A DNA stretch of 64,000 nucleotides from Actinokineospora bangkokensis (GTDB lineage: Bacteria; Actinomycetota; Actinomycetes; Mycobacteriales; Pseudonocardiaceae). Positions 1-64,000 of the stretch are shown one piece after another; within the stretch, counting starts at the first letter, position 1, and every line of letters starts with the position of its first letter. The position numbers were made by a program, and so were the translations under genes. The stretch spans positions 18,070 through 82,069 of the forward strand of contig NZ_MKQR01000026.1 in the NCBI RefSeq assembly GCF_001940455.1, given 5' to 3'. The notes under the pieces were generated by a model, which had not been told where the DNA came from, searched no databases, and was given only the letters and a program-made list of their open reading frames with translations.

Positions 1-10
1 TGGGTGAGCC

Positions 11-394
11 GTGACCGGTGACGAGGCGCTGCGCTCGGCGGTGCTGCGGCGGCTGGTGGAGCTGGACGAGGCCGCGGGGTCGGCGGACGCGCGCACGCTG
101 CTGCCGCTGGCGCGCACCGAGATCACCCGGCTCGCCGACGGGTGGCGGTTGCTGCTGGCGGTGCACGAGCCGGACGGGGACGGGCGCTGCCCGGCGTGCC
201 CGGCGGTGTCGTGGTCGGGCAGGCGGCGCTGGCCGTGCCCGGTGTGGCGGCTGGCCCAGGAGCACCTGGTGGGTGACGGCGGCGGGGCGCGGCGGCTGCG
301 CAGGCGGCGGACCCGGCGGGTGGAGCCGGGGGTGCTGCGCTCGCCCTCCGGTGAGGTGCTGGCGCACCTGCACCCGGCGCGGCGCGGGGGCTGA
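11..394 (+). CDS. Small conserved-looking protein of unknown function
   Basis: A 127-residue protein from a GTG start. I do not recognise the family. The N-terminal half is a charged, probably helical segment; the middle holds a Cys-rich stretch (CPACP near residue 60, then WPCPVW) that could bind a metal; the C-terminus is Arg-rich. A TGA at 5-7 suggests an upstream gene in another frame ends just before it, so this may be the last gene of an operon entering from the left. The downstream ABC ATPase starts about 90 bp later on the same strand. Third-position GC is very high, as expected for a real gene here. Function cannot be given. Confidence 0.6.
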   Translation: MTGDEALRSAVLRRLVELDEAAGSADARTLLPLARTEITRLADGWRLLLAVHEPDGDGRCPACPAVSWSGRRRWPCPVWRLAQEHLVGDGGGARRLRRRRTRRVEPGVLRSPSGEVLAHLHPARRGG

Positions 395-483
395 CCGGCG
401 CGGTTGCGCGGAGCGCCCGGCGGGGGCCCGGTGGGATGGGGCAAGATGGCCCGCACGACTTGGTCGGCGAGCTGGAGGGGCCC

Positions 484-1968
484 GTGCAGGACGGCAGTGG
501 CCGCATCGTGGTGCAGAACCTGAGCAAGAACTTCGGGCCGATCCCGGCGGTGCAGAACCTGAGCTTCGCGGTGGAGCCGGGGTCGGTGACCGGGTTCCTC
601 GGGCCCAACGGCGCGGGCAAGACGACGACCCTGCGGATGCTGCTCGGGCTCGTGCGCCCGACCACCGGCACCGCGACGATCAACGGGGTGCCGTTCGACC
701 GGCTGGGCAACCCGGGCCGGGTGGTGGGCGCGGTGCTGGAGGCGCAGGGGTTCCACCCCGGGCGCACCGCCCGCAACCACCTGCGCGTGTACTGCGCGGC
801 GATGGGGATCGCGGACTCGCGCGCCGACGAGGTGCTGCAACTGGTGGGCCTGGGCGCCGCGGCGGACCGCTCGGCGGGCGGGTTCTCGCTGGGCATGAAG
901 CAGCGGCTGGCGCTGGCGACCGCGCTGCTGGGCGACCCACAGGTGCTCGTGCTCGACGAGCCCGCGAACGGCTTGGACCCGGAGGGCATCGCCTGGCTGC
1001 GGCAGTTCCTCAAGGCCTACGCCGCGGCCGGGCGCACGGTGCTGATCTCCAGCCACCTGCTCGCGGAGGTGGAGCAGACGATCGACCAGGTGGTGATCGT
1101 CAGCCGCGGGCAGACGATGTTCTACGGCCGCCTCGACGACCTGCGCGCCTCCCAGCAGTCGCGGGTCCTGGTGACCCCGGCGGACGCGGGGGCGCTGGCG
1201 ACCGCGTTGCAGGGGGCGGGGTTGACCAACCTCCAGCAGCTGCCCGACGGCAGGCTCGCCGTGGTGGGCGCGTCGGTGCAGCAGGTGGGCGACGTCGCCG
1301 CGGGCGCGGGGGTGGCGCTGTACGGGGTGCAGGAGGAGCGGGTCGACCTGGAGCAGCTGTTCTTCCGGCTGACCAACGGCCAGTACGCGGCCCCCGGCTT
1401 CGCCGCCCAGCCCGGCTACGCCCAGCCCGGGTACGGCGCCCCGCAGGGGTACGCGCCGCCGCCCGGGTACGGGCAGCAGCAGGGGTACGGGCAGCAGCAG
1501 CCCGGTTACGGCGGGTACGGCCAGCAGCCCGGTCCCCAGCCGACGCAGCAGCAGTACCCGCCGCAGCCCACGCAGCAGTACGGGCAGCCGCCGCAGCCGA
1601 CCCAGCAGTACGGGCAGTCGCCCTACGCGCCGCCGCAGCAGCCCTCCCCCTTCCAGGCGCCGGTGCCGCAGCAGGCCCCGCCGCAGCAGGGGTCGCCCGC
1701 CGAGCCCGCCCCGGTGCAGCCGGTGCACGTGCCGCCCGCGCCCGCCGCGCCCGAGGACGACGCGGACATCACCCAGACCGTGAGCGACCCGACCGCACCG
1801 CCCGCCGCGGCGCCGGACGAGCCCGCTGTGCCCATTTCGGACGCGACGGCGGCGGGAGCGCCGTCCACCTCCGACACCGACGCCACCGCCGACACCCCGC
1901 CCGCCGGAACCGACGGCGGCGCGGCCGGGTCGAAGCAGGACAACACCGGCCAGGGGGGCGGCAACTGA
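484..1968 (+). CDS. ABC transporter ATP-binding protein with a long Gln/Gly/Tyr/Pro-rich tail
   Basis: Cytoplasmic ATPase of a two-component ABC exporter, about 494 residues. The N-terminal 230 residues form a standard nucleotide-binding domain: Walker A GPNGAGKTTT, signature FSLGMKQR, Walker B VLVLDEP and an H-loop SSH. From about residue 300 the protein becomes a low-complexity tail of repeated PGY, GYGQQ and QPTQQY units, then a Pro/Ala/Asp/Thr-rich acidic end. ATPases of this family are usually near 300 residues, so the extra 190 are unusual. I prefer the GTG at 484 because GGAGGGG lies just upstream; an ATG at 436 is an in-frame alternative. The stop overlaps the permease start (TGATG), indicating translational coupling. 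The substrate is unknown; this family often moves drugs or peptides. Confidence 0.9.
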   Translation: MQDGSGRIVVQNLSKNFGPIPAVQNLSFAVEPGSVTGFLGPNGAGKTTTLRMLLGLVRPTTGTATINGVPFDRLGNPGRVVGAVLEAQGFHPGRTARNHLRVYCAAMGIADSRADEVLQLVGLGAAADRSAGGFSLGMKQRLALATALLGDPQVLVLDEPANGLDPEGIAWLRQFLKAYAAAGRTVLISSHLLAEVEQTIDQVVIVSRGQTMFYGRLDDLRASQQSRVLVTPADAGALATALQGAGLTNLQQLPDGRLAVVGASVQQVGDVAAGAGVALYGVQEERVDLEQLFFRLTNGQYAAPGFAAQPGYAQPGYGAPQGYAPPPGYGQQQGYGQQQPGYGGYGQQPGPQPTQQQYPPQPTQQYGQPPQPTQQYGQSPYAPPQQPSPFQAPVPQQAPPQQGSPAEPAPVQPVHVPPAPAAPEDDADITQTVSDPTAPPAAAPDEPAVPISDATAAGAPSTSDTDATADTPPAGTDGGAAGSKQDNTGQGGGN

Positions 1969-2876
1969 TGGTCAGGCTCATCAACGCGGAGTTCCGCAAG
2001 ATCCTCACCACCAAGCTGTGGTGGGCGCTGATGATCCCCGCGTTCGCGCTGTCGGTGCTGTGGGCGTGGGCCGCCTCGGCGCTGACGTCCACGATCGCCG
2101 ACGAGGTCAACCGCACGGACCTGCTGCAGGAGACGGGCATCAGCTTCGACGAGATGTCCTGGTCGATCATCGCGCTGGCCCGCGGGATGAACATCGCCTC
2201 GGTGTTCCCGATGGTGTTCGGCGCGCTGGGCATCGCCTCGGAGATCAGCCGCCGCACGATCACCACCACGTTCCTCACCGGCCCGACGCGCGCGGCGGTG
2301 CTGGGCGCCAAGGCGCTGACCTACGTGGTGTGGGGCGTGATCTTCGGCGTGCTCATCGCGGGCGGGGTCAGCATCGGCACCGCGCTCGGCGGCGGCGACT
2401 ACCTGCCCGGGGCCGGGGACTGGGTGCTCACGCTCATCGCGGGCATCCTCATGTGCGTGCTCTGGACCCTGGTGGGGCTGGGCTTCGGCGCCCTGGTGGG
2501 CAGCCCGGTGGGCGCGCTGGTGTCGCTGCTGGTGTACGCGCTGATCATCGGCCCGGTGATCGAGGTGTTCCTGGCGGGCACGCCGAACGAGGCGGTCAAC
2601 CACATCGCGGGCCTGCTGCCCAACGGGTCGGCCAACGGGCTGACCAGCTCCACGGCGGCGGCGCTGCTGTTCGACCAGCTGCAGAACCTGGTGCTGGCCC
2701 AGGGCGGGGTGCGGCTGTCGGAGGAGGGCAAGGAGACCTTCGACGAGGCGGCGCGGCTGGTGGCGGGCGCGCCGGGGGCGTTCTCGCTGTGGATCAGCGG
2801 GTTGGTCTTCGCGGCGTGGACGGCGCTGTTCTTCGTCACCGGGCTGCTGCGCAACAAGTCGCGCGACATCACCTGA
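1968..2876 (+). CDS. ABC transporter permease (ABC-2 type)
   Basis: About 302 residues, hydrophobic, with roughly six membrane segments. It begins MVRLINAEFRK, the usual cytoplasmic N-terminus of ABC-2 permeases that follow an ATPase gene. It shares one base of its ATG with the TGA of the ATPase gene, so the two are surely co-translated and form one exporter. A predicted extracytoplasmic loop lies around residues 35-60 and a larger polar region near residues 205-265. The substrate cannot be read from sequence. A GC-rich hairpin follows the stop. Confidence 0.9.
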   Translation: MVRLINAEFRKILTTKLWWALMIPAFALSVLWAWAASALTSTIADEVNRTDLLQETGISFDEMSWSIIALARGMNIASVFPMVFGALGIASEISRRTITTTFLTGPTRAAVLGAKALTYVVWGVIFGVLIAGGVSIGTALGGGDYLPGAGDWVLTLIAGILMCVLWTLVGLGFGALVGSPVGALVSLLVYALIIGPVIEVFLAGTPNEAVNHIAGLLPNGSANGLTSSTAAALLFDQLQNLVLAQGGVRLSEEGKETFDEAARLVAGAPGAFSLWISGLVFAAWTALFFVTGLLRNKSRDIT

Positions 2877-2889
2877 CCCCGACTGGCTC

Positions 2890-2928
2890 GCGGGGGGGTC
2901 GTCCGGCAGTTGCCGGGTGGCCCCCCGC
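2890..2928 (+). terminator. GC-rich nested hairpin after the ABC-2 pair
   Basis: Outer arms GCGGGGGG and CCCCCCGC enclose an inner stem CCGGC-agtt-GCCGG. It starts 14 bp after the permease stop. There is no T-run, as is common for terminators in very high-GC actinobacteria. Confidence 0.5.
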
Positions 2929-2943
2929 CTGCGTCCCGGGGAG

Positions 2944-2987
2944 TTGTCCACAGGGTCGTCGCGGTGGTGGTCCACGAGTTGTCCACA
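2944..2987 (+). repeat. Two DnaA-box nonamers, 35 bp apart
   Basis: TTGTCCACA occurs exactly at 2944-2952 and 2979-2987, both in the context AGTTGTCCACAGGG, with a weaker match (TGGTCCACG) between them. This is the actinobacterial DnaA-box consensus. Both lie in the gap between the ABC-2 permease and the fused exporter. Confidence 0.55.
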
Positions 2988-3026
2988 GGGCGCGGGCGTG
3001 GTTCACCGCGGCCGCGGCTTTCGGCC

Positions 3027-3039
3027 TAGGCTCGTTTTC
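3027..3039 (+). promoter_or_regulatory. Leaderless-type promoter for the fused ABC exporter
   Basis: The hexamer TAGGCT at 3027-3032 lies seven bases before the GTG at 3040, and there is no Shine-Dalgarno sequence. This is the spacing expected when transcription starts at the first base of the start codon. Confidence 0.55.
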
Positions 3040-6000
3040 GTGTCCGAGAACCCTGCCCCCGGTCCCGGGTGGATCCGCCGGTTGTGGGCCGCCTGCTGGA
3101 AGCACAGGCGGCTGGTCCTGCTGTCCCTCGGCGCGTCCGCGGTGGGGGTGGGGTTCCAGGCCGCGGGTCCGCTGCTGGTGAAGTTCGTCGTCGACGACGC
3201 GGTGGCGGGTCGGACGTCACGGCTGGGCTGGCTGGTGGCCGCGCTGGTGGTCATGGAGCTGCTGACGTTCGCCAGCGCGTTCCTGCGCCGCTACCTCGGC
3301 GGCCGGTTGGCCCTGGACGTGCAGCACGACCTGCGCCAGGACGTGTTCAAGGCGGTGCAGCGGCTCGACGGCGGCAAGCAGGACGCGCTGCGCACCGGGC
3401 AGGTGGTGTCGCGCTCGATCACCGACCTGCAGCTGGTGCAGGGGCTGTTGATGATGGTGCCGCTGTCGGTGGGCACGGTGGTGTTCGCCGTGGCCGCGCT
3501 GGCGGCGATGGTGTACCTGTCGCCGCTGCTGACGGTGGTCGCGCTGGTGGTGACGCCGATCGTGGCGTACGCGGCGGTGCGGGCGCGCACGACGCTGTTC
3601 CCGGCCACCTGGTCGGCCCAGCAGCGGGCGGCGGACCTGGCCCAGCACGTCGAGGAGGCGGTGACCGGGGTCCGGGTGGTGAAGGGCTTCGGGCAGGAGG
3701 CGCGCGAGGTCGCCCGGTTGGAGGGGGCGGCGCGGTCGCTGTTCGGGGACCGGATGCGCGCGGCCCGGCTGACCTCGCGGCCCGCGGCGACGCTGGTGGC
3801 GATGCCCGCGGCGGGGCAGGTGGCGGTGCTGGCGCTGGGCGGGTACCTGGCGCTGAACGGGCAGGTGACGCTGGGGACGTTCCTGGCCTTCGCCGGGTAC
3901 GTGGCGAACCTGGTGGGGCCGACCCGGCTGCTGTCGGGGCTGCTGGTGAACGCGCAGCTGGCGCGGGCCGGGGTGGAGCGGGTGTACGAGCTGGTCGACT
4001 CGCAGCCGGACGTGGTGGACCGGCCGGGCGCGGTGGACGTGCCGGACGGGCCGGTGGCGGTGGAGCTGGACGGGATCTCCTTCGGCTACACCCGCAGCGA
4101 GCCGGTGCTCGACGGGGTCTCGCTGAGCGTGTCGCCGGGTGAGACGTTGGCGCTGGTGGGCACGGCCGGGTCGGGCAAGTCGACGGTGTCGCTGCTGCTG
4201 CCCCGGTTCTACGACGTGCAGTCGGGGGCGGTGCGGGTCGGCGGGGTGGACGTGCGCGAGCTGCGGCTGGCGTCGCTGCGGCACACCGTGGGGGTGGTGT
4301 TCGAGGAGGCGTTCCTGTTCTCCGACACCGTGCGGGCCAACATCGCCTACGGCGTGCCGGACGCCACCGACGAGCAGGTGGAGGCGGCGGCGCGGGCGGC
4401 GCAGGCGCACGAGTTCATCAGCGCGCTGCCGCAGGGCTACGCCACCGTGGTCGGCGAGCGCGGGTTGACCCTGTCCGGCGGGCAGCGGCAGCGGGTGGCG
4501 CTGGCCAGGGCGCTGCTGACCGACCCCAGGGTGCTGGTGCTCGACGACGCGACGTCGGCGGTGGACACCGCCACCGAGTCGGCCATCCACGACACGCTGC
4601 GCGCGGTCACCGCCACCCGCACCACGCTGCTGGTGGCGCACCGGCGCTCGACGCTGTCGCTGGCCGACCGGATCGCCGTGCTCGACGGCGGGCGGGTGGT
4701 CGACGTCGGCACGCACGCCGAGCTCCAGCAGCGGTGCGAGCTGTACCGGGCGCTGCTGGCCGGGCCGGACGAGGACATCGAGGACACCGCGACCCGGCAC
4801 GACCACGCCGACCTGGTGCCCGGCCCGGACGGCACCACGCCGCAGCTGTGGCCGCGGGAGCGGGAGCAGGAGCTGGGCGCGAACAGCACCCGGCAGCCCA
4901 CCGCGTCGATCGGCGGTCCGGGCGGGCACTCCGCGGCCCTGGGCGGGATGCCGCCGACGCCGGAGCTGCTGGCGCAGGTCGCCGCGCTGCCCCCGGTGCG
5001 CGACACCCCGCGGCTGCGCCCCGGTGAGGACCCGACCGCGCCCGACCCGGGGTTCCGGCTGGGCACGCTGGTCCGGCCCGCGCGCGGCGCGCTGGCGGTG
5101 GTGCTGGGGCTGGTGGTGCTCGACGCGGCCACCACGGCGGCGATGCCGTCGCTGGTGCGGGCCGGGGTGGACTCCGGGGTGGTGACCGCGAGCCTGACGA
5201 CGCTGTGGGTGGTCACCGCGATCGCGGCCGCGCTGGTGGTGGTCTCCTGGTTCACCACCGCGGTGAACACCGTGCTCACCGCCCGGGTGGGCGAGCGGCT
5301 GCTGTACGTGCTGCGGGTGCGCAGCTTCGCCCACCTCCAGCGGCTCGGGCTCGACTACTACGAGCGCGAGCTGGCCGGGCGGATCATGACCAGGATGACC
5401 ACCGACGTCGACGCGCTGTCGACGTTCCTGCAGACCGGGCTCACCTCGGCGGTGTCGAGCGTGCTGACGGTGGTGGCGGTGACGGTGGCGCTGCTGGTCA
5501 CGGACCTGTCGCTGGCGTGGGTGGCGCTGGCGGTGGTGCCGGTCGTCGCGGTGGCCACGGTGGTCTTCCAGCGGGTGTCGTCGCGGGCGTACGCCGAGGC
5601 CCGCGAGCGGGTCAGCGCGGTGAACGCGGACCTGCAGGAGAACGTGTCCGGGCTGCGGGTGGCGCAGGCGTTCACCCGGGAGGACCGGTCGGCGGCGGCG
5701 TTCGCGGCGCGCAGCGAGGCCTACCGGCGCAGCAGGCTGCGGGCGCAGCGGTACGTGGCGACGTACTTCCCGTTCATCACGATGCTGTCCGGGCTGGCGC
5801 AGGCGGGCGTGCTGGTGGTGGGGGCGCACGGGGTCGCGGCGGGCACCCTGCAACCGGGTGTGCTGCTGGCGTTCCTGCTGTACCTGGGGCTGTTCTTCTC
5901 CCCGCTGCAACAGCTGTCCAGCGTGTTCGACGGCTACCAGCAGGCGCGGGTGGGCCTGCAGCGGATCTCCGACCTGCTGCGCACCCCCACCTCGATCAAG

Positions 6001-6912
6001 GCGGCGGAGCACCCGGTGCCCGTGCCGGAGCGGTTGCGCGGGGCGGTCGAGCTGCGCGGGGTGAGCTTCACCTACCCGGGCACCGCCGAGCCCGCCGTGG
6101 CGGACCTGGACCTGAGCGTGGCGCCGGGGCAGACGGTGGCGCTGGTCGGGGCCACGGGCGCGGGCAAGTCGACGGTGGTGAAGCTGATCGCCCGGTTCTA
6201 CGACCCGACCGCGGGGGCGGTGCTCGTCGACGGGGTGGACCTGCGCGACTACGACCTCGACGGGTTCCACGGGCGGCTGGGCGTGGTGCCGCAGGAGGCG
6301 CACCTGTTCACCGGGGACATCGCCCGCAACGTCGCCTACGGCGACCCGGGTGCCGAGCCCGCGCGGGTGGAGGCCGCGGTGCGGGCGGTGGGGGCGCTGG
6401 AGATGGTGGCGTCGCTGCCCGAGGGGTTCCGGCAGCCGGTGGGCGAGCGCGGGCAGGGGCTCTCGGCGGGGCAGCGGCAGCTGGTGGCGCTGGCGCGGGC
6501 GGAGCTGGTGCGCCCGGACGTGCTGCTGCTCGACGAGGCCACCGCGGCGCTGGACCCGGCCACCGAGGGGCAGGTGCTCGCGGCCGCCGACCAGGTGGCC
6601 GCCGCGCGGACGACGTTCGTCGTCGCGCACCGGTTGGCGACCGCGGCCAGGGCGGACCTGATCGTGGTGCTCGACGGGGGCCGGATCGTCGAGCGCGGGT
6701 CGCACGCCGAGCTGATCGCGCTGGGCGGGCACTACGCCCGGCTGTGGGAGCTGGGCACCGCCGAGCCGCCCGCCCCCCGGCACTCCGCCGACGACAGAGC
6801 CGACACAGCCGACACCGACGACACCGCCAACGCTGGCGGCGACCACGACGGCGGCGGGGGTGGGCGACCGGACGTCGAGCGGATGGTGCCGTTCAGCGAC
6901 AGGCGCGGGTGA
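3040..6912 (+). CDS. Fused heterodimeric ABC exporter (TMD-NBD-TMD-NBD)
   Basis: About 1290 residues, twice the size of a half transporter. Two complete six-helix exporter halves are joined head to tail by an Arg/Pro/Gly-rich linker (about residues 600-680). NBD1 has Walker A GTAGSGKST, signature LSGGQRQR and H-loop AHRRS, but its Walker B reads VLVLDDATS, with Asp where the catalytic Glu should be. NBD2 has GATGAGKST, signature LSAGQRQL and Walker B LLLDEATA. This is the pattern of asymmetric exporters with one degenerate and one working ATP site. The C-terminus is a polar Asp/Thr/Gly-rich tail. It probably exports a lipid, drug or peptide; the substrate is unknown. The start at 3040 follows a leaderless promoter. 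Confidence 0.92.
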   Translation: MSENPAPGPGWIRRLWAACWKHRRLVLLSLGASAVGVGFQAAGPLLVKFVVDDAVAGRTSRLGWLVAALVVMELLTFASAFLRRYLGGRLALDVQHDLRQDVFKAVQRLDGGKQDALRTGQVVSRSITDLQLVQGLLMMVPLSVGTVVFAVAALAAMVYLSPLLTVVALVVTPIVAYAAVRARTTLFPATWSAQQRAADLAQHVEEAVTGVRVVKGFGQEAREVARLEGAARSLFGDRMRAARLTSRPAATLVAMPAAGQVAVLALGGYLALNGQVTLGTFLAFAGYVANLVGPTRLLSGLLVNAQLARAGVERVYELVDSQPDVVDRPGAVDVPDGPVAVELDGISFGYTRSEPVLDGVSLSVSPGETLALVGTAGSGKSTVSLLLPRFYDVQSGAVRVGGVDVRELRLASLRHTVGVVFEEAFLFSDTVRANIAYGVPDATDEQVEAAARAAQAHEFISALPQGYATVVGERGLTLSGGQRQRVALARALLTDPRVLVLDDATSAVDTATESAIHDTLRAVTATRTTLLVAHRRSTLSLADRIAVLDGGRVVDVGTHAELQQRCELYRALLAGPDEDIEDTATRHDHADLVPGPDGTTPQLWPREREQELGANSTRQPTASIGGPGGHSAALGGMPPTPELLAQVAALPPVRDTPRLRPGEDPTAPDPGFRLGTLVRPARGALAVVLGLVVLDAATTAAMPSLVRAGVDSGVVTASLTTLWVVTAIAAALVVVSWFTTAVNTVLTARVGERLLYVLRVRSFAHLQRLGLDYYERELAGRIMTRMTTDVDALSTFLQTGLTSAVSSVLTVVAVTVALLVTDLSLAWVALAVVPVVAVATVVFQRVSSRAYAEARERVSAVNADLQENVSGLRVAQAFTREDRSAAAFAARSEAYRRSRLRAQRYVATYFPFITMLSGLAQAGVLVVGAHGVAAGTLQPGVLLAFLLYLGLFFSPLQQLSSVFDGYQQARVGLQRISDLLRTPTSIKAAEHPVPVPERLRGAVELRGVSFTYPGTAEPAVADLDLSVAPGQTVALVGATGAGKSTVVKLIARFYDPTAGAVLVDGVDLRDYDLDGFHGRLGVVPQEAHLFTGDIARNVAYGDPGAEPARVEAAVRAVGALEMVASLPEGFRQPVGERGQGLSAGQRQLVALARAELVRPDVLLLDEATAALDPATEGQVLAAADQVAAARTTFVVAHRLATAARADLIVVLDGGRIVERGSHAELIALGGHYARLWELGTAEPPAPRHSADDRADTADTDDTANAGGDHDGGGGGRPDVERMVPFSDRRG

Positions 6913-7292
6913 CCGGGGGGAGGAAGCAGACAAATCGGAACATCAAGCCATCCTCAAGGACCGGGGTCGGCACACCCGATCGGTGCAGCTCGACCACCCC
7001 GGACGGGGTAGCGGGTTGGGCCGTTCGCGCACCGGGCGCGGCGGTGTGACGGACCCGGTCTTGACCGGCCGGGGCCGCCGCAACAGCCCGTCTGTCCGGG
7101 CGGGACCGCCCGGCGCTCGTGATCAGCCGCTCACCGGCGCCCGGCCGCGGTGGATCGGTCTCTCAACCGATCCAGAGCATGAGGTGCCTCACGGCCCCCC
7201 GGTTGGGTGCTTCTCCGCCAGGGGGGAGGACTAGCCTGGCGAAGAGTTGTGCTCAATACCAGATCGAGAATGGATAGAGGCGAGAGCCAGCC
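6913..7292 (+). promoter_or_regulatory. kgd upstream region with a 9-6-9 inverted repeat
   Basis: A 380-bp gap with no gene I can support. At 7151-7174 it holds a perfect inverted repeat, TGGATCGGT-ctctca-ACCGATCCA. At 7231-7236 there is a -10-like TAGCCT, giving a leader of roughly 50 bases before the kgd GTG. An ACCCGATCGG sequence near 6975 resembles repeats in the hpf upstream region. The dyad could be an operator or an mRNA hairpin; it has no T-run, so a terminator is less likely. Confidence 0.45.
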
Positions 7293-10200
7293 GTGTCCAG
7301 CAGCAGTCCCGCGTCACAGTTCGGCGCCAACGAGTGGCTCGTCGAAGAGATGTACGAGCAGTTCCTCGCGGACCCCGATTCGGTGGACTCCGCGTGGCAC
7401 GATTTCTTCGCCGACTACAAGCCCACCCCGCGCGCCGCCGGTTCCGCGCAGGCCGAGGCGGGGAAGGACACGGCGGGCTCGGGCACCGCCACGGCCACCG
7501 CCACCCGGTCCGCGCCCGCCGCGAAGCCCGCGGCCAACGGCGCGGCGCCCAGGGCCGAGGCGCCCAAGGCCGCGCAGCCCGCCGCCGAGACCGGGGGTGA
7601 GCAGGGCGGGGCCAAGCCCGCCGCCAAGGCGCCCGCCCCCGCCAAGGCCGCGCCGCCGAAGACCACCGCGGCGCCCGCGAAGACCCCGCCCGCCAAGGCC
7701 GGGGAGAGCAAGGCCGCGGCGCCCGGCGGCGAGGAGCGCAAGCCGCTGCGCGGGCCCGCCGCGGCGATCGCCAAGAACATGAACGCCTCGCTGGGGCTGC
7801 CCACCGCCACCAGCGTGCGCGCGGTGCCCGCGAAGCTGCTGGCGGACAACCGCATCGTCATCAACAACCACCTCAAGCGCACCCGCGGTGGGAAGGTCTC
7901 CTTCACCCACCTCATCGGCTACGCCATGCTCCGGGCGCTTGAGGCGTACCCGAACATGAACCGGCACTACGCCGAGGTCGACGGCAAGCCCTCGGTGGTC
8001 ACCCCCGAGCACGTCAACTTCGGGCTGGCGATCGACCTGCCGGGCAAGGACGGCGCGCGCAACCTGGTGGTCGCCTCCATCAAGGGCTGCGAGGGGATGA
8101 CCTTCTCGCAGTTCTGGCAGGCCTACGAGGACATCATCCGCAAGGCCCGCAACGGCGCGCTGACCGCGGACGACTTCGCGGGCACCACCATCTCGCTGAC
8201 CAACCCCGGCGGCATCGGCACCAACCACTCGGTGCCGCGGCTGTCGGTGGGCCAGGGCACGATCCTGGGCGTCGGGGCGATGGAGTTCCCCGCCCCGTTC
8301 CAGGGCGCCAGCGAGAAGACGCTGGTCGACATGGGCATCAGCAAGATCATCACGCTGACGTCCACCTACGACCACCGGATCATCCAGGGCGCGGAGTCCG
8401 GGGAGTTCCTGCGCGAGATCCACCGCCTGCTGCTGGGCGAGGACGGGTTCTACGACGACATCTTCACCTCGCTGCGGATCCCCTACGAGCCGATCCGCTG
8501 GACCGAGGACATCGCCGCCGAGGGCGTCGACAAGACCGCCAGGGTGCTGGCGCTCATCGACGCCTACCGCACCCGCGGTCACCTGATGGCCGACACCGAC
8601 CCGCTGAACTACCGCCAGCGCAAGCACGCCGACCTCGACGTGCTCTCGCACGGGCTCACCCTGTGGGACCTCGACCGCGAGTTCGCCGTGGACGGGTTCG
8701 CGGGCAAGGAGCGGATGCGGCTGCGTGACGTGCTCGGCGTGCTGCGCGACTCCTACTGCCGCACCGTGGGCGTGGAGTACACCTACATCCTCGACCCCGA
8801 CGAGCGCCGGTGGATCCAGGAGCGGGTGGAGGTGCCGCACGAGAAGCCCGCCGCCGCGGTGCAGAAGTACGTGCTGAGCAAGCTCAACGCCGCCGAGGCG
8901 TTCGAGACGTTCCTGCAGACCAAGTACGTCGGGCAGAAGCGGTTCTCGCTCGAAGGCGGCGAGTCGGTCATCCCGCTGCTGGACACGGTGCTGGACAAGG
9001 CCGCCGAGTACGAGCTCGACGAGGTCGTCATCGGCATGCCGCACCGCGGCCGCCTCAACGTGCTGGCCAACATCGTCGGCAAGCCGATCTCGCAGATCTT
9101 CCAGGAGTTCGAGGGCAACCTCGACCCCGGCCAGGCGCACGGCTCCGGTGACGTGAAGTACCACCTGGGCGCGGAGGGCAAGTACTTCCGGATGTTCGGC
9201 GACGGCGAGACCAAGGTGTCGCTGACGGCCAACCCCTCGCACCTGGAGACCGTCGACCCGGTCCTCGAAGGCATCGTGCGGGCCAAGCAGGACCTGCTGG
9301 ACAAGGGCGGCGAGGGCTTCACCGTGCTGCCGGTCGCGCTGCACGGCGACGCCGCGTTCGCCGGTCAGGGCGTGGTGGCCGAGACGCTGAACCTCTCGCA
9401 GCTGCGCGGCTACCGCACCGGTGGCACCGTGCACGTGATCATCAACAACCAGGTCGGGTTCACCACCGCCCCGGAGAACTCCCGGTCCTCGCAGTACGCC
9501 ACCGACGTCGCGAAGATGATCCAGGCGCCGGTGTTCCACGTCAACGGCGACGACCCGGAGGCCTGCTACTGGGTGGCCCGGCTGGCGATGGACTACCGGC
9601 AGGCGTTCGGCAAGGACGTCGTGGTCGACCTGGTCTGCTACCGCCGCCGCGGGCACAACGAGGGCGACGACCCGTCGATGACCCAGCCCGGGATGTACGA
9701 CATCATCGACACCAAGCGCTCGGTCCGCAAGGGCTACACCGAGTCGCTGATCGGCCGCGGCGACATCTCCGTCGAGGAGGCCGAGAAGGCGCTGCGCGAC
9801 TTCTCCTCCCAGCTGGAGCACGTGTTCAACGAGGTCAGGGAGCTGGAGAAGCACCCGATCTCGCCGAGCCCGTCGGTGGAGTCCGAGCAGCAGGTCCCGG
9901 CGAAGCTGGCCACCGGCGTGGCCAGGGAGGTGCTGGAGCGCATCGCGGACGCGCACCTGGCGCTGCCCGAGGGCTTCTCCCCGCACCCGAGGGTCAAGCC
10001 GGTGCTGGAGCGGCGGGTGAAGATGGCCCGCGAGGGCGGCATCGACTGGGCCTTCGGCGAGCTGCTGGCGTTCGGGTCGCTGAACCTGGAGGGCCGGGTC
10101 GTGCGGCTGGCTGGCCAGGACTCCCGGCGCGGCACGTTCACCCAGCGGCACGCCGCGGTGATCGACCGCAAGACCGGCAAGGAGTACCTGCCGCTGCAGA

Positions 10201-11069
10201 ACCTGTCCGACGAGCAGGGCCGGTTCATGGTCTACGACTCGGCGCTGTCGGAGTACGCGGCGCTGGGCTTCGAGTACGGCTACTCGGTGGCCAACCCCGA
10301 GGCGCTGGTGCTGTGGGAGGCGCAGTTCGGCGACTTCGTCAACGGCGCCCAGTCGGTGATCGACGAGTACATCTCCTCGTCGGAGGCCAAGTGGGGCCAG
10401 CGCTCGGACGTGGTGGTGCTGCTGCCGCACGGCCACGAGGGCCAGGGCCCCGACCACACCTCGGGCCGCATCGAGCGCTGGTTGCAGCTGTGCGCGGAGG
10501 GCTCGATGACCGTGGCGCTGCCCTCGACCCCGGCGAACTACTTCCACCTGCTGCGCCGCCACGCCCTCGACGGCGTGCAGCGCCCGCTGGTGGTGTTCAC
10601 GCCCAAGTCGATGCTGCGGAACAAGGCGGCGACCTCCCCGGTGGAGGACTTCCTGCCCGAGACCCGCTTCCAGTCGGTCATCGACGACGCCTCGGCCGAC
10701 CCGGCGCAGGTCACCAAGGTGCTCTTCGTCTCCGGCAAGCTCTACTACGAGCTGGTCGCGGAGCGGGAGAAGCGCGGCGCCACCGACACCGCCATCGTGC
10801 GCGTCGAGCAGCTGTACCCGGTGCCGGAGAAGAAGCTGGCCGCGGTGTTCGACCGGTACGCGAACGTGTCGGACTTCCGCTGGGTCCAGGAGGAGCCCGC
10901 GAACCAGGGCAGCTGGCCGTTCTACGGCCTGGTCCTGCCGGAGCTGTTCCCGGACCGGCTGACCCGCATCACCCGGGTGTCGCGCCGCCCCATGTCGGCC
11001 CCCTCGGTCGGTTCGAGCAAGGTGCACGACCTGGAGCAGCGGTCGCTGATCGCCAAGGCGTTCGACTGA
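7293..11069 (+). CDS. kgd: Multifunctional 2-oxoglutarate decarboxylase/dehydrogenase E1 with fused succinyltransferase domain
   Basis: About 1258 residues, the length of the mycobacterial KGD/SucA protein. It is the thiamine-diphosphate E1 subunit of the 2-oxoglutarate dehydrogenase complex in the TCA cycle, fused in Actinobacteria to an E2-like acyltransferase domain. Residues 1-45 are the E1 N-terminal segment ([15 protein letters not shown]). Residues 48-150 are an Ala/Pro/Lys-rich linker. Residues 150-390 are the E2 catalytic domain, ending with [13 protein letters not shown]. The remainder is E1, including the cofactor region [10 protein letters not shown]. There is no lipoyl domain; the family uses one from a separate E2. 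Activity in relatives is controlled by the FHA protein GarA. The GTG start is the family's usual one. A strong hairpin follows the stop. Confidence 0.97.
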
Positions 11070-11084
11070 CCGCCTGAGACCGCA

Positions 11085-11119
11085 CGAGGCCCCCACCCGC
11101 CTGCCGGGTGGGGGCCTCG
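11085..11119 (+). terminator. Intrinsic terminator-like hairpin after kgd
   Basis: A perfect 15-bp stem (arms 11085-11099 and 11105-11119) with a 5-base loop, beginning 16 bp after the kgd stop. There is no T-run. Confidence 0.7.
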
Positions 11120-11156
11120 CTGTGGGAGCGTTGCCCCAGGGGAACGAGGGGGAGCG

Positions 11157-11675
11157 ATGACCGGCACCATCGAGCGCTACACCGTCGCCGATCGGTACAT
11201 GGACCTGCTGGGGATGGGGTTCTTCTTCCAGGGCCAGAAGTGGGTCGACTTCCGCCGCGCGCTGCGCGCCGACGGCGAGGCCATCACCGACGCCGAGCTG
11301 TCCGAGCTGTTCGACGGCGGCTGGCGCGAACGCCTCACCGCCACCTGGCTGGTCGCCTTCGGCAACCGCACCGCCCACCGCGAGCGCGTCGGCGCCCTGC
11401 TCCTGGAGAGCGGGGTCGCCCACGCCGGGTCGGGCTACTGCGGCACCCTCGCCCACTTCGGCACCCACCGCGACGCAGAGCTGCTGTGCGCCTACCTCGA
11501 CCGCTGGCTGCCCACCGGCAAGGCCTACGACCAGGACTGGGCCCTCTCCGCCCTCCGCCACGTCGACGCCACCCTCGGCACCGCCTACGCCACCCCGTAC
11601 GTCACCCGGGCACCGCAGACCAAGGACCGCCTCTGCGACGTCGCCCGCGCCTGTTGGACGATCGCCCGAACCTAG
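11157..11675 (+). CDS. DUF6000 family protein
   Basis: A 172-residue soluble protein starting at ATG, with a GGGGGAG ribosome site just upstream. The sequence resembles the family I know as DUF6000: a TATWLVAFGNRTAHR segment in the middle, then a His/Asp-rich part (HFGTHRD) and DRWLPTGKAYDQDWAL near residue 120. The motif spacing suggests alpha-helical, HEAT-like packing, but no function is known to me. It follows the kgd terminator, so it probably has its own promoter. The next gene, DUF6104, starts 17 bp later from its own leaderless signal. Confidence 0.75.
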   Translation: MTGTIERYTVADRYMDLLGMGFFFQGQKWVDFRRALRADGEAITDAELSELFDGGWRERLTATWLVAFGNRTAHRERVGALLLESGVAHAGSGYCGTLAHFGTHRDAELLCAYLDRWLPTGKAYDQDWALSALRHVDATLGTAYATPYVTRAPQTKDRLCDVARACWTIART

Positions 11676-11692
11676 CGCGTACGATCCGGCCC

Positions 11693-11869
11693 GTGTACTT
11701 CACCGACCGGGGCATCGAAGAGTTGGAGCAGCGCCGCGGCGAGGAGGAGGTCACCCTCTCCTGGCTGGCCGACCGCATGCGCGCCTTCGTCGACAACAAC
11801 CCCGAGTTCGAGAACGCCGTGGAGCGCCTCGCCACCTTCCTGGCCCGCGACGACGAGTTCGACGAGTAG
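11693..11869 (+). CDS. DUF6104 family small protein
   Basis: A 58-residue acidic protein, MYFTDRGIEELEQRRGEEE at its N-terminus, predicted helical throughout. It matches the small actinobacterial family DUF6104, which I recall close to the 2-oxoglutarate dehydrogenase gene in other genomes. No function is known. The GTG at 11693 is preceded at seven bases by TACGAT and by no ribosome-binding site, so the message is probably leaderless. Translating from further upstream would give an Arg/His-rich sequence antisense-like in composition, so I reject longer starts. Confidence 0.8.
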   Translation: MYFTDRGIEELEQRRGEEEVTLSWLADRMRAFVDNNPEFENAVERLATFLARDDEFDE

Positions 11870-11888
11870 CGCCCCGCCTCCCGAGCTG

Positions 11889-12062
11889 CCCACACCCAGC
11901 CGAGTTGTCCACAGCCACCTCGCCGGGGTCGAGTTCCGTCGCCCCCCACCGGTAACGTTGAAAACAGGGGTCCCCTTGCCCGGGCTACCCCCGCGCCAGC
12001 ATGGGCCGTAGTTGCACGAGAAGGCGCCCACCCACCGAAGCCGAACCCGGACAGCGGGCCCT
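11889..12062 (+). repeat. Long-repeat unit A, copy 1 (contains a DnaA box)
   Basis: This stretch is nearly identical, in reverse complement, to 61034-61210. A core at about 11951-12001 matches the other copy base for base over roughly 50 bases (it contains GTAACGTTGAAAACAGG). An exact TTGTCCACA lies at 11905-11913. It runs straight into the palindromic element at 12063, so unit A plus the palindrome form one composite repeat of about 320 bp. Confidence 0.85.
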
Positions 12063-12208
12063 GCCCGGTTGGGTGGATTCGCTTGGTCGGGGGAGGCGAT
12101 CATGTGCTACCCAACGGGACGGGCGGGCGTCTTTCCAGCCCGCCTTTTCCCGCCCGCAGCACATGATCGCCGTAGGGCCCCCGACCAAGCGGATCCACCC
12201 AACCGGGC
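12063..12208 (+). repeat. 145-bp interspersed inverted-repeat element, copy 1
   Basis: A near-perfect palindrome. Outer arms run from GCCCGGTTGGGTGG to CCACCCAACCGGGC. Inner arms are GGCGATCATGTGCT and AGCACATGATCGCC. The centre is GC-rich and asymmetric (GGCGGGC and GCCCGCC around a T-rich loop). It lies between convergent genes: the DUF6104 gene (+) and the aldo-keto reductase gene (-). The same core recurs at 21679, 45141, 52029 and 60886. Confidence 0.9.
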
Positions 12209-12260
12209 CCACCACCCAAGCCGCTTCCGAGAGCCCGCGGCAGGCCCCACGCCCGCCGAA

Positions 12261-13253
12261 CTACCAGGCGTACGCCTCCGGTGCGGGCTTGGCGCCGTTG
12301 GGCCCCGGCGCCGGGAACAGCTCATCGAGCTTCGCCAGCACCTCCGCCGACAGCTCCACCTCCAGCGCCCGCAGCGACCCCTCCAGCTGCTCCAGCGTGC
12401 GCGGCCCGATGATCGGCCCGGTGACCCCCGGCTGCGCCAGCACCCACGCCAGGCCCACGTCCGCCGGGTTCTCCCCCAGCTCGCCCGCCAGGTCCTCGAA
12501 GGCCTCGATGGCGGCCCGGTTCTTCTCCAGCCCGGCGGACGCGCGCTCGTTGGACCCGCGGGAGGCGCCGCCCTCGCGGATCTTGCGCAGGACCCCGCCG
12601 AGCAGCCCGCCCTGCAGCGGCGACCAGGGGATCACGCCCAGCCCGTAGTGCTGCGCGGCGGGCAGCACCTCCAGCTCGGCGAACCGGTTGAGCAGGTTGT
12701 AGATCGACTGCTCGCTCACCAGCCCCAGGAACCCCCGCTGCCGGGCCGCCTCCTGCGCTTGGGCGAGGTGCCAGCCCGCGAAGTTCGACGACCCGAAGTA
12801 GAGCACCTTGCCCTGCTGGCGCAGCACCGAGAAGGCCTCCCAGATCTCGTCCCACGGGGTCCCCCGGTCGACGTGGTGCATCTGGTAGAGGTCGATGTGG
12901 TCGGTCTGCATCCGCCGCAGCGACGCCTCCGCCGCCCGCCGGATGTTGAGCGCGGAGAGCTTGTCGTCGTTGGGCCAGCTGCCCATCGACCCGTACAGCT
13001 TCGTGGCGATGACGGTCCGCTCCCGCCGCCCCCCGCCCTGGGCGAACCACCGCCCGATGATCTGCTCGGTGACCCCCTCCCCCGTCTTCCACCCGTAGAC
13101 GTTCGCGGTGTCGAAGAAGTTGAGGCCGTGCTCGTGCGCCTTGTCCATGATCGCGAAGGAGTCCTCCTCCGAGGTCTCCGGACCGAAGTTCATCGTCCCC
13201 AGCACCAACCGGGACACCGACAGGCCGCTGCGGCCGAGGTTCGTGTACTCCAT
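12261..13253 (-). CDS. Aldo/keto reductase
   Basis: A 330-residue NADPH-dependent oxidoreductase with a TIM barrel, presumably cytoplasmic. The N-terminus MEYTNLGRSGLSVSRLVLGTM is typical. The catalytic set is visible: Asp in FFDTANVYG, the Tyr of that motif, Lys in VIATKLYG and His in YQMHHVDR. The cofactor end has IIGPRTLEQLE. The sequence is closest in style to the YhdN/Tas-like general stress or sugar-reductase branch; the substrate is unknown. TACGTT lies six bases before the ATG on the minus strand, so it is probably leaderless and separately transcribed from hutI, which ends 47 bp upstream. Its 3' end faces palindrome copy 1. Confidence 0.92.
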   Translation of the reverse strand: MEYTNLGRSGLSVSRLVLGTMNFGPETSEEDSFAIMDKAHEHGLNFFDTANVYGWKTGEGVTEQIIGRWFAQGGGRRERTVIATKLYGSMGSWPNDDKLSALNIRRAAEASLRRMQTDHIDLYQMHHVDRGTPWDEIWEAFSVLRQQGKVLYFGSSNFAGWHLAQAQEAARQRGFLGLVSEQSIYNLLNRFAELEVLPAAQHYGLGVIPWSPLQGGLLGGVLRKIREGGASRGSNERASAGLEKNRAAIEAFEDLAGELGENPADVGLAWVLAQPGVTGPIIGPRTLEQLEGSLRALEVELSAEVLAKLDELFPAPGPNGAKPAPEAYAW

Positions 13254-13300
13254 GCCCCCAACGTAACCCCGGAGCTGCTCCAGGTCGGGTTGAGCGGTGG

Positions 13301-14446
13301 TCAGCGGACGCGGGTGCCCTTGCGCCAGACGGCGTGGGTGAGGGGGGTGCCGGGGCGGTAGGCGAGGTGGGTGCGGCTGGGGGCGTCGAGGACGTGGACG
13401 TCGGCGCGGGCGCCGGGGGCGAGGTGGCCGAGGTCGGGGCGGGCGAGGCTGTGGGCGGGGGTGGTGGTGGCGGCGCGGATGGCCTCGTCGACGGTCATGC
13501 GCATCTGGAGGACGGCGGTGGCGACGCAGTAGGCCATGGAGGTGGTGTAGCTGCTGCCGGGGTTGCAGTTGGTGGCCAGGGCGACGCGGGCGCCCGCGTC
13601 GAGGAGGGTGCGGGCGGGGGGCAGGGGTTGGCGGGTGCTGAGGTCGCAGGCGGGCAGCAGGGTGGCCACCGTGCCTGCGGAGGCGAGGGCGTCGACGTCG
13701 GCGGGGGTGAGGTGGGTGCAGTGGTCGACGCTGGCGGCGCCGAGCTCGACGGCCAGGCGGACGCCGGGGCCGGGGCCGAGCTGGTTGCCGTGCACGCGCA
13801 GGCCGAGGCCGTGGGCGCGCGCGGCGGACAGGACGCGGCGGGACTGGGCCTCGTCGAAGGCGCCGACCTCGCAGAACACGTCCGCCCACCGCACGTGCGG
13901 GGCGACGGCGGCGAGCATGTCGCCCGCGGCCAGGGCGGTGTACTCGTCGGGGTCCGCGCCCGGGGGCACGAGGTGGGCGCCGAGGTAGGTGACCTCGTCG
14001 ACCTCCTGCGCGGCGATGCGGGCCGCGCGCAGCTCGTCCTCGGTGGTGAGGCCGTAGCCGGTCTTGGTCTCGACGCAGGTGGTGCCCTGGGCGGCGGCCT
14101 CCGCGACGAGGCGGCGCAGGTTCGCGCGGAGCTCGTCGTCGGTGGCGGCGCGGGTGGCCTCGACGGTGACCGCGATGCCGCCCGCCGCGTAGGGCTCCCC
14201 GGCCATGCGCGCGGTGAACTCGGCGGTGCGGTCGCCCGCGAACACGAGGTGGGTGTGCGAGTCGACCCACCCGGGCAGGACCGCGCGGCCCTCGACGTCG
14301 ACGGCGGTGTCGCAGGGCGGGGCTTGGGCGGCGGGGCCGACCCACGCGACGCGCTCGCCGTCGAGGACCAGGGCCGCGCCGCGCAGGACGCCGAGGTCGT
14401 CGTCCTGCGTGGTCAGCTCACCGATGCCGGTCACCAGGGTGCTCAC
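13301..14446 (-). CDS. hutI: Imidazolonepropionase
   Basis: A 381-residue metal-dependent amidohydrolase that opens 4-imidazolone-5-propionate to N-formimidoyl-L-glutamate, the third step of histidine breakdown. Family motifs are present: [13 protein letters not shown] (metal His pair), [14 protein letters not shown] and ATNCNPGSS. The GTG at 14446 has GGAGGAG a few bases upstream. It is the last gene of the minus-strand hut series, 20 bp after hutF. Length and motifs agree with the family, so the enzyme should be intact. Confidence 0.95.
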
Positions 14447-14466
14447 GCCCGCTCCTCCTCCGCCGC

Positions 14467-15741
14467 TCACGGCCACAGCTCCCCCAGCGCGTCGGACAGC
14501 GCCCGGCCCACGTCGCCCAGGACGTGCGCGCCGCCGCGGACGACCTCGCGGCCCGCGACCACCACGGTGTCCACATCGGACGCGGTGGCGGCGAGGACGA
14601 GCTGGTCGGGCAGGGCGCCCGCGGTGCGCGGGGTGTCGGTGCGCACGGCGACCAGGTCGGCGGGGGCGCCGGGGACGAGGCCGCCGGGCCAGCCGAGCGA
14701 GGCGTAGCCCGCGGTGGTCATGGCCGTGGTGAGCTGGGCGGGGGTGAGCCTGCCGCGGTGGCCGGTGCGGAAGCGCTCGCCGTGCTCCAGGGCCCTGGCC
14801 TCGGCGAACGGGTCGACCACGGCGTGCTGGTCGCTGCCGATGGCCAGGGCCGCGCCCGCGTCGAGCAGGTCGCGGGCGGGTCCGTGGCCGTCGGCCAGGT
14901 CGCCCTCGGTGGTGGGGCAGAAGCAGGCGGTGGAGCCCGCGAGCAGGCGCACGTCGGCGTCGGTGAGGTGGGTGGCGTGCACGGCGGTGGTGCGCGGGCC
15001 GAGCGCGCCGAGGTCGTGCAGCAGCCGGGTGGGGGTGCGGCCGTGGCGGGCCAGGCAGGCGGCGTTCTCGGCGGGCTGCTCGGACAGGTGCACGTGCAGG
15101 GGGCCGTCGACCGCGGCGACGACGACCGGGATCTGGTCGTGCGGCACGGCGCGGACGGAGTGGATGGCGGCGCCGATGCGGGTGGTCGGGGTCTGCTCCA
15201 GAGCTGACACGCGCTCGGCCCAGGCCTCGGCGGTGCCGTCGGAGAAGCGCTGCTGCACCGGGTCGAGGGGCTGGTCGAAGCCGCCCGCGAGGTAGCAGGT
15301 GTCGAGCAGGGTGAGCCGGATGCCCGCGTCCCGCGCCGCGGCGATCAGGGCGTGGCCCATGGCGTTCGGGTCGTCGTGGGGGCCGTGGTGCAGGTAGTGG
15401 AACTCGCCCACCGCGGTGTAGCCGGCGAGCACCATCTCGGCGTAGGCGGCGCGGGCGAGGCGGTGGTAGGAGTCGGGGTCGAGGCGGGCGGCGAGGTCGT
15501 ACATGCGCTCGCGCCACGTCCAGAAGGTGCCGCCGTCGCCGTGGGTGCGCCCGCGCAGCGCCCGGTGGAAGGCGTGCGAGTGGGCGTTGGCGATGCCGGG
15601 GAACACCACGCCCGGCAGCCGGGTCCCGGCCGGTTCGTCCGGTGTGGACACCGCGGTGATGGTGCCGCCCGCGGTGTCGATGCGCACGCCCGCGGTGAGG
15701 CCGCCGGGCAGCCAGGCGTGGTCGGCCCAGTAGGTCGTCAC
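14467..15741 (-). CDS. hutF: Formimidoylglutamate deiminase
   Basis: A 424-residue amidohydrolase that converts N-formimidoyl-L-glutamate to N-formyl-L-glutamate and ammonia. It marks the two-step HutF-type branch of the histidine pathway instead of direct formiminoglutamase. Motifs: [13 protein letters not shown] (metal His), HVHLSEQ, HATHL and IGSDQHA. The GTG start overlaps the stop of the upstream M20 gene (GTGA), so the two are translationally coupled. hutI follows 20 bp after its stop. I see no frameshift. Confidence 0.93.
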
Positions 15742-16919
15742 CGGGCCAGGTGCTCCAGGACCCGGGCGAGCGCGGCGGCGCCCTCGGCGCAGTCGGCGGG
15801 CTCGGCGTGCTCCTCCGGCGCGTGGCTGACCCCGGTGGGGTTGCGCACGAACAGCATGGCGGTCGGCCGGTGCGCGGCGAGGACGCCCGCGTCGTGGCCC
15901 GCGCCGGTGGCCAGGACGGGCACGTCGCCGAGCGTGGCGTTCAGGTCGTCAGCCAACACCCGGTCGAACACGACCGTGTCGCCGTAGGACTCCTCGGTCA
16001 CCTGGAGCGAGCACCCCTCGTCGGCCGCGGCGGCCTGCGCGGCGGCGGTGACGTCCGCGACGACCTCCCGCGTGCGCGGCGTGCCGTCCGCCCGGGCGTC
16101 GAGCCAGAGGTCGACCGACGAGGCGATGACGTTGGTGCCGCCCGGGGTGGGCAGGATGCGCCCGACCGTGGCGCGGGCCCCGCCGGTCGCGGCCCGGCGC
16201 GCGGCGAGGACGGTGGCCGCGGCGGCGACCACCGGGTCGCGCCGGTCACCCATCAGCGTGGCGCCCGCGTGGTTGCCCTCGCCGGTGAACCGGAACCGCC
16301 ACCGCCCGTGCGCCAGGATCGACGACGCGAGCCCCACCGGCGCGCCGAGGTCGACCAGCCCGCGCCCCTGCTCCACGTGCAGCTCCACGAACACCCCGAT
16401 CCGCCGCAGCGCCGCGTCGTCGCGCCCGAGCCTGGCGGGGTCCAGCCCGGCCGAGCGCACCGCGTCGGCCAACGTCGTGCCGTCCGGGTCGGTCAGCGCC
16501 CGCGCCCGGTCGGCGTCGATCGCCCCGGTCATCAACCGCGACCCCAGGCACGCACTGCCGAACCTGCCGCCCTCCTCCTCGACGAACACCACCAGCGCGA
16601 GCGGTGTGCGGGGCATGAAACCCTTGTCCCGCAGGAGGTCCACGGCCTGCAGGGCGGCCACGACCCCGAGCGGCCCGTCGAACGCCCCGCCCCCGGGCAC
16701 CGAGTCGAGGTGGCTGCCGGTGACGACGGCCCCGTCGCCCGGCTCCCCCCACCAGGCCCAGATGTTGCCGTTGCGGTCCGCCTCGACCCCCAACCCGCGG
16801 CGCCGCGCCTCGCCCTCGAACCACTCCCGCAGCTCCGCGTCGACCCGCGTGAACCCGTGCCGCGAGAACCCCCCGCGCCGGTCCACCCCGACCCCCGCGA
16901 TGTCGTCAAGCCCCGTCAC
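15738..16919 (-). CDS. M20-family amidohydrolase (allantoate amidohydrolase-like), probably the last enzyme of histidine degradation here
   Basis: A 393-residue zinc hydrolase of the AllC/N-carbamoyl-amino-acid hydrolase group. Metal ligands are visible: [32 protein letters not shown] and GAGHDAG. By name such genes are annotated allantoate amidohydrolase. Here the gene sits between hutU and hutF, overlaps hutF by four bases, and no hutG is nearby. I infer that it releases formate or ammonia from the formylglutamate branch, as proposed for the same gene order in Streptomyces. The start at 16919 (GTG) follows a TACGCT hexamer by 13 bases and lies at the edge of a tandem-repeat array, which must supply its promoter. 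Confidence 0.85.
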
Positions 16920-16920
16920 A

Positions 16921-17500
16921 GCCCAACCCCCCAGCGTAGAACGTCCCGACTGGCGCACCGAGTTCTTGTCCACAGGCCCGGGGGTTCCCCCGATTTCCAC
17001 TCTGCCAGAGGGGACCGACGCTTCCGGCGCGCGCGCAGCGAACCATCCACAGCCCGCACACCGGCCCTCCCAGGCCAACCCACCAGCCTAGAGCCGACCG
17101 CTCCAGCGTGGCGAACTCCATCCACAGCCCCTGGGGACCCCCCGATTTCCACTTTGCCATGAGGGAACGACAGTTCCGATCGGCGTCGCCGCGAACCATC
17201 CACAGCCCGCGCACGGGCGCAAACAGGCCAACCCACCAGCGTAGAGCGGACTACGCCAACGTGGCGTCCCCCATCCACAGCCCCCAGGGAACCCCCGAAT
17301 TCCACTCTGCCACAGGGGAACGACAGTTCTCGGGCGAGCGGCGTCGGTTGTCCACAGGGGACGAGAGGCGAACCTGCCAGGATAGGGGCGTTCGCGCGAC
17401 CATGGGTGGACGTGTCCACAGGCGCCGGGGGACCCCCGATTTCCACGCTACCGCAAGGGGTGGTGGGAGCGGGAGTCGTGGCGCGGGGGTGTGGACAGGT
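16921..17500 (-). repeat. Four-unit degenerate tandem repeat between hutU and the M20 gene
   Basis: Four copies of a unit of about 141-153 bp. The shared landmark GATTTCCAC/GAATTCCAC starts at 16992, 17144, 17297 and 17438. Each unit holds a GGGG(n)CCCCC mini-hairpin just before that landmark, a (T/A)TCCACAG sequence and, read on the minus strand, a TANNCT hexamer (TACGCT, TAGGCT, TACGCT, TATCCT). Two units carry an exact DnaA box TTGTCCACA (16966 and 17348). The last unit on the minus strand supplies the 5' region of the M20 gene. No coding sequence is supported. Confidence 0.8.
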
Positions 17501-17514
17501 CGGGGTGGGTGGGG

Positions 17515-19176
17515 TCATTGGCGGGACATGGGGACGGGGATGTCGTGGGCGGTGGCGACTTCGGTGGCCCGGTCGTAGCCGGCGTCGGCGTGGCGGAGGA
17601 CGCCCATGGTGGGGTCGTTGGTGAGGACGCGTTCGAGCTTCTGGGCGGCGAGGGGGGTGCCGTCGGCGACGGTGACCTGGCCCGCGTGGATGCTGCGGCC
17701 GATGCCGACGCCGCCGCCGTGGTGGAGGGAGACCCAGGTGGCGCCGCTGGCGGTGTTGACCAGGGCGTTGAGCAGGGGCCAGTCGGCGATGGCGTCGGAG
17801 CCGTCGGCCATCGCCTCGGTCTCGCGGTAGGGGCTGGCGACCGAGCCGCAGTCGAGGTGGTCGCGGCCGATGGCGACGGGGGCGGCCAGCTCGCCGGAGG
17901 CGACCAGCTCGTTGAAGCGCAGGCCCGCGAGGTGGCGCTCGCCCTGGCCGAGCCAGCAGATGCGGGCGGGCAGGCCCTGGAAGGCGACGCGCTCGCCCGC
18001 GAGGCGGATCCAGCGGGCCAGGGGCTCGTTGTCCGGGAAGAGCTCCAGCACGGCCCGGTCGGTGGCGGCGATGTCGGCGGGGTCGCCGGACAGGGCGGCC
18101 CAGCGGAACGGGCCCCGGCCCTCGCAGAACAGGGGGCGGATGTAGGCGGGCACGAAGCCGGGGAAGTCGAAGGCCCGGTCGTAGCCCGCCAGCTGGGCCT
18201 CGCCGCGCAGGGAGTTGCCGTAGTCGAAGACCTCCGCGCCCGCGTCGAGGAAGCCGACCATGGCCTCGACGTGCTCGGCCATCGAGGCGCGGGCGCGGTC
18301 GGTGAACTCGTCGGGCTTGTCGCGGGCGTAGTCGCGCCAGTCGGCCAGGTCGACCCCGCGCGGCAGGTAGGACAGCGGGTCGTGGGCGGAGGTCTGGTCG
18401 GTGACGACGTCGACCTCCACGCCCCGGCGCAGCAGCTCGGGCAGGACCTCGGCGGCGTTGCCGATCACCCCCACCGACAGCGGGCGCCCGGCCGCGCGGG
18501 CGGCGGTGACCCTGGCGACGGCGTCGTCGAGGGAGTCGGCCAGCTCGTCGAGGTAGCGGGTCTGCACGCGGCGGCGGGCGCGGTCGGGGTCGACCTCCAC
18601 GCACAGCGCGACGCCCTCGTTCATGGTGACGGCCAGCGGCTGCGCGCCGCCCATGCCGCCCAGGCCCGCGGTGACGGTGAGGGTGCCGCGCAGCGTCCCG
18701 CCGAAGCGCTTGGCGGCGACGGCGGCGAAGGTCTCGTAGGTGCCCTGCAGGATGCCCTGGGTGCCGATGTAGATCCACGACCCGGCGGTCATCTGCCCGT
18801 ACATGGTCAGGCCCTGGGCCTCCAGCCTGCGGAACTCCGGCCAGGTGGCCCAGTCCCCGACCAGGTTGGAGTTGGCGATGAGCACCCGCGGCGCCCACTC
18901 GTGGGTGCGCAGGACGCCCACCGGCTTGCCCGACTGCACCAGCAGGGTCTCGTCCTCGCGCAGGTCGGTCAGCTCGCGGGTGATGGCCTCGAAGCTGGCC
19001 CAGTCGCGGGCGGCGCGGCCGGTGCCGCCGTAGACGACCAGGTCGTCGGGGCGCTCGGCCACCTCGGGGTCGAGGTTGTTGTGGAACATGCGCAGCGCGG
19101 CCTCGGTCTGCCAGCCGCGGGCGGTCAGGGCGGTGCCGCGGGCGGCGCGCACGGGGCGCGGGCCGGGGGTGGTCAC
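17515..19176 (-). CDS. hutU: Urocanate hydratase
   Basis: A 553-residue NAD-containing enzyme that adds water to urocanate to give imidazolonepropionate, the second step of histidine degradation. Recognisable family segments: [39 protein letters not shown] and [10 protein letters not shown], and the active-site region [16 protein letters not shown] with the expected Cys. Length matches HutU (about 550). The GTG at 19176 overlaps the hutH stop by four bases. After the stop comes the 600-bp repeat array, so hutHU and the downstream hut genes may be separate transcripts. Confidence 0.97.
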
Positions 19177-20696
19177 AGGAACCTCCTGGTGGCGTCGAGC
19201 AGGGCGCCGGAGCGCACGAGCGCCTCGGCGGCGGCGATCTCGGGGGCGAGGTGGCGGTCCGGGCCGGGCCCGGGGACGGTGCGGCGGAGCAGGTCGACCG
19301 CGGCGCCGGTGGCCGGGCCGGGGGTGAGCGGGGCGCGCAGGTCCAGGGCGCGGGCGGCGGTGAGCAGCTCGACGGCCAGGACGGTGGTGAGCCCGTCGAG
19401 GGCGCGGCGCAGCTTGCGGGCGGCCGACCAGCCCATCGAGACGTGGTCCTCCTGCATGGCCGAGCTGGGGATGGAGTCCACCGAGGCGGGCACGGCCAGC
19501 CGCTTGAGCTCGGAGACGACCCCGGCCTGGGTGTACTGGGCGATCATGTGCCCGGAGTCGACGCCGGGGTCGGCGGCCAGGAACGGGGGCAGCCCGTGCG
19601 AGCGGGCGGCGTCGAGCATCCGGTCCGTGCGCCGCTCGGCCATGCCCGCCACGTCCGCGACCGGGATGGCGAGGAAGTCCAGCACGTAGGCGACGGGGGC
19701 GCCGTGGAAGTTGCCGTTGGACTCGACGCGGCCGTCCGGGAGCACCACCGGGTTGTCGACGGCCGCGGCCAGCTCCCGGTCGGCGACCAGCTCGGCGTGG
19801 GTGAGGGTGTCCCGGGCGGCGCCGTGCACCTGCGGGGCGCAGCGCAGCGAGTAGGCGTCCTGCACGCGGGTGCAGTCGGGCCCGCGGTGGCTCTGCACGA
19901 TGGGCGAGCCCGCGAGGAACGCCCTGATCCGGGCCGCCGAAAGCGCTTGCCCCGGGTGCGGGCGCAGGGCTTGGAGGTCGTCGGCGAAGACCCGGTCGGT
20001 GCCCAGCAGCGCCTCGACGCTCATGGCAGCGGTCAGGTCCGCGGTGTCGAGCAGGCGGTGCAGGTCGGCGGTGGCCAGCGCCAGCATGCCGAGCATGCCG
20101 TCGGTGCCGTTGACCAGCGCAAGCCCCTCCTTCTCGGCCAGCACCACCGGCTCGACCCCGGCGGCGGCGAGCGCGTCGGCGGCGGGGGTGAGCACCCCGT
20201 CGACGCGCACCTGCCCCTCCCCCATCAGCGCCAGCGCGACGGCCGAGAGCGGGGCGAGGTCGCCGGAGCAGCCGAGCGAGCCGTGCTCGTGCACCACCGG
20301 CACGATGCCCGCGTCGAGCACCGCGGCCAGGGCCCGCACGGTGTCGGGGCGGACGCCGGTGCGGCCGGAGGCGAGCGTCTTGAGCCGCAGCAGGGCCATG
20401 GCGCGCACCACCTCGGGTTCGACCTCCGGGCCCGCGCCCGCGGCGTGCGAGCGGATCAGCGACCGCTGCAGGGCGGTGCGCCGCTCGCGCGGGATGTGCC
20501 GGATCGCCAGCGCGCCGAACCCGGTGGACACCCCGTAGGTGGGCTCCGGGGCGTCGGCGAGCCGCTCGACGTGCGCGCGGGTGGCCGCCACCGCGGCCAG
20601 CGCCGCCGGGGCCACCTCCACCCCCGCCAGCCCCCGGGCCACGGCGACGACCTGGTCCCGCCCCAGCGGGCCACCCCCGACGACGACTCGTTCCAT
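19173..20696 (-). CDS. hutH: Histidine ammonia-lyase
   Basis: A 507-residue lyase that deaminates L-histidine to urocanate, the committed step. The catalytic Tyr lies in TYGVSTGFG (about residue 54). The MIO prosthetic group should form from Cys143-Ser144-Gly145 in [12 protein letters not shown]; most bacterial HutH proteins have Ala-Ser-Gly, and Cys in the first position is known in Streptomyces. I chose the ATG at 20696 (MERVVVGGG); an ATG three codons upstream is possible. It is divergent from the IclR gene with a 94-bp gap that holds a dyad operator candidate. hutU follows with a four-base overlap. Confidence 0.96.
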
Positions 20697-20752
20697 GCCC
20701 CCCATCACAGGCCAGGGCCCACCCCCGGCACGAGGGGAGATCGGGTGCAACC

Positions 20753-20768
20753 GTCTGGCATCCCAGAC
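20753..20768. promoter_or_regulatory. Operator candidate between hutH and the IclR gene
   Basis: A perfect inverted repeat GTCTGG-CATC-CCAGAC in the 94-bp divergent gap. It covers the expected -35 region of the IclR gene, whose -10 TAGGGT is at 20779-20784, six bases before its GTG start at 20791. The position fits autoregulation and control of hutH. Confidence 0.6.
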
Positions 20769-20790
20769 CCTACCCGCCTAGGGTCGGGGT

Positions 20791-21573
20791 GTGGGTGGCA
20801 GCAGCGACGTCCCCGCGCTGCGCCGCGGGCTGGCCGTGCTGCGCCTGCTGGCCACCAAGGCGGGCCCGGTCACGGCGGCGGCGGTGGCCCGGGAACTCGG
20901 CCTCCCCCGCTCAACGACCTACCACCTGCTCTCCGAGCTGACGGCCGCGGGCTTCGTCACCCACCTGCCCGAGGAGCGCCGCTACGGCCTGGGCGTGGCG
21001 GCCTTCGAGGTGGGCTCCGCCTACACCCGCCACGACCCCCTCGAACGCCTCGGCCGCCCGGTCCTGGCCCGCTTGGCCCGCACCACCGGCTGCGCGGCCC
21101 ACCTCGGCGTCCTGCACGGCGCCGAGACCCTGTACCTGGTCCGGGAGCTGCCACCCCTGGCCCACACCGTCACCGACGTGGGCGTGCGCATCCCGGCGCA
21201 CCTGCCCGCCTCCGGCCGCGCGATGCTCGCCCACCTGCCCGCCGCGCAGGTCCGCGCCCAGTTCCCCACCAGGCAGTCCTTCACCGGGCGCACCGACCGC
21301 GGCCCCACCTCCCTCCCCCGGCTGCGCGCCCTGCTGACCCGCGAACGCCAACGGGGGTGGGCGGTCGAGGACGGCTACGTCACCCCCGGCCACGCCTCCG
21401 TCGCCGCCCCGGTCCGCGACCACAACGGCACCCCCATCGCCGCCATCAGCAGCACCTTCCGCCACGAGTGCGCCCCCGAGTGCGGCCAGACCTGGCCCGA
21501 TCTGGCCCACGCCACCCAGCACGCCGCCGACGAACTCAGCACCCGCATAGGCGGCAGGACCACCCCCACCTAA
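20791..21573 (+). CDS. IclR-family transcriptional regulator, probable hut regulator
   Basis: A 260-residue DNA-binding protein. The N-terminal winged helix-turn-helix covers about residues 5-65 (TAAAVARELGLPRSTTYHLL). The C-terminal ligand-sensing IclR domain covers about 80-250, with a conserved end HASVAAPVRDHNG. Divergence from hutH and the shared promoter gap suggest that it controls histidine catabolism, probably in response to a pathway intermediate such as urocanate (inference). The GTG start follows TAGGGT at six bases, so the mRNA is probably leaderless. Its 3' end faces palindrome copy 2. Confidence 0.88.
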   Translation: MGGSSDVPALRRGLAVLRLLATKAGPVTAAAVARELGLPRSTTYHLLSELTAAGFVTHLPEERRYGLGVAAFEVGSAYTRHDPLERLGRPVLARLARTTGCAAHLGVLHGAETLYLVRELPPLAHTVTDVGVRIPAHLPASGRAMLAHLPAAQVRAQFPTRQSFTGRTDRGPTSLPRLRALLTRERQRGWAVEDGYVTPGHASVAAPVRDHNGTPIAAISSTFRHECAPECGQTWPDLAHATQHAADELSTRIGGRTTPT

Positions 21574-21678
21574 CCCACCCCACCGCACGCTCCCACCCAA
21601 CACTCCCCCCGGCTCGCTCTCATTCGCTTTCACCCCAACGCCACCACCTACGCACCAGGAAGCCCGGCTACGCCACTG

Positions 21679-21822
21679 CTCGATGCGGTGGTCTTGTTTG
21701 GCCGGGGATGGCGATCATGTGCTACCCACGACCGGGGGGTGGGGCCGCAGGCCTCACCTTTTCCCCACCCCGAGCACATGATCGCCGCAGGGGCCCCGGC
21801 CAAACAGGACCACCGCATCGAG
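21679..21822. repeat. 145-bp interspersed inverted-repeat element, copy 2
   Basis: The most diverged copy. Outer arms begin CTCGATGCGGTGGTC and end GACCACCGCATCGAG with one mismatch. Inner arms GGCGATCATGTGCT and AGCACATGATCGCC are unchanged. The central stem is different (GGGGTGGGG with CCCCACCCC) but still pairs. It lies between convergent genes, iclR (+) and the binding-protein gene (-). Flanking CCCGGCTACGCC matches the flank of copy 4 in reverse. Confidence 0.88.
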
Positions 21823-21902
21823 CCAGCCCACGAACGACCGGGCTCTACCAACGCCGAAGCCGAAGGCGAGGCGACACCCCCGCACACCCCGAGAAACACC
21901 AA

Positions 21903-21929
21903 GGCCCGCGTCCCAAGAGGACGCGGGCC
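21903..21929 (-). terminator. Terminator for the osmoprotectant operon
   Basis: A perfect 11-bp stem GGCCCGCGTCC/GGACGCGGGCC with a 5-base loop, 24 bp past the binding-protein stop on the minus strand, followed there by a weak T-rich stretch (TTGGTGTTT). Confidence 0.7.
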
Positions 21930-21952
21930 CCAGAGCAACCGGCAGAACCAGG

Positions 21953-22876
21953 TCAGAAGCCGTTGGCGGCCAACCACTCCTTCGCCACGGCCTGCGGCGT
22001 CGGCTTGTCCGCCGCCGCGAGCTTGGAGTTCAGCTCGATCAGCAGCTCGGTCGTCAGCTTGGACGAGATGGCGTTGAGCGTGCTCTTGACCACGTCCGAC
22101 GCCTTGGACTTGTTCACCAGCGGCACCACGTTCTGCGCCGCGAAGTTGTTCTTCGGGTCCTCCAGCACCACGAACTCGTTGGCGGTGATGGCCGGGTCGG
22201 TGGTGAACAGGTCAGCGGCCTGCACGGCACCGGTCTTGAGCGCGTCGACGGTCAGCGGACCGCCGGTGTCGAGCGACTTGTACTCCTTGACCTGGAGGTT
22301 GTAGCGCTGCACCAGGCCGGGCAGGCCGTCGACGCGCTTCTGGAACTCCGGCGGGCCGCCGAAGGTCACCGGGCCCGCGGCGGCGAGGTCGTCGATGCTC
22401 TTGAGGTTCTTCTCGGCGGCGAAGGACTTGCTGACGACGACGGCGTCCTTGTCCTCGGCCTGCGACTGCTCCAGCACCGTCAGCGTGTCCGGCAGCTGCT
22501 TCTGCAGGGCGGCGTAGACGTCGGCGGAGGAGGTCGCGGTGTCCTCCTTGTTGACGTGCTTGAGCAGCGACCCGGTGTACTCGGGGATCAGGTCGATGGA
22601 CCCGTCCTGCAGGCCGGGGTAGTAGGTCTCGCGGCTGCCGATGTTGAGCGTCTTGGTGACCTTGACGCCCTTGGCCTCCAGCGCGCCGGCGTAGATCTCG
22701 GCGAGCAGGGTGCTCTCCGGGAAGTTCGCCGAGCCGATGGCGATGGTGTCGGAGGCGGCCTTGCTGCCCGACGGGCCCCCGGACGACTGCGACAGCGGGT
22801 CGGAAGACCCACCGCAGGCCGCGAGGGTGAGCAGCGCGGCGGTGGCCGCCGCGGCCGCGGTGAGAACGCGCTTCAT
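21953..22876 (-). CDS. Osmoprotectant-type ABC importer substrate-binding lipoprotein
   Basis: A 307-residue lipoprotein. The signal peptide ends at the lipobox LAAC (Cys about residue 21). The mature protein is of the OpuAC/ProX-like glycine betaine/choline class: TIAIGSANFPES at the mature start, then EYTGSLL and TDPAIT. It should sit on the outer face of the membrane and hand a quaternary amine (glycine betaine, choline, carnitine) to the permeases. Some members of this class bind ergothioneine (EgtU), which cannot be excluded from sequence. It is last in a four-gene minus-strand operon, 15 bp after the permease, and is followed by a terminator. Confidence 0.9.
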   Translation of the reverse strand: MKRVLTAAAAATAALLTLAACGGSSDPLSQSSGGPSGSKAASDTIAIGSANFPESTLLAEIYAGALEAKGVKVTKTLNIGSRETYYPGLQDGSIDLIPEYTGSLLKHVNKEDTATSSADVYAALQKQLPDTLTVLEQSQAEDKDAVVVSKSFAAEKNLKSIDDLAAAGPVTFGGPPEFQKRVDGLPGLVQRYNLQVKEYKSLDTGGPLTVDALKTGAVQAADLFTTDPAITANEFVVLEDPKNNFAAQNVVPLVNKSKASDVVKSTLNAISSKLTTELLIELNSKLAAADKPTPQAVAKEWLAANGF

Positions 22877-22891
22877 CTACGGGCTCCTCGT

Positions 22892-23638
22892 TCAGCTTTC
22901 CGTTGCGGACGCGACCGCCGGCCGGTCGGTCCTGGTCGTCGCGCGCGAGGCCCGCGCGCGGGTCTTGCGCAACCCGGGGGACACCACCAGCCACTGCACC
23001 CCGGTGAGCAGCGCCTCCACCGCGATCGCCAGCGCGGCGATGAGCACCGCGCCCGCCGCCATCTGGTCGAACTCGCGGAAGGCGAAGCCGTCGATGACGT
23101 AGCGGCCCAGCCCGCCGAGGGCGACCTGGGCGGCGATGCTGACGGTGGCGATGATCTGCAGGGTGGCCGCGCGCAGCGCGCCGAAGATCAGCGGCAGCGC
23201 GTTGGGCAGCTCGACCTTGAGCAGGATCTCCCACTCGGTCATGCCGACGCCGCGGGCGGCGTCGACGACGGACCGGTCGACGTTGCGGATGCCCGCGTAG
23301 GTGCCCGCGAGCAGCACCGGGATGCCCAGCACCACCAGCGCGATGGTCAGCGCCGACACCGCGTGCACGATGCCGAACGAGAGCACCAGCAGGATCACCA
23401 GGCCCAGCTCGGGCACGGCGCGGAAGGAGTTCACCACGCCGACGACGAAGGTGCCGCCGCGGCCGGTGTGCCCGATCCACATGCCCAGCGGGATCGCCAC
23501 GACGGCGGAGGCGAGCACGGCCAGCGCGGTGTACTGCAGGTGCTCCAGCAGCCGCTGCGGGATGCCGGGGGTGCCCAGGGTGTTGGTCCAGTGCGCGGGG
23601 TCGGTCAGCCAGGCGATGACCTGCTCGAAGATGCTCAC
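22892..23638 (-). CDS. Osmoprotectant ABC importer permease (second)
   Basis: A 248-residue membrane protein with five or six predicted helices and the permease coupling loop (EWEILLKVELPNALPLIFGALR), the EAA-like motif that contacts the ATPase. It belongs to the ProW/OpuBB family. The GTG at 23638 overlaps the stop of the preceding permease gene by four bases. The C-terminus is a basic Arg/Thr-rich tail of about 30 residues outside the membrane domain. It pairs with the 218-residue permease to make a heterodimeric channel. Confidence 0.92.
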   Translation of the reverse strand: MSIFEQVIAWLTDPAHWTNTLGTPGIPQRLLEHLQYTALAVLASAVVAIPLGMWIGHTGRGGTFVVGVVNSFRAVPELGLVILLVLSFGIVHAVSALTIALVVLGIPVLLAGTYAGIRNVDRSVVDAARGVGMTEWEILLKVELPNALPLIFGALRAATLQIIATVSIAAQVALGGLGRYVIDGFAFREFDQMAAGAVLIAALAIAVEALLTGVQWLVVSPGLRKTRARASRATTRTDRPAVASATES

Positions 23639-24291
23639 GCGCCCGCCCCCGCCTTCGGCCCGACCCGCGTCCACGGGGTGAGCAGCCTGCCCAGCAGCGC
23701 CAGCAGCGCGTCGACCAGCAGGGCGAGCACGACGATGGCGACGATGCCCGCGATGATCTCGGCGAAGTTCGACAGCTGGGCGCCCTCGGTGAGGAAGAAC
23801 CCGAGGCTGAGCACGCCGATGAGCTGTCCGACGGCCACCAGGCTCATGTTCGACACCGACGCCACCCGCACGCCCGCGATGAGCACCGGCAGCGCCAGCG
23901 GCAGCTCCACGGCGAAGAACCGCCCCGCCGGGCGGTAGCCCATGGCGGTGGCGGCGGTGGTGACCGACTCCGGCACCGCGGCCAGCGCGTCGGAGATGGA
24001 GCGCACCAGCAGCGCGATCGTGTACAGCGACAGCGCGACCACGACGTTGACCGGGTCGAGCGTGCGGGTGCCGATGACCAGCGGCATCACCACGAACAGC
24101 GCCAGCGACGGGATCGTGTAGATGAGGCTGGAGACTGGGACGAGGACCGCCCTGGCGACCTTCCAGCGGTTGGCGGCCCAGCCCAGCGGCAGCGACACGA
24201 CCGTCCCGATGACGACGGGGACGATGGCCAGCCACAGGTGCCGCAGGCTCGTGCGCAGCAGCGCGTCGAGGTTGGCGGCGACCCAGCTCAC
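23635..24291 (-). CDS. Osmoprotectant ABC importer permease (first)
   Basis: A 218-residue membrane protein with five to six helices and the coupling loop near residue 120 (GYRPAGRFFAVELPLALPVL). It has the segment YTIPSLALF typical of ProW/OpuC permeases. The GTG start overlaps the ATPase stop by four bases and its own stop overlaps the next permease, so ATPase and both permeases are translationally coupled. The likely substrate class is glycine betaine/choline. Confidence 0.92.
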   Translation of the reverse strand: MSWVAANLDALLRTSLRHLWLAIVPVVIGTVVSLPLGWAANRWKVARAVLVPVSSLIYTIPSLALFVVMPLVIGTRTLDPVNVVVALSLYTIALLVRSISDALAAVPESVTTAATAMGYRPAGRFFAVELPLALPVLIAGVRVASVSNMSLVAVGQLIGVLSLGFFLTEGAQLSNFAEIIAGIVAIVVLALLVDALLALLGRLLTPWTRVGPKAGAGA

Positions 24292-25421
24292 GACGGCACC
24301 CGGCCCGCCGCCCTGGCCTCGGCCAGCGCGCTCACCACCGACTCCGCGGTGACGCCGCCGACGACGGCGCCGGAGGTGTCGACGGCGATGCCCACCCCGG
24401 ACGGGCTGCTCAGCGCCGCGTCCAGGGCGGTGCGCAGCGACCCGGCGCCGCCCTCGGCCCCGGGGTCGACCGAGTACAGCGACCCGCCCGCGACGAGCCG
24501 GTCGGCGGTCACACTGTCCACACCGGACAGGACGTGCTCGTTGACCCAGCCGACCGGGTGGTTGTCGCCGTCGACGACCACGGCCCAGCCGTCGCGCAGG
24601 CCGCCGCGGGCGGTCTCGGCGTCGGCGCCCAGGGCGACGCTGGCGACGGGGTTGACCGGCACGCCGTCGGCGGTGAGGAAGCCCAGGGCCCGGTAGCCGC
24701 GGTCGCGGCCGACGAACGAGGCGACGAAGTCGTCGACGGGGCTGGCCAGCAGCGCGGTCGGGGTGTCGTACTGGGCGAGCGCGCCGCCCACCCGCAGCAC
24801 CGCGACCTTGTCGCCGAGCTTGATGGCCTCGTCGATGTCGTGGGTGACGAACACGATGGTCTTGCCCAGCTCAGACTGCAGGCGCAGCAGCTCCTCCTGC
24901 AGGTCGTCGCGCACGATCGGGTCGACGGCGCTGAACGGCTCGTCCATCAGCAGCACCGGCGGGTCGGCGGCGAGCGCCCTGGCCACCCCCACGCGCTGCT
25001 GCTGCCCGCCGGAGAGCTGGGCGGGGTAGCGCTTGGCGAGGGCGGCGGGCAGGCCCACCACCTCCAGCAGCTCGGCGGCCCTGGCGCGCGCGGCCCGCTT
25101 GTCGGTGCCGGTCAGCACGGGCACGGTGGCCACGTTGTCCAGCACGGTGCGGTGCGGGAACAGGCCCGCGTTCTGGATGACGTAGCCGATGCCGCGGCGC
25201 AGCGCGGCGGGCGGCTGCGAGCGCACGTCGCGCCCGTCGAGCAGGACGGTGCCCGAGGAGGGGTCGACCATCCTGTTGATCATCCGCAGCGAGGTCGTCT
25301 TGCCGCAGCCGGACGGGCCGACCAGGACGGTGATCTTGCCGTCCTCGACCACCAGGTCCAGGTCGTCGACCGCCACCGTGCCGTCGGGGTAGCGCTTGGT
25401 CACGGACTGGAACTCGATCAC
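24288..25421 (-). CDS. Osmoprotectant ABC importer ATPase with CBS domains
   Basis: A 377-residue ATPase of the OpuA/ProV type. NBD: Walker A GPSGCGKTTS, signature LSGGQQQR, Walker B VLLMDEP, H-loop VTHD. Two CBS domains follow (about residues 255-370; LGFLTADGVPVNP, VVVDGDNHPVGWV, GIAVDTSGAVVGG). In this family they sense ionic strength or cyclic di-AMP. The GTG at 25421 has GAGGGG upstream; longer in-frame starts give a non-family N-terminus. It is first in the four-gene operon and divergent from the BpsA-like gene, with a 166-bp gap. Confidence 0.93.
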   Translation of the reverse strand: MIEFQSVTKRYPDGTVAVDDLDLVVEDGKITVLVGPSGCGKTTSLRMINRMVDPSSGTVLLDGRDVRSQPPAALRRGIGYVIQNAGLFPHRTVLDNVATVPVLTGTDKRAARARAAELLEVVGLPAALAKRYPAQLSGGQQQRVGVARALAADPPVLLMDEPFSAVDPIVRDDLQEELLRLQSELGKTIVFVTHDIDEAIKLGDKVAVLRVGGALAQYDTPTALLASPVDDFVASFVGRDRGYRALGFLTADGVPVNPVASVALGADAETARGGLRDGWAVVVDGDNHPVGWVNEHVLSGVDSVTADRLVAGGSLYSVDPGAEGGAGSLRTALDAALSSPSGVGIAVDTSGAVVGGVTAESVVSALAEARAAGRVPS

Positions 25422-25587
25422 TCGGGCCCCTCGTTCGACACGGCACCTTGTCGGCCGTGGATCGCACGACCCTAGCCCGATCGGGGCACGGGAGCAGGCC
25501 CATTCCAGGATGTGACCGCCGGGCGGGGGGCGCTGATCTCCCATCCGGGTGAACCGGTTGGGTCGACCTCCGTAGGCTCCCGGGGTT

Positions 25588-27069
25588 GTGGGCCCCTCGC
25601 TGACGACCTTCCTGGACTCCCGCGGCGCGCACTCGCGCCCCCTGCGCGAGCTGCTGGCCGACCTCGCGGTCGACTGGCTCGACCTCGACGAGCTGGTGCG
25701 CCGCAGCGCCCAGCCGCGGCGCACGGTGGAGGAGCTGCTGGCCGCCGCGGGCGACGAGCTGGAGCGCGACGGTTCCCGCTACCGGGCGACCCCGGGCGCA
25801 CGGGACGACTTCACCGCTTCGGTGCACCCGGACCCGGCCGAACACGATGCGGTGCTGGCGCACTGCGAGGCCTTCCTGCGCGGTGTCCCCGTGCCGTTGA
25901 AGGCCCTCGACCACGTGCAGGCCGACGCGGCGACGATGGCCCGCCGGGCCCTGTGGCTGGGCCGGACCTACTGGCTGGAGGACGCCCACCTGCTGTGCGT
26001 GGGCGACCACGACCTCACCGCGCTGGCGGCGTGCGCGGCCAACCCCGGGCTGCGCGCGACGGTCGTCGACGTCGACGAGCGGCTGCTGTCCTACGTGGAC
26101 GCGCAGGCCCGCGAGCACGACCTGGACGTGCGCTGCCTGCACGCCGACTTCCGCTTCGGCCTCCCGCCCGCCGCCGTCGGCTCGGCCGACCTGGTGTTCA
26201 CCGACCCGCCCTACACCCCCGAGGGCATGCGGCTGTTCCTGGCCCGCGGCGTCGAGGGGCTGCGCTCGCCGGAGGGGCGGCTGCTGGTGGCCTACGGCTA
26301 CAGCACCCGCAACCCCACCCTGGGCCTGAAGGTGCAGCGCGAGGTGCTGGACCTGGGCCTGGTGTTCGAGGCCGCGCTGCCGTCGTTCAACCGCTACCAC
26401 GGCGCCCAGGCCGTCGGCAGCGCCTCGGACCTCTACGTCCTGCAACCCACCACCCGCTCCCCCCGGCTGGCCGAGGCGGGCCTGGGCATCTACACCCACG
26501 GCCCGCAGTCGGTGGAGTCCGCGTCCGCCCCCGCCGCCGCCGTCGCGGCCCTGCTGGAGCTGACCGGCCCGCGCGCGGTGCTGCACAGCCCCGGCTGGGC
26601 GGAGCCGTTCCGCTCCGGCCAGGCCCTCGCCTTCGACCTCACCGCCGACCCCGGCCCGTGGCTCGCCCGCACCCTGCTGGCCGCCCCCGCGGTCCGCGTC
26701 GGCGCCCTGGTGGTCAACAACCACCCCGACACCACCAACGCCGAGGCCCAGCGCGCCCTGCGCGAGCTGGTCGCCCCCAAGTTCGACCTGACCTTCCACC
26801 GCAGCATCGCCGACGGCAAGCACGCCGTCGTCGCCGCCACCCCCGTCGACCCCGCGGGCGTCCCCCGCGCCCTGCTCGACCGCGCCCACGGCAAGCTCGC
26901 CAACACCTGGCGCGAGGCCCTGGTCCGCGAGGTCCCCGGCCTCACCAAGCGCGAGGCCCGCGACCGCGTCGCCGCCCTCGCCCCGTCCGACCGCGACCTG
27001 GAGAACCGCCTCGTCGACCTCCCCCTCGACCGCGTCCGCGCCGTCCTCCGCGCCGCCGCCACCCCGTAG
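25588..27069 (+). CDS. Bis-aminopropyl spermidine synthase (BpsA)-family protein with extra C-terminal domain
   Basis: About 493 residues. The N-terminal 85 residues look like a winged-helix cap. Residues 100-300 form a Rossmann methyltransferase-like core with VGDHDLTALAA, then VVDVDERLLSYV and FTDPPYTPEG. These match the aminopropyltransferase BpsA of thermophilic archaea, which makes branched polyamines. The archaeal GDDD motif reads GDHD here, so activity is uncertain. Residues 310-493 are an additional domain that I cannot name, ending in a Lys/Arg-rich helical part (GLTKREARDRVAALAP). A TAGGCT hexamer nine bases before the GTG suggests a nearly leaderless mRNA. It is a single gene, divergent from the importer operon. 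Confidence 0.75.
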   Translation: MGPSLTTFLDSRGAHSRPLRELLADLAVDWLDLDELVRRSAQPRRTVEELLAAAGDELERDGSRYRATPGARDDFTASVHPDPAEHDAVLAHCEAFLRGVPVPLKALDHVQADAATMARRALWLGRTYWLEDAHLLCVGDHDLTALAACAANPGLRATVVDVDERLLSYVDAQAREHDLDVRCLHADFRFGLPPAAVGSADLVFTDPPYTPEGMRLFLARGVEGLRSPEGRLLVAYGYSTRNPTLGLKVQREVLDLGLVFEAALPSFNRYHGAQAVGSASDLYVLQPTTRSPRLAEAGLGIYTHGPQSVESASAPAAAVAALLELTGPRAVLHSPGWAEPFRSGQALAFDLTADPGPWLARTLLAAPAVRVGALVVNNHPDTTNAEAQRALRELVAPKFDLTFHRSIADGKHAVVAATPVDPAGVPRALLDRAHGKLANTWREALVREVPGLTKREARDRVAALAPSDRDLENRLVDLPLDRVRAVLRAAATP

Positions 27070-27119
27070 CCCGGTGGGCGGCGGGCACCCGATCAGAACA
27101 ACGCCAAGCCCGTCGGTGT

Positions 27120-27170
27120 CAGGTCAGGGACGGCGCCGAAACCCGCGCTGCCAGGTCGGGGACGGTGCCG
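27120..27170. repeat. 19-bp direct repeat in the gap before the c-di-GMP gene's 3' end
   Basis: CAGGTC(A/G)GGGACGG(C/T)GCCG occurs at 27120-27138 and 27152-27170, 32 bp apart, with two differences. The gap (27070-27207) separates the convergent BpsA-like and GGDEF-EAL genes. I see no clean terminator in it. Confidence 0.4.
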
Positions 27171-27207
27171 GGCGGGGACGAGGGGGTGGGCGGCGGGAGG
27201 AATCAGC

Positions 27208-29748
27208 TCACGCTCCGCTGGGGATGTGGACCGGGCCGAGCTTGAGGACCTCGCGGAACTCCTTGGCGGGGATGGGGCGGGAGAGCAGCCAGCCCTGGTA
27301 GGCGTCGACGCCGACGCCGCGCAGGACGTGGAACTGGGTGGCGTTCTCGACGCCCTCGGCGACGCAGCTGCGGCCCATGGCCCTGGCCATGTCGACCAGG
27401 GCGCGGGCGACGGCGAAGTCGGAGGCGTCGGTGGCCACGCCGGAGACGAACCGGCGGTCGATCTTGATGATCTGGGCGGGGAGCTCCTTGAGGCGGGCCA
27501 GCGAGGAGTAGCCGGTGCCGAAGTCGTCGACGGCGAAGCGGACGCCGCGCTCGACCAGCTCGGCCATGGCCTCGCGCGAGCGCGAGGGCAGGTCGATCAG
27601 GGAGGTCTCGACCAGCTCCAGGATGACCCGGTCCCAGGCGATGCCGGTGGCGGCGACCGCGGAGGACACGATGTCGACGAAGTCGGGGTCGCCGGGCACC
27701 AGGCCCGCCAGGTTGACCGCGATGGCGACGCCGCCGCCGAGCACGCCGCCGCAGAGCTGGGGCCACTCGGCGGCCTCGGAGAAGGCCGTGCGCAGCACCC
27801 AGCGGTCCAGCTCGCCCTGCAGGTCGCCCTGCTCGGCGACGGGCAGGAAGTCCCCGGGCATGAGCAGCCCGCGCTCGGGGTGCGGCCAGCGGACCAGGGC
27901 CTCGGCGGAGAGCACCGTGCCGTCCGGGCCCACGACCGGCTGGTAGTGCAGCACGAGCTGGTCGTTGGCGATGGCCTCGCGCAGCTGGCCCTCCAGCAGC
28001 ATCTGGCTGTTGGCCGAGGCGATCAGCGCGTCGGAGGCCAGCGAGACCCGGCCGGTGCCGCGGGCCTTGGCGGCGAACATCGCCGCGTCGGCGAAGCGCA
28101 GCAGGTCCGCGCCGGTGGTCTCCGGGCCGCTGGGCACCGCGGCGCCGATCGAGGCCGACACCCGCAGCAGCTGCCCGCGCACCGGGACCGCGGTGCGCAG
28201 CAGGGAGGCGACCTGGTTGGCCAGCACCTCGACCCCGCCCGCCTCGGCCACGTCGGAGCAGATGACGACGTACTCGTCGCCGGACATCCTGGCCACCGTG
28301 CACGAGGGCGGCAGGCCGCGCTCCAGCCTGCGGGCCAGCGCGGTGATCAGCTCGTCGCCGACGTCGTGGCCCAGCGAGTCGTTGACCCGCTTGAAGTTGT
28401 CGACGTCGCAGAACAGCAGGGCGATGCGCTCGTGGTCGCTGCCGCCGAGCAGGGCCGCCAGCAGCTCCTTGACCGCGGCGCGGCCGGGCAGGCCGGTCAG
28501 CTCGTCGTGGGTGGCCTGGTAGCGCAGCCGCTCGGCGGTGCGGCGGCGGTCGGTGACGTCGGCGAAGACCACCAGCCAGAACCGGCGGCCGTCGTCGGTG
28601 ACCGAGACGGTGGCGTTGAGCTCGCAGTACACCGGCTTGCCCGCGGCGGTGGCCAGCACCCGCTGCCCGCTGTGGAACGCCGAGGAGCTGCCCCGGCGGG
28701 CCTCCCGGTCGTCGGGGTGGGTCAGCTGCTCGGCGGTCATCCCGCGCAGCCGCTCCAGGCCCATGCCCAGCAGCGAGCACAGCGCGTCGTTGGCGTCGAC
28801 GAGCCGCTCGGCGTCGTCGAACAGCGCGATGCCGACCGGGGTGATGGCCACCAGGTCGGTGAACCGCTTGGACGAGCGCTGCATCCTGGTCTCGGTGGAG
28901 CGCTGCTCGGTGACGTCCTGGCAGGTGCCGATCATGATGGCGCGCTCGGAGTCGGCGGCCTCGCCGCGCACCCGGAACACCCGGCGGGTGCCGTCCGGGC
29001 GCACCACCCGGTGCTCGCACTCCACCGGCCTGCGCGCGGTGGCCAGCTCCTGCCACCGCTGGTCCACCCAGGTGCGGTCGTCGGGGTGGACGATCCGCAG
29101 GTAGTCGGCGTAGGTGATCTTGGTGCCGGGGTCGACGCCCGCCAGCTCGTAGAGCATCGACGACCACAGGCACTCGCCGGTCTCGGTGTCCCACTCCCAG
29201 GTGCCCATCCTGGCGACCCGCTGGGTCTCGCGGAACAGCCTGCCGTCCTGGCTGAGCTGGCGCTCCAGGGCGCGGATCTTGGTGACGTCCTGCACCGTGC
29301 CGTGCACCGCCGCCAGCTCGCCCGCGTCGTCCCACTCGGCGGTGGCGCGCACCAGGAAGGAGCGCTCCCCGGTCTGGTCGCGCACGTCCAGCTCGACCGG
29401 GGCGGCGGTGCGGTCGGTGCGCAGCCGGGCGCTGAACTCGGTCAGCACGTCCCGGTCCTCGGCGTGCACCAGGTCGATGAGGTCCTCGGTGGTGCTCGCC
29501 GCGGGCAGCCCGCAGAGCCTGCGCAGGCCCTCGGACAGGTACACCCGTCCGGTGCCCGGCTCGACGGTCCAGCTGCCCATCCGCGCGATGAGCTGCGCGC
29601 GCAGCAGCACCTCGCGCTCGGCGGCCGGGTCGTCGGCGAAGTTGACCACGCCCGGTTGTACCAGCCCGGCAGCGGAAAATCGACCTGGGTCCGCGTCCGC
29701 GGGCACGACCGCGGCGGCGATGTCCGCGCGCACGGTGTGCTCGGCCAC
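27208..29748 (-). CDS. PAS-GGDEF-EAL cyclic di-GMP signalling protein
   Basis: About 846 residues, cytoplasmic, no membrane helix. Three PAS domains occupy roughly residues 45-415 (ARMGSW and TWEWDTETGE begin two of them; VTEQRSTETR marks a PAC edge). GGDEF follows (about 425-580); its signature reads SGDEYV instead of GGDEF. EAL is last (about 595-840) and keeps EALVRW, VNLAG, ELVET, DDFGTGYSSL, KIDR and AEGVEN, so phosphodiesterase activity is plausible. Cyclase activity is less certain but SGDEF-type sites can work. I chose the GTG at 29748, preceded by GGTGGAGGG; an ATG at 29799 is an in-frame alternative adding 17 residues. Confidence 0.9.
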   Translation of the reverse strand: MAEHTVRADIAAAVVPADADPGRFSAAGLVQPGVVNFADDPAAEREVLLRAQLIARMGSWTVEPGTGRVYLSEGLRRLCGLPAASTTEDLIDLVHAEDRDVLTEFSARLRTDRTAAPVELDVRDQTGERSFLVRATAEWDDAGELAAVHGTVQDVTKIRALERQLSQDGRLFRETQRVARMGTWEWDTETGECLWSSMLYELAGVDPGTKITYADYLRIVHPDDRTWVDQRWQELATARRPVECEHRVVRPDGTRRVFRVRGEAADSERAIMIGTCQDVTEQRSTETRMQRSSKRFTDLVAITPVGIALFDDAERLVDANDALCSLLGMGLERLRGMTAEQLTHPDDREARRGSSSAFHSGQRVLATAAGKPVYCELNATVSVTDDGRRFWLVVFADVTDRRRTAERLRYQATHDELTGLPGRAAVKELLAALLGGSDHERIALLFCDVDNFKRVNDSLGHDVGDELITALARRLERGLPPSCTVARMSGDEYVVICSDVAEAGGVEVLANQVASLLRTAVPVRGQLLRVSASIGAAVPSGPETTGADLLRFADAAMFAAKARGTGRVSLASDALIASANSQMLLEGQLREAIANDQLVLHYQPVVGPDGTVLSAEALVRWPHPERGLLMPGDFLPVAEQGDLQGELDRWVLRTAFSEAAEWPQLCGGVLGGGVAIAVNLAGLVPGDPDFVDIVSSAVAATGIAWDRVILELVETSLIDLPSRSREAMAELVERGVRFAVDDFGTGYSSLARLKELPAQIIKIDRRFVSGVATDASDFAVARALVDMARAMGRSCVAEGVENATQFHVLRGVGVDAYQGWLLSRPIPAKEFREVLKLGPVHIPSGA

Positions 29749-29810
29749 GGCGCAACCCTCCACCCTCGTGTGAGCGGGTGGGGCACCGCTGCCGAGCATC
29801 CCGCTGGGGC

Positions 29811-31016
29811 TCAGGCTACCCCGTCCTCCCGCGCGGCCCGAGCCACCGCCGCGGCCACCTCGGGGGCGACCCGCGGGTCCAGCGGGCTGGGCACGATCCG
29901 GTCCGGGCCCAGGTCGTCCTCGGCCACCGCGGCGATGGCGTCGGCGGCGGCCAGCTTCATCCGCTCGGTGATCCGCCGGGCGCCGACGTCGAGGGCGCCG
30001 CGGAAGATGCCGGGGAAGGCCAGCACGTTGTTGATCTGGTTGGGGAAGTCGCTGCGGCCGGTGGCCACGATGGCGGCGTGGCGGCGGGCGACCTCGGGGT
30101 GGATCTCGGGGTCGGGGTTGGACAGCGCGAAGACGATCGAGCCGGGCGCCATGCTCGCCACCAGCTCCTCGGGCACGGTGCCCGCGGAGAGGCCGACGAA
30201 CACGTCGGCGCCGCGCAGCGCCTCCACCGGCCCGCCGCGCAGGCCCGCCCGGTTGGTCACCTCGGCCATCCGCTCCTTGACCGGGTTGAGCCCGGCGCGG
30301 CCCGGGTGGATGATCCCGCGCGAGTCCAGCAGGGTCACGTCCCCCACGCCCGCGGCCAGCAGGATCCTGGCGCAGGCGATGCCCGCCGCGCCCGCCCCGG
30401 CGATGACGACGCGCTGATCTGCGATGTCCTTGCCGAGCACCTTGTCGGCGTTGCGCAGCGCGGCCAGCAGCACGATGGCGGTGCCGTGCTGGTCGTCGTG
30501 GAAGACCGGGATGTCCAGCGCCTCGATCAGCCGCTCCTCCAGCTCGAAGCAGCGCGGCGCGGAGATGTCCTCCAGGTTGACCGCGCCGAACGACGGGCGC
30601 AGCCGCACCAGGGTCTCGATGATCTCGTCGACGTCGGTGGTCTCCAGCACCAGCGGGATCGAGTCCAGGCCGCCGAAGGTCTTGAACAGCGCCGCCTTGC
30701 CCTCCATCACCGGCAGCGCGGCCGCCGCGCCGATGTCACCGAGGCCGAGCACCGCCGTGCCGTCGGAGACCACCGCGACCAGCCGGGAGGTCCAGGTGTA
30801 CTTGCGCGCCAGCGCCCGGTCCTCGGCGATCGCCCTGCTCACCTTCGCCACCCCGGGCGTGTAGGCGATCGACAGCGCGCGGCTGTCCGACAGCGGCCGG
30901 GTCACCGACACGCCGAGCTTGCCGCCCAGGTGCTCGGCGAAGATCTCCTCGTCGGTGATCGGGGCGTCGGTGAGGGTGCTCTGCTGGTCCATGGTCGTCT
31001 CGTTCAGGGCGGTCAT
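29811..31016 (-). CDS. NAD(P)-dependent malic enzyme
   Basis: A 401-residue enzyme that oxidatively decarboxylates malate to pyruvate, linking the TCA cycle and gluconeogenesis. Motifs: SIAYTPGVAKV (catalytic Tyr), GKAALFK (catalytic Lys), FHDDQHGTAI (metal Asp pair) and the nucleotide fold IAGAGAAGIA. NPDPEIHPE and SDFPNQINNVLAFPG are also standard. Length is that of the short bacterial form without the phosphotransacetylase domain. The ATG has GGAGGA upstream. It lies 63 bp before the GGDEF-EAL start on the same strand; co-transcription is possible but unrelated in function. Confidence 0.94.
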   Translation of the reverse strand: MTALNETTMDQQSTLTDAPITDEEIFAEHLGGKLGVSVTRPLSDSRALSIAYTPGVAKVSRAIAEDRALARKYTWTSRLVAVVSDGTAVLGLGDIGAAAALPVMEGKAALFKTFGGLDSIPLVLETTDVDEIIETLVRLRPSFGAVNLEDISAPRCFELEERLIEALDIPVFHDDQHGTAIVLLAALRNADKVLGKDIADQRVVIAGAGAAGIACARILLAAGVGDVTLLDSRGIIHPGRAGLNPVKERMAEVTNRAGLRGGPVEALRGADVFVGLSAGTVPEELVASMAPGSIVFALSNPDPEIHPEVARRHAAIVATGRSDFPNQINNVLAFPGIFRGALDVGARRITERMKLAAADAIAAVAEDDLGPDRIVPSPLDPRVAPEVAAAVARAAREDGVA

Positions 31017-31433
31017 CGGGGTGCGTCCTCCAGGATCGCGGCTCCGCTCGACGCGCCGGGGCGCGGAGCGGTCTTACCGGGCGGCCGCGGCCCGGCGGTG
31101 CGGGACCGGTGGCGCCACCCGTGCTCGTGCAGCGGTCACCGTCCCGGGGGTGCGGGGCGGCGTCCGCGGACGCTGCGGTCCCCCCAGTCTGGCAGGCGCC
31201 GCGGCGGCGTGTCTGCGGCGGGGGTCACATCGGCGCGTCGGACATCCGCAGGTCAGACACCACGTCACCGGACGTCCGTCCGGTTTGGGCCGGGCACTGG
31301 GCGTGTACCTGGTGTTTTCCGCGTGTTGCGGGCGTGTGGCGGCCCGGACCAGCGGCGGGAGGGGTGAGCGGGGTCTCCTCCCCCGCGCGGGTGAGGGCCG
31401 CGCGGGGGCGCGCGCTGCTTAGACTGCGGCCCC
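31017..31433. promoter_or_regulatory. Divergent promoter gap with a 7-4-7 inverted repeat
   Basis: A 417-bp gap between malic enzyme (-) and the epimerase gene (+), with no supported gene. A perfect inverted repeat ACCGGAC-GTCC-GTCCGGT lies at 31267-31284 and may be an operator. The plus-strand promoter is likely leaderless: TAGACT at 31420-31425, eight bases before the ATG at 31434. The malic enzyme promoter is not evident to me. Confidence 0.5.
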
Positions 31434-32036
31434 ATGCAGGCACGACAGCTCGCCGTCCCGGGCGCCTTCGAGTTCACCCCCCGGTCCTTCCCCGACGACC
31501 GGGGCGTGTTCGCCTCGCCGTTCCAGGCCGAGGCGTTCCGCGAAGCGGTCGGGTTCGGGCTGACCCTCGCCCAGACCAACCACAGCCTGTCCCGGCGCGG
31601 GGTGGTGCGCGGCCTGCACTTCGCCGACGTGCCCCCCGGCCAGGCCAAGTACATCTACTGCGCGGCGGGCTCCGCGATCGACTTCGTGGTCGACATCCGG
31701 GTCGGCTCGCCCACCTTCGGGGCCTGGGACACCGTGCGCATCGACCCCGAGGGCTTCCGCGGGGTGTACGTGCCCGAGGGCGTCGGCCACGGGTTCGTCG
31801 CCCTGGAGGACGCCACGGTGGTCAACTACCTGTGCTCCACCGGCTACAACCCCGGCGCCGAGCACGGCATCAACCCGCTGGACCCGGAGCTGGGCCTGCC
31901 CTGGCCCACCGGGGTCGAGCCGATCCTGTCCGAAAAGGACGCCAAGGCCCCGTCGCTGGCCGAGGCGCTGGCCACCGGGCTGCTGCCGCGCTACGAGGAC
32001 TGCCTGGCCCGCTACGCCGAGCTCAAGTCCTCCTGA
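31434..32036 (+). CDS. dTDP-4-dehydrorhamnose 3,5-epimerase family protein
   Basis: A 200-residue cupin-type sugar epimerase. It has the catalytic His region RRGVVRGLHF, the Lys of AKYIYC, the substrate loop VPEGVGHGFVAL (conserved Tyr and His positions) and YNPGAEHGINPLDP. RmlC acts on dTDP-4-keto-6-deoxyglucose in rhamnose and deoxysugar synthesis. No rmlA, rmlB or rmlD is adjacent, so whether it serves the cell wall or a secondary metabolite cannot be told. The ATG start follows TAGACT at eight bases. Its 3' end overlaps the convergent sodX gene by 14 bp. Confidence 0.88.
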   Translation: MQARQLAVPGAFEFTPRSFPDDRGVFASPFQAEAFREAVGFGLTLAQTNHSLSRRGVVRGLHFADVPPGQAKYIYCAAGSAIDFVVDIRVGSPTFGAWDTVRIDPEGFRGVYVPEGVGHGFVALEDATVVNYLCSTGYNPGAEHGINPLDPELGLPWPTGVEPILSEKDAKAPSLAEALATGLLPRYEDCLARYAELKSS

Positions 32037-32355
32037 CCCGACCCGGCCGCGGCCGCAGCCGCCACCGCACCACCCCCCGCACCCGCGCGGGCCCCAGCTC
32101 GCGCGAGTCCGTCGACGCCCCGGCGAAGTCCCCCTCGACGTGCCAGAGCCGCCCCACCGGCCGCACCGCCCGCTTCACCGACAGCTGCCCCGGCCGCGCG
32201 TCCCAGGTGACCAGCACCACCGCACCGGCCCGCCCCCGCCCCCGGGTGGCCACCACCACGTCCCCCGGCGCGAGCGCGGGCGACATCGACGCCCCCCGGA
32301 CGGCCACCAGCGCCACCGGTGACCAGCGGCGGAACACCTGCATGGCGCTGATCAT
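32023..32355 (-). CDS. sodX: Nickel superoxide dismutase maturation protease
   Basis: A 110-residue S26-like serine peptidase that removes the propeptide of nickel superoxide dismutase. The Ser/Lys dyad is visible: Ser in VRGASMSPALAPGD and Lys in QLSVKRAV. The C-terminal box (GDFAGASTDSRELGP) is that of signal-peptidase-like proteins. It has no strong membrane anchor. The assignment rests on sodN lying divergently 84 bp away. I chose the ATG at 32355 (GGAGG upstream) over the ATG at 32343. Its 3' end overlaps the epimerase gene by 14 bp. Confidence 0.88.
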   Translation of the reverse strand: MISAMQVFRRWSPVALVAVRGASMSPALAPGDVVVATRGRGRAGAVVLVTWDARPGQLSVKRAVRPVGRLWHVEGDFAGASTDSRELGPARVRGVVRWRLRPRPGRVRRT

Positions 32356-32439
32356 CCCCGACCACCTCCCCCGGCCCCCGGCGCCCCCCGGGAGTAGGGT
32401 CGGACGCGTCGGAGCACCCCCTTGGCTCATGGAGGAACC

Positions 32440-32847
32440 ATGCGACTGCTGTCGCGCTTCTTCACCCCCCGGCTGGAGGCCACCGCGCACTGCGACCTCC
32501 CGTGCGGCGTGTACGACCCCGCCCAGGCCCGCATCGAGGCGGAGTCGGTGAAGGCGATCCAGCAGAAGTACCAGGACAACGAGGACCCCGAGTTCCGCAC
32601 CCGCGCCATCCTCATCGCCGAGCAGCGCAGCGATCTCGTCAAGCACCACCTGTGGGTCCTGTGGACCGACTACTTCAAGCCGCCGCACTTCGAGAAGTAC
32701 CCCGACCTGCACGACCTGTTCAACCGCGCCACCAAGGCCGCGGGCGCCAGCGGCACCAAGGGCTCCATGGACCCGGCCACCGGCCAGGCCCTGCTGGACC
32801 TCATCGCCGAGATCGACAAGATCTTCTGGGAGACCAAGAAGGCCTGA
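32440..32847 (+). CDS. sodN: Nickel superoxide dismutase
   Basis: A 135-residue precursor of the Ni-containing enzyme that dismutates superoxide in the cytoplasm. A propeptide of about 16 residues precedes the nickel hook HCDLPCGVYDP: after cleavage, His1, Cys2 and Cys6 bind nickel. The rest is the four-helix bundle of the hexamer (LVKHHLWVLWTDYFKP, then EIDKIFWETKKA at the C-terminus). The ATG at 32440 has GGAGGA at proper spacing. In Streptomyces nickel and the Fur-like regulator Nur govern superoxide dismutase choice; I could not identify a Nur box here with confidence. A TAGGGT hexamer at 32395-32400 is a likely -10. Confidence 0.97.
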   Translation: MRLLSRFFTPRLEATAHCDLPCGVYDPAQARIEAESVKAIQQKYQDNEDPEFRTRAILIAEQRSDLVKHHLWVLWTDYFKPPHFEKYPDLHDLFNRATKAAGASGTKGSMDPATGQALLDLIAEIDKIFWETKKA

Positions 32848-32862
32848 CGCCGCAGCGCTGAC

Positions 32863-32906
32863 AACGGCGCTGACCAGCGGAGACGTCTCCGCTGGTCAGC
32901 GCCGTT
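32863..32906 (+). terminator. Perfect 44-bp palindrome and second hairpin after sodN
   Basis: Arms of 22 bp (32863-32884 and 32885-32906) are exact reverse complements with no spacer; the centre is GGAGAC-GTCTCC. It starts 16 bp after the sodN stop. A second perfect hairpin, GCCCGGGG-acga-CCCCGGGC, follows at 32932-32951. Together they should end sodN transcription. No T-run follows either hairpin. Confidence 0.7.
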
Positions 32907-32908
32907 CG
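32897..32908 (+). repeat. 12-bp direct repeat, left copy (possible island boundary)
   Basis: CAGCGCCGTTCG here recurs exactly at 36619-36630. The surroundings are also similar (GCTGG before; GTTG and CCAG after). The left copy lies inside the right arm of the sodN palindrome. The two copies bracket the low-GC gene group at 33.0-36.5 kb. Confidence 0.35.
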
Positions 32909-33070
32909 TCGTTGGCCAGCGTGCTCGCACGGCCCGGGGACGACCCCGGGCGCTCCGGTGTGGACTGTTCATCGAGGTGCTGGCCACGGCAGGACTACGC
33001 CGCTGAGTGAACGTCCCCGTGCCGGAGCGCCACTCGGCCTGCGCGCGGAACTGAAGATAGGGTCCATGGC

Positions 33071-33634
33071 ATGCCTTCCTCGGCCGAAACGCTGCTTGAC
33101 CAAGCTGTTGAGCTGGTCCGGTCGGAGTTGAAGGAGAGGCAGCCTCGGCGGTTCGCGCACCTTCGGGGCGCCAAGGAACGCGCCGAATCCGTCAGACCAT
33201 TGTTCTCGCGCGAAGACGGGGACTTGCTGGTGGTGACGGCCTTGCTGCATGACGTCGGGTACTGCGATGCGGCTGGCCTGACCGGGTTTCACCCCCTTGA
33301 CGGTGCTCGCTTCCTATCCGGGCTCGGCTACCCCGACCGGCTGTGTCACCTGGTGGCACACCATTCGTGCGCTCGGCTTGAGGCCGACCTTCGCGGCCTC
33401 GGGCCTCAACTGGCGCTGTGGGAGGACGAGCGGACGGCGCTGAGGGATGCGTTGTGGTGGGTGGACATGACGACGTCGCCGGATGGCGAGGTGGTGCCGT
33501 TCGAGGTGCGGATCGCGGAGATCCAGGAGCGGTACGGCCCCGGCGATGTGGTGACGCGGTTCATCCGGGCTGCTGAGCCCGAGTTGCGCGGGGCCGTGGA
33601 GCGGACTGAGGCGCGGCTGGTTTCTCTCAGGTGA
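33071..33634 (+). CDS. HD-domain (putative metal-dependent phosphohydrolase) protein
   Basis: A 187-residue protein with an HD-type fold: His in RRFAHLRGAKERAE, the HD pair in ALLHDVGYCD, HPLDGARFL and LVAHHSCA, and a late Asp in LRDALWWVDMT. Such enzymes hydrolyse phosphate esters of nucleotides; the substrate is unknown. The ATG at 33071 follows TAGGGT by seven bases with no ribosome site, so it is probably leaderless. Base composition is lower in GC than the chromosome. Its last 8 bp overlap the convergent Nudix gene, a tight arrangement that suggests the two are inherited as a unit. Confidence 0.8.
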   Translation: MPSSAETLLDQAVELVRSELKERQPRRFAHLRGAKERAESVRPLFSREDGDLLVVTALLHDVGYCDAAGLTGFHPLDGARFLSGLGYPDRLCHLVAHHSCARLEADLRGLGPQLALWEDERTALRDALWWVDMTTSPDGEVVPFEVRIAEIQERYGPGDVVTRFIRAAEPELRGAVERTEARLVSLR

Positions 33635-34097
33635 AGTAGGGCGTGGTCCGGTTCTCGCGGCCGTGTTGGATGCGGAGCCGGATGCTGGGGTGGATGTTGA
33701 GGCCATCGAGTTCGTCGGGTTTGACCCAGAGGACTTCTTTGCTCTCGGTGCTGGTGCGCAGCTCACCGCCGGTGGGGGTGGCGCGAAAACAGAGGGAGAA
33801 CTCCTGGCGGACCTCGCCGTCTGTGAAAGCGATGACGTGGTTGGGGTTGCTGTAGGCGCCGATGAGGGCAGTGACCTCCACGTCGACACCGGTCTCTTCT
33901 TTGACTTCGCGGATGACGGTCCCGGACAGCGTTTCGCCGTATTCGAGGGCTCCGCCGGGGATGGCGTACAGGTCGTTGTCAGTGCGGCGTATGAGGAGGA
34001 GGTCTCCGTCCTCGTTTTCGATGTAGGCGGTGACGGCGACGACGATGGAGTTGGGTTCAGGCGCATCGGGGTCGTCGAGGTAGTCGATCCGGGCCAT
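33627..34097 (-). CDS. Nudix hydrolase
   Basis: A 156-residue protein with a complete Nudix box (G5xE7xREVKEETGV, around residues 49-71), so it should hydrolyse a nucleoside diphosphate linked to another group. The substrate is unknown. The start at 34097 (MARIDYLDD) lies 7 bp after the stop of the upstream HTH gene, so the two form one operon. GC in sampled lines is about 62-65%, lower than the flanks. With the HD protein this makes two nucleotide-phosphate hydrolases beside one regulator. Confidence 0.9.
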   Translation of the reverse strand: MARIDYLDDPDAPEPNSIVVAVTAYIENEDGDLLLIRRTDNDLYAIPGGALEYGETLSGTVIREVKEETGVDVEVTALIGAYSNPNHVIAFTDGEVRQEFSLCFRATPTGGELRTSTESKEVLWVKPDELDGLNIHPSIRLRIQHGRENRTTPYFT

Positions 34098-34104
34098 GTG
34101 GTTA

Positions 34105-34848
34105 TCACCATTTCGGGGGTTTGGCGGTGTCCCAGACGCTGGCAAAACTTTCGGAATAGGTCTCGAAGAGGTCGCCCCCGGAGAGCCTGTGGAGGTGCAT
34201 CACGGGAGCGTGAGCGGCCATGAAGCCGTAGACATGCGTGTTGACGAGCATGTCGTCGTCGAAGCGGTAGAGGCTGTTGTAGAGGGTGGTGCCGTGGCAG
34301 CGGATGCTGATGTTGGGAGTATCCGCGAGAGGTTTGAAGAACGCCAGTGAGTTGCGGACCTTGGCGGCGAGGGTGCCCTTGCCGATACCTTCTTCAACGC
34401 TGCGCTTGGTCACTTCGCGGCTGACGGGGTCGCCCAGGGCTATCCGGATCCTCGCTCCTTCTTCGGCCTTCGCGCGGAGTTGCTTGACGAGGCGGGGGTT
34501 GTCGGTGAGGAACATGCCGGAGTACACCAGCAGCTCGATGTGGCGCTCCGCTCCGGCCAGCAGGTGTTCCCACAGCTCGGCAGGGACGGAGTGGCGGTGC
34601 GGGTAGACCTTGACGATCTCGGAGGTGCCGATCTCGGCCTTGCGGTCTGGTGCCACCGCGTCGGGCCACAGGTAGTTCTCGGACTCGCGCACGAGCGTGG
34701 CGATGGTGCGGCGGTGACGGGGATAGGGCGTGCGGCCCTGGGTGATCCAGCGCTCGACGGTCTTGGGGTCGACGCTGGCCGCTCGGGCCACGTGGGTCAG
34801 GTCCAGGCCGTTCCGGTGGAGGGCATCACGCAGGCGTTCGTTGGGCAC
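34105..34848 (-). CDS. HTH protein with a PLD-like/DUF5919-like C-terminal domain
   Basis: A 247-residue two-domain protein. Residues 1-60 are an XRE-like helix-turn-helix (LTHVARAASVDPKTVERWI). Residues 95-240 resemble the phospholipase-D-like domain I associate with DUF5919: IELLVYSGMFL, ARIRIALGDP, CHGTTLYNSLYRFDDDMLVNTHVYG. A classical HKD motif is not present, so catalysis is doubtful; ligand sensing is an alternative. It probably represses its own promoter and the divergent operon, because ACGTC repeats lie just upstream of its GTG. It is first in an operon with the Nudix gene. Codon use has lower GC than in neighbours, which suggests transfer. Confidence 0.75.
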   Translation of the reverse strand: MPNERLRDALHRNGLDLTHVARAASVDPKTVERWITQGRTPYPRHRRTIATLVRESENYLWPDAVAPDRKAEIGTSEIVKVYPHRHSVPAELWEHLLAGAERHIELLVYSGMFLTDNPRLVKQLRAKAEEGARIRIALGDPVSREVTKRSVEEGIGKGTLAAKVRNSLAFFKPLADTPNISIRCHGTTLYNSLYRFDDDMLVNTHVYGFMAAHAPVMHLHRLSGGDLFETYSESFASVWDTAKPPKW

Positions 34849-34864
34849 GGGTACCCCCGGTATT

Positions 34865-34909
34865 ACGTCTAGGGACGTCTCGACCCTAACCAGGACGTCC
34901 TGAGATGTC
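34865..34909. promoter_or_regulatory. Helically phased ACGTC repeats in the divergent promoter
   Basis: ACGTC occurs at 34865, 34875 and 34895, and ATGTC at 34905, on one face of the helix at 10- and 20-bp steps; the 34885 position is missing. AGGACGTCCT at 34892-34901 is itself a perfect palindrome. The array begins 16 bp upstream of the HTH gene start and is the obvious operator candidate for that protein. Confidence 0.6.
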
Positions 34910-34997
34910 CCGCTGTGCGGTGCTCGCGTCCTGCTGTTTCACCGACATTGGGTACATGCCCTGGAGTGGCCCGGGGCTGCGACCAGGAGGAACAGCG

Positions 34998-35132
34998 ATG
35001 CCAGTCATCCAGATCCAACGCGGCCAGGGGTTCCCGGTCGTGCTCGTGGTCAACGCGGCGGCCCTGGGCCGGCTGTGCGAGGCCATCAGCGACGGCAGGC
35101 AGCAGCTCGCGAACGCGGGGACGCAGCTGTGA
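34998..35132 (+). CDS. 44-residue protein of unknown function (first of four coupled genes)
   Basis: A tiny protein, MPVIQIQRGQGFPVV at its N-terminus, probably a short beta-strand pair and one helix. I do not recognise it. The ATG at 34998 is preceded by AGGAGG eight bases upstream, which decides this start over an ATG at 34905 with no ribosome site. Its TGA overlaps the GTG of the next gene (GTGA). It is divergent from the HTH gene across the ACGTC array, so it is probably under that regulator. Confidence 0.65.
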   Translation: MPVIQIQRGQGFPVVLVVNAAALGRLCEAISDGRQQLANAGTQL

Positions 35133-35458
35133 GCGCGAACCCCGCCGACCAGCACACCGGTTCCCTGCCGCAGCTCGCTGACCTCATCCCCGAGCCGCTG
35201 TCCTCGCGCTGGGAGGACTCCTACAAGCAGTACGTCCGCACGGTCGCGGTGCGCGCCACCGGCGCCGGTGAGGCCCGGGTGATCGCGGAGGCGTCGGGAG
35301 CGGTCGCGCAGACGTGGCGCGCCATCTCGAACGTGCCGGGTCTGCCCTGGTGGAGCGTGGCGGCGGTGCAGGCAGCGGCGGAGGTCTTCGACGAACAGGC
35401 CGGGCACTGGCACGCCTTCGCCGACCACGTGGCCGGGCGCAGGGAGGGCGGCCGGTGA
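35129..35458 (+). CDS. Unknown protein, 109 residues (second of four)
   Basis: A helical protein with no signal peptide. Features: PQLADLIPEPLSSRWEDSYK near the N-terminus, an Ala-rich helix (RVIAEASGAVAQTWR), a WW pair near residue 72 and an HWHAF segment near the end. No family recognised. The GTG start overlaps the previous stop by four bases, and its own stop overlaps the next GTG. This tight coupling argues that it is translated and acts with its neighbours. Confidence 0.65.
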   Translation: MSANPADQHTGSLPQLADLIPEPLSSRWEDSYKQYVRTVAVRATGAGEARVIAEASGAVAQTWRAISNVPGLPWWSVAAVQAAAEVFDEQAGHWHAFADHVAGRREGGR

Positions 35459-35931
35459 GCGCGCAGGCCATCTCGCTCCCCCTGCCCACCGCGTCCGAGC
35501 TGGTCGCGGCCCTGCACGACCACCTGGCCCGGTTCGCCCACGTGGTCGCCCAGCCGTCGTCCATCTCCGTCGTGACCGCGCAGGAGTACCCGGTGCGCGT
35601 GCGGCTGCGCGGCGGCACCCTCGCCCAGACCTGCGCCGAGCTGCTGACCTGGTTCGAGTCGATCGAGGACGGCAAGACGCTCGTCCGCCGCTCCCCCGAC
35701 GGCGGAACGCTCATCCTGGAACTGCGCGGCCACACCGCCGACGACGTCCGCGTCATCGTCAACGGGGGCCTCCAGTGGAGCCTCGGCTGGTTCCCGTCCC
35801 TGCGGGCCGGGCAGAGCACCGCGCTCGGATCAGCTCTGCTCAGCGCACTGGCAGCCGACCCGTGGGAGCCCGACACGACCTTCCCAGCCGCCGTGATCAA
35901 CCTCAGCGCCACCGGGGGTGATGGCAGGTGA
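35455..35931 (+). CDS. Unknown protein, 158 residues (third of four)
   Basis: A soluble protein with alternating short helices and strands: ELVAALHDHLARF near residue 15, VRVRLRGGTLAQTCAELL in the middle and RVIVNGGLQWSLGW near residue 100. The middle segment looks like an alpha/beta nucleic-acid or ligand domain, but I cannot name it. The GTG overlaps the previous stop by four bases; the stop overlaps the start of the next gene. Part of the operon divergent from the HTH regulator. Confidence 0.65.
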   Translation: MSAQAISLPLPTASELVAALHDHLARFAHVVAQPSSISVVTAQEYPVRVRLRGGTLAQTCAELLTWFESIEDGKTLVRRSPDGGTLILELRGHTADDVRVIVNGGLQWSLGWFPSLRAGQSTALGSALLSALAADPWEPDTTFPAAVINLSATGGDGR

Positions 35932-36536
35932 ACCGCATTCCGCCTCAGCTGGTGCCCCAGGTCCCCTACATCACCACCTGGTCGGGCGAGGAAAGCAAGC
36001 GGCAACGGGTCGTCGACCGCAAGGCCGGACCGGGGATCGCGTTCGTCGACGAGCGGCCCCAGGATCGCGACTCGCGAGGGCTGCTCTGGACCAGGCAGAA
36101 GCGCGCCTACGGGCGGGGCAGGCCGCTGTTCGGACAAGTACACAGCCCCCGCCAGCGACACGCCATGGACAAACTCCTGTGCCAGGTCTGCGCCCACCCC
36201 GCCGACCGCGACCCCGACGGCGGAGTCCTCTGGATGCTGCGCGACCACCGCAACGACTGGCCGGACTGGCCCAACGGCATGGCGGTCACCGAACCACCCA
36301 TCTGCCGCAACTGCGTCAAGGTCTCCGCACAACGGTGCCCCGCCATGCGCAAAGGGCACGCCCTCATCCGCGCCTGGGCCATGCCAATCGCCGGCGTGCG
36401 CGGCAACCTCTACCGCCCCACCGAGAACGGGCCGGTGCTGATCGGACCCCAAGTGGTGTGGTTCGGGGCGGACCTGCGGTGGGTGCTCGGGATGCACCTC
36501 GTCCGGGAGTTCACCGAGGCCGACGTACTCAACTGA
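35928..36536 (+). CDS. Cys-rich protein of unknown function, 202 residues (fourth of four)
   Basis: The largest member of the small operon. It has a probable zinc site: CQVC near residue 85 and CRNC near residue 125, followed by a lone Cys in AQRCPAM, which resembles a treble-clef-type knuckle. The N-terminus (YITTWSGEE) and the central FVDERPQDRD are not diagnostic. No catalytic motif seen. A protein of this general form occurs beside regulators in other actinobacteria as far as I recall, but I cannot give a function. The GTG start overlaps the previous stop by three bases. Confidence 0.7.
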   Translation: MNRIPPQLVPQVPYITTWSGEESKRQRVVDRKAGPGIAFVDERPQDRDSRGLLWTRQKRAYGRGRPLFGQVHSPRQRHAMDKLLCQVCAHPADRDPDGGVLWMLRDHRNDWPDWPNGMAVTEPPICRNCVKVSAQRCPAMRKGHALIRAWAMPIAGVRGNLYRPTENGPVLIGPQVVWFGADLRWVLGMHLVREFTEADVLN

Positions 36537-36618
36537 TCGGCGGCGTGCGTTCGGCGCGGGTGCGGTCCACGAGCGATTCCGGATCGTGGTGGACCTGACC
36601 GCCAGGTTTGTCGGCTGG

Positions 36619-36630
36619 CAGCGCCGTTCG
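36619..36630 (+). repeat. 12-bp direct repeat, right copy (possible island boundary)
   Basis: CAGCGCCGTTCG, identical to 32897-32908. It lies 82 bp after the end of the four-gene operon and 40 bp before the DUF4442 gene. No integrase or tRNA is nearby. Confidence 0.35.
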
Positions 36631-36670
36631 GGGGGTTGCCAGGGGCGTTACTCGTCAGTAGCTTCGCGGC

Positions 36671-37138
36671 GTGGGTGAGACGTTGACGTTCCGGGCGTGG
36701 CGGGCTGTCCAGGGGAAGCCGCTGGGCAAGGTGCTGTTCTCCGCGGCGGCGATGGTGCGGGTGCCCTACTTCCGGACGGTGTTGCCGTTCGTGCGGGAGA
36801 TGGGGCCGGGGCGGGCGGTGGTGAGCGCGCCGAAGTGGTGGGGGGTGCACAACCACATCGGGACGTTCCACGCGATCGCGGTGTGCAACATGGCGGAGAT
36901 CGCGATGGGGATGTTGGCGGAGGCGACCGTGCCGACGAGCCACCGGTGGATCCCGAAGGGGATGTCGGTGGAGTACACCGCCAAGGCTCGGACGGGGCTG
37001 GTGGCGACGGCGGAGGTGGTGGTGCCGGAGTTCGGCGGGGACGCGTTCGAGCTGCCGGTGCCGGTGTCCATCCGGGACACGGGTGGGACCGAGGTGGCCA
37101 GGGCGGTCATCACGGTGTGGGTGACGCCGGCCGCTTAG
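36671..37138 (+). CDS. DUF4442 hotdog-fold protein
   Basis: A 155-residue thioesterase-like protein of the hotdog family. It has the family's helix segment HNHIGTFHAIAVCNMAEIA and the strand pair SHRWIPKGMSVEYTAKA. Members are thought to act on acyl-CoA or acyl-carrier thioesters, but the substrate is unknown. TAGCTT lies six bases before the GTG (36659-36664), so a leaderless start is likely. It stands alone on its strand, with a 193-bp gap to the next gene that shows nothing but that gene's promoter. Confidence 0.82.
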   Translation: MGETLTFRAWRAVQGKPLGKVLFSAAAMVRVPYFRTVLPFVREMGPGRAVVSAPKWWGVHNHIGTFHAIAVCNMAEIAMGMLAEATVPTSHRWIPKGMSVEYTAKARTGLVATAEVVVPEFGGDAFELPVPVSIRDTGGTEVARAVITVWVTPAA

Positions 37139-37331
37139 GCCGAGCGCGTGTCGCGCCCACCACATGACCGCGGCGGTGCTCCGCTGTGCATGGTTCGGAC
37201 GAGTGCGGGTAGTCGCGTTGGTGGTGCCGCGAATGGCGGTGTGACCAGGCACGAGCGGCGGGTTGGCCGATCCCGCGCCACTGCGGCGGCGCCCCACGCG
37301 GGCGGTGGCGGGGCGGCATACGATCAGGGCC

Positions 37332-37904
37332 ATGACCAACACGGTGTTCCTGCTGCGGCACGGTCAGACGGAGTGGTCCGAGAGCGGCAAGCACACGAGC
37401 CGGTCCGACATCCCGCTCACGCCCGAGGGGGAGGAGCGGGCGCGGCGGACGGGGGAGATGCTGGCGGGCATGCTGGAGCACCCCGCGCTGGTGCTCTCCA
37501 GCCCCCGCGAGCGGGCGGTGCGCACGGCGGAGCTGGCCGGGCTGGCGGTCGCGGAGACGACCGAGGACCTGGCCGAGTGGGACTACGGCGAGTACGAGGG
37601 GATCACCACCGCCGAGATCCGGGAGACGGTGCCGGGGTGGACGGTGTGGACCCACCCGACGCCGGGTGGGGAGACCGCGGAGCAGGTGACAGCGCGGGCC
37701 GAGCGGGTGCTGTCGCGGGCGCGGGCGGCCGGGTTGGACGTGGTGCTGGTGGGGCACGGGCACTTCAGCCGGGTGCTGGCGGCGACGTGGGTGGGGCAGG
37801 ACGCCGCCTACGGGATCCACTTCGGACTGGACCCGGCCGGGCTGGTGGTGCTGGGCGAGGAGCACGGGCTGCCGCAGATCAAGCGCCTGAACGTGCACCC
37901 GTGA
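37332..37904 (+). CDS. Histidine phosphatase family (phosphoglycerate mutase-like) protein
   Basis: A 190-residue protein. The catalytic RHG motif is in FLLRHGQTEWSESGKH; SSPRERAVRTAEL gives the second Arg; the acidic residue lies in EWDYGEYEG; and the second catalytic His is in LVGHGHFSRVL. It is a cofactor-independent acid-phosphatase-like member, as in the MSMEG/Rv3214 (Gpm2) group; broad phosphatase activity is more likely than glycolytic mutase activity. TACGAT seven bases before the ATG suggests a leaderless message. Its stop overlaps the GTG of the following GNAT gene. Confidence 0.9.
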   Translation: MTNTVFLLRHGQTEWSESGKHTSRSDIPLTPEGEERARRTGEMLAGMLEHPALVLSSPRERAVRTAELAGLAVAETTEDLAEWDYGEYEGITTAEIRETVPGWTVWTHPTPGGETAEQVTARAERVLSRARAAGLDVVLVGHGHFSRVLAATWVGQDAAYGIHFGLDPAGLVVLGEEHGLPQIKRLNVHP

Positions 37905-38413
37905 GCGGGGCGGTCCGCCGGGTGCGGGAGTCCGATGTGGACGCGGTGGTGGCGCTGGAGCACGAGCTGGCCGCCTACCAGCGCGCGGCGGACCGGTGCG
38001 AGCTGACCGCGGAGCAGCTGCACCGGGCGCTGTTCGGGGCGGACCCGGCGCTGTTCGGGCACGTGGTGGAGGTCGGCGGCGAGGTCGTGGGCAGCGCGCT
38101 GTGGTTCCTCAGCTTCTCCACCTGGCGCGGGGAGCACGGGATCTACCTGGAGCACCTCATCGTCCGCGCCGGGCACCGGGGCGGCGGGTTGGGCAGGGCG
38201 CTGCTCGCCGCGCTGGCCGCCGAGTGCGTGGCGCGGGGGTACCCGCGGCTGGAGTGGGCCGTCATGGACTGGAACGAGCCGTCGATCGGGTTCTACCGGT
38301 CGCTGGGCGGTGAACCCCTCGGCGGGCAGACGGTCTACCGGCTCGCGGGCGGCGCCCTGGCCGCCCTCGGGGGCGGCCAGGGCGGCGGGGTCACACGCCC
38401 GACGTCTGGGTGA
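37901..38413 (+). CDS. GNAT family N-acetyltransferase
   Basis: A 170-residue acetyltransferase. The acetyl-CoA site is visible as HRGGGLGRALLAAL (Q/RxxGxG/A form), preceded by the strand YLEHLIVR and followed by WNEPSIGFYRSLGG, typical of the diamine/spermidine acetyltransferase-like branch. The substrate cannot be assigned. The start overlaps the phosphatase stop (GTGA). The last 23 bp overlap the convergent protease gene. The C-terminal Gly/Ala-rich tail after residue 150 looks like read-through of the overlap. Confidence 0.88.
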   Translation: MSGAVRRVRESDVDAVVALEHELAAYQRAADRCELTAEQLHRALFGADPALFGHVVEVGGEVVGSALWFLSFSTWRGEHGIYLEHLIVRAGHRGGGLGRALLAALAAECVARGYPRLEWAVMDWNEPSIGFYRSLGGEPLGGQTVYRLAGGALAALGGGQGGGVTRPTSG

Positions 38414-39113
38414 TCCAGTCGCGGTACTCGAACGTGGCGGTGTAGTTGCTGGTGGTCGCGCGGTCGCTCGTCGAGGCCACGCCCACCTGGTAGTACTGAC
38501 CGTCGACCGGGCTGGTGGCGAACATCGGGCCGCCGGAGTCCCCGCCCGCGGCGATGCCGTCGCCGTAGGTGACGGTGACGGCCCGGCCGCCCCGGTAGTC
38601 CGAGCCGCTGGTGGTCGCGACGGTCACGTCGGCCACCTTGAGGGTGCGCGACTGGCAGTTGATCTCGGGCTGGTCGGTGCAGGTGGCGCCCCAGCCGTAG
38701 ATCTGCACGGTCTGGCCGCCGGAGACCGCGGACCCCGGGCCGAGCGGGGCGTAGGTGGCCTGGACGTCGTGGTCGAGCTCCACCAGCGCCAGGTCGGCGG
38801 TGGGGTGGGTGTGCACGGAGACGCCGGTGGCCTGCTCGCCCTGGGTCTGGTCGAGCGAGCCGATGTGGAAGGTCAGCGTGCCGCCGCCCGCCACGCAGTG
38901 CTCGGCGGTGAGGATCCACTTGGCGGCGATGATCGTGGCGGAGCAGGTCTCCCGGCCGTCGGAGAACAGCCGGGCGGCCCAAGGCCCGCTGCCGGCGTCA
39001 CCGCCGTCGATGATGCGCGGGCTGTAGTCAGTCGCCTCGGCGGGCGATGTGAAGGCGGTCAGGGCGGCTGCGGTCGCGCAGGCCAGGGCGGCGCCGACTC
39101 GGATGGTGCGCAC
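38391..39113 (-). CDS. Secreted trypsin-like serine protease
   Basis: A 240-residue S1 peptidase with an N-terminal signal peptide ending AEA (about residue 27). Maturation should expose IIDGG. The catalytic triad is His in LTAEHC, Asp in TADLALVEL and Ser in AAGGDSGGP. Cysteines flank the His as in trypsins. The substrate-pocket residue before the Ser region is Gly/Ala-rich, so specificity is not clear. I chose the GTG at 39113 because GAGGTGG precedes it; a GTG three codons upstream is possible. It is convergent with the GNAT gene. Confidence 0.9.
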   Translation of the reverse strand: MRTIRVGAALACATAAALTAFTSPAEATDYSPRIIDGGDAGSGPWAARLFSDGRETCSATIIAAKWILTAEHCVAGGGTLTFHIGSLDQTQGEQATGVSVHTHPTADLALVELDHDVQATYAPLGPGSAVSGGQTVQIYGWGATCTDQPEINCQSRTLKVADVTVATTSGSDYRGGRAVTVTYGDGIAAGGDSGGPMFATSPVDGQYYQVGVASTSDRATTSNYTATFEYRDWITQTSGV

Positions 39114-39223
39114 GGGGTCCACCTCGTCTCACAGGGTGATCGGGACCACCGCAGCCTCACCCGCCCGGGATTGGTGAACCACCCGCCGATAGTCGGAAAC
39201 TTTTCACCGACGTGACGGACCGG

Positions 39224-39628
39224 TCAGTCGGAACCCTCATCGCCGTGCGCCCACAGCGTCGTCCTCGGGTGGAACAGCAGCACCAGCGCGGCCACCGCGA
39301 CGACCGCCACGGGGACGCCGATCTCGGGCCGCCCGGAGGGCCCGATGGCGTACCAGGCCGCGCCCGCGACGAGCACCTCCAGCACGATCGACGGCCCGCG
39401 CGCCCACGTCCGGCCCAGGAACAGCCCGCTCGCGCACGCCACCACCCCGCCGGTGAACACCGCGAAGTACGCGACCTCGCCGAGCACCGTGCGGGTGCCC
39501 AGCGCGCCACCGCCGCCGAGCCCCTCGACCAGCAGGACCACGGTGAACACCAGGGCGGCCAAGCCCTGCAGCGCGATCAGCGCGCCCGCGCCGAGGACGG
39601 TGCGCGGGGCGTTGGCGGTCAGTGGCAC
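39224..39628 (-). CDS. Small integral membrane protein
   Basis: A 134-residue protein with four predicted membrane helices (about residues 13-35, 50-72, 78-95 and 105-122), and a short charged C-terminus (HGDEGSD). The family is unknown to me; similar proteins are widespread in actinobacteria as uncharacterised inner-membrane proteins. The GTG at 39628 has GAGGGA upstream. The gap after it (39114-39223) shows nothing clear. Confidence 0.75.
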   Translation of the reverse strand: MPLTANAPRTVLGAGALIALQGLAALVFTVVLLVEGLGGGGALGTRTVLGEVAYFAVFTGGVVACASGLFLGRTWARGPSIVLEVLVAGAAWYAIGPSGRPEIGVPVAVVAVAALVLLFHPRTTLWAHGDEGSD

Positions 39629-39779
39629 GGGAATCCCTCGCTAGGTGTCGACGCGGTGGGCCACCGGGGGACGATGACCGTCCGTGTGCACCGCCGATCG
39701 TATGCCACTCGGACGGCCGGTCGTGCCGGGCGCGGGTGACAGGGCATGATCTGGGTGTCACACCTCGCGGAGCGATGAG

Positions 39780-39793
39780 CAGACGGTCGTCTG
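39780..39793. promoter_or_regulatory. Inverted repeat upstream of the kinase gene
   Basis: CAGACG-GT-CGTCTG in the 278-bp divergent gap between the membrane protein and the diacylglycerol kinase-like gene. The latter has TACCCT at 39895-39900, six bases before its ATG. The dyad is about 100 bp upstream of that promoter. Confidence 0.35.
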
Positions 39794-39906
39794 GGTGCAC
39801 TCGTCGAACCGCGGACCGGCGGCGGAGGGAGCGGCGGCTCGGGCGATCCCGGACTGGCGGCGGGTGGGCGCGCGGCGCCCCGACCCCGCCGGCCTACCCT
39901 GCGGCC

Positions 39907-40872
39907 ATGCGCGCAGTCCTCGTCGTGAACCCCAAGGCCACGGCAACCACCTCGGCCGGGCGCGACGTGCTGGCGCACGCGCTGGCCAGCGCGGTCAAGC
40001 TGGACGTGGTCGAGACCGACTACCGGGGCCACGCGCAGGCGGCGGCCGCCCAGGCCGCGGTCGACGGCGCGGACCTGGTGGTCGCCCACGGCGGCGACGG
40101 GACGGTCAACGAGGTCGTCAACGGCCTGCTGGCCGCGGGACCCGGTGCCGCGACGCCGATGCTCGGCGTGGTGCCGGGCGGGTCGGCGAACGTCTTCGCG
40201 CGCGCCCTGGGGCTGCCGCGCCACCCCGTCGAGGCCACCCACGAGCTGCTGCGGGCGCTGGCCACGGGCAGCAGCAGGCGCGTCGGGCTGGGCCGGGTGG
40301 AGGCCGACGGGGGCGAGCCCGCCCGCTGGTTCACCTTCAACGCCGGGGTCGGCTGGGACGCCGACGTGGTCGACACCGTGGCCCGCAAGCGCGGCAAGCG
40401 CGCCACCTCCGCCCTCTACGCCCGCTCCGCCCTGGCCAGGTACGCGCGCCCGGGCCGCAAGCGCCCCGACCTGGTCGTCGAGGTGCCGGGGCTGCCCACC
40501 GCGCGGGGGATGCGGCTGGCGTTCGTGTCGAACACCGACCCGTGGAGCTACCTCAACGCGCGGCCGCTGCGCCTGAACCCGACCTGCTCGTTCGAGGGCG
40601 GCCTCGGCCTGTTCGCGCTGGACTCGATGGGCCTGTTCACGGTGCTCAACGCGGGGTGGCGGGCGCTGAGCGGCAGGGGCGAGCAGCGCGGCAGGCACCT
40701 GCTGCGCCACGACGACGTGCCCGCGGTGGTGGTGCGCGCGGCCGAGCCGGTGCGCGTGCAGTGCGACGGCGACCTGCTGGGCGAGCGCGCGCTGGTGCGG
40801 TTCACCGCGGTGCCGGACGCGCTGGCCGTCGCCGTGCCGGTCGCCGCCCGGCCCCAGGGGCGACCCGTTTAG
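39907..40872 (+). CDS. Diacylglycerol/lipid kinase family protein
   Basis: A 321-residue DagK/YegS-type kinase. It has the ATP-binding motif HGGDGTVNEVVNGL near residue 60 and GVVPGGSANVFARALG after it. The C-terminal beta domain (FTFNAGVGWDADVVD, then VQCDGDLLGE) is typical. It phosphorylates a lipid such as diacylglycerol, possibly feeding phospholipid recycling. The ATG is preceded by TACCCT at six bases, so it is probably leaderless. It ends 290 bp before whiB1. Confidence 0.9.
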   Translation: MRAVLVVNPKATATTSAGRDVLAHALASAVKLDVVETDYRGHAQAAAAQAAVDGADLVVAHGGDGTVNEVVNGLLAAGPGAATPMLGVVPGGSANVFARALGLPRHPVEATHELLRALATGSSRRVGLGRVEADGGEPARWFTFNAGVGWDADVVDTVARKRGKRATSALYARSALARYARPGRKRPDLVVEVPGLPTARGMRLAFVSNTDPWSYLNARPLRLNPTCSFEGGLGLFALDSMGLFTVLNAGWRALSGRGEQRGRHLLRHDDVPAVVVRAAEPVRVQCDGDLLGERALVRFTAVPDALAVAVPVAARPQGRPV

Positions 40873-41165
40873 CCCAGGGCGCGCGGGGGTAGAACCCAGA
40901 CAGCGGACAACTTCACAAGCACTGCGTCACCCGAGACGTCAGACGCCTCCACCAGTGGGTCAGCCGGTCGCGTTACGGCCGTGATCAAATCGTTGCCCAC
41001 CGTCGTGTCAGGGCTCTGACGTGGATCTTTCGGGTGAGTTCACTCACCGGGCTCAGAAGAACCCTTGACATCCGCTGAGTTCGTGAAAGCATTCACAAGC
41101 ACCCCGACGACCGGATGACGACTAGAGGCGTGCCATAGCGCGCCTTGAGCGAGGAGCACGTAGAA
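40873..41165 (+). promoter_or_regulatory. whiB1 upstream region with CRP-like site and a second dyad
   Basis: At 41082-41097 CGTGA-AAGCAT-TCACA matches the CRP consensus TGTGA-N6-TCACA at nine of ten positions. Further upstream, GGTGAGT-tc-ACTCACC at 41033-41048 is a perfect 7-2-7 inverted repeat. TTCACAAGCAC occurs twice (about 40915 and 41092). A TTGACA at 41065-41070 has no convincing -10 at the right spacing; TAGAGG at 41123-41128 is a candidate -10. GAGGAG at 41151-41156 is the ribosome site. In M. tuberculosis whiB1 is controlled by the CRP protein Rv3676, so this agrees with known regulation. Confidence 0.7.
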
Positions 41166-41420
41166 ATGGACTGGCGCCACCGCGCGGCCTGCCGTGACGA
41201 GGACCCCGAGCTGTTCTTCCCCGTGGGGACGAGTGGCCCCGCGGTCCTGCAGGTCGCTGAGGCGAAGGCCGTTTGCCACCGCTGCCCCGTCGCCTCCAAC
41301 TGCCTGTCATGGGCGCTCGAAAGCGGCCAGGACGCTGGCGTGTGGGGCGGGATGAGCGAGGACGAGCGTCGCGCGCTGAAGCGCCGCAACGCCCGGACCC
41401 GGGCACGGAGCAACGCCTGA
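41166..41420 (+). CDS. whiB1: WhiB1 (WblE) iron-sulfur transcription factor
   Basis: An 84-residue Wbl protein. Cys9, Cys37, Cys40 and Cys46 should hold a [4Fe-4S] cluster that reacts with nitric oxide; the GVWGG turn (about residues 60-64) and a basic C-terminus (RRALKRRNARTRARSNA) bind DNA and the primary sigma factor. Positions of all four Cys equal those of M. tuberculosis WhiB1. I chose ATG 41166 with GAGGAG upstream; a longer GTG start at 41145 is unlikely. It stands alone, controlled by the CRP-like site upstream and ended by a clear terminator. It is essential in mycobacteria. Confidence 0.96.
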   Translation: MDWRHRAACRDEDPELFFPVGTSGPAVLQVAEAKAVCHRCPVASNCLSWALESGQDAGVWGGMSEDERRALKRRNARTRARSNA

Positions 41421-41456
41421 GCTTCCGCTGACACGAACGCGGAAACCCACAACGCG

Positions 41457-41502
41457 AAGAAGGTCGACCGTCGAGAAATCGGCGGTCGGCCTTCTTGCTT
41501 TT
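41457..41502 (+). terminator. Intrinsic terminator after whiB1
   Basis: A 14-bp stem (41457-41470 with 41483-41496, one G-U pair) and a 12-base loop, followed by GCTTTTCC. This is the only hairpin in the window with a good T-run. Convergent pdtaS ends 82 bp later. Confidence 0.8.
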
Positions 41503-41584
41503 CCAGGCGATTCCGGCGCCCGGGAACCCGTTGATCACAGGCTGATCACGGGTGACGGTGTTGCGATTACCACCAGTGACCGAT

Positions 41585-43093
41585 TCACCCGCGGCGGTGC
41601 GACAGCGGCACCCGCAGCACCGCCTCGGTGCCCTTGCGGTCGCGCTTGCCCAGCGACAGGCTCCCCCGCAGCTCCGACTCGACCAGGGTCCGCACGATCT
41701 GCAACCCCAGGCCCGTCGCGCGCTCCAGGGAGAACCCGCGCGGCAGCCCCCGGCCGTCGTCGGCCACCACCACGTCGAGCCACCGGGCCGAGCGGGTGGC
41801 GGTCACCACGACCTCCCCGGAGTTCCCGGCCGGGTAGGCGTGCTCGACGGCGTTCTGGACCAGCTCGGTCAGCACCATGACCAGCGGGGTCGCGACCTCC
41901 GCGGCCACGACGCCGAACTGCCCGCTCTTGCGGACCTGGACGTGGCTCTCCGCCGCGGCGACGTCGCCCAGCACCGGGATGACCTTGTCGATCAGCTCGT
42001 CGAGGTCGGCGCGCTCGTCGACCGAGGTCGACAGCGTCTCGTGCACCAGGGCGATGGCGGCCACCCGGCGCACCGACTCCGCCAGCGCCTCCTTGGCCTC
42101 CGGGGAGCTGGTGCGCCGCGACTGCAACCGCAGCAGCGCGGCGACGGTCTGGAGGTTGTTCTTCACCCGGTGGTGGATCTCGCGGATCGTGGCGTCCTTG
42201 GACATCAGCGCGCGGTCGCGGCGGCGCACCTCGGTGACGTCGCGGCAGAGCACCAGCGCCCCCGCGGGCTTGCCGCCGGGGCGCAGCGGCAGCGCCCGGA
42301 ACAGCACGGCGGCGCCCCGGCGCGACTCGGCGTCGATGCGCATCGTGGGCTGGCCCTCCAGGGCCGTGACGATGCGCTGGGACACCTCCGTGGCGTCGAA
42401 CGGGTCCGCGATGAGCGAGCGGGTCAGCGGGGCCAGGCGGGCGCCCACCAGGTCCGCGGCGTGGCCCATCCGGTGGTAGGCCGACAGCGCGTTCGGGGAG
42501 GCGAAGACCACCGAGCCGCCGGTGTCCAGGCGGATCAGCCCGTCGCCCACCCGCGGCGAGGTGTGCACGTCCGGGGAGGGCTCCGCGGTCGGGAAGGTGC
42601 CGTCGGCGACCATGTGGCACAGGTCGCCCGCGATGCCCAGGTAGGCGATCTCCAGGCCGCTGGGCACGCGCGGGACGGCCAGGTTCGTCTCCCGCGACAG
42701 GATGCCGATGACCTCACCCCGGTGGACCACCGGGACGGCCTCGCGGCGCACCGGCACCCCCAGGTACCAGCGCGGGTCCTCCTCGCGGCAGATGCGCCGC
42801 TCCGCCGCCGCCCGGCGCAGCTGCGGGTTCTCCTCGGCGTCGGTGTGGCTGCCCACCACGTCCTCGGTGTGCGCGGTGGGCGCCGTGGTCGGCCGCGCCT
42901 GCGCCACGCAGATGTAGCGCTCCTCCCCGTCGGGCACCGCGTCCGGGCCCTCGGTCACCCGCACCCAGAGCAGGAAGTCGGCGAAGGACAGGTCGGACAG
43001 CAGCTGCCACTCGGCCACCACGAGTTGGAGGTGGTCCACCGCGCCCCCGGGCAGCCCGGTGTGCTCGGCCAGCAGGTCAGACAGCGTGGACAC
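41585..43093 (-). CDS. pdtaS: Sensor histidine kinase PdtaS
   Basis: A 502-residue soluble HWE/HisKA_2-type kinase that signals to the RNA-binding antiterminator PdtaR. It has an N-terminal GAF-like domain (about residues 5-180), a PAS domain (about 190-290), then IREIHHRVKNNLQTVAALLRLQ with the phosphorylatable His near residue 305, and an ATPase domain with VLTELVQNAVEHAY, DDGRGLP and GLGLQIV. The GTG at 43093 (VSTLSDLLAEHTG) is the family start. In mycobacteria PdtaS detects copper and nitric oxide. Gene position next to whiB1 and sigH/sigR matches that genome. Confidence 0.93.
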   Translation of the reverse strand: MSTLSDLLAEHTGLPGGAVDHLQLVVAEWQLLSDLSFADFLLWVRVTEGPDAVPDGEERYICVAQARPTTAPTAHTEDVVGSHTDAEENPQLRRAAAERRICREEDPRWYLGVPVRREAVPVVHRGEVIGILSRETNLAVPRVPSGLEIAYLGIAGDLCHMVADGTFPTAEPSPDVHTSPRVGDGLIRLDTGGSVVFASPNALSAYHRMGHAADLVGARLAPLTRSLIADPFDATEVSQRIVTALEGQPTMRIDAESRRGAAVLFRALPLRPGGKPAGALVLCRDVTEVRRRDRALMSKDATIREIHHRVKNNLQTVAALLRLQSRRTSSPEAKEALAESVRRVAAIALVHETLSTSVDERADLDELIDKVIPVLGDVAAAESHVQVRKSGQFGVVAAEVATPLVMVLTELVQNAVEHAYPAGNSGEVVVTATRSARWLDVVVADDGRGLPRGFSLERATGLGLQIVRTLVESELRGSLSLGKRDRKGTEAVLRVPLSHRRG

Positions 43094-43270
43094 GCGGCTC
43101 CGTTCGCAGGCTCCGGCGCGCGCCCGGACCCCCGCCGCCGGGGCGCGCATTCCCGCCGCGCCCCCTCCCCGCCGGGGAGCCGGACGCGGCCATGGCAAAA
43201 TCTACGTCAACGGTGCGTGACCGCGAGCAGGTTGTGAGGTCCGCGCCACCCCCGAGACGAGGAGGCAGCC

Positions 43271-43345
43271 ATGTCGAAGCGCGCGCGCAAGCGTCGCGAC
43301 CGCAAGAAGGGCGGCGCGAACCACGGGAAGCGCCCCAACGCCTGA
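43271..43345 (+). CDS. Ribosomal protein bL37 (24 residues)
   Basis: A very small basic protein, MSKRARKRRDRKKGG then ANHGKRPNA. It matches the actinobacterial 50S protein bL37 first seen in mycobacterial ribosome structures: a poly-basic start and the C-terminal ANHGKRPNA are diagnostic. It should bury in 23S rRNA. The ATG has GAGGAGG six bases upstream. A strong terminator follows 19 bp after the stop. It is divergent from pdtaS across a 177-bp gap. Standard gene finders usually miss it because of its length. Confidence 0.9.
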   Translation: MSKRARKRRDRKKGGANHGKRPNA

Positions 43346-43364
43346 GCGGTCGCCTCAGACGCCA

Positions 43365-43401
43365 GAAGGCCCCGGACGGGATCACTCCCGCCGGGGCCTT
43401 C
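43365..43401. terminator. Terminator between bL37 and the anti-sigma gene
   Basis: An 11-bp perfect stem (GAAGGCCCCGG with CCGGGGCCTTC) around a 15-base loop that itself holds GGG and CCC. It can serve both convergent genes. Confidence 0.7.
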
Positions 43402-43429
43402 CGCGTTCGCTGGGGCGCCGCTGAGGGGG

Positions 43430-43756
43430 TCAGCTGCCGTCGCCCGGCTCCACCTCGGCCTCCACCACGACCGTGCGGGTGATGCCGACGTTGCCGCCGT
43501 GCTCGATGACCGTCTCCCGGATCCGCGCGCGCAACCGGGCGCGGAAGTCGTCGGGGGCCTGGTCGCCGCCGCACTTGCGGGACAGCAGGGCCTTGAGGTG
43601 CTCGTCGATGCCGTACTCCTCCAGGCAGGGGGAGCACTCGTCGAGGTGGCGGGCCAGCAGCTCGCGCTTGCCCTTGTCGCACTCGTTGTCGAGGAACAGC
43701 CACACCTCGGACAGCACCTGCGAGCAGTCCGTCTCGTGGTCGCCGCCGCAGCTCAC
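43430..43756 (-). CDS. rsrA: Zinc-binding anti-sigma factor (RsrA/RshA family)
   Basis: A 108-residue ZAS protein that holds SigR/SigH inactive and releases it under disulfide stress. Its zinc site is complete: Cys11, His37, Cys41 and Cys44 (RHLDECSPC), the same positions as in Streptomyces RsrA. The C-terminal 50 residues are a less conserved sigma-contact and acidic tail. The GTG overlaps the sigR stop by four bases, so sigma and anti-sigma factors are made in a coupled ratio. It is transcribed from the SigR-type promoter upstream of sigR. Confidence 0.93.
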
Positions 43757-44379
43757 TTCCCGCTCACCTCCCCGGAGCGCACGAACCCGCGCTCCCGCGC
43801 CACCCCGGCCAGCAGCTCGCGCAGCTGGCGCCTGCCCCGGTGCAACCGCGACATCACGGTGCCGATCGGGGTGCCCATGATCTCCGCGATCTCCTTGTAG
43901 GCGAAGCCCTCGACGTCGGCCAGGTACACCGCCAGCCGGAACTCCTCGGGCAGCTGCTGCAGGGCGTGCTTGACGTCGTCGTCGGGCAGCGCGTCGAGCG
44001 CCTCCACCTCGGCCGAGCGCAGCCCGGAGGAGGTGTGGCTCTCGGCCTTGGCCAGCTGCCAGTCGGTGATCTCGTCGGTCGGCGACTGGAGCGGCTGCCG
44101 CTGCCGCTTGCGGTACCCGTTGATGTAGGTGTTCGTCAGGATGCGGTACAGCCACGCCTTGAGGTTGGTGCCCGCGGAGAACGACTCGAAGGCCGCGTAG
44201 GCCTTGAGGTAGGTCTCCTGGACCAGGTCCTCGGCGTCCGCGGGGTTGCGCGTCATCCGCAGCGCGGCGGAGTAGAGCTGGTCCAGCAGCGGCATCGCGT
44301 CGCGCTCGAACCGCTCGGCGCGCTCCTGCGGCGTCTCCACCCGCTCCTCGGCGGTGGGCTGGGTCTCGGTGCGGGGCAC
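43753..44379 (-). CDS. sigR: ECF sigma factor SigR/SigH (thiol-oxidative stress)
   Basis: A 208-residue group-12-type ECF sigma factor. Region 2: [33 protein letters not shown]. Region 4: [43 protein letters not shown] chose the GTG at 44379 with GGGAG upstream. Longer in-frame starts exist (ATG 44433, ATG 44517), which could give an extended, less stable isoform like SigR' of Streptomyces. It turns on thioredoxin, mycothiol and proteolysis genes. It is autoregulated: a GGAAT-N18-GTT promoter lies at 44539-44564. The product is held by the downstream anti-sigma factor. Confidence 0.95.
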
Positions 44380-44538
44380 CCGACTCCCTTCGGCGGCTCT
44401 CGCACCCGTGCTCAGGTGCGAATACGGCGACATCGAGTCTACGCGCCCGACGGGTCGCCTGCCGCCGCCCGGGCGTGCGGTCGGCCGCGTCCCGGCCGTC
44501 CCGCCCTGCCTCACCATCTCCGTCTGCACGCCACGCAC

Positions 44539-44564
44539 AACGCGGTGGGGCGGCGCGGCATTCC
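44539..44564 (-). promoter_or_regulatory. SigR-dependent promoter of sigR
   Basis: On the minus strand GGAAT (44564-44560) and GTT (44541-44539) are separated by exactly 18 bases, the SigR/SigH consensus. It drives sigR-rsrA. The divergent ybaK promoter (TAGTGT, 44569-44574) abuts it. Confidence 0.85.
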
Positions 44565-44582
44565 GCGCTAGTGTCCCCCGCC

Positions 44583-45059
44583 GTGGCAGGACGAGGAACC
44601 CCGGCGACGGCGCTGCTGGCCAAGCGCCAGGTCGCGCACACCGTGCACACCTACGACCACGACCCGCGCTCGGAGTCCTACGGGCTCGAAGCCGCCGAGG
44701 CGATGGGGGTGGCGCCCGAGCGGGTGTTCAAGACCCTCGTCGCGGACGTGGACGGCGCGCTGGTGGTGGGGGTGGTGCCGGTGTCGCGGCAGCTGGACCT
44801 CAAGGCGCTGGCGGCCGCGGTCGGCGGGAAGAAGGCGCGGATGGCGGAGGTCGCCGCGGCCGAGCGCAGCTCGGGGTACGTGGCCGGGGGGATCTCGCCG
44901 CTGGGGCAGAAGAAGGCGCTGCGGACGGTGGTGGACTCCTCGGCGCTGGGGTTCGAGACGGTGTTCTGCTCCGGGGGGCGGCGGGGGTTGGAGGTGGAGC
45001 TGGCGCCGGGGGACTTGGTGGCGCTGACGCGGGGGGTGGCTGCGGCTATCGCTGTGTGA
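44583..45059 (+). CDS. ybaK: Cys-tRNA(Pro) deacylase (YbaK/EbsC family)
   Basis: A 158-residue editing enzyme that removes cysteine mischarged on tRNA-Pro. Markers: the early [10 protein letters not shown] and the catalytic-site Lys/Gly pattern [10 protein letters not shown]; near the C-terminus [14 protein letters not shown]. The GTG start follows TAGTGT by eight bases and lacks a ribosome site, so it is likely leaderless. It is divergent from sigR and convergent with rsgA, with palindrome copy 3 between. Confidence 0.9.
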
Positions 45060-45103
45060 GGGGGTGTGGGGGTGGCTCGCCTGCGGCTTCGGGGGTGAGG
45101 GGC

Positions 45104-45120
45104 ATCGGGCTTCGCCCGAT
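45104..45120. repeat. Small hairpin repeated beside palindrome copies 3 and 4
   Basis: ATCGGGC-TTC-GCCCGAT here and at 51992-52008. It belongs to a longer flank shared by these two copies (CTCGCCTGCGGCTTCGGGG before, GATTTCCGG after). Confidence 0.6.
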
Positions 45121-45140
45121 TTCCGGTTGTTGAGGGCGGG

Positions 45141-45285
45141 CTCGATGCGGTGGTTGCGCTTGGTCGGGGCCCCTACGGCGATCATGTGCTGCGGGCGGGG
45201 AAAAGGCGGGCTGAAAAGACGCCCGCCCGTCCCGTTGGGTAGCACATGATCGCCTCCCCCGACCAAGCACAACCACCCCATCGAG
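45141..45285. repeat. 145-bp interspersed inverted-repeat element, copy 3
   Basis: Reverse orientation to copy 1. Outer arms CTCGATGCGGTGGTTG and CAACCACCCCATCGAG pair with one mismatch here; inner arms GCGATCATGTGCT and AGCACATGATCGC are intact. It lies between convergent ybaK (82 bp after its stop) and rsgA (87 bp after its stop). The 3' flank (CGTAGCCGGG(G/C)CGCCTGCTGC) is shared with copy 4. Confidence 0.9.
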
Positions 45286-45371
45286 CACCTGCGTAGCCGG
45301 GGCGCCTGCTGCTTGGGGGGTTGCGCTGGGAAAGGGGGTGGGAGGTGGGGACGGGTTCGTGGAACGCGGGG

Positions 45372-46406
45372 CTAGTCGGGCTTGGGGGCGGAGTCGTCGA
45401 CGCCTGCTTTGGAGGACAGGAGGCGGCGGAGGGAGGTGAGGCGGCCGGGGGTGGCCTGGCCGGTGGTGACGGCCTCGTCGAGCATGCAGCCGGGGTCGGC
45501 GGGGGGGCCGAGGTGGCCGCAGCCGGAGGGGCACTCCTCCGCGAGGGCGACGAACTCCTCGAAGGCGGCGACGATGTCGGTGGGGGTGATGTGGGCGAGG
45601 CCGAAGCTGCGGATGCCGGGGGTGTCGACGATCCAGCCGCCGTCGGGGAGGGGGAGGGCGACGGCGCTGGTGGAGGTGTGGCGGCCCTTGCCGACGGCGC
45701 TGACGGCGCCGGTGGCGCGGTCGGCGGCGGGGACGAGGCGGTTGACCAGGGTGGACTTGCCGACGCCGGAGTGGCCGACCATGGCCGAGACCTCGTCGGT
45801 GATCAGGGCGCGCAGCTCGGCGGGTTCCTGGTCGCGGCGGGTGATGACGACCGGGAGGTCCAGCTCGGCGTACTGGGCCAGCAGCTCGGCGGGGTCGGCG
45901 AGGTCGGACTTGGTGAGGCAGAGGGTGGGCTGGAGGCCACCGGCGTAGGCGGCGACCAGGCAGCGGTCGATGAAGCCGGTGCGCGGGGGCGGGTCGGCCA
46001 GGGCGCAGACGATGAGCAGGCGCTGGGCGTTGGCCACCACGACGCGCTCGAAGGCGTCGGTGTCGTCGGCGGTGCGGCGCAGGACGCTGGTGCGCTCGGC
46101 CACGCGGACGATCCTGGCCAGGGTGTCCGGGGCGCCGGTGGTGTCGCCGACCAGCTCCACGGTGTCCCCGATGACCACCGGGGTGCGGCCCAGCTCGCGG
46201 GCGCGCATGGCCACCACCAGCCGGTCGGCGTCGCCGTCGACCGCGCAGGTCCAGCGGCCCCGGTCCTTGCCCACCACCATCGCGCCGACCGCGTCGGCGT
46301 GCTCGGGGCGGCGCTTGCTGCGGGGGCGGGAGCCCTTCCCGGGGCGGACCCGCACGTCCGACTCGTCCAGCCTGCTCCAGTCGCCGCGGCGGGGCACCTC
46401 AGGCAC
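45372..46406 (-). CDS. rsgA: Ribosome small-subunit GTPase RsgA
   Basis: A 344-residue circularly permuted GTPase that helps mature the 30S subunit. Motif order shows the permutation: G4 TKSD (about residue 165), then G1 GHSGVGKST, then G3 DTPGIRSFG. The N-terminal OB-fold contains [12 protein letters not shown]-terminal zinc knuckle is visible as [16 protein letters not shown] with a nearby Cys/His set. Start GTG 46406 overlaps the aroA stop by eight bases, so the two are coupled. Palindrome copy 3 follows the stop. Confidence 0.95.
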
Positions 46407-47667
46407 CCGCGCCGAGCAGCGCCGACCACATCGCCGGGAAGTCCGGCATCGTCTTGGCCGTGGTGCCGATGTCGTCCACCGACACCCCCGGCACGACCAG
46501 GCCGACGATGGCGCCCGCGGTGGCCATCCGGTGGTCGGCGTAGGCGTGCCAGAGCCCGCCGCGCAGCGGCGCCGGGCGGATCACCAGGCCGTCCTCGGTC
46601 TCCTCGGCGCGCCCGCCCAGGGCGGTCAGCTCGGCCACCAGGGCGGCGAGCCGGTCGGTCTCGTGGCCGCGCAGGTGGGCGATGCCGCGCAGGCGCGACG
46701 GGGAGTCCGCGAGGGCGGCCAGCGCCGCCACCGTCGGGGTCAGCTCCCCCACCTCGCGCAGGTCGACGTCGACCCCGCGCAGCCGCTCCGGGCCGCGCGC
46801 GGTCAGCCCCCCCGCGGTCAGCTCCACCTCGGCGCCCATCAGCTCCAGGATGCCCCGGAAGTGGTCGCCGGGCTGGGTGGTGGCGGCGGGCCAGCCGGTG
46901 ACGGTGACCTCCCCGCCGGTGGCGGCCGCGGCGGCCAGGAACGGGGTGGCGTTGGACAGGTCCGGCTCCACCACCCAGTCCACCGGGGCGATCGGGCCCG
47001 GCTCGACCCGCCAGGTGTCCGGCTCGGAGTCGTCGACCACCACGCCCGCGGTGCGCAGCATGGCCACGGTCATGTCGATGTGCGGCATCGACGGCACCGG
47101 CGCGCCGTCGTGGCGCACGGTCAACCCGCGCTCGTAGGCGGCGCCGGAGAGCAGCAGGCCGGAGACGAACTGCGAGGACGCCGACGCGTCGATCGTCACC
47201 GCGCCGCCGGGCACCCCGCCGCGGCCCTCGACGGTGAACGGCAGCGCGTCGCCGGTGACCTCCGCGCCCAGGGCGCGCAGCGCGCCGAGCACGGTGCCCA
47301 TCGGCCGCTCCCTGGCGCGCGGGTCGCCGTCGAAGTCCACCCGGCCCTCGGCCAGCACCGCCATCGGCGGCACGAACCGCATCACCGTGCCCGCCAGCCC
47401 GCAGTCCACCGCGGCGGGGCCAGCGAGCGGGCCGTGCGCGCCGGTGCGGATGGTGGTGCCCTCGACCTCCACGGGCACGCCCAGCGCCCGCAGCGCGGCC
47501 ACCATGAGGTCCGCGTCGCGGCTGCGCAGCGCGCCGGTGGTGGTGGTCGGGCGCCCGCTCAGCGCGGCCAGCACCAGCGCCCGGTTGGTGATCGACTTCG
47601 ACCCGGGGACCGTGGTGGTCCCCTGGACGGGGGCGGCGGCGAGCGGCGCGGACCAGGGCTGCGGCAT
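46399..47667 (-). CDS. aroA: 3-phosphoshikimate 1-carboxyvinyltransferase (EPSP synthase)
   Basis: A 422-residue enzyme of aromatic amino acid synthesis that joins shikimate 3-phosphate and phosphoenolpyruvate. Motifs: [15 protein letters not shown] (substrate Lys), [36 protein letters not shown], and HYADHRMAT near the end (here AYADHRMAT). It has the ATG at 47667; longer starts run into non-family sequence. The stop overlaps rsgA. It is divergent from the SRAP gene; a paired GTGCCACCAT repeat lies in the 123-bp gap. Confidence 0.96.
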
Positions 47668-47728
47668 GGCCCGATCCTCCCGCACCGGGGCGGGGGGCGG
47701 GTGACCGGCTCGCTGCCCGCCGCCGTTC

Positions 47729-47760
47729 GTGCCACCATCGGTGGTCCGGCGTGCCACCAT
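47729..47760. promoter_or_regulatory. Paired GTGCCACCAT repeat upstream of the SRAP gene
   Basis: The 10-mer occurs at 47729-47738 and 47751-47760, 22 bp start to start (about two helix turns), within the aroA/SRAP divergent gap. CCACC-at-cGGTGG gives a further small dyad. Possible operator. Confidence 0.4.
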
Positions 47761-47790
47761 GCGTGCACCCGAGGCGGAGGAGGACCGACC

Positions 47791-48537
47791 GTGTGCGGCA
47801 GGTACGCGTCGTCGAAGGACCCCGCGGCCCTGGCGGCCGAGTTCGACGCGGCGGACGCCACCGGCGACGCCGAGCGGGCGCCGGACTACAACGTCGCCCC
47901 GACCAAGGACGTGGTCACCGTCGTGCAGCGCCACCCGCGCGACGACGAGGGCAACCCCGACACCTCCACCACCGAGCGCACCCTGCGGGTGATGAAGTGG
48001 GGCCTGGTGCCCGCGTGGGCCAAGGACGCCTCCGGCGGCGCCAAGCTGATCAACGCCCGGTCGGAGAGCGCGGCGCAGAAGCCGACGTTCAAGAAGCCGC
48101 TGGCCCAGCGCCGCTGCATCCTGCCCGCCGACGGCTGGTACGAGTGGCGCCGCGACGGCAAGCACAAGCAGGCCTTCTTCACCACCGACCCGGACGGGCG
48201 CAGCCTGGCCATGGCCGGGCTGTGGACGACCTGGCACGACAAGGCCGACCCGGACGCGGGCGTGCTCATCACCTGCGCGGTGCTCACCACCGCCGCGGTG
48301 GGGCCGCTGGCCGAGGTGCACGACCGGATGCCGCTGCTGCTGGCGCCCTCGGCGTGGGCGGACTGGCTCGACCCCGACCGCGCCGACGTCGCCGACCTGC
48401 TCGCGCCGCCGTCCGAGGAGCTGGTGGGGGCGCTGGAGGTGCGCCCGGTGTCGTCGATGGTGAACAACGTGCGCAACAACGGCGCCGACCTGCTGCGCCG
48501 GGTGGACCCCGACGGCGCCGAGCTGCCCGGCGCGTGA
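47791..48537 (+). CDS. SRAP-domain abasic-site processing protein (HMCES/YedK family)
   Basis: A 248-residue protein that forms a stable thiazolidine crosslink with abasic sites in single-stranded DNA through Cys2 exposed after Met removal. The N-terminus is MCGRYASS, as required. Other active-site parts: [23 protein letters not shown] and HDRMPLLL. Length is normal. The GTG follows GGAGGAGG. Its stop overlaps the next GTG by four bases. Confidence 0.92.
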
Positions 48538-49148
48538 GCACCGCCGAGGTCGACACCCCGCACGGCCCGGCCAGGGTCGAGCTGCACTGCGCGGCGGAGG
48601 GCCGCGCGGCGCTGCTGCTCGGGCACGGCGCGGGCGGCGGGATCAGCGCCCCCGACCTGGTCGCAGCCACCCGCGGCGCGGTGGAGGTGGGCGTGCACGT
48701 GGCGCTGGTGGAGCAGCCCTACCGGGTGGCCGGGCGGCGCGCGCCCGCCCCGGCCAAGCAGCTCGACGCGGCGTGGCTGGCGGTGGCCGCGGACCTGGCC
48801 GCGACCCGGTTCGCCGGGATGCCGCTGGTGTTCGGCGGCCGCTCGTCCGGGGCCAGGGTCGCCTGCCGCACCTCGGCCGAGGGCGAGGCGGTGGCGGTGC
48901 TGTGCCTGGCGTTCCCGGTGCACCCGCCGGGCAAGCCGGAGAAGAGCAGGCTGCCGGAGCTGGACGCGGTCGCGGTGCCGACCCTGGTGGTGCAGGGCGA
49001 GTCCGACCCGTTCGGGATGCCCGCGCCCGCCGGGCACCGCGAGGTCGTCGCGCTGCCGGGTGACCACTCGCTCAAGCGGGAGGCCCTGGCGCTGACCTGG
49101 GCCGTGTCGGAGTGGCTCGAACGGGTGCTGCGCCCCCTGGAGGACTGA
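48534..49148 (+). CDS. Alpha/beta-hydrolase (KANL3/Tex30-like)
   Basis: A 204-residue hydrolase. The nucleophile elbow is [10 protein letters not shown], the oxyanion region [10 protein letters not shown], the acid Asp lies in [11 protein letters not shown] and the His in LPGDHSLK. The family resembles Tex30/KANL3 and dienelactone hydrolases; its substrate is unknown. The start overlaps the SRAP stop, so it is co-translated with the DNA-repair protein, which may or may not mean shared function. Confidence 0.85.
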
Positions 49149-49279
49149 GGCCCGCGCGGGCCCGGTGGTAACGCTGAGCGATGCTTTACCGAAGCGTTAA
49201 CCACAGGGGCGGAACGGTGCGGCCCCGGGTGCGTCAGAACCGGTGACACCAGAGAAGACACTCGCTGAGGGGTTGTTCC

Positions 49280-50119
49280 ATGCGCAAGACCAAGCTGATG
49301 GTGGCGGGAGCGCTGCTGGCCACCGCGACCCTGACGGCGTGCAACTCCACGCAGTCCGGCTCCGCCGCGCCGGTGGGCGGGCAGTCCACCAGCTCCAGCG
49401 CCGCGCCGTCCGGCTTCGACACGCTCAAGTCGCTCACCGACGCCGTCGCGCAGAAGTCGGCCTCGGCCAAGAGCGCGCACGTGAAGATGTCCTCGTCGAT
49501 CGGCTCCACCTCGTTCACCGGTGAGGGCGACTTCGACTTCGCCGCCGAGAACACCGCGATGCAGATGTCGATGGAGATCCCGGGCGCGGGCGCCGTGGAG
49601 ATGATCCTGGTCGACCAGACCATCTACATGAAGCTGCCCGCCAACCTGGTCCCCTCGGACAAGCCGTGGATCAAGTTCAGCCAGGACGGCACCGACCCGG
49701 TGTCCCAGCAGCTGGCGGGCACCATGGACCAGCTCAAGAGCTCCGACCCGCGCGAGGCCCTGCAGAAGATCGTCAACGCCGGTGAGATCACCTCGAAGGA
49801 GGAGACCGAGCTCAACGGCGAGAAGGCCACCCACTACTCGATCACCGTCGACGTGACCAAGCTGACCGAGGAGTCCGGCTACGACGCCGAGACCCGCAAG
49901 GCCATGCAGGACGCGGGGATCAAGGAGTTCCCGATGGAGGTCTGGGTCAACGGCGACGCCCTGCCCCTGCGCGTGGTGACCACCGTCCCGCTCCCGGCCG
50001 CCGCCCAGGCGACCGCGGGCACGTCCGAGGTCAAGGTCACCGCCGACTACACCGACTGGGGCAAGTCGGTGGACGTCCAGGCGCCGGACCCCTCGCAGGT
50101 CGGCACCCTGGGCGGCTGA
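49280..50119 (+). CDS. Lipoprotein (LppX/LprG-like or related)
   Basis: A 279-residue lipoprotein. The signal peptide ends at the lipobox LTAC (Cys about residue 21), followed by a Ser/Ala-rich linker. The remaining 230 residues have the strand-rich pattern of LppX/LprG-type lipid-binding lipoproteins: AHVKMSSSIGS, then EMILVDQTIYMKLP and EELNGEKATHYSITVDV. I am not sure of the exact family; ligand unknown. It should sit outside the membrane. The ATG has GAGGGG upstream. An imperfect inverted repeat (about 49165-49204) lies in the preceding 131-bp gap. Confidence 0.8.
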   Translation: MRKTKLMVAGALLATATLTACNSTQSGSAAPVGGQSTSSSAAPSGFDTLKSLTDAVAQKSASAKSAHVKMSSSIGSTSFTGEGDFDFAAENTAMQMSMEIPGAGAVEMILVDQTIYMKLPANLVPSDKPWIKFSQDGTDPVSQQLAGTMDQLKSSDPREALQKIVNAGEITSKEETELNGEKATHYSITVDVTKLTEESGYDAETRKAMQDAGIKEFPMEVWVNGDALPLRVVTTVPLPAAAQATAGTSEVKVTADYTDWGKSVDVQAPDPSQVGTLGG

Positions 50120-50154
50120 CACCCCACAGGCTCCACGCCGAAGCGCAGCACCCA

Positions 50155-50193
50155 GCGGAGGCCCCGCAGGCACCCAGCCTGTGGGGCCTCCGC
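50155..50193. terminator. Terminator between the lipoprotein gene and pruA
   Basis: An 11-bp stem GCGGAGGCCCC/GGGGCCTCCGC with an inner CAGG/CCTG pairing, between two convergent genes. Confidence 0.7.
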
Positions 50194-50223
50194 CCTGTCC
50201 GGCGCCGTTCCGGCGGCCGCCGG

Positions 50224-51852
<1,629 letters not shown>

Positions 51853-51934
51853 CGGGGTCGCCTCCGTGGTCGTCTGGGGGGCTTGTGGCCGGGTGACGAA
51901 CATGGTGGCACGGGCGCTGGGATCGGGCCGGGTG

Positions 51935-51943
51935 TTGTCCACA
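51935..51943 (+). other. DnaA-box nonamer upstream of pruA
   Basis: Exact TTGTCCACA (context GTTGTCCACAGGG) between pruA and palindrome copy 4. Confidence 0.5.
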
Positions 51944-52028
51944 GGGGGGTGCTGGGGGTGCCTCGCCTGCGGCTTCGGGGTTGGGGCGGGCATCGGGCTT
52001 CGCCCGATTTCCGGCCGTTGGGGGGCGG

Positions 52029-52173
52029 CTCGATGCGGTGGTTGCGCTTGGTCGGGGCCCCTACGGCGATCATGCGCTGCGGGCGGGGAAAAGGCGGGCT
52101 GAAAAGACGCCCGCCCGTCCCGTTGGGTAGCACATGATCGCCTCCCCCGACCAAGCACAACCACCCCATCGAG
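52029..52173. repeat. 145-bp interspersed inverted-repeat element, copy 4
   Basis: Nearly identical to copy 3, including more than 70 bp of left flank and about 40 bp of right flank. One inner-arm base differs (ATCATGCGCT instead of ATCATGTGCT), breaking a pair. It lies between DUF6912 (-, upstream, 113 bp past its stop) and pruA (-), the only copy type with tandem neighbours apart from copy 5. Confidence 0.9.
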
Positions 52174-52285
52174 CAGGGGCGTAGCCGGGCCGCCTGCTGC
52201 GAGGGGGGTGCGCTGGGGAAAAGCGGGAGGGGCTGGGTGGGGTGGAGCAGGGTGGGGTGGAGCTGGGTGGGGTGGAGCTGAGTGG

Positions 52286-52789
52286 CTAGAGGAGTTCCAG
52301 GAGGAAGGGGAGTTCCTGGACGGCGTACCAGGCGAGTTCGTGGTCTTCGGCGTCGCCGAGGGTGAACTCGGCGTCGGGGTCGCCGAGGTCGGCGGCGTCG
52401 ATGGCGGCGGCGGCGGCGCGGACGGCGGGTTCGGCGTCCTCGGTGTCGAAGTGGATGGCGGCGACGGCCTTGAGGGGGACGGGGCCGGAGAGCTTGACGA
52501 CCGCGTGGTCCAGGTCGGGGCGCAGCTCGGCGCCGTCGACGTCGGCGGAGACGACCGCGCGGCGCATGAGGGTGTCCGGGTCCTTGTCGGCCTCGGCGTT
52601 GAGCAGGCGCAGGGAGGCGCGGGCGGCGTCGAGCATGGCGGCGTACTCCAGCTCCTCGTCGCCGCCGGTGGCGTAGGACTCGCGCAGGGCGGGGGTGAGG
52701 GCGAAGGCCGTCCCGCCGAGGGCGGACAGCTCGCCTTCGGTGTTCAGGGTGCGCAGCATCGTCACCGTCGCCGGTAGGTAGACCCTCAC
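52286..52789 (-). CDS. DUF6912 family protein
   Basis: A 167-residue protein of an actinobacterial family of unknown function: MRVYLPATVTML at the N-terminus, an Ala/Leu-rich helical middle (EYAAMLDAARASLRLL), and HELAWYAVQELPFLLELL at the C-terminus. Soluble, acidic. The GTG is four bases after the WS/DGAT stop, so they share a transcript. No active-site motif seen. Confidence 0.8.
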   Translation of the reverse strand: MRVYLPATVTMLRTLNTEGELSALGGTAFALTPALRESYATGGDEELEYAAMLDAARASLRLLNAEADKDPDTLMRRAVVSADVDGAELRPDLDHAVVKLSGPVPLKAVAAIHFDTEDAEPAVRAAAAAIDAADLGDPDAEFTLGDAEDHELAWYAVQELPFLLELL

Positions 52790-52793
52790 TCGA

Positions 52794-54203
52794 TCACGCT
52801 CTCACGGTTGTCAGGAGTTCTTCGACGGACTCTTCCAGCATGCGGGCCAGCAGGTCCACGTCGGACATCGCGGTGCGGTCGCCGGTGAGCCCGAAGTACA
52901 CACCGCCGTCGTACGAGGTCACGCCGATGGCCAGGGCCTGGTGCTTGTTGAGCGGCATCACCGGGAACATCTCGGTCATCCTGGCGGTCCCCGCGTAGAG
53001 GGGGATCTGCGGGCCGGGGACGTTGGTGATGACCAGGTTGTAGATGCGCTGGGAGAACGACGCCGCCGCGCGGGCGCCCAGCGAGTGCAGGGTGGGCGGG
53101 GCGAAGCCGCCGACGCGCAGCAGCGCCGAGGCCGCCACCGAGCGCACCGAGTCGTTGTGCGCGCGCAGCTCGTGGCTGACGTGGTGCAGCCGGACGAACG
53201 GGTTGGGCTCGCCGACGGGCAGGTCGACCAGCTGCGGGGTGACCTGGTTGCCCAGCATCCCCGGCACGGTGCCGTCGGCCACCTCGTCGCGCACCGCCAG
53301 CGGCACCAGCGCGCGCACCACCGTCGACGAGGTCACCTGCTCGCCGCGGGAGAGCAGCCACGAGCGCAGCGCGCCCGCGATGACGGTGAGGATCACGTCG
53401 TTGACGGTGCCGCCGTGCAGGGCGCGCACGTCGCGCAGGTCCGAGAGCCGGGCGCGGGCCACCGCGAACAGCCTGGCCCGGCCGACGGTGGCGTTGAGCG
53501 GGCCGGGCGGGGCCGGGCGGGCGGCGATGCCGATGGCCGAGACCAGGGCCTCCACCACCCCGGTCACCCGCTGCGTCGCGGCCAGCGCGTCGGCCAGCGC
53601 GGCGCGGCCGTTCTCCACCAGCTCGGCCGGCCTGCGCACGGTGTCGGCCACCGCGTCCACCAGCAGCCGGGCGGCGCCGGGCTCGCGGCGCGGCAGCCAC
53701 GGCTCCTCCCCCGCCTCCTGCGGGGCGTGCGGGGCCGCGTCCAGGATGACCTGGCCGAAGTCGATCGTGCGCACGCCGTCGACCAGCGCCTGGTGGGTCT
53801 TGGTGACCAGGGCGACGTGCCCGCCAGCCAGCCCCTCCACCAGGTACATCTCCCACAGCGGCCTGCTCTGGTCCAGCGGGCGCGCCAGCAGCCGCCCCAC
53901 CAGGTCGAACAGCTGCTCGTCGCTGCCCGGGCGGGGCAGCGCGGAGCGGCGCACGTGGTAGTTGATGTCGAAGCCGCGGTCGTCCACCCACACCGGGCGG
54001 GCCAGGTGGCCGGGCACCCCGACCACCCGCTGCCGGTAGCGCGGCACCAGGGCCAGCCGCTGCTCGACCAGCGACACCAGCTCCGGGTAGCCGAACCCCG
54101 AGCGCGGCCTGCGGAAGACCGCCACCCCGCCGACGTGCATCGGCGTGACGGGGTCCTCCAGGTAGAGGAACGACGCGTCGAGCGCGGAGAGGCGGTCCGG
54201 CAT
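52794..54203 (-). CDS. Wax ester synthase/diacylglycerol acyltransferase (WS/DGAT) homologue
   Basis: A 469-residue acyltransferase. The catalytic motif HHxxxDG of this family reads HQALVDG (about residue 139; codons CAC-CAG), so the second His, considered the catalytic base, is Gln. Other family parts are normal: the N-terminal MPDRLSALDASFLYLE, the HVGGVAVF segment, NDVILTVIAGALR, and NVPGPQIPLY with the PLW motif region. It would make triacylglycerol or wax esters at the membrane; the substitution makes activity uncertain. Start ATG 54203. It heads an operon with DUF6912 and possibly pruA. Confidence 0.85.
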   Translation of the reverse strand: MPDRLSALDASFLYLEDPVTPMHVGGVAVFRRPRSGFGYPELVSLVEQRLALVPRYRQRVVGVPGHLARPVWVDDRGFDINYHVRRSALPRPGSDEQLFDLVGRLLARPLDQSRPLWEMYLVEGLAGGHVALVTKTHQALVDGVRTIDFGQVILDAAPHAPQEAGEEPWLPRREPGAARLLVDAVADTVRRPAELVENGRAALADALAATQRVTGVVEALVSAIGIAARPAPPGPLNATVGRARLFAVARARLSDLRDVRALHGGTVNDVILTVIAGALRSWLLSRGEQVTSSTVVRALVPLAVRDEVADGTVPGMLGNQVTPQLVDLPVGEPNPFVRLHHVSHELRAHNDSVRSVAASALLRVGGFAPPTLHSLGARAAASFSQRIYNLVITNVPGPQIPLYAGTARMTEMFPVMPLNKHQALAIGVTSYDGGVYFGLTGDRTAMSDVDLLARMLEESVEELLTTVRA

Positions 54204-54273
54204 GCCCCCGATCCTGGCACACCGGCGCCGGTCGGACCGGGGGCGTGGCCGGTGTCATGCCAGACTGCACGGC

Positions 54274-55035
54274 GTGCCGCAGGAACCCTCCCCCAAGGAC
54301 CGCTTCGTCACCGTCTACGGGCGCAAGCCCGTGCTGGAGGCGCTGGCCGACGCCCGCCTGTCGGTGGACAAGGTGGTGCTCGCCGACAACGCCAGGGGCG
54401 CGGCGGCCCGGGAGATCCTGGACGCGGCCCGCGACCGCGGGGTGCCGGTGCAGCGCGCCACCCCGCACCGGGTGAAGGTGCTCGCGGGCAACGGCAAGCA
54501 GGACCAGGGCGTGCTGGCCGACGTGGTCGCCCCCCGGATGCGGCTGCTGGCCGACGCGCTGGCGGCCCGCTCGGCGCCCCGCTCGGTGCTGCTGCTCGAC
54601 GGGGTCACCACCCCGGCGAACGTCGGCATGATCCTGCGCACCGCCACCGCCGCGGGCATCGGCGGGATCGTGGTGCCCCGGCGCGGGGTGGCCTCGCTGG
54701 ACCCGCTGGTGGTGAAGGCCTCGGCCGGGGTGGCGTTCACCGCGCCGGTGCTGCGCTGCGGCACCGCCGCCGAGGCCGCCGAGGAGCTGCGCGGGGCCGG
54801 GTTCGAGCTGTTCGCCATGGACGCGGGCGCCCGCCGCTCGGTGTTCGAGGTCGAGCTGCCCGAGCGGGTCGCCTTCGTGCTCGGCAGCGAGACGGCCGGG
54901 GTGGGCGAGGACGTGCGCCGGTTCGTCCGCCGCTGGGTGTCGATCCCGATGGCGGGTGGCGTGGAGTCGCTGAACGTGGCCAGCGCGGCCGCCGTCCTCT
55001 GCTTCGAGCTGGTGCGGCGCGGGGCGGCCGGGTAG
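54274..55035 (+). CDS. TrmH/SpoU-family RNA 2'-O-methyltransferase (RlmB-like)
   Basis: A 253-residue rRNA/tRNA methyltransferase. An N-terminal substrate-binding domain (VTVYGRKPVLEALAD, about residues 12-75) precedes the SPOUT domain with motif 1 LLLDGVTTPANVGMILRTA, motif 2 VLGSETAGV and motif 3 IPMAGGVESLNVASAAAVL, which makes the SAM knot. It probably methylates 23S rRNA. The GTG start follows CAGACT by seven bases, suggesting a leaderless mRNA. It is divergent from WS/DGAT. The 136-bp gap after it shows only a ribosome site for the next gene. Confidence 0.88.
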   Translation: MPQEPSPKDRFVTVYGRKPVLEALADARLSVDKVVLADNARGAAAREILDAARDRGVPVQRATPHRVKVLAGNGKQDQGVLADVVAPRMRLLADALAARSAPRSVLLLDGVTTPANVGMILRTATAAGIGGIVVPRRGVASLDPLVVKASAGVAFTAPVLRCGTAAEAAEELRGAGFELFAMDAGARRSVFEVELPERVAFVLGSETAGVGEDVRRFVRRWVSIPMAGGVESLNVASAAAVLCFELVRRGAAG

Positions 55036-55171
55036 CACCGGGTCCTCAGTGGACTACCTGCTTCGAATGACCTAAGAGGACAGTGAGATACCTCTTTCGG
55101 GTGAGGGGTGTCCACTCCTCGGCTCGGGGGCGCTCTGTCGGGCGGTGTCAGTCCGACGGGGAGGTCCGGCG

Positions 55172-55648
55172 ATGGTGTGGGTGGAAACGCTGCCCGAGTA
55201 CGGCGAGGTCGAGGACGCGTGGTCCACACCGACCCCCGGCCCGGTGCAGGAGGTCGCGGGCCTGTCGGCCGAGGGGGCGACCCCCGCCCGGGACGCGGTG
55301 TGGCGCCTGCTCGCCCTGGCCGTGGAGGTGGTCGACGGCAAGCGCCACCCGGGGCAGCTGCGGGCGGCGGTGACCGCGGGGGTCTACGAGTCGCTGCTGA
55401 CCCGCTGGCGGGAAGCGGGCCCCTGGCGCCACCGCCTCGTGTCCCTGCACCTGCACCCCCTCGACCAGGTCGACGGCACCCCGGCGGCGGAGTTCTGCGG
55501 CACGGTGCGGGTGCGCGCCCAGGGCCGCCCAGGCTGGCACGCGGTGGCACTGGCCGGGCGGGTGGAGGCGGTGGCGGGCCGCTGGGTCTGCACGGCCTTC
55601 CGCCTCCTGCTCCCCGCCGCGGCCCTCCGCCGCGCCGCTGCGGCGTGA
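55172..55648 (+). CDS. Rv3235-family protein
   Basis: A 158-residue protein matching the small family named for M. tuberculosis Rv3235. It has the C-terminal half LRLVSLHLHPLDQVDGTPAAEFCGTVR-like core followed by a Trp/Arg segment (WHAVALAGRVEAVAGRWVC). No function is known. Position next to secA matches mycobacteria. The ATG at 55172 has GGGGAGG eight bases upstream. A strong hairpin follows before convergent secA. Confidence 0.82.
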   Translation: MVWVETLPEYGEVEDAWSTPTPGPVQEVAGLSAEGATPARDAVWRLLALAVEVVDGKRHPGQLRAAVTAGVYESLLTRWREAGPWRHRLVSLHLHPLDQVDGTPAAEFCGTVRVRAQGRPGWHAVALAGRVEAVAGRWVCTAFRLLLPAAALRRAAAA

Positions 55649-55688
55649 GCCGGGGACAGGTGGTGCGGGACTGGTGCGGGATATGCGC

Positions 55689-55725
55689 AGGGGCGCGCCT
55701 TCCCCGGGTGGGAAGGCGCGCCCCT
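55689..55725. terminator. Strong hairpin between Rv3235-like gene and secA
   Basis: A perfect 16-bp stem (55689-55704 with 55710-55725) and a 5-base loop, shared by two convergent genes. Confidence 0.75.
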
Positions 55726-55740
55726 GGGTCGTGCCGGGTG

Positions 55741-58707
<2,967 letters not shown>

Positions 58708-58889
58708 CGGAGTCGACCTCGCTAGCTGATAGTCGTGCACCCGTCGCGGGGCGCTCTTCTTGGCCATCGTAGGCAACCCGCCGCCCCGTGTGCACCGACG
58801 CACGTCGGCGGCGCGGAGCAGGGTACCCGGGCAGCCACCACCAGGAGGTCAACGGTCGGCGGTACGGACTGGTTCCCCGCAGGTCAGAC

Positions 58890-58928
58890 GCGTGGCGCCC
58901 GCCCGGGGGACCCGGGCGGGCGCCACGC
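58890..58928 (-). terminator. Terminator after hpf
   Basis: An 18-bp perfect stem (58890-58907 with 58911-58928) and a 3-base loop, ten bases past the hpf stop on the minus strand. Confidence 0.75.
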
Positions 58929-58937
58929 GGCGGGCGG

Positions 58938-59582
58938 TCAGACCAGCCGGATCACGCCGTAGTCGAAGGCCCGGCGGCGGTAGACCACGCTGGGCAGGCC
59001 GGAGTCGACGTCGGCGAACAGGTAGAAGTCGTGCCCGACCAGCTCCATCTCGTAGAGGGCCTGGTCGACGGTCATGGGCTTGGCGGGGTGCTCCTTCTCG
59101 CGGACGATGCTGCCGGGGAGGTTGTCCGGCACGTCCTCCCAGCTCGGCTGGGCGGGCACCTCGGTGTCGTGGTCTTGGGGGGCGGTGAGCAGGGCGGTGC
59201 TCCTGCTCGTGGCGCCGCCGAACTCGGCGACGGCCGCGGCGGTGGCCTCGGCGACCGAGGCGGGGCTGCGGCGGCCGTGGTGCACGCGCCTGCGGTCGTG
59301 CAGCTTGCGCAACCGGTTCTCGAGCTTGCCCACCGCGAGGTCGAGCGCGCCGTAGAAGTCACCGGCGCACGCCTCGGCGCGCACGACCGGGCCGCGGCCC
59401 TTGGCGGTGATCTCGACCCGCTGGCAGTTCTTGGCCTGCCTGCGGTTGGGTTCGTGGAACAGCTCCACGTCGAAGCGGATGACCTTGCGGTCGTAGCGCT
59501 CCAGACGGGACAGCTTCTCCTCAACGTGCACCCGGTAGTGCTCAGGCACCTCGACGTTACGGCCCTTAACCACGATGTCCAT
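58938..59582 (-). CDS. hpf: Long-form ribosome hibernation promoting factor
   Basis: A 214-residue factor that silences ribosomes by dimerising 70S particles in stationary phase. The N-terminal S30AE domain (MDIVVKGRNVEVPEHYR to about residue 105) binds the decoding centre. A basic/variable linker (RRRVHHGRRSP) follows. The C-terminal dimerisation domain (about 155-214; KPMTVDQALYEMELVGHDFYLFAD) is characteristic of the long form. The ATG at 59582 has GGGAGG upstream. A long gap (525 bp) precedes it. Confidence 0.95.
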   Translation of the reverse strand: MDIVVKGRNVEVPEHYRVHVEEKLSRLERYDRKVIRFDVELFHEPNRRQAKNCQRVEITAKGRGPVVRAEACAGDFYGALDLAVGKLENRLRKLHDRRRVHHGRRSPASVAEATAAAVAEFGGATSRSTALLTAPQDHDTEVPAQPSWEDVPDNLPGSIVREKEHPAKPMTVDQALYEMELVGHDFYLFADVDSGLPSVVYRRRAFDYGVIRLV

Positions 59583-60107
59583 ACACGACCTCCCTCGCCT
59601 GCCGCGAGTGATTGGTTCCGCCGACACTGCTCGGCGCCGGGATCGTCTGGATTCCAAGCCCAGGACAGGGCGCGACCGCGGAGGCGAACTCCGCCCGGTC
59701 AGCGCGCCACCGGCGCCAGGGTCATGGCCTGATCGCCTCCTCCCGCTGTCCGGCAACGGTGATGGGGAAGCACGGTAGCCCCGCAGGCGCGGTCGCGACA
59801 GCCCCCGGGGCAGGCGACGTCCGTCCGTGAGCGAGTTTCACTGCGTGCAACCGATAAGCCGGGCAAACGCCCGAGACGCGCCGCCAAACGTTCGATCGGG
59901 TGGACTTCTCGTCACCCGATCGGACCATCGTCGCCCGCCGGTCGGCGGTGTACAAGCGTCCTGACAGGACACCCGGCTCCCCGGGTGCCCCGCGGCGGCG
60001 CTCGACGGTGAGGCGCATACCCGGACAACGCCCGCGCCCCCGGTGTGGTTCCCGCCCCGCACCACCCGATCGGCCCACGCCCTGTCCCGCATCGCGGGAC
60101 GCGCGGG
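59583..60107 (-). promoter_or_regulatory. hpf upstream region with a 10-10-10 dyad
   Basis: A 525-bp gap with no supported gene. A perfect inverted repeat CGATCGGGTG and CACCCGATCG, separated by 10 bp, lies at 59893-59922. A third CACCCGATCGG follows at 60063-60073. The dyad has the geometry of a dimer-binding operator two helix turns long, and could control hpf. Confidence 0.5.
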
Positions 60108-60725
60108 TCAGACCGCGGCGGTGCACGCCACCACCGCCACCACGCACCGGCCCAGCACGCGCGCGCACGCCGCGGCGGTGGCCCCGGTGGTGACGACGTC
60201 GTCCACCAGCACCACCGGCGCGTCGGGGATGGCGTCCGCGGTGAGGTGCCGCGCCAGGTTGTCCGCGCGCTCGGCCGGGGTGAGCCCAACTGAATCGCGC
60301 GCCCCCGGGGTGAGGCGCAGCGGGTGGGCCGTGTCGAGGCCCAGCGACCGGGCCGCGAGCGCGGCGATGCGCGCCATGTGCGGCCCCCCTCGCCGCCGCG
60401 CGGCGGCGGGTCTGGAGGGGACCGGGACGAGCGTGGGGGCGGGTGGCAGGTCGGGGATGCGGGGGACGGCGTTGGCGAGGGCGCGGGCCAGGACGGGGTG
60501 CAGGTCCCGCCGGTTGCGCTCCTTCGCCGCGATCACCGCCCGGCGCGGCGGTCCGGTGTGGGCGGCCGTGGCGTAGGTGGGCGGGTGGCGGTGGGTGAAG
60601 GCGGCGCGGTGCAGGGGGAAGGGCGTGCCGAAGGAGAGGTCGCAGCGCGGGCACCAGGCGGTGCCGGGGGCGCGGCAGCCCGCGCAGCGGAGCGGGAGGA
60701 GGAGGTCGAGGAAGGTGAGGATCAT
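60108..60725 (-). CDS. ComF-family phosphoribosyltransferase
   Basis: A 205-residue protein. N-terminal zinc knuckle CAGCRAPGTAWCPRC (about residues 13-28), then the PRPP-binding loop VVLVDDVVTTGATAA near the C-terminus. In competent bacteria ComF aids DNA uptake; in actinobacteria its role is unclear. The start at 60725 (MILTFLDLLLPLRC) is hydrophobic at first. Position between lpqB and hpf matches mycobacteria. A DnaA box lies 41 bp upstream. Confidence 0.88.
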   Translation of the reverse strand: MILTFLDLLLPLRCAGCRAPGTAWCPRCDLSFGTPFPLHRAAFTHRHPPTYATAAHTGPPRRAVIAAKERNRRDLHPVLARALANAVPRIPDLPPAPTLVPVPSRPAAARRRGGPHMARIAALAARSLGLDTAHPLRLTPGARDSVGLTPAERADNLARHLTADAIPDAPVVLVDDVVTTGATAAACARVLGRCVVAVVACTAAV

Positions 60726-60765
60726 GCGGGAGATGGTGGCGTGGAACGGGGAGGCGTGGGGAAAG

Positions 60766-60774
60766 TTGTCCACA
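60766..60774 (+). other. DnaA-box nonamer upstream of comF
   Basis: Exact TTGTCCACA at 60766-60774 in the comF/lpqB gap; a degenerate half-arm of the palindromic element lies at about 60832-60866. Confidence 0.5.
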
Positions 60775-60885
60775 GGCGGTGCTCGGTCTTGTGGGCGGGT
60801 CCGCTCGGCTTCGCCGGGGGCTTGAGAGGTGGCCCGGTTGGGCGGATTCGCTTGGCTTCGCCGGGGTGCGGGGATTTGCGTTGTG

Positions 60886-61033
60886 GGCCCGGTTGGGTGG
60901 ATCCGCTTGGTCGGGGCCCCTACGGCGATCATGTGCTGCGGGCGGGGAAAAGGCGGGCTGAAAAGACGCCCGCCCGTCCCGTTGGGTAGCACATGATCGC
61001 CTCCCCCGACCAAGCGGATCCACCCAACCGGGC
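60886..61033. repeat. 145-bp interspersed inverted-repeat element, copy 5
   Basis: Reverse complement of copy 1 over its full length, with arms GCCCGGTTGGGTGG and CCACCCAACCGGGC and the perfect inner arms. It lies downstream of lpqB (-) and upstream of comF (-). Confidence 0.92.
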
Positions 61034-61210
61034 AGTGCCCGCTGTCCGGGCTCGGCTTGTGGGGGTGGTCGCCTTGGTGCCTTCTCCTGCCACTTTGACC
61101 CAGGCTGGCGCGGGGGTAGCCCGGGCAAGGGGACCCCTGTTTTCAACGTTACCGGCGGGGGGCGACGAAACTCGACCACCGCGAAAGGGCTGTGGACAAC
61201 TCGGCTGGGT
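61034..61210 (-). repeat. Long-repeat unit A, copy 2 (contains a DnaA box)
   Basis: Reverse complement of 11889-12062 with few differences; about 50 consecutive bases near 61098-61150 are identical. The DnaA box is at 61191-61199 on the minus strand. It is contiguous with palindrome copy 5. The rest of the lpqB downstream gap (61211-61287) shows nothing. Confidence 0.85.
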
Positions 61211-61287
61211 GGTGTGCCCCGGGCTCGTTGGGGGGGTGGGCCTCTTCGGGTGGGAACACCCGCCAGGTCCCGTTGTGAGGGGAGGGG

Positions 61288-63005
61288 TCAGCCGGGGTAG
61301 AAGGGGAGGGAGCCGGGGGGTTGGTTGTGGCCGTGGGGGAGCCAGGTGCTGCTGGCCTCGGGGGTCATCCAGAGGCCGAGGCTGTCGACCACGAGGGTGG
61401 AGCGGTTGGGGGAGGCGGCGATGGCCTTGACCGGGAGGGTGAGGTTGGCGGTGTTGTAGCGGGTGACGGTGGAGCCGTCGATGGGGAGGGAGGCGACGGG
61501 CATGGCGGGGTTGCCGGTGGCGACGACGATGTTCTCGCGGTCGATCCAGTCGAGGCCGAGGACGTTGGAGACGGTGCCGCCCTGGAGGGTGAGGGGGGAG
61601 CGGATGGCGACGCTGTCGTTGGTGCGGACGACGGTGCCGATGCGGACCTCGCCGTTGACGACGGCGGCGACGCGGACGCCGTCGCGGGAGAGGCGGAGCT
61701 GGGTGATGGTGCCGCCGCCGCGGAGGAGTTCGGTGGCGTCGACGGAGAAGACCTCCCAGGTGTTCTGGGGGGTGCGGCCGACGCGGAGGACGAAGGTGCC
61801 GTCCTTGACCGTCCAGACCTCGCTGGGCGGGGAGTCGTCGCCCGCGCTGAGCAGCCAGGTGGGGCGGGTGAGGGTGCCGGAGTCGGTGCCGGGGACCTCG
61901 GGCAGGGCCTCGGGGGTGCCGACGCGGAGGCGGACCTGGCCGGTGGGGGTGCGCTGGACGACGGCCAGGGCGGTGCCGTCCATGGACTGCGCGGCGCTCT
62001 GGACCTCGTAGGCGCCCGCGCCCGCGGGGCCGTCGATGGGCTTGCCGTCGCGCAGGGAGTAGACGCGGCCCGCGGTCACCGACAGGCCCAGCAGGTCGGG
62101 CTTCGGGGTGGTGAGGTTCTCGTAGGCGTTGAAGTCGCCGCGGTTCCAGTCGCGCTGGCCCGCCACCAGGGGGCGGTCCTGGTTGTCCAGGCGGATGGTG
62201 CTGGTGGTGACCTCGTAGAGGGTCGTGACCACCTGCAGGGCGACCTTCTTGCGGTCCTCGGCGGACTTGTCCATCTGGCCGAAGTTGACCCGGATCGCGC
62301 CGTCGGGCTCCGGCACCACGTTCGTGCGCAGCTCCAGGCCGTCGAGCTGGCTGCGGACCGCGCCGCGCAGGCTGTCCGACGGGCCGTCGAGCAGCAGCTG
62401 CACCACCCGGCCCTCCAGGCCGTCGCGCGGCTCGGTGGGCACGAACCTCGGGTCGGGTACCAGCACCCGCTGGTTGGGGTCGAAGAACTGGAGGTCGACG
62501 CGGCGGTAGGAGTTGGTGAAGCCGTCCCGGGTGATCACCGCGTTGCGCGGGCCGTCGGAGATGCGCCACTGGCCCTCGGCGTTGCGGGTGAGCTTGAACC
62601 GGATCTCCACCGGCTGCACCTGGGCGAAGAAGGTGCGCCCGGCGTCGAGCCTGCCGACCTGCTTGCCGGAGAGGATGACCACCTGCTCGTTGGCCTGGTT
62701 GCCCTCGGGCAGCGACGGCGGGGTGGTCTTCGGCTCGTTCTCGATGATCGTCTCGCCGCCGCCGTCCCAGGTGTCGGCGAACTCCGGGGTCAGGTAGCTG
62801 CGGGCGGCGTCGGCGTAGCCGGTCTTGGTGACGAACTCGCCGACCAGCCCGTACGGGTTGAGCCCCGGCGACGGGTCGGACACCACCGGCGCCTGGTTCT
62901 GCGGCGACTCGCGGATGACCTTGGGCAGGGTGCTCTCCGGGATGTTGGAGCACCCCGCCAGGAACAGCGCGACGAGTGCGAGCACGACGGCCTTGGCGGT
63001 GGCTT

Positions 63006-63009
<4 letters not shown>
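61288..63009 (-). CDS. lpqB: Lipoprotein LpqB
   Basis: A 573-residue lipoprotein that modulates MtrB activity in the cell envelope. Lipobox LAGC (Cys about residue 20). The N-terminal part (to residue 280) is a two-lobe domain of the GerMN type ([26 protein letters not shown]), and residues 300-573 form a beta-propeller-like segment with repeated Trp/Asp strands. Its GTG overlaps the mtrB stop by four bases (GTGA). The order mtrA-mtrB-lpqB is universal in actinobacteria. Confidence 0.95.

Positions 63010-64000
<991 letters not shown>

Follow-up and report, generated by a model that had tools for sequence, protein, structure and literature searches.

Five palindromes in a 64-kb stretch of the Actinokineospora bangkokensis genome (the whole stretch that was analysed, hereafter 'the window') belong to a real, structure-conserved and apparently mobile repeat family of the Pseudonocardiaceae. 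In the reading we favour, to which we assign a probability of roughly 0.6, these are mobile, non-coding hairpin repeats of conserved structure that are copied by a trans-acting enzyme and settle at gene ends. An enzyme acting in trans would copy an element with a core of ~150 nt—the whole unit spanning ~250 nt or more—to new positions between genes. This enzyme, or a selected cellular function, would read a folded single strand (RNA or ssDNA) and not a fixed sequence, so that the arms could drift while staying paired and each lineage would acquire an arm sequence of its own. Copies would settle or survive mostly by gene 3' ends, chiefly between convergent genes; a hairpin at a gene end could terminate transcription or stabilise 3' ends harmlessly.

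A preliminary description of the window had reported five copies of an intergenic, 145-bp inverted repeat. All five were confirmed at their reported positions (Table 1), with GGCGATCATGTGCT (14 nt) forming both inner arms in every copy, except for one altered base in one arm of copy 4. The described gene context was borne out as well: using genes predicted with a composition-based caller and no annotation, copies 1–3 fall between convergent and copies 4–5 between codirectional genes, with none inside a predicted gene. Measured from outer arm to outer arm, the window copies span 146–147 nt. The repeated unit exceeds the described 145 bp: class B copies match across ~250 bp, and ~325 bp are common to copies 1 and 5. 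Allowing up to two mismatches, the window contains 13 inner-arm matches as compared to 0.47 expected, a number reached in none of 100 shuffles, and ten of these 13 are arms of the five palindromes. Copy 1 folds with −122.5 kcal/mol as RNA (z −13.7 relative to shuffles) and with −72.3 as DNA (z −13.4). Taken together, the number of inner-arm matches and the z-scores of the fold exclude chance.

Table 1 Coordinates of the palindrome copies and associated features in the window.
Feature	Position	Strand	Details
Copy 1, loop class A	12063..12208	+	Outer arms 12063-12092 / 12179-12208
Copy 1, inner arms	12095-12108 / 12158-12171		3' internal-loop side GTAGGGC at 12172-12178
Copy 1, extended left flank	11893..12028	+	90% like the inversely oriented copy 5 flank; contains the TTGTCCACAG motif
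Copy 2, loop class B	21678..21823	+	Inner arms 21710-21723 / 21773-21786
Copy 3, loop class A	45140..45286	-	Inner arms 45177-45190 / 45241-45254
Copy 4, loop class A	52028..52174	-	Inner arms 52065-52078 (one altered base) / 52129-52142
Copy 5, loop class A	60887..61033	-	Inner arms 60924-60937 / 60988-61001
Copy 5, extended left flank	61076..61211	-	Matches 11893-12028

The palindrome extends well beyond the window. Within the A. bangkokensis genome (7,453,713 nt in 32 scaffolds, the largest of 931,456 nt), the exact inner-arm pattern returned 45 palindromes, while the reversed-pattern control returned none. A covariance model built from 42 copies retrieved further ones, and the loci fetched after this search comprised at least 113 distinct copies, so that the original count of five holds for the window but not for the genome. 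These 113 copies are distributed over both strands (60 and 53) and fall into loop classes A (57), B (35) and C (20), with one unassigned. The inner stem of class C carries a compensated change, reading GAGCT/AGCTC instead of GTGCT/AGCAC. The TTGTCCACAG motif, or a near variant of it, is present at −190 to −204 in 15 of the 57 class A copies; it was rejected as a target motif and, given this location, probably belongs to a longer form of the element. Searches against Rfam 15 returned no match above the gathering score across 82,157 bases, and a single match across 18,877 bases (E 0.59) that is located outside the element, leaving none credible for the element itself; no known RNA family in this resource corresponds to the repeat. 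As a separate observation, copy density varies between scaffolds (chi-square p about 6e-7 across seven scaffolds): C28 (804 kb) contains 29 copies and C17 (383 kb) 15, compared with three in C9 (815 kb) and one in C13 (312 kb).

The copies have a common architecture, in which an outer stem of 30 bp is separated by an asymmetric internal loop from an inner stem of 11–16 bp, and the loop bears its own hairpin. On the best-scoring strand, a 30-nt left outer arm ending in GGGG is followed by a 2-nt side, a 14-nt inner arm, the loop with its hairpin, the second inner arm, a 7-nt side ending in AGGGG and a right outer arm that begins with CCCC. Among the A. bangkokensis copies, two-sided changes occur at 17 of the 44 pairs, pairing is kept in 98.9% of cells, and 188 cells carry changes on both sides (60.5 in shuffles). 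One measure of covariation runs counter to this: further pair types number 28, as compared to 34.5 in shuffles, which we count against our reading. For the comparison across genomes, 113 model matches were reduced to the best one per place, that is, 58 places in 15 genomes (A. terrae is perhaps a sixteenth), and the other 55, which had lower scores at those places, were discarded. Two-sided changes that keep the pairing were found at 24 of the 30 outer and at all 14 inner pairs. The alignment was fitted to the structure and is biased in its favour; 99.0% of outer and 94.6% of inner cells are paired, compared with 33–49% after sliding, a control made on this same alignment.

To these two-sided changes, the outer stems add a bias in mismatch type. 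Across 231 elements, in whose detection G-U and A-C mismatches were equally permitted, we counted 58 G-U, 23 A-C and 29 other distinct genome-position events. The excess of G-U over A-C points to one strand folding, as RNA or ssDNA, and would be consistent with recognition of a single strand. For A. bangkokensis alone the two types are even (nine each), again to be counted against our reading, and A. iranica alone has five G-U and eight A-C events. Template switching between arms is known for quasi-palindromes, and a process of this kind, which could act on any long palindrome, might generate two-sided changes as a mutational by-product that keeps the pairing without any selection on the fold. 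We consider this highly improbable: arm repair should perfect the palindrome, yet in all genomes that were inspected the internal loop has kept its asymmetry, its 3' side usually being of the AGGGG type, and most typed loops, though not those of G003, contain a CTTTT-like bulge. Nor does template switching predict an excess of G-U over A-C.

An alternative pairing inside the loop, where one strand has a choice of two partners, was seen in 46 of 50 unique loops in A. bangkokensis (14.4 in shuffles), in none of ten in G003, and in seven of 18 in A. diospyrosa (5.8 in shuffles). With its excess missing in G003 and slight in A. diospyrosa, this pairing is given no weight here.

We then turn to the distribution of the fold. 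The exact inner arms occur in none of 99 other genomes, whereas the structure model (R1) matches 15 of the 16 genus genomes, A. bangkokensis included; the family came to light only with this structure-aware search. R1 counts were limited to 150 scored candidates, and one palindrome can match on both strands; they are therefore not to be equated with copy numbers. The outer-arm pattern was found, among the matches listed, in A. iranica, A. diospyrosa, A. terrae, A. pegani and Actinokineospora sp. NBRC 105648. The commonest inner arm is GTGAAGGAAGATCCC in A. iranica, ACGGCACCCGTAGCG in A. diospyrosa and AGAAAAGAGGCGC in NBRC 105648, while GGCGATCATGTG is common to A. pegani, G003 and A. bangkokensis, and several genomes harbor more than one inner-arm type. 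A signature pattern that matches 109 times in A. bangkokensis (vs four times in the control) is rare or absent (0 to 6 matches) in G001, G004, G007, G008, G009, G010 and G011 and, as these congeners bear the element, undercounts it. One other congener, G012, has no R1 match, an absence that weighs against our reading and at the same time makes this a useful negative strain for phyletic profiling.

Outside the genus, the signature pattern is prominent only in G142 (33 matches vs 0 in the control; at most four in others). Within the Pseudonocardiaceae, R1 matches were obtained in 14 of 150 genomes, representing six of 46 genera, a tally that includes G103 (L347), which was later dropped since its hairpin is of a different kind. 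Five further genera of this family match R1, with scores lower than in Actinokineospora; inspection of the folds revealed the architecture in g8, g17, g20, g31 and, from a separate search, g23, and g4 was dropped. Beyond the Pseudonocardiaceae, there was no match in a class-wide sample of 147 other genomes (with stricter filters and 20 candidates scored per genome). Plasmids and phages (distant blastn with 341 bases) and IMG/VR (one outer-arm pattern) likewise returned none.

With respect to genes, the copies are placed far from randomly. In A. bangkokensis, 76 of the 113 copies lie between convergent and 31 between codirectional genes—together 107 of the 108 that can be placed—and a single one between divergent genes, five being at contig edges. 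The background comprised 310 gene pairs (42 convergent, 222 codirectional, 46 divergent) from a 400-kb sample of 20 stretches, taken at round coordinates and containing no element by the signature pattern, which may for this reason not represent the element-rich parts of the chromosome. Convergent spacers are enriched (76/107, p about 1e-8) even when all convergent and half of the codirectional spacer are treated as equally safe. In six relatives (A. iranica, A. diospyrosa, NBRC 105648, A. pegani, A. terrae and G003), 58 of 120 copies are convergent, 32 codirectional and five divergent, and 25 are at edges. That copies avoid coding regions, as first described for the window, holds on this larger scale: none of the 113 A. 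bangkokensis copies overlaps a predicted gene, and only two of the 120 in relatives do so by more than 30 nt, instead of being scattered at random in genes. In G136, a member of another genus, nine of 18 copies are convergent, eight codirectional and one divergent. The 12 best-matching loci from other genera (two convergent, seven codirectional, one divergent, two at edges) show no convergent bias, a further result counted against our reading. Among copies between codirectional genes, 21 of 31 in A. bangkokensis and 16 of 32 in relatives have the orientation of those genes. This is no clear bias, which again speaks against our reading and lends no support to a strand-specific role in the gene upstream.

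Copies also occur in close pairs. All 13 pairs within 600 bp are in opposite orientation (11 '−+', two '+−', no tandem; p 0.0002), and 12 of them combine different classes. This opposite-orientation pairing is BIME-like.

Comparison with orthologous sites argues for mobility. The genes flanking copy 4 are kept in eight relatives, none of whose regions has an R1 match, and the six orthologous regions of the copy 5 site likewise have none, with G003, G007 and G013 aligning cleanly on both sides. Absence from conserved neighbourhoods would reflect insertion rather than repeated loss. The copy 3 site is occupied in G007 (A. pegani) and has no match in the regions fetched from G013 and G002; in G003 it coincides with two contig ends, each carrying part of an element, and short-read assemblies may accordingly break at copies. 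The occupants of this site belong to own-genome subfamilies, as do those of two more shared sites, a pattern that is compatible both with repeated insertion and with homogenisation of resident copies. We recognised no duplication of the target site at copies 4 and 5, where the relatives' spacers are too diverged to fix the ends and insertion ends are resolved to within tens of bases only.

In the G003 and G007 orthologues of window positions 51940 and 60770 (L289, L295, L297, L298), that is, at sites without copies 4 and 5, we observed ATCCACAGG, a DnaA-box-like motif, near the stop codon of the neighbour gene. The window has TTGTCCACAGG in its place.

The strong convergent bias, the constrained fold and the own-genome subfamilies at the copy 3 and two further shared sites—the last as concerted evolution would give—might all stem from a selected cis-acting element, namely a bidirectional terminator or 3'-end stabiliser at convergent genes that is homogenised by gene conversion and does not transpose. 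This appears quite unlikely to us in light of the copy 4 region being empty in all eight relatives, of the congener without any match, and of signature counts that vary widely among congeners. A simple terminator scan of 44900-61400 returned five sites as compared to 3.2 in shuffles, which we also count against this explanation, although the test is weak.

Transposition could alternatively be that of an ordinary MITE. In this case, the outer arms would be terminal inverted repeats belonging to an IS of the cut-and-paste (DDE) type, whose transposase spreads the copies, and the location at gene ends would result only from the removal of harmful insertions. Like MITEs of this type, the repeats are non-autonomous, short, dispersed, outside predicted genes and equipped with inverted arms; the near-identical copies at dispersed positions and the orthologous sites without an element fit this explanation, and the size is within the 70–300 bp given for MITEs in the available part of PMC3733652. 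However, searches that were not exhaustive have so far revealed neither a parent IS nor a target duplication; one class B query gave 93 matches in A. bangkokensis, none of them seen to bear a transposase. Moreover, covariation is as strong in the inner stem as at the ends, something that terminal repeats do not need, and the convergent enrichment goes beyond the safe-spacer model described above. We therefore hold an ordinary MITE to be unlikely. The closest in size among known repeats are ERIC-like repeats (ERIC, 127 bp) and YPAL/RU-2 (167–168 bp), enterobacterial MITE-like elements with TA ends and TA duplications at their insertions, as far as PMC2759123 was available. They share with the present family the near size, a strong stem-loop, the intergenic location and a transfer mechanism that is not elucidated; neither TA ends nor TA duplications were recognised here, the comparison being one of descriptions and not of sequences.

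A relation to REP elements was likewise considered. According to the accessible part of PMC3733652, REP units measure 20–40 bp, form GTAG and CGTC superfamilies, and are palindromic, intergenic and of high copy number, lying between codirectional and convergent genes, in opposite pairs and with G-T pairs in their stems; the words Actinobacteria, Streptomyces and Pseudonocardi are absent from the main text of that paper. The Actinokineospora repeat is similarly palindromic, intergenic, abundant and arranged in opposite pairs, with G-T pairs in the stem. In contrast to REP/BIME, its unit of ~150 nt is about four times as large, and it is without a fixed GTAG or CGTC tag, with GTAG, GCAG, ATAG and others found internally, adjacent to the inner stem. 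A RAYT (Y1 HUH transposase) mobilising a REP/BIME family would account for the palindromic, intergenic, high-copy elements in opposite-orientation pairs, but the unit length and the missing GTAG tag argue against it, as does the search for the enzyme. The RAYT named in the preliminary description was not found: the Y1/RAYT profile (PF01797) had no match in A. bangkokensis and matched two of 16 genus genomes, despite matches in five of 14 control genomes. We accordingly rejected RAYT/Y1 as the mobiliser and, barring a highly divergent Y1 enzyme or one located in an assembly gap of A. bangkokensis, give this explanation next to no credence. The behaviour thus proved REP/BIME- or MITE-like, as had been proposed (in dispersal, empty orthologous sites, opposite pairs and gene ends), while membership in either family is not supported; the repeats work like REP or MITE elements, yet fail or leave open the tests that define them.

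Two other types of repeat bear comparison. RNA is encoded by repeated palindromes in the case of naRNA4 and the REP-encoded nucleoid RNAs, as covered in the available part of PMC10589994; the repeat described here likewise consists of repeated palindromes, is known as a DNA sequence and has no Rfam match. Our family was also set beside integrons. Their attC sites are long imperfect hairpins that are recognised by shape and unpaired bases. By general description, the elements seem similar in forming a long imperfect hairpin; unlike attC sites, they are dispersed on both strands.

The preliminary description knew of no account of this element, and our literature search found none either; with subscription literature mostly outside that search, absence from print is not proven. 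Actinokineospora is not named in the available part of PMC13155455, a hairpin survey of 118,019 genomes.

As to the mobiliser, a bacterial SINE-like route through a reverse transcriptase (PF00078) was rejected, with no match in A. bangkokensis and matches in three of the 16 genus genomes. The idea of a DUF222-HNH protein arose from Pfam searches of the genes next to the hairpin in other genera. It was rejected for the genus itself, where A. bangkokensis has none, two of 16 genomes match and no R1 match lies near the genus's three DUF222 loci. A tblastn search with three DUF222 queries on loci of about 3 or 6 kb revealed DUF222 to adjoin the hairpin at all six matched loci, from four genomes (G190, G022, G045, G034) and three genera, and at none of 26 fetched loci from four others (G136, 18 of 18 fetched; G109, two of four; G160, one of two; G142, five of five). 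Judging from this adjacency, DUF222-HNH in other genera might be a possible pointer to the mobiliser. The genes in question are DUF222-HNH (13E12-type) genes, some of them interrupted, beside hairpins L340, L344, L345, L346, L377 and L378. Overall, our reading of a hairpin family copied in trans is weakened by the lack of matches to Y1 transposase, reverse transcriptase and DUF222 in A. bangkokensis and by the fact that no target duplication was recognised.

A bolder version, which we put forward tentatively as possible rather than probable, is that of a shape-defined mobile element, in which a folded strand would combine recurrent unpaired nucleotides (the AGGGG-type side, a GCTA-type loop entry and the CTTTT-like bulge) with freely drifting stems and be moved by a mobiliser of a class not known to move hairpins. 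The family represents a large class of hairpin repeats located between the genes of Actinomycetes; our literature search found no REP-type description of them. One fold with differing arm sequences amounts to a natural mutagenesis experiment that can show which nucleotides the mobiliser or the cell reads. It also offers a tractable system for finding a non-RAYT mobiliser and for asking whether repeats at convergent ends act as insulators.

Two further features of the window deserve mention. At 16969-17481, between predicted genes 15738-16919 and 17515-19176, there are four imperfect tandem repeats with a spacing of about 141–153 bp, each starting with TCCACAG followed by a GGGG/CCCC dyad and TTCCAC; as far as seen, they bear no relation to the palindrome family. 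One long predicted gene at 3040-6912 consists of two halves that are related to each other at a distance of 1989 bp (repeats D8, D10, D13 and D18) and, on the basis of a motif, is probably a fused ABC-transporter pair.
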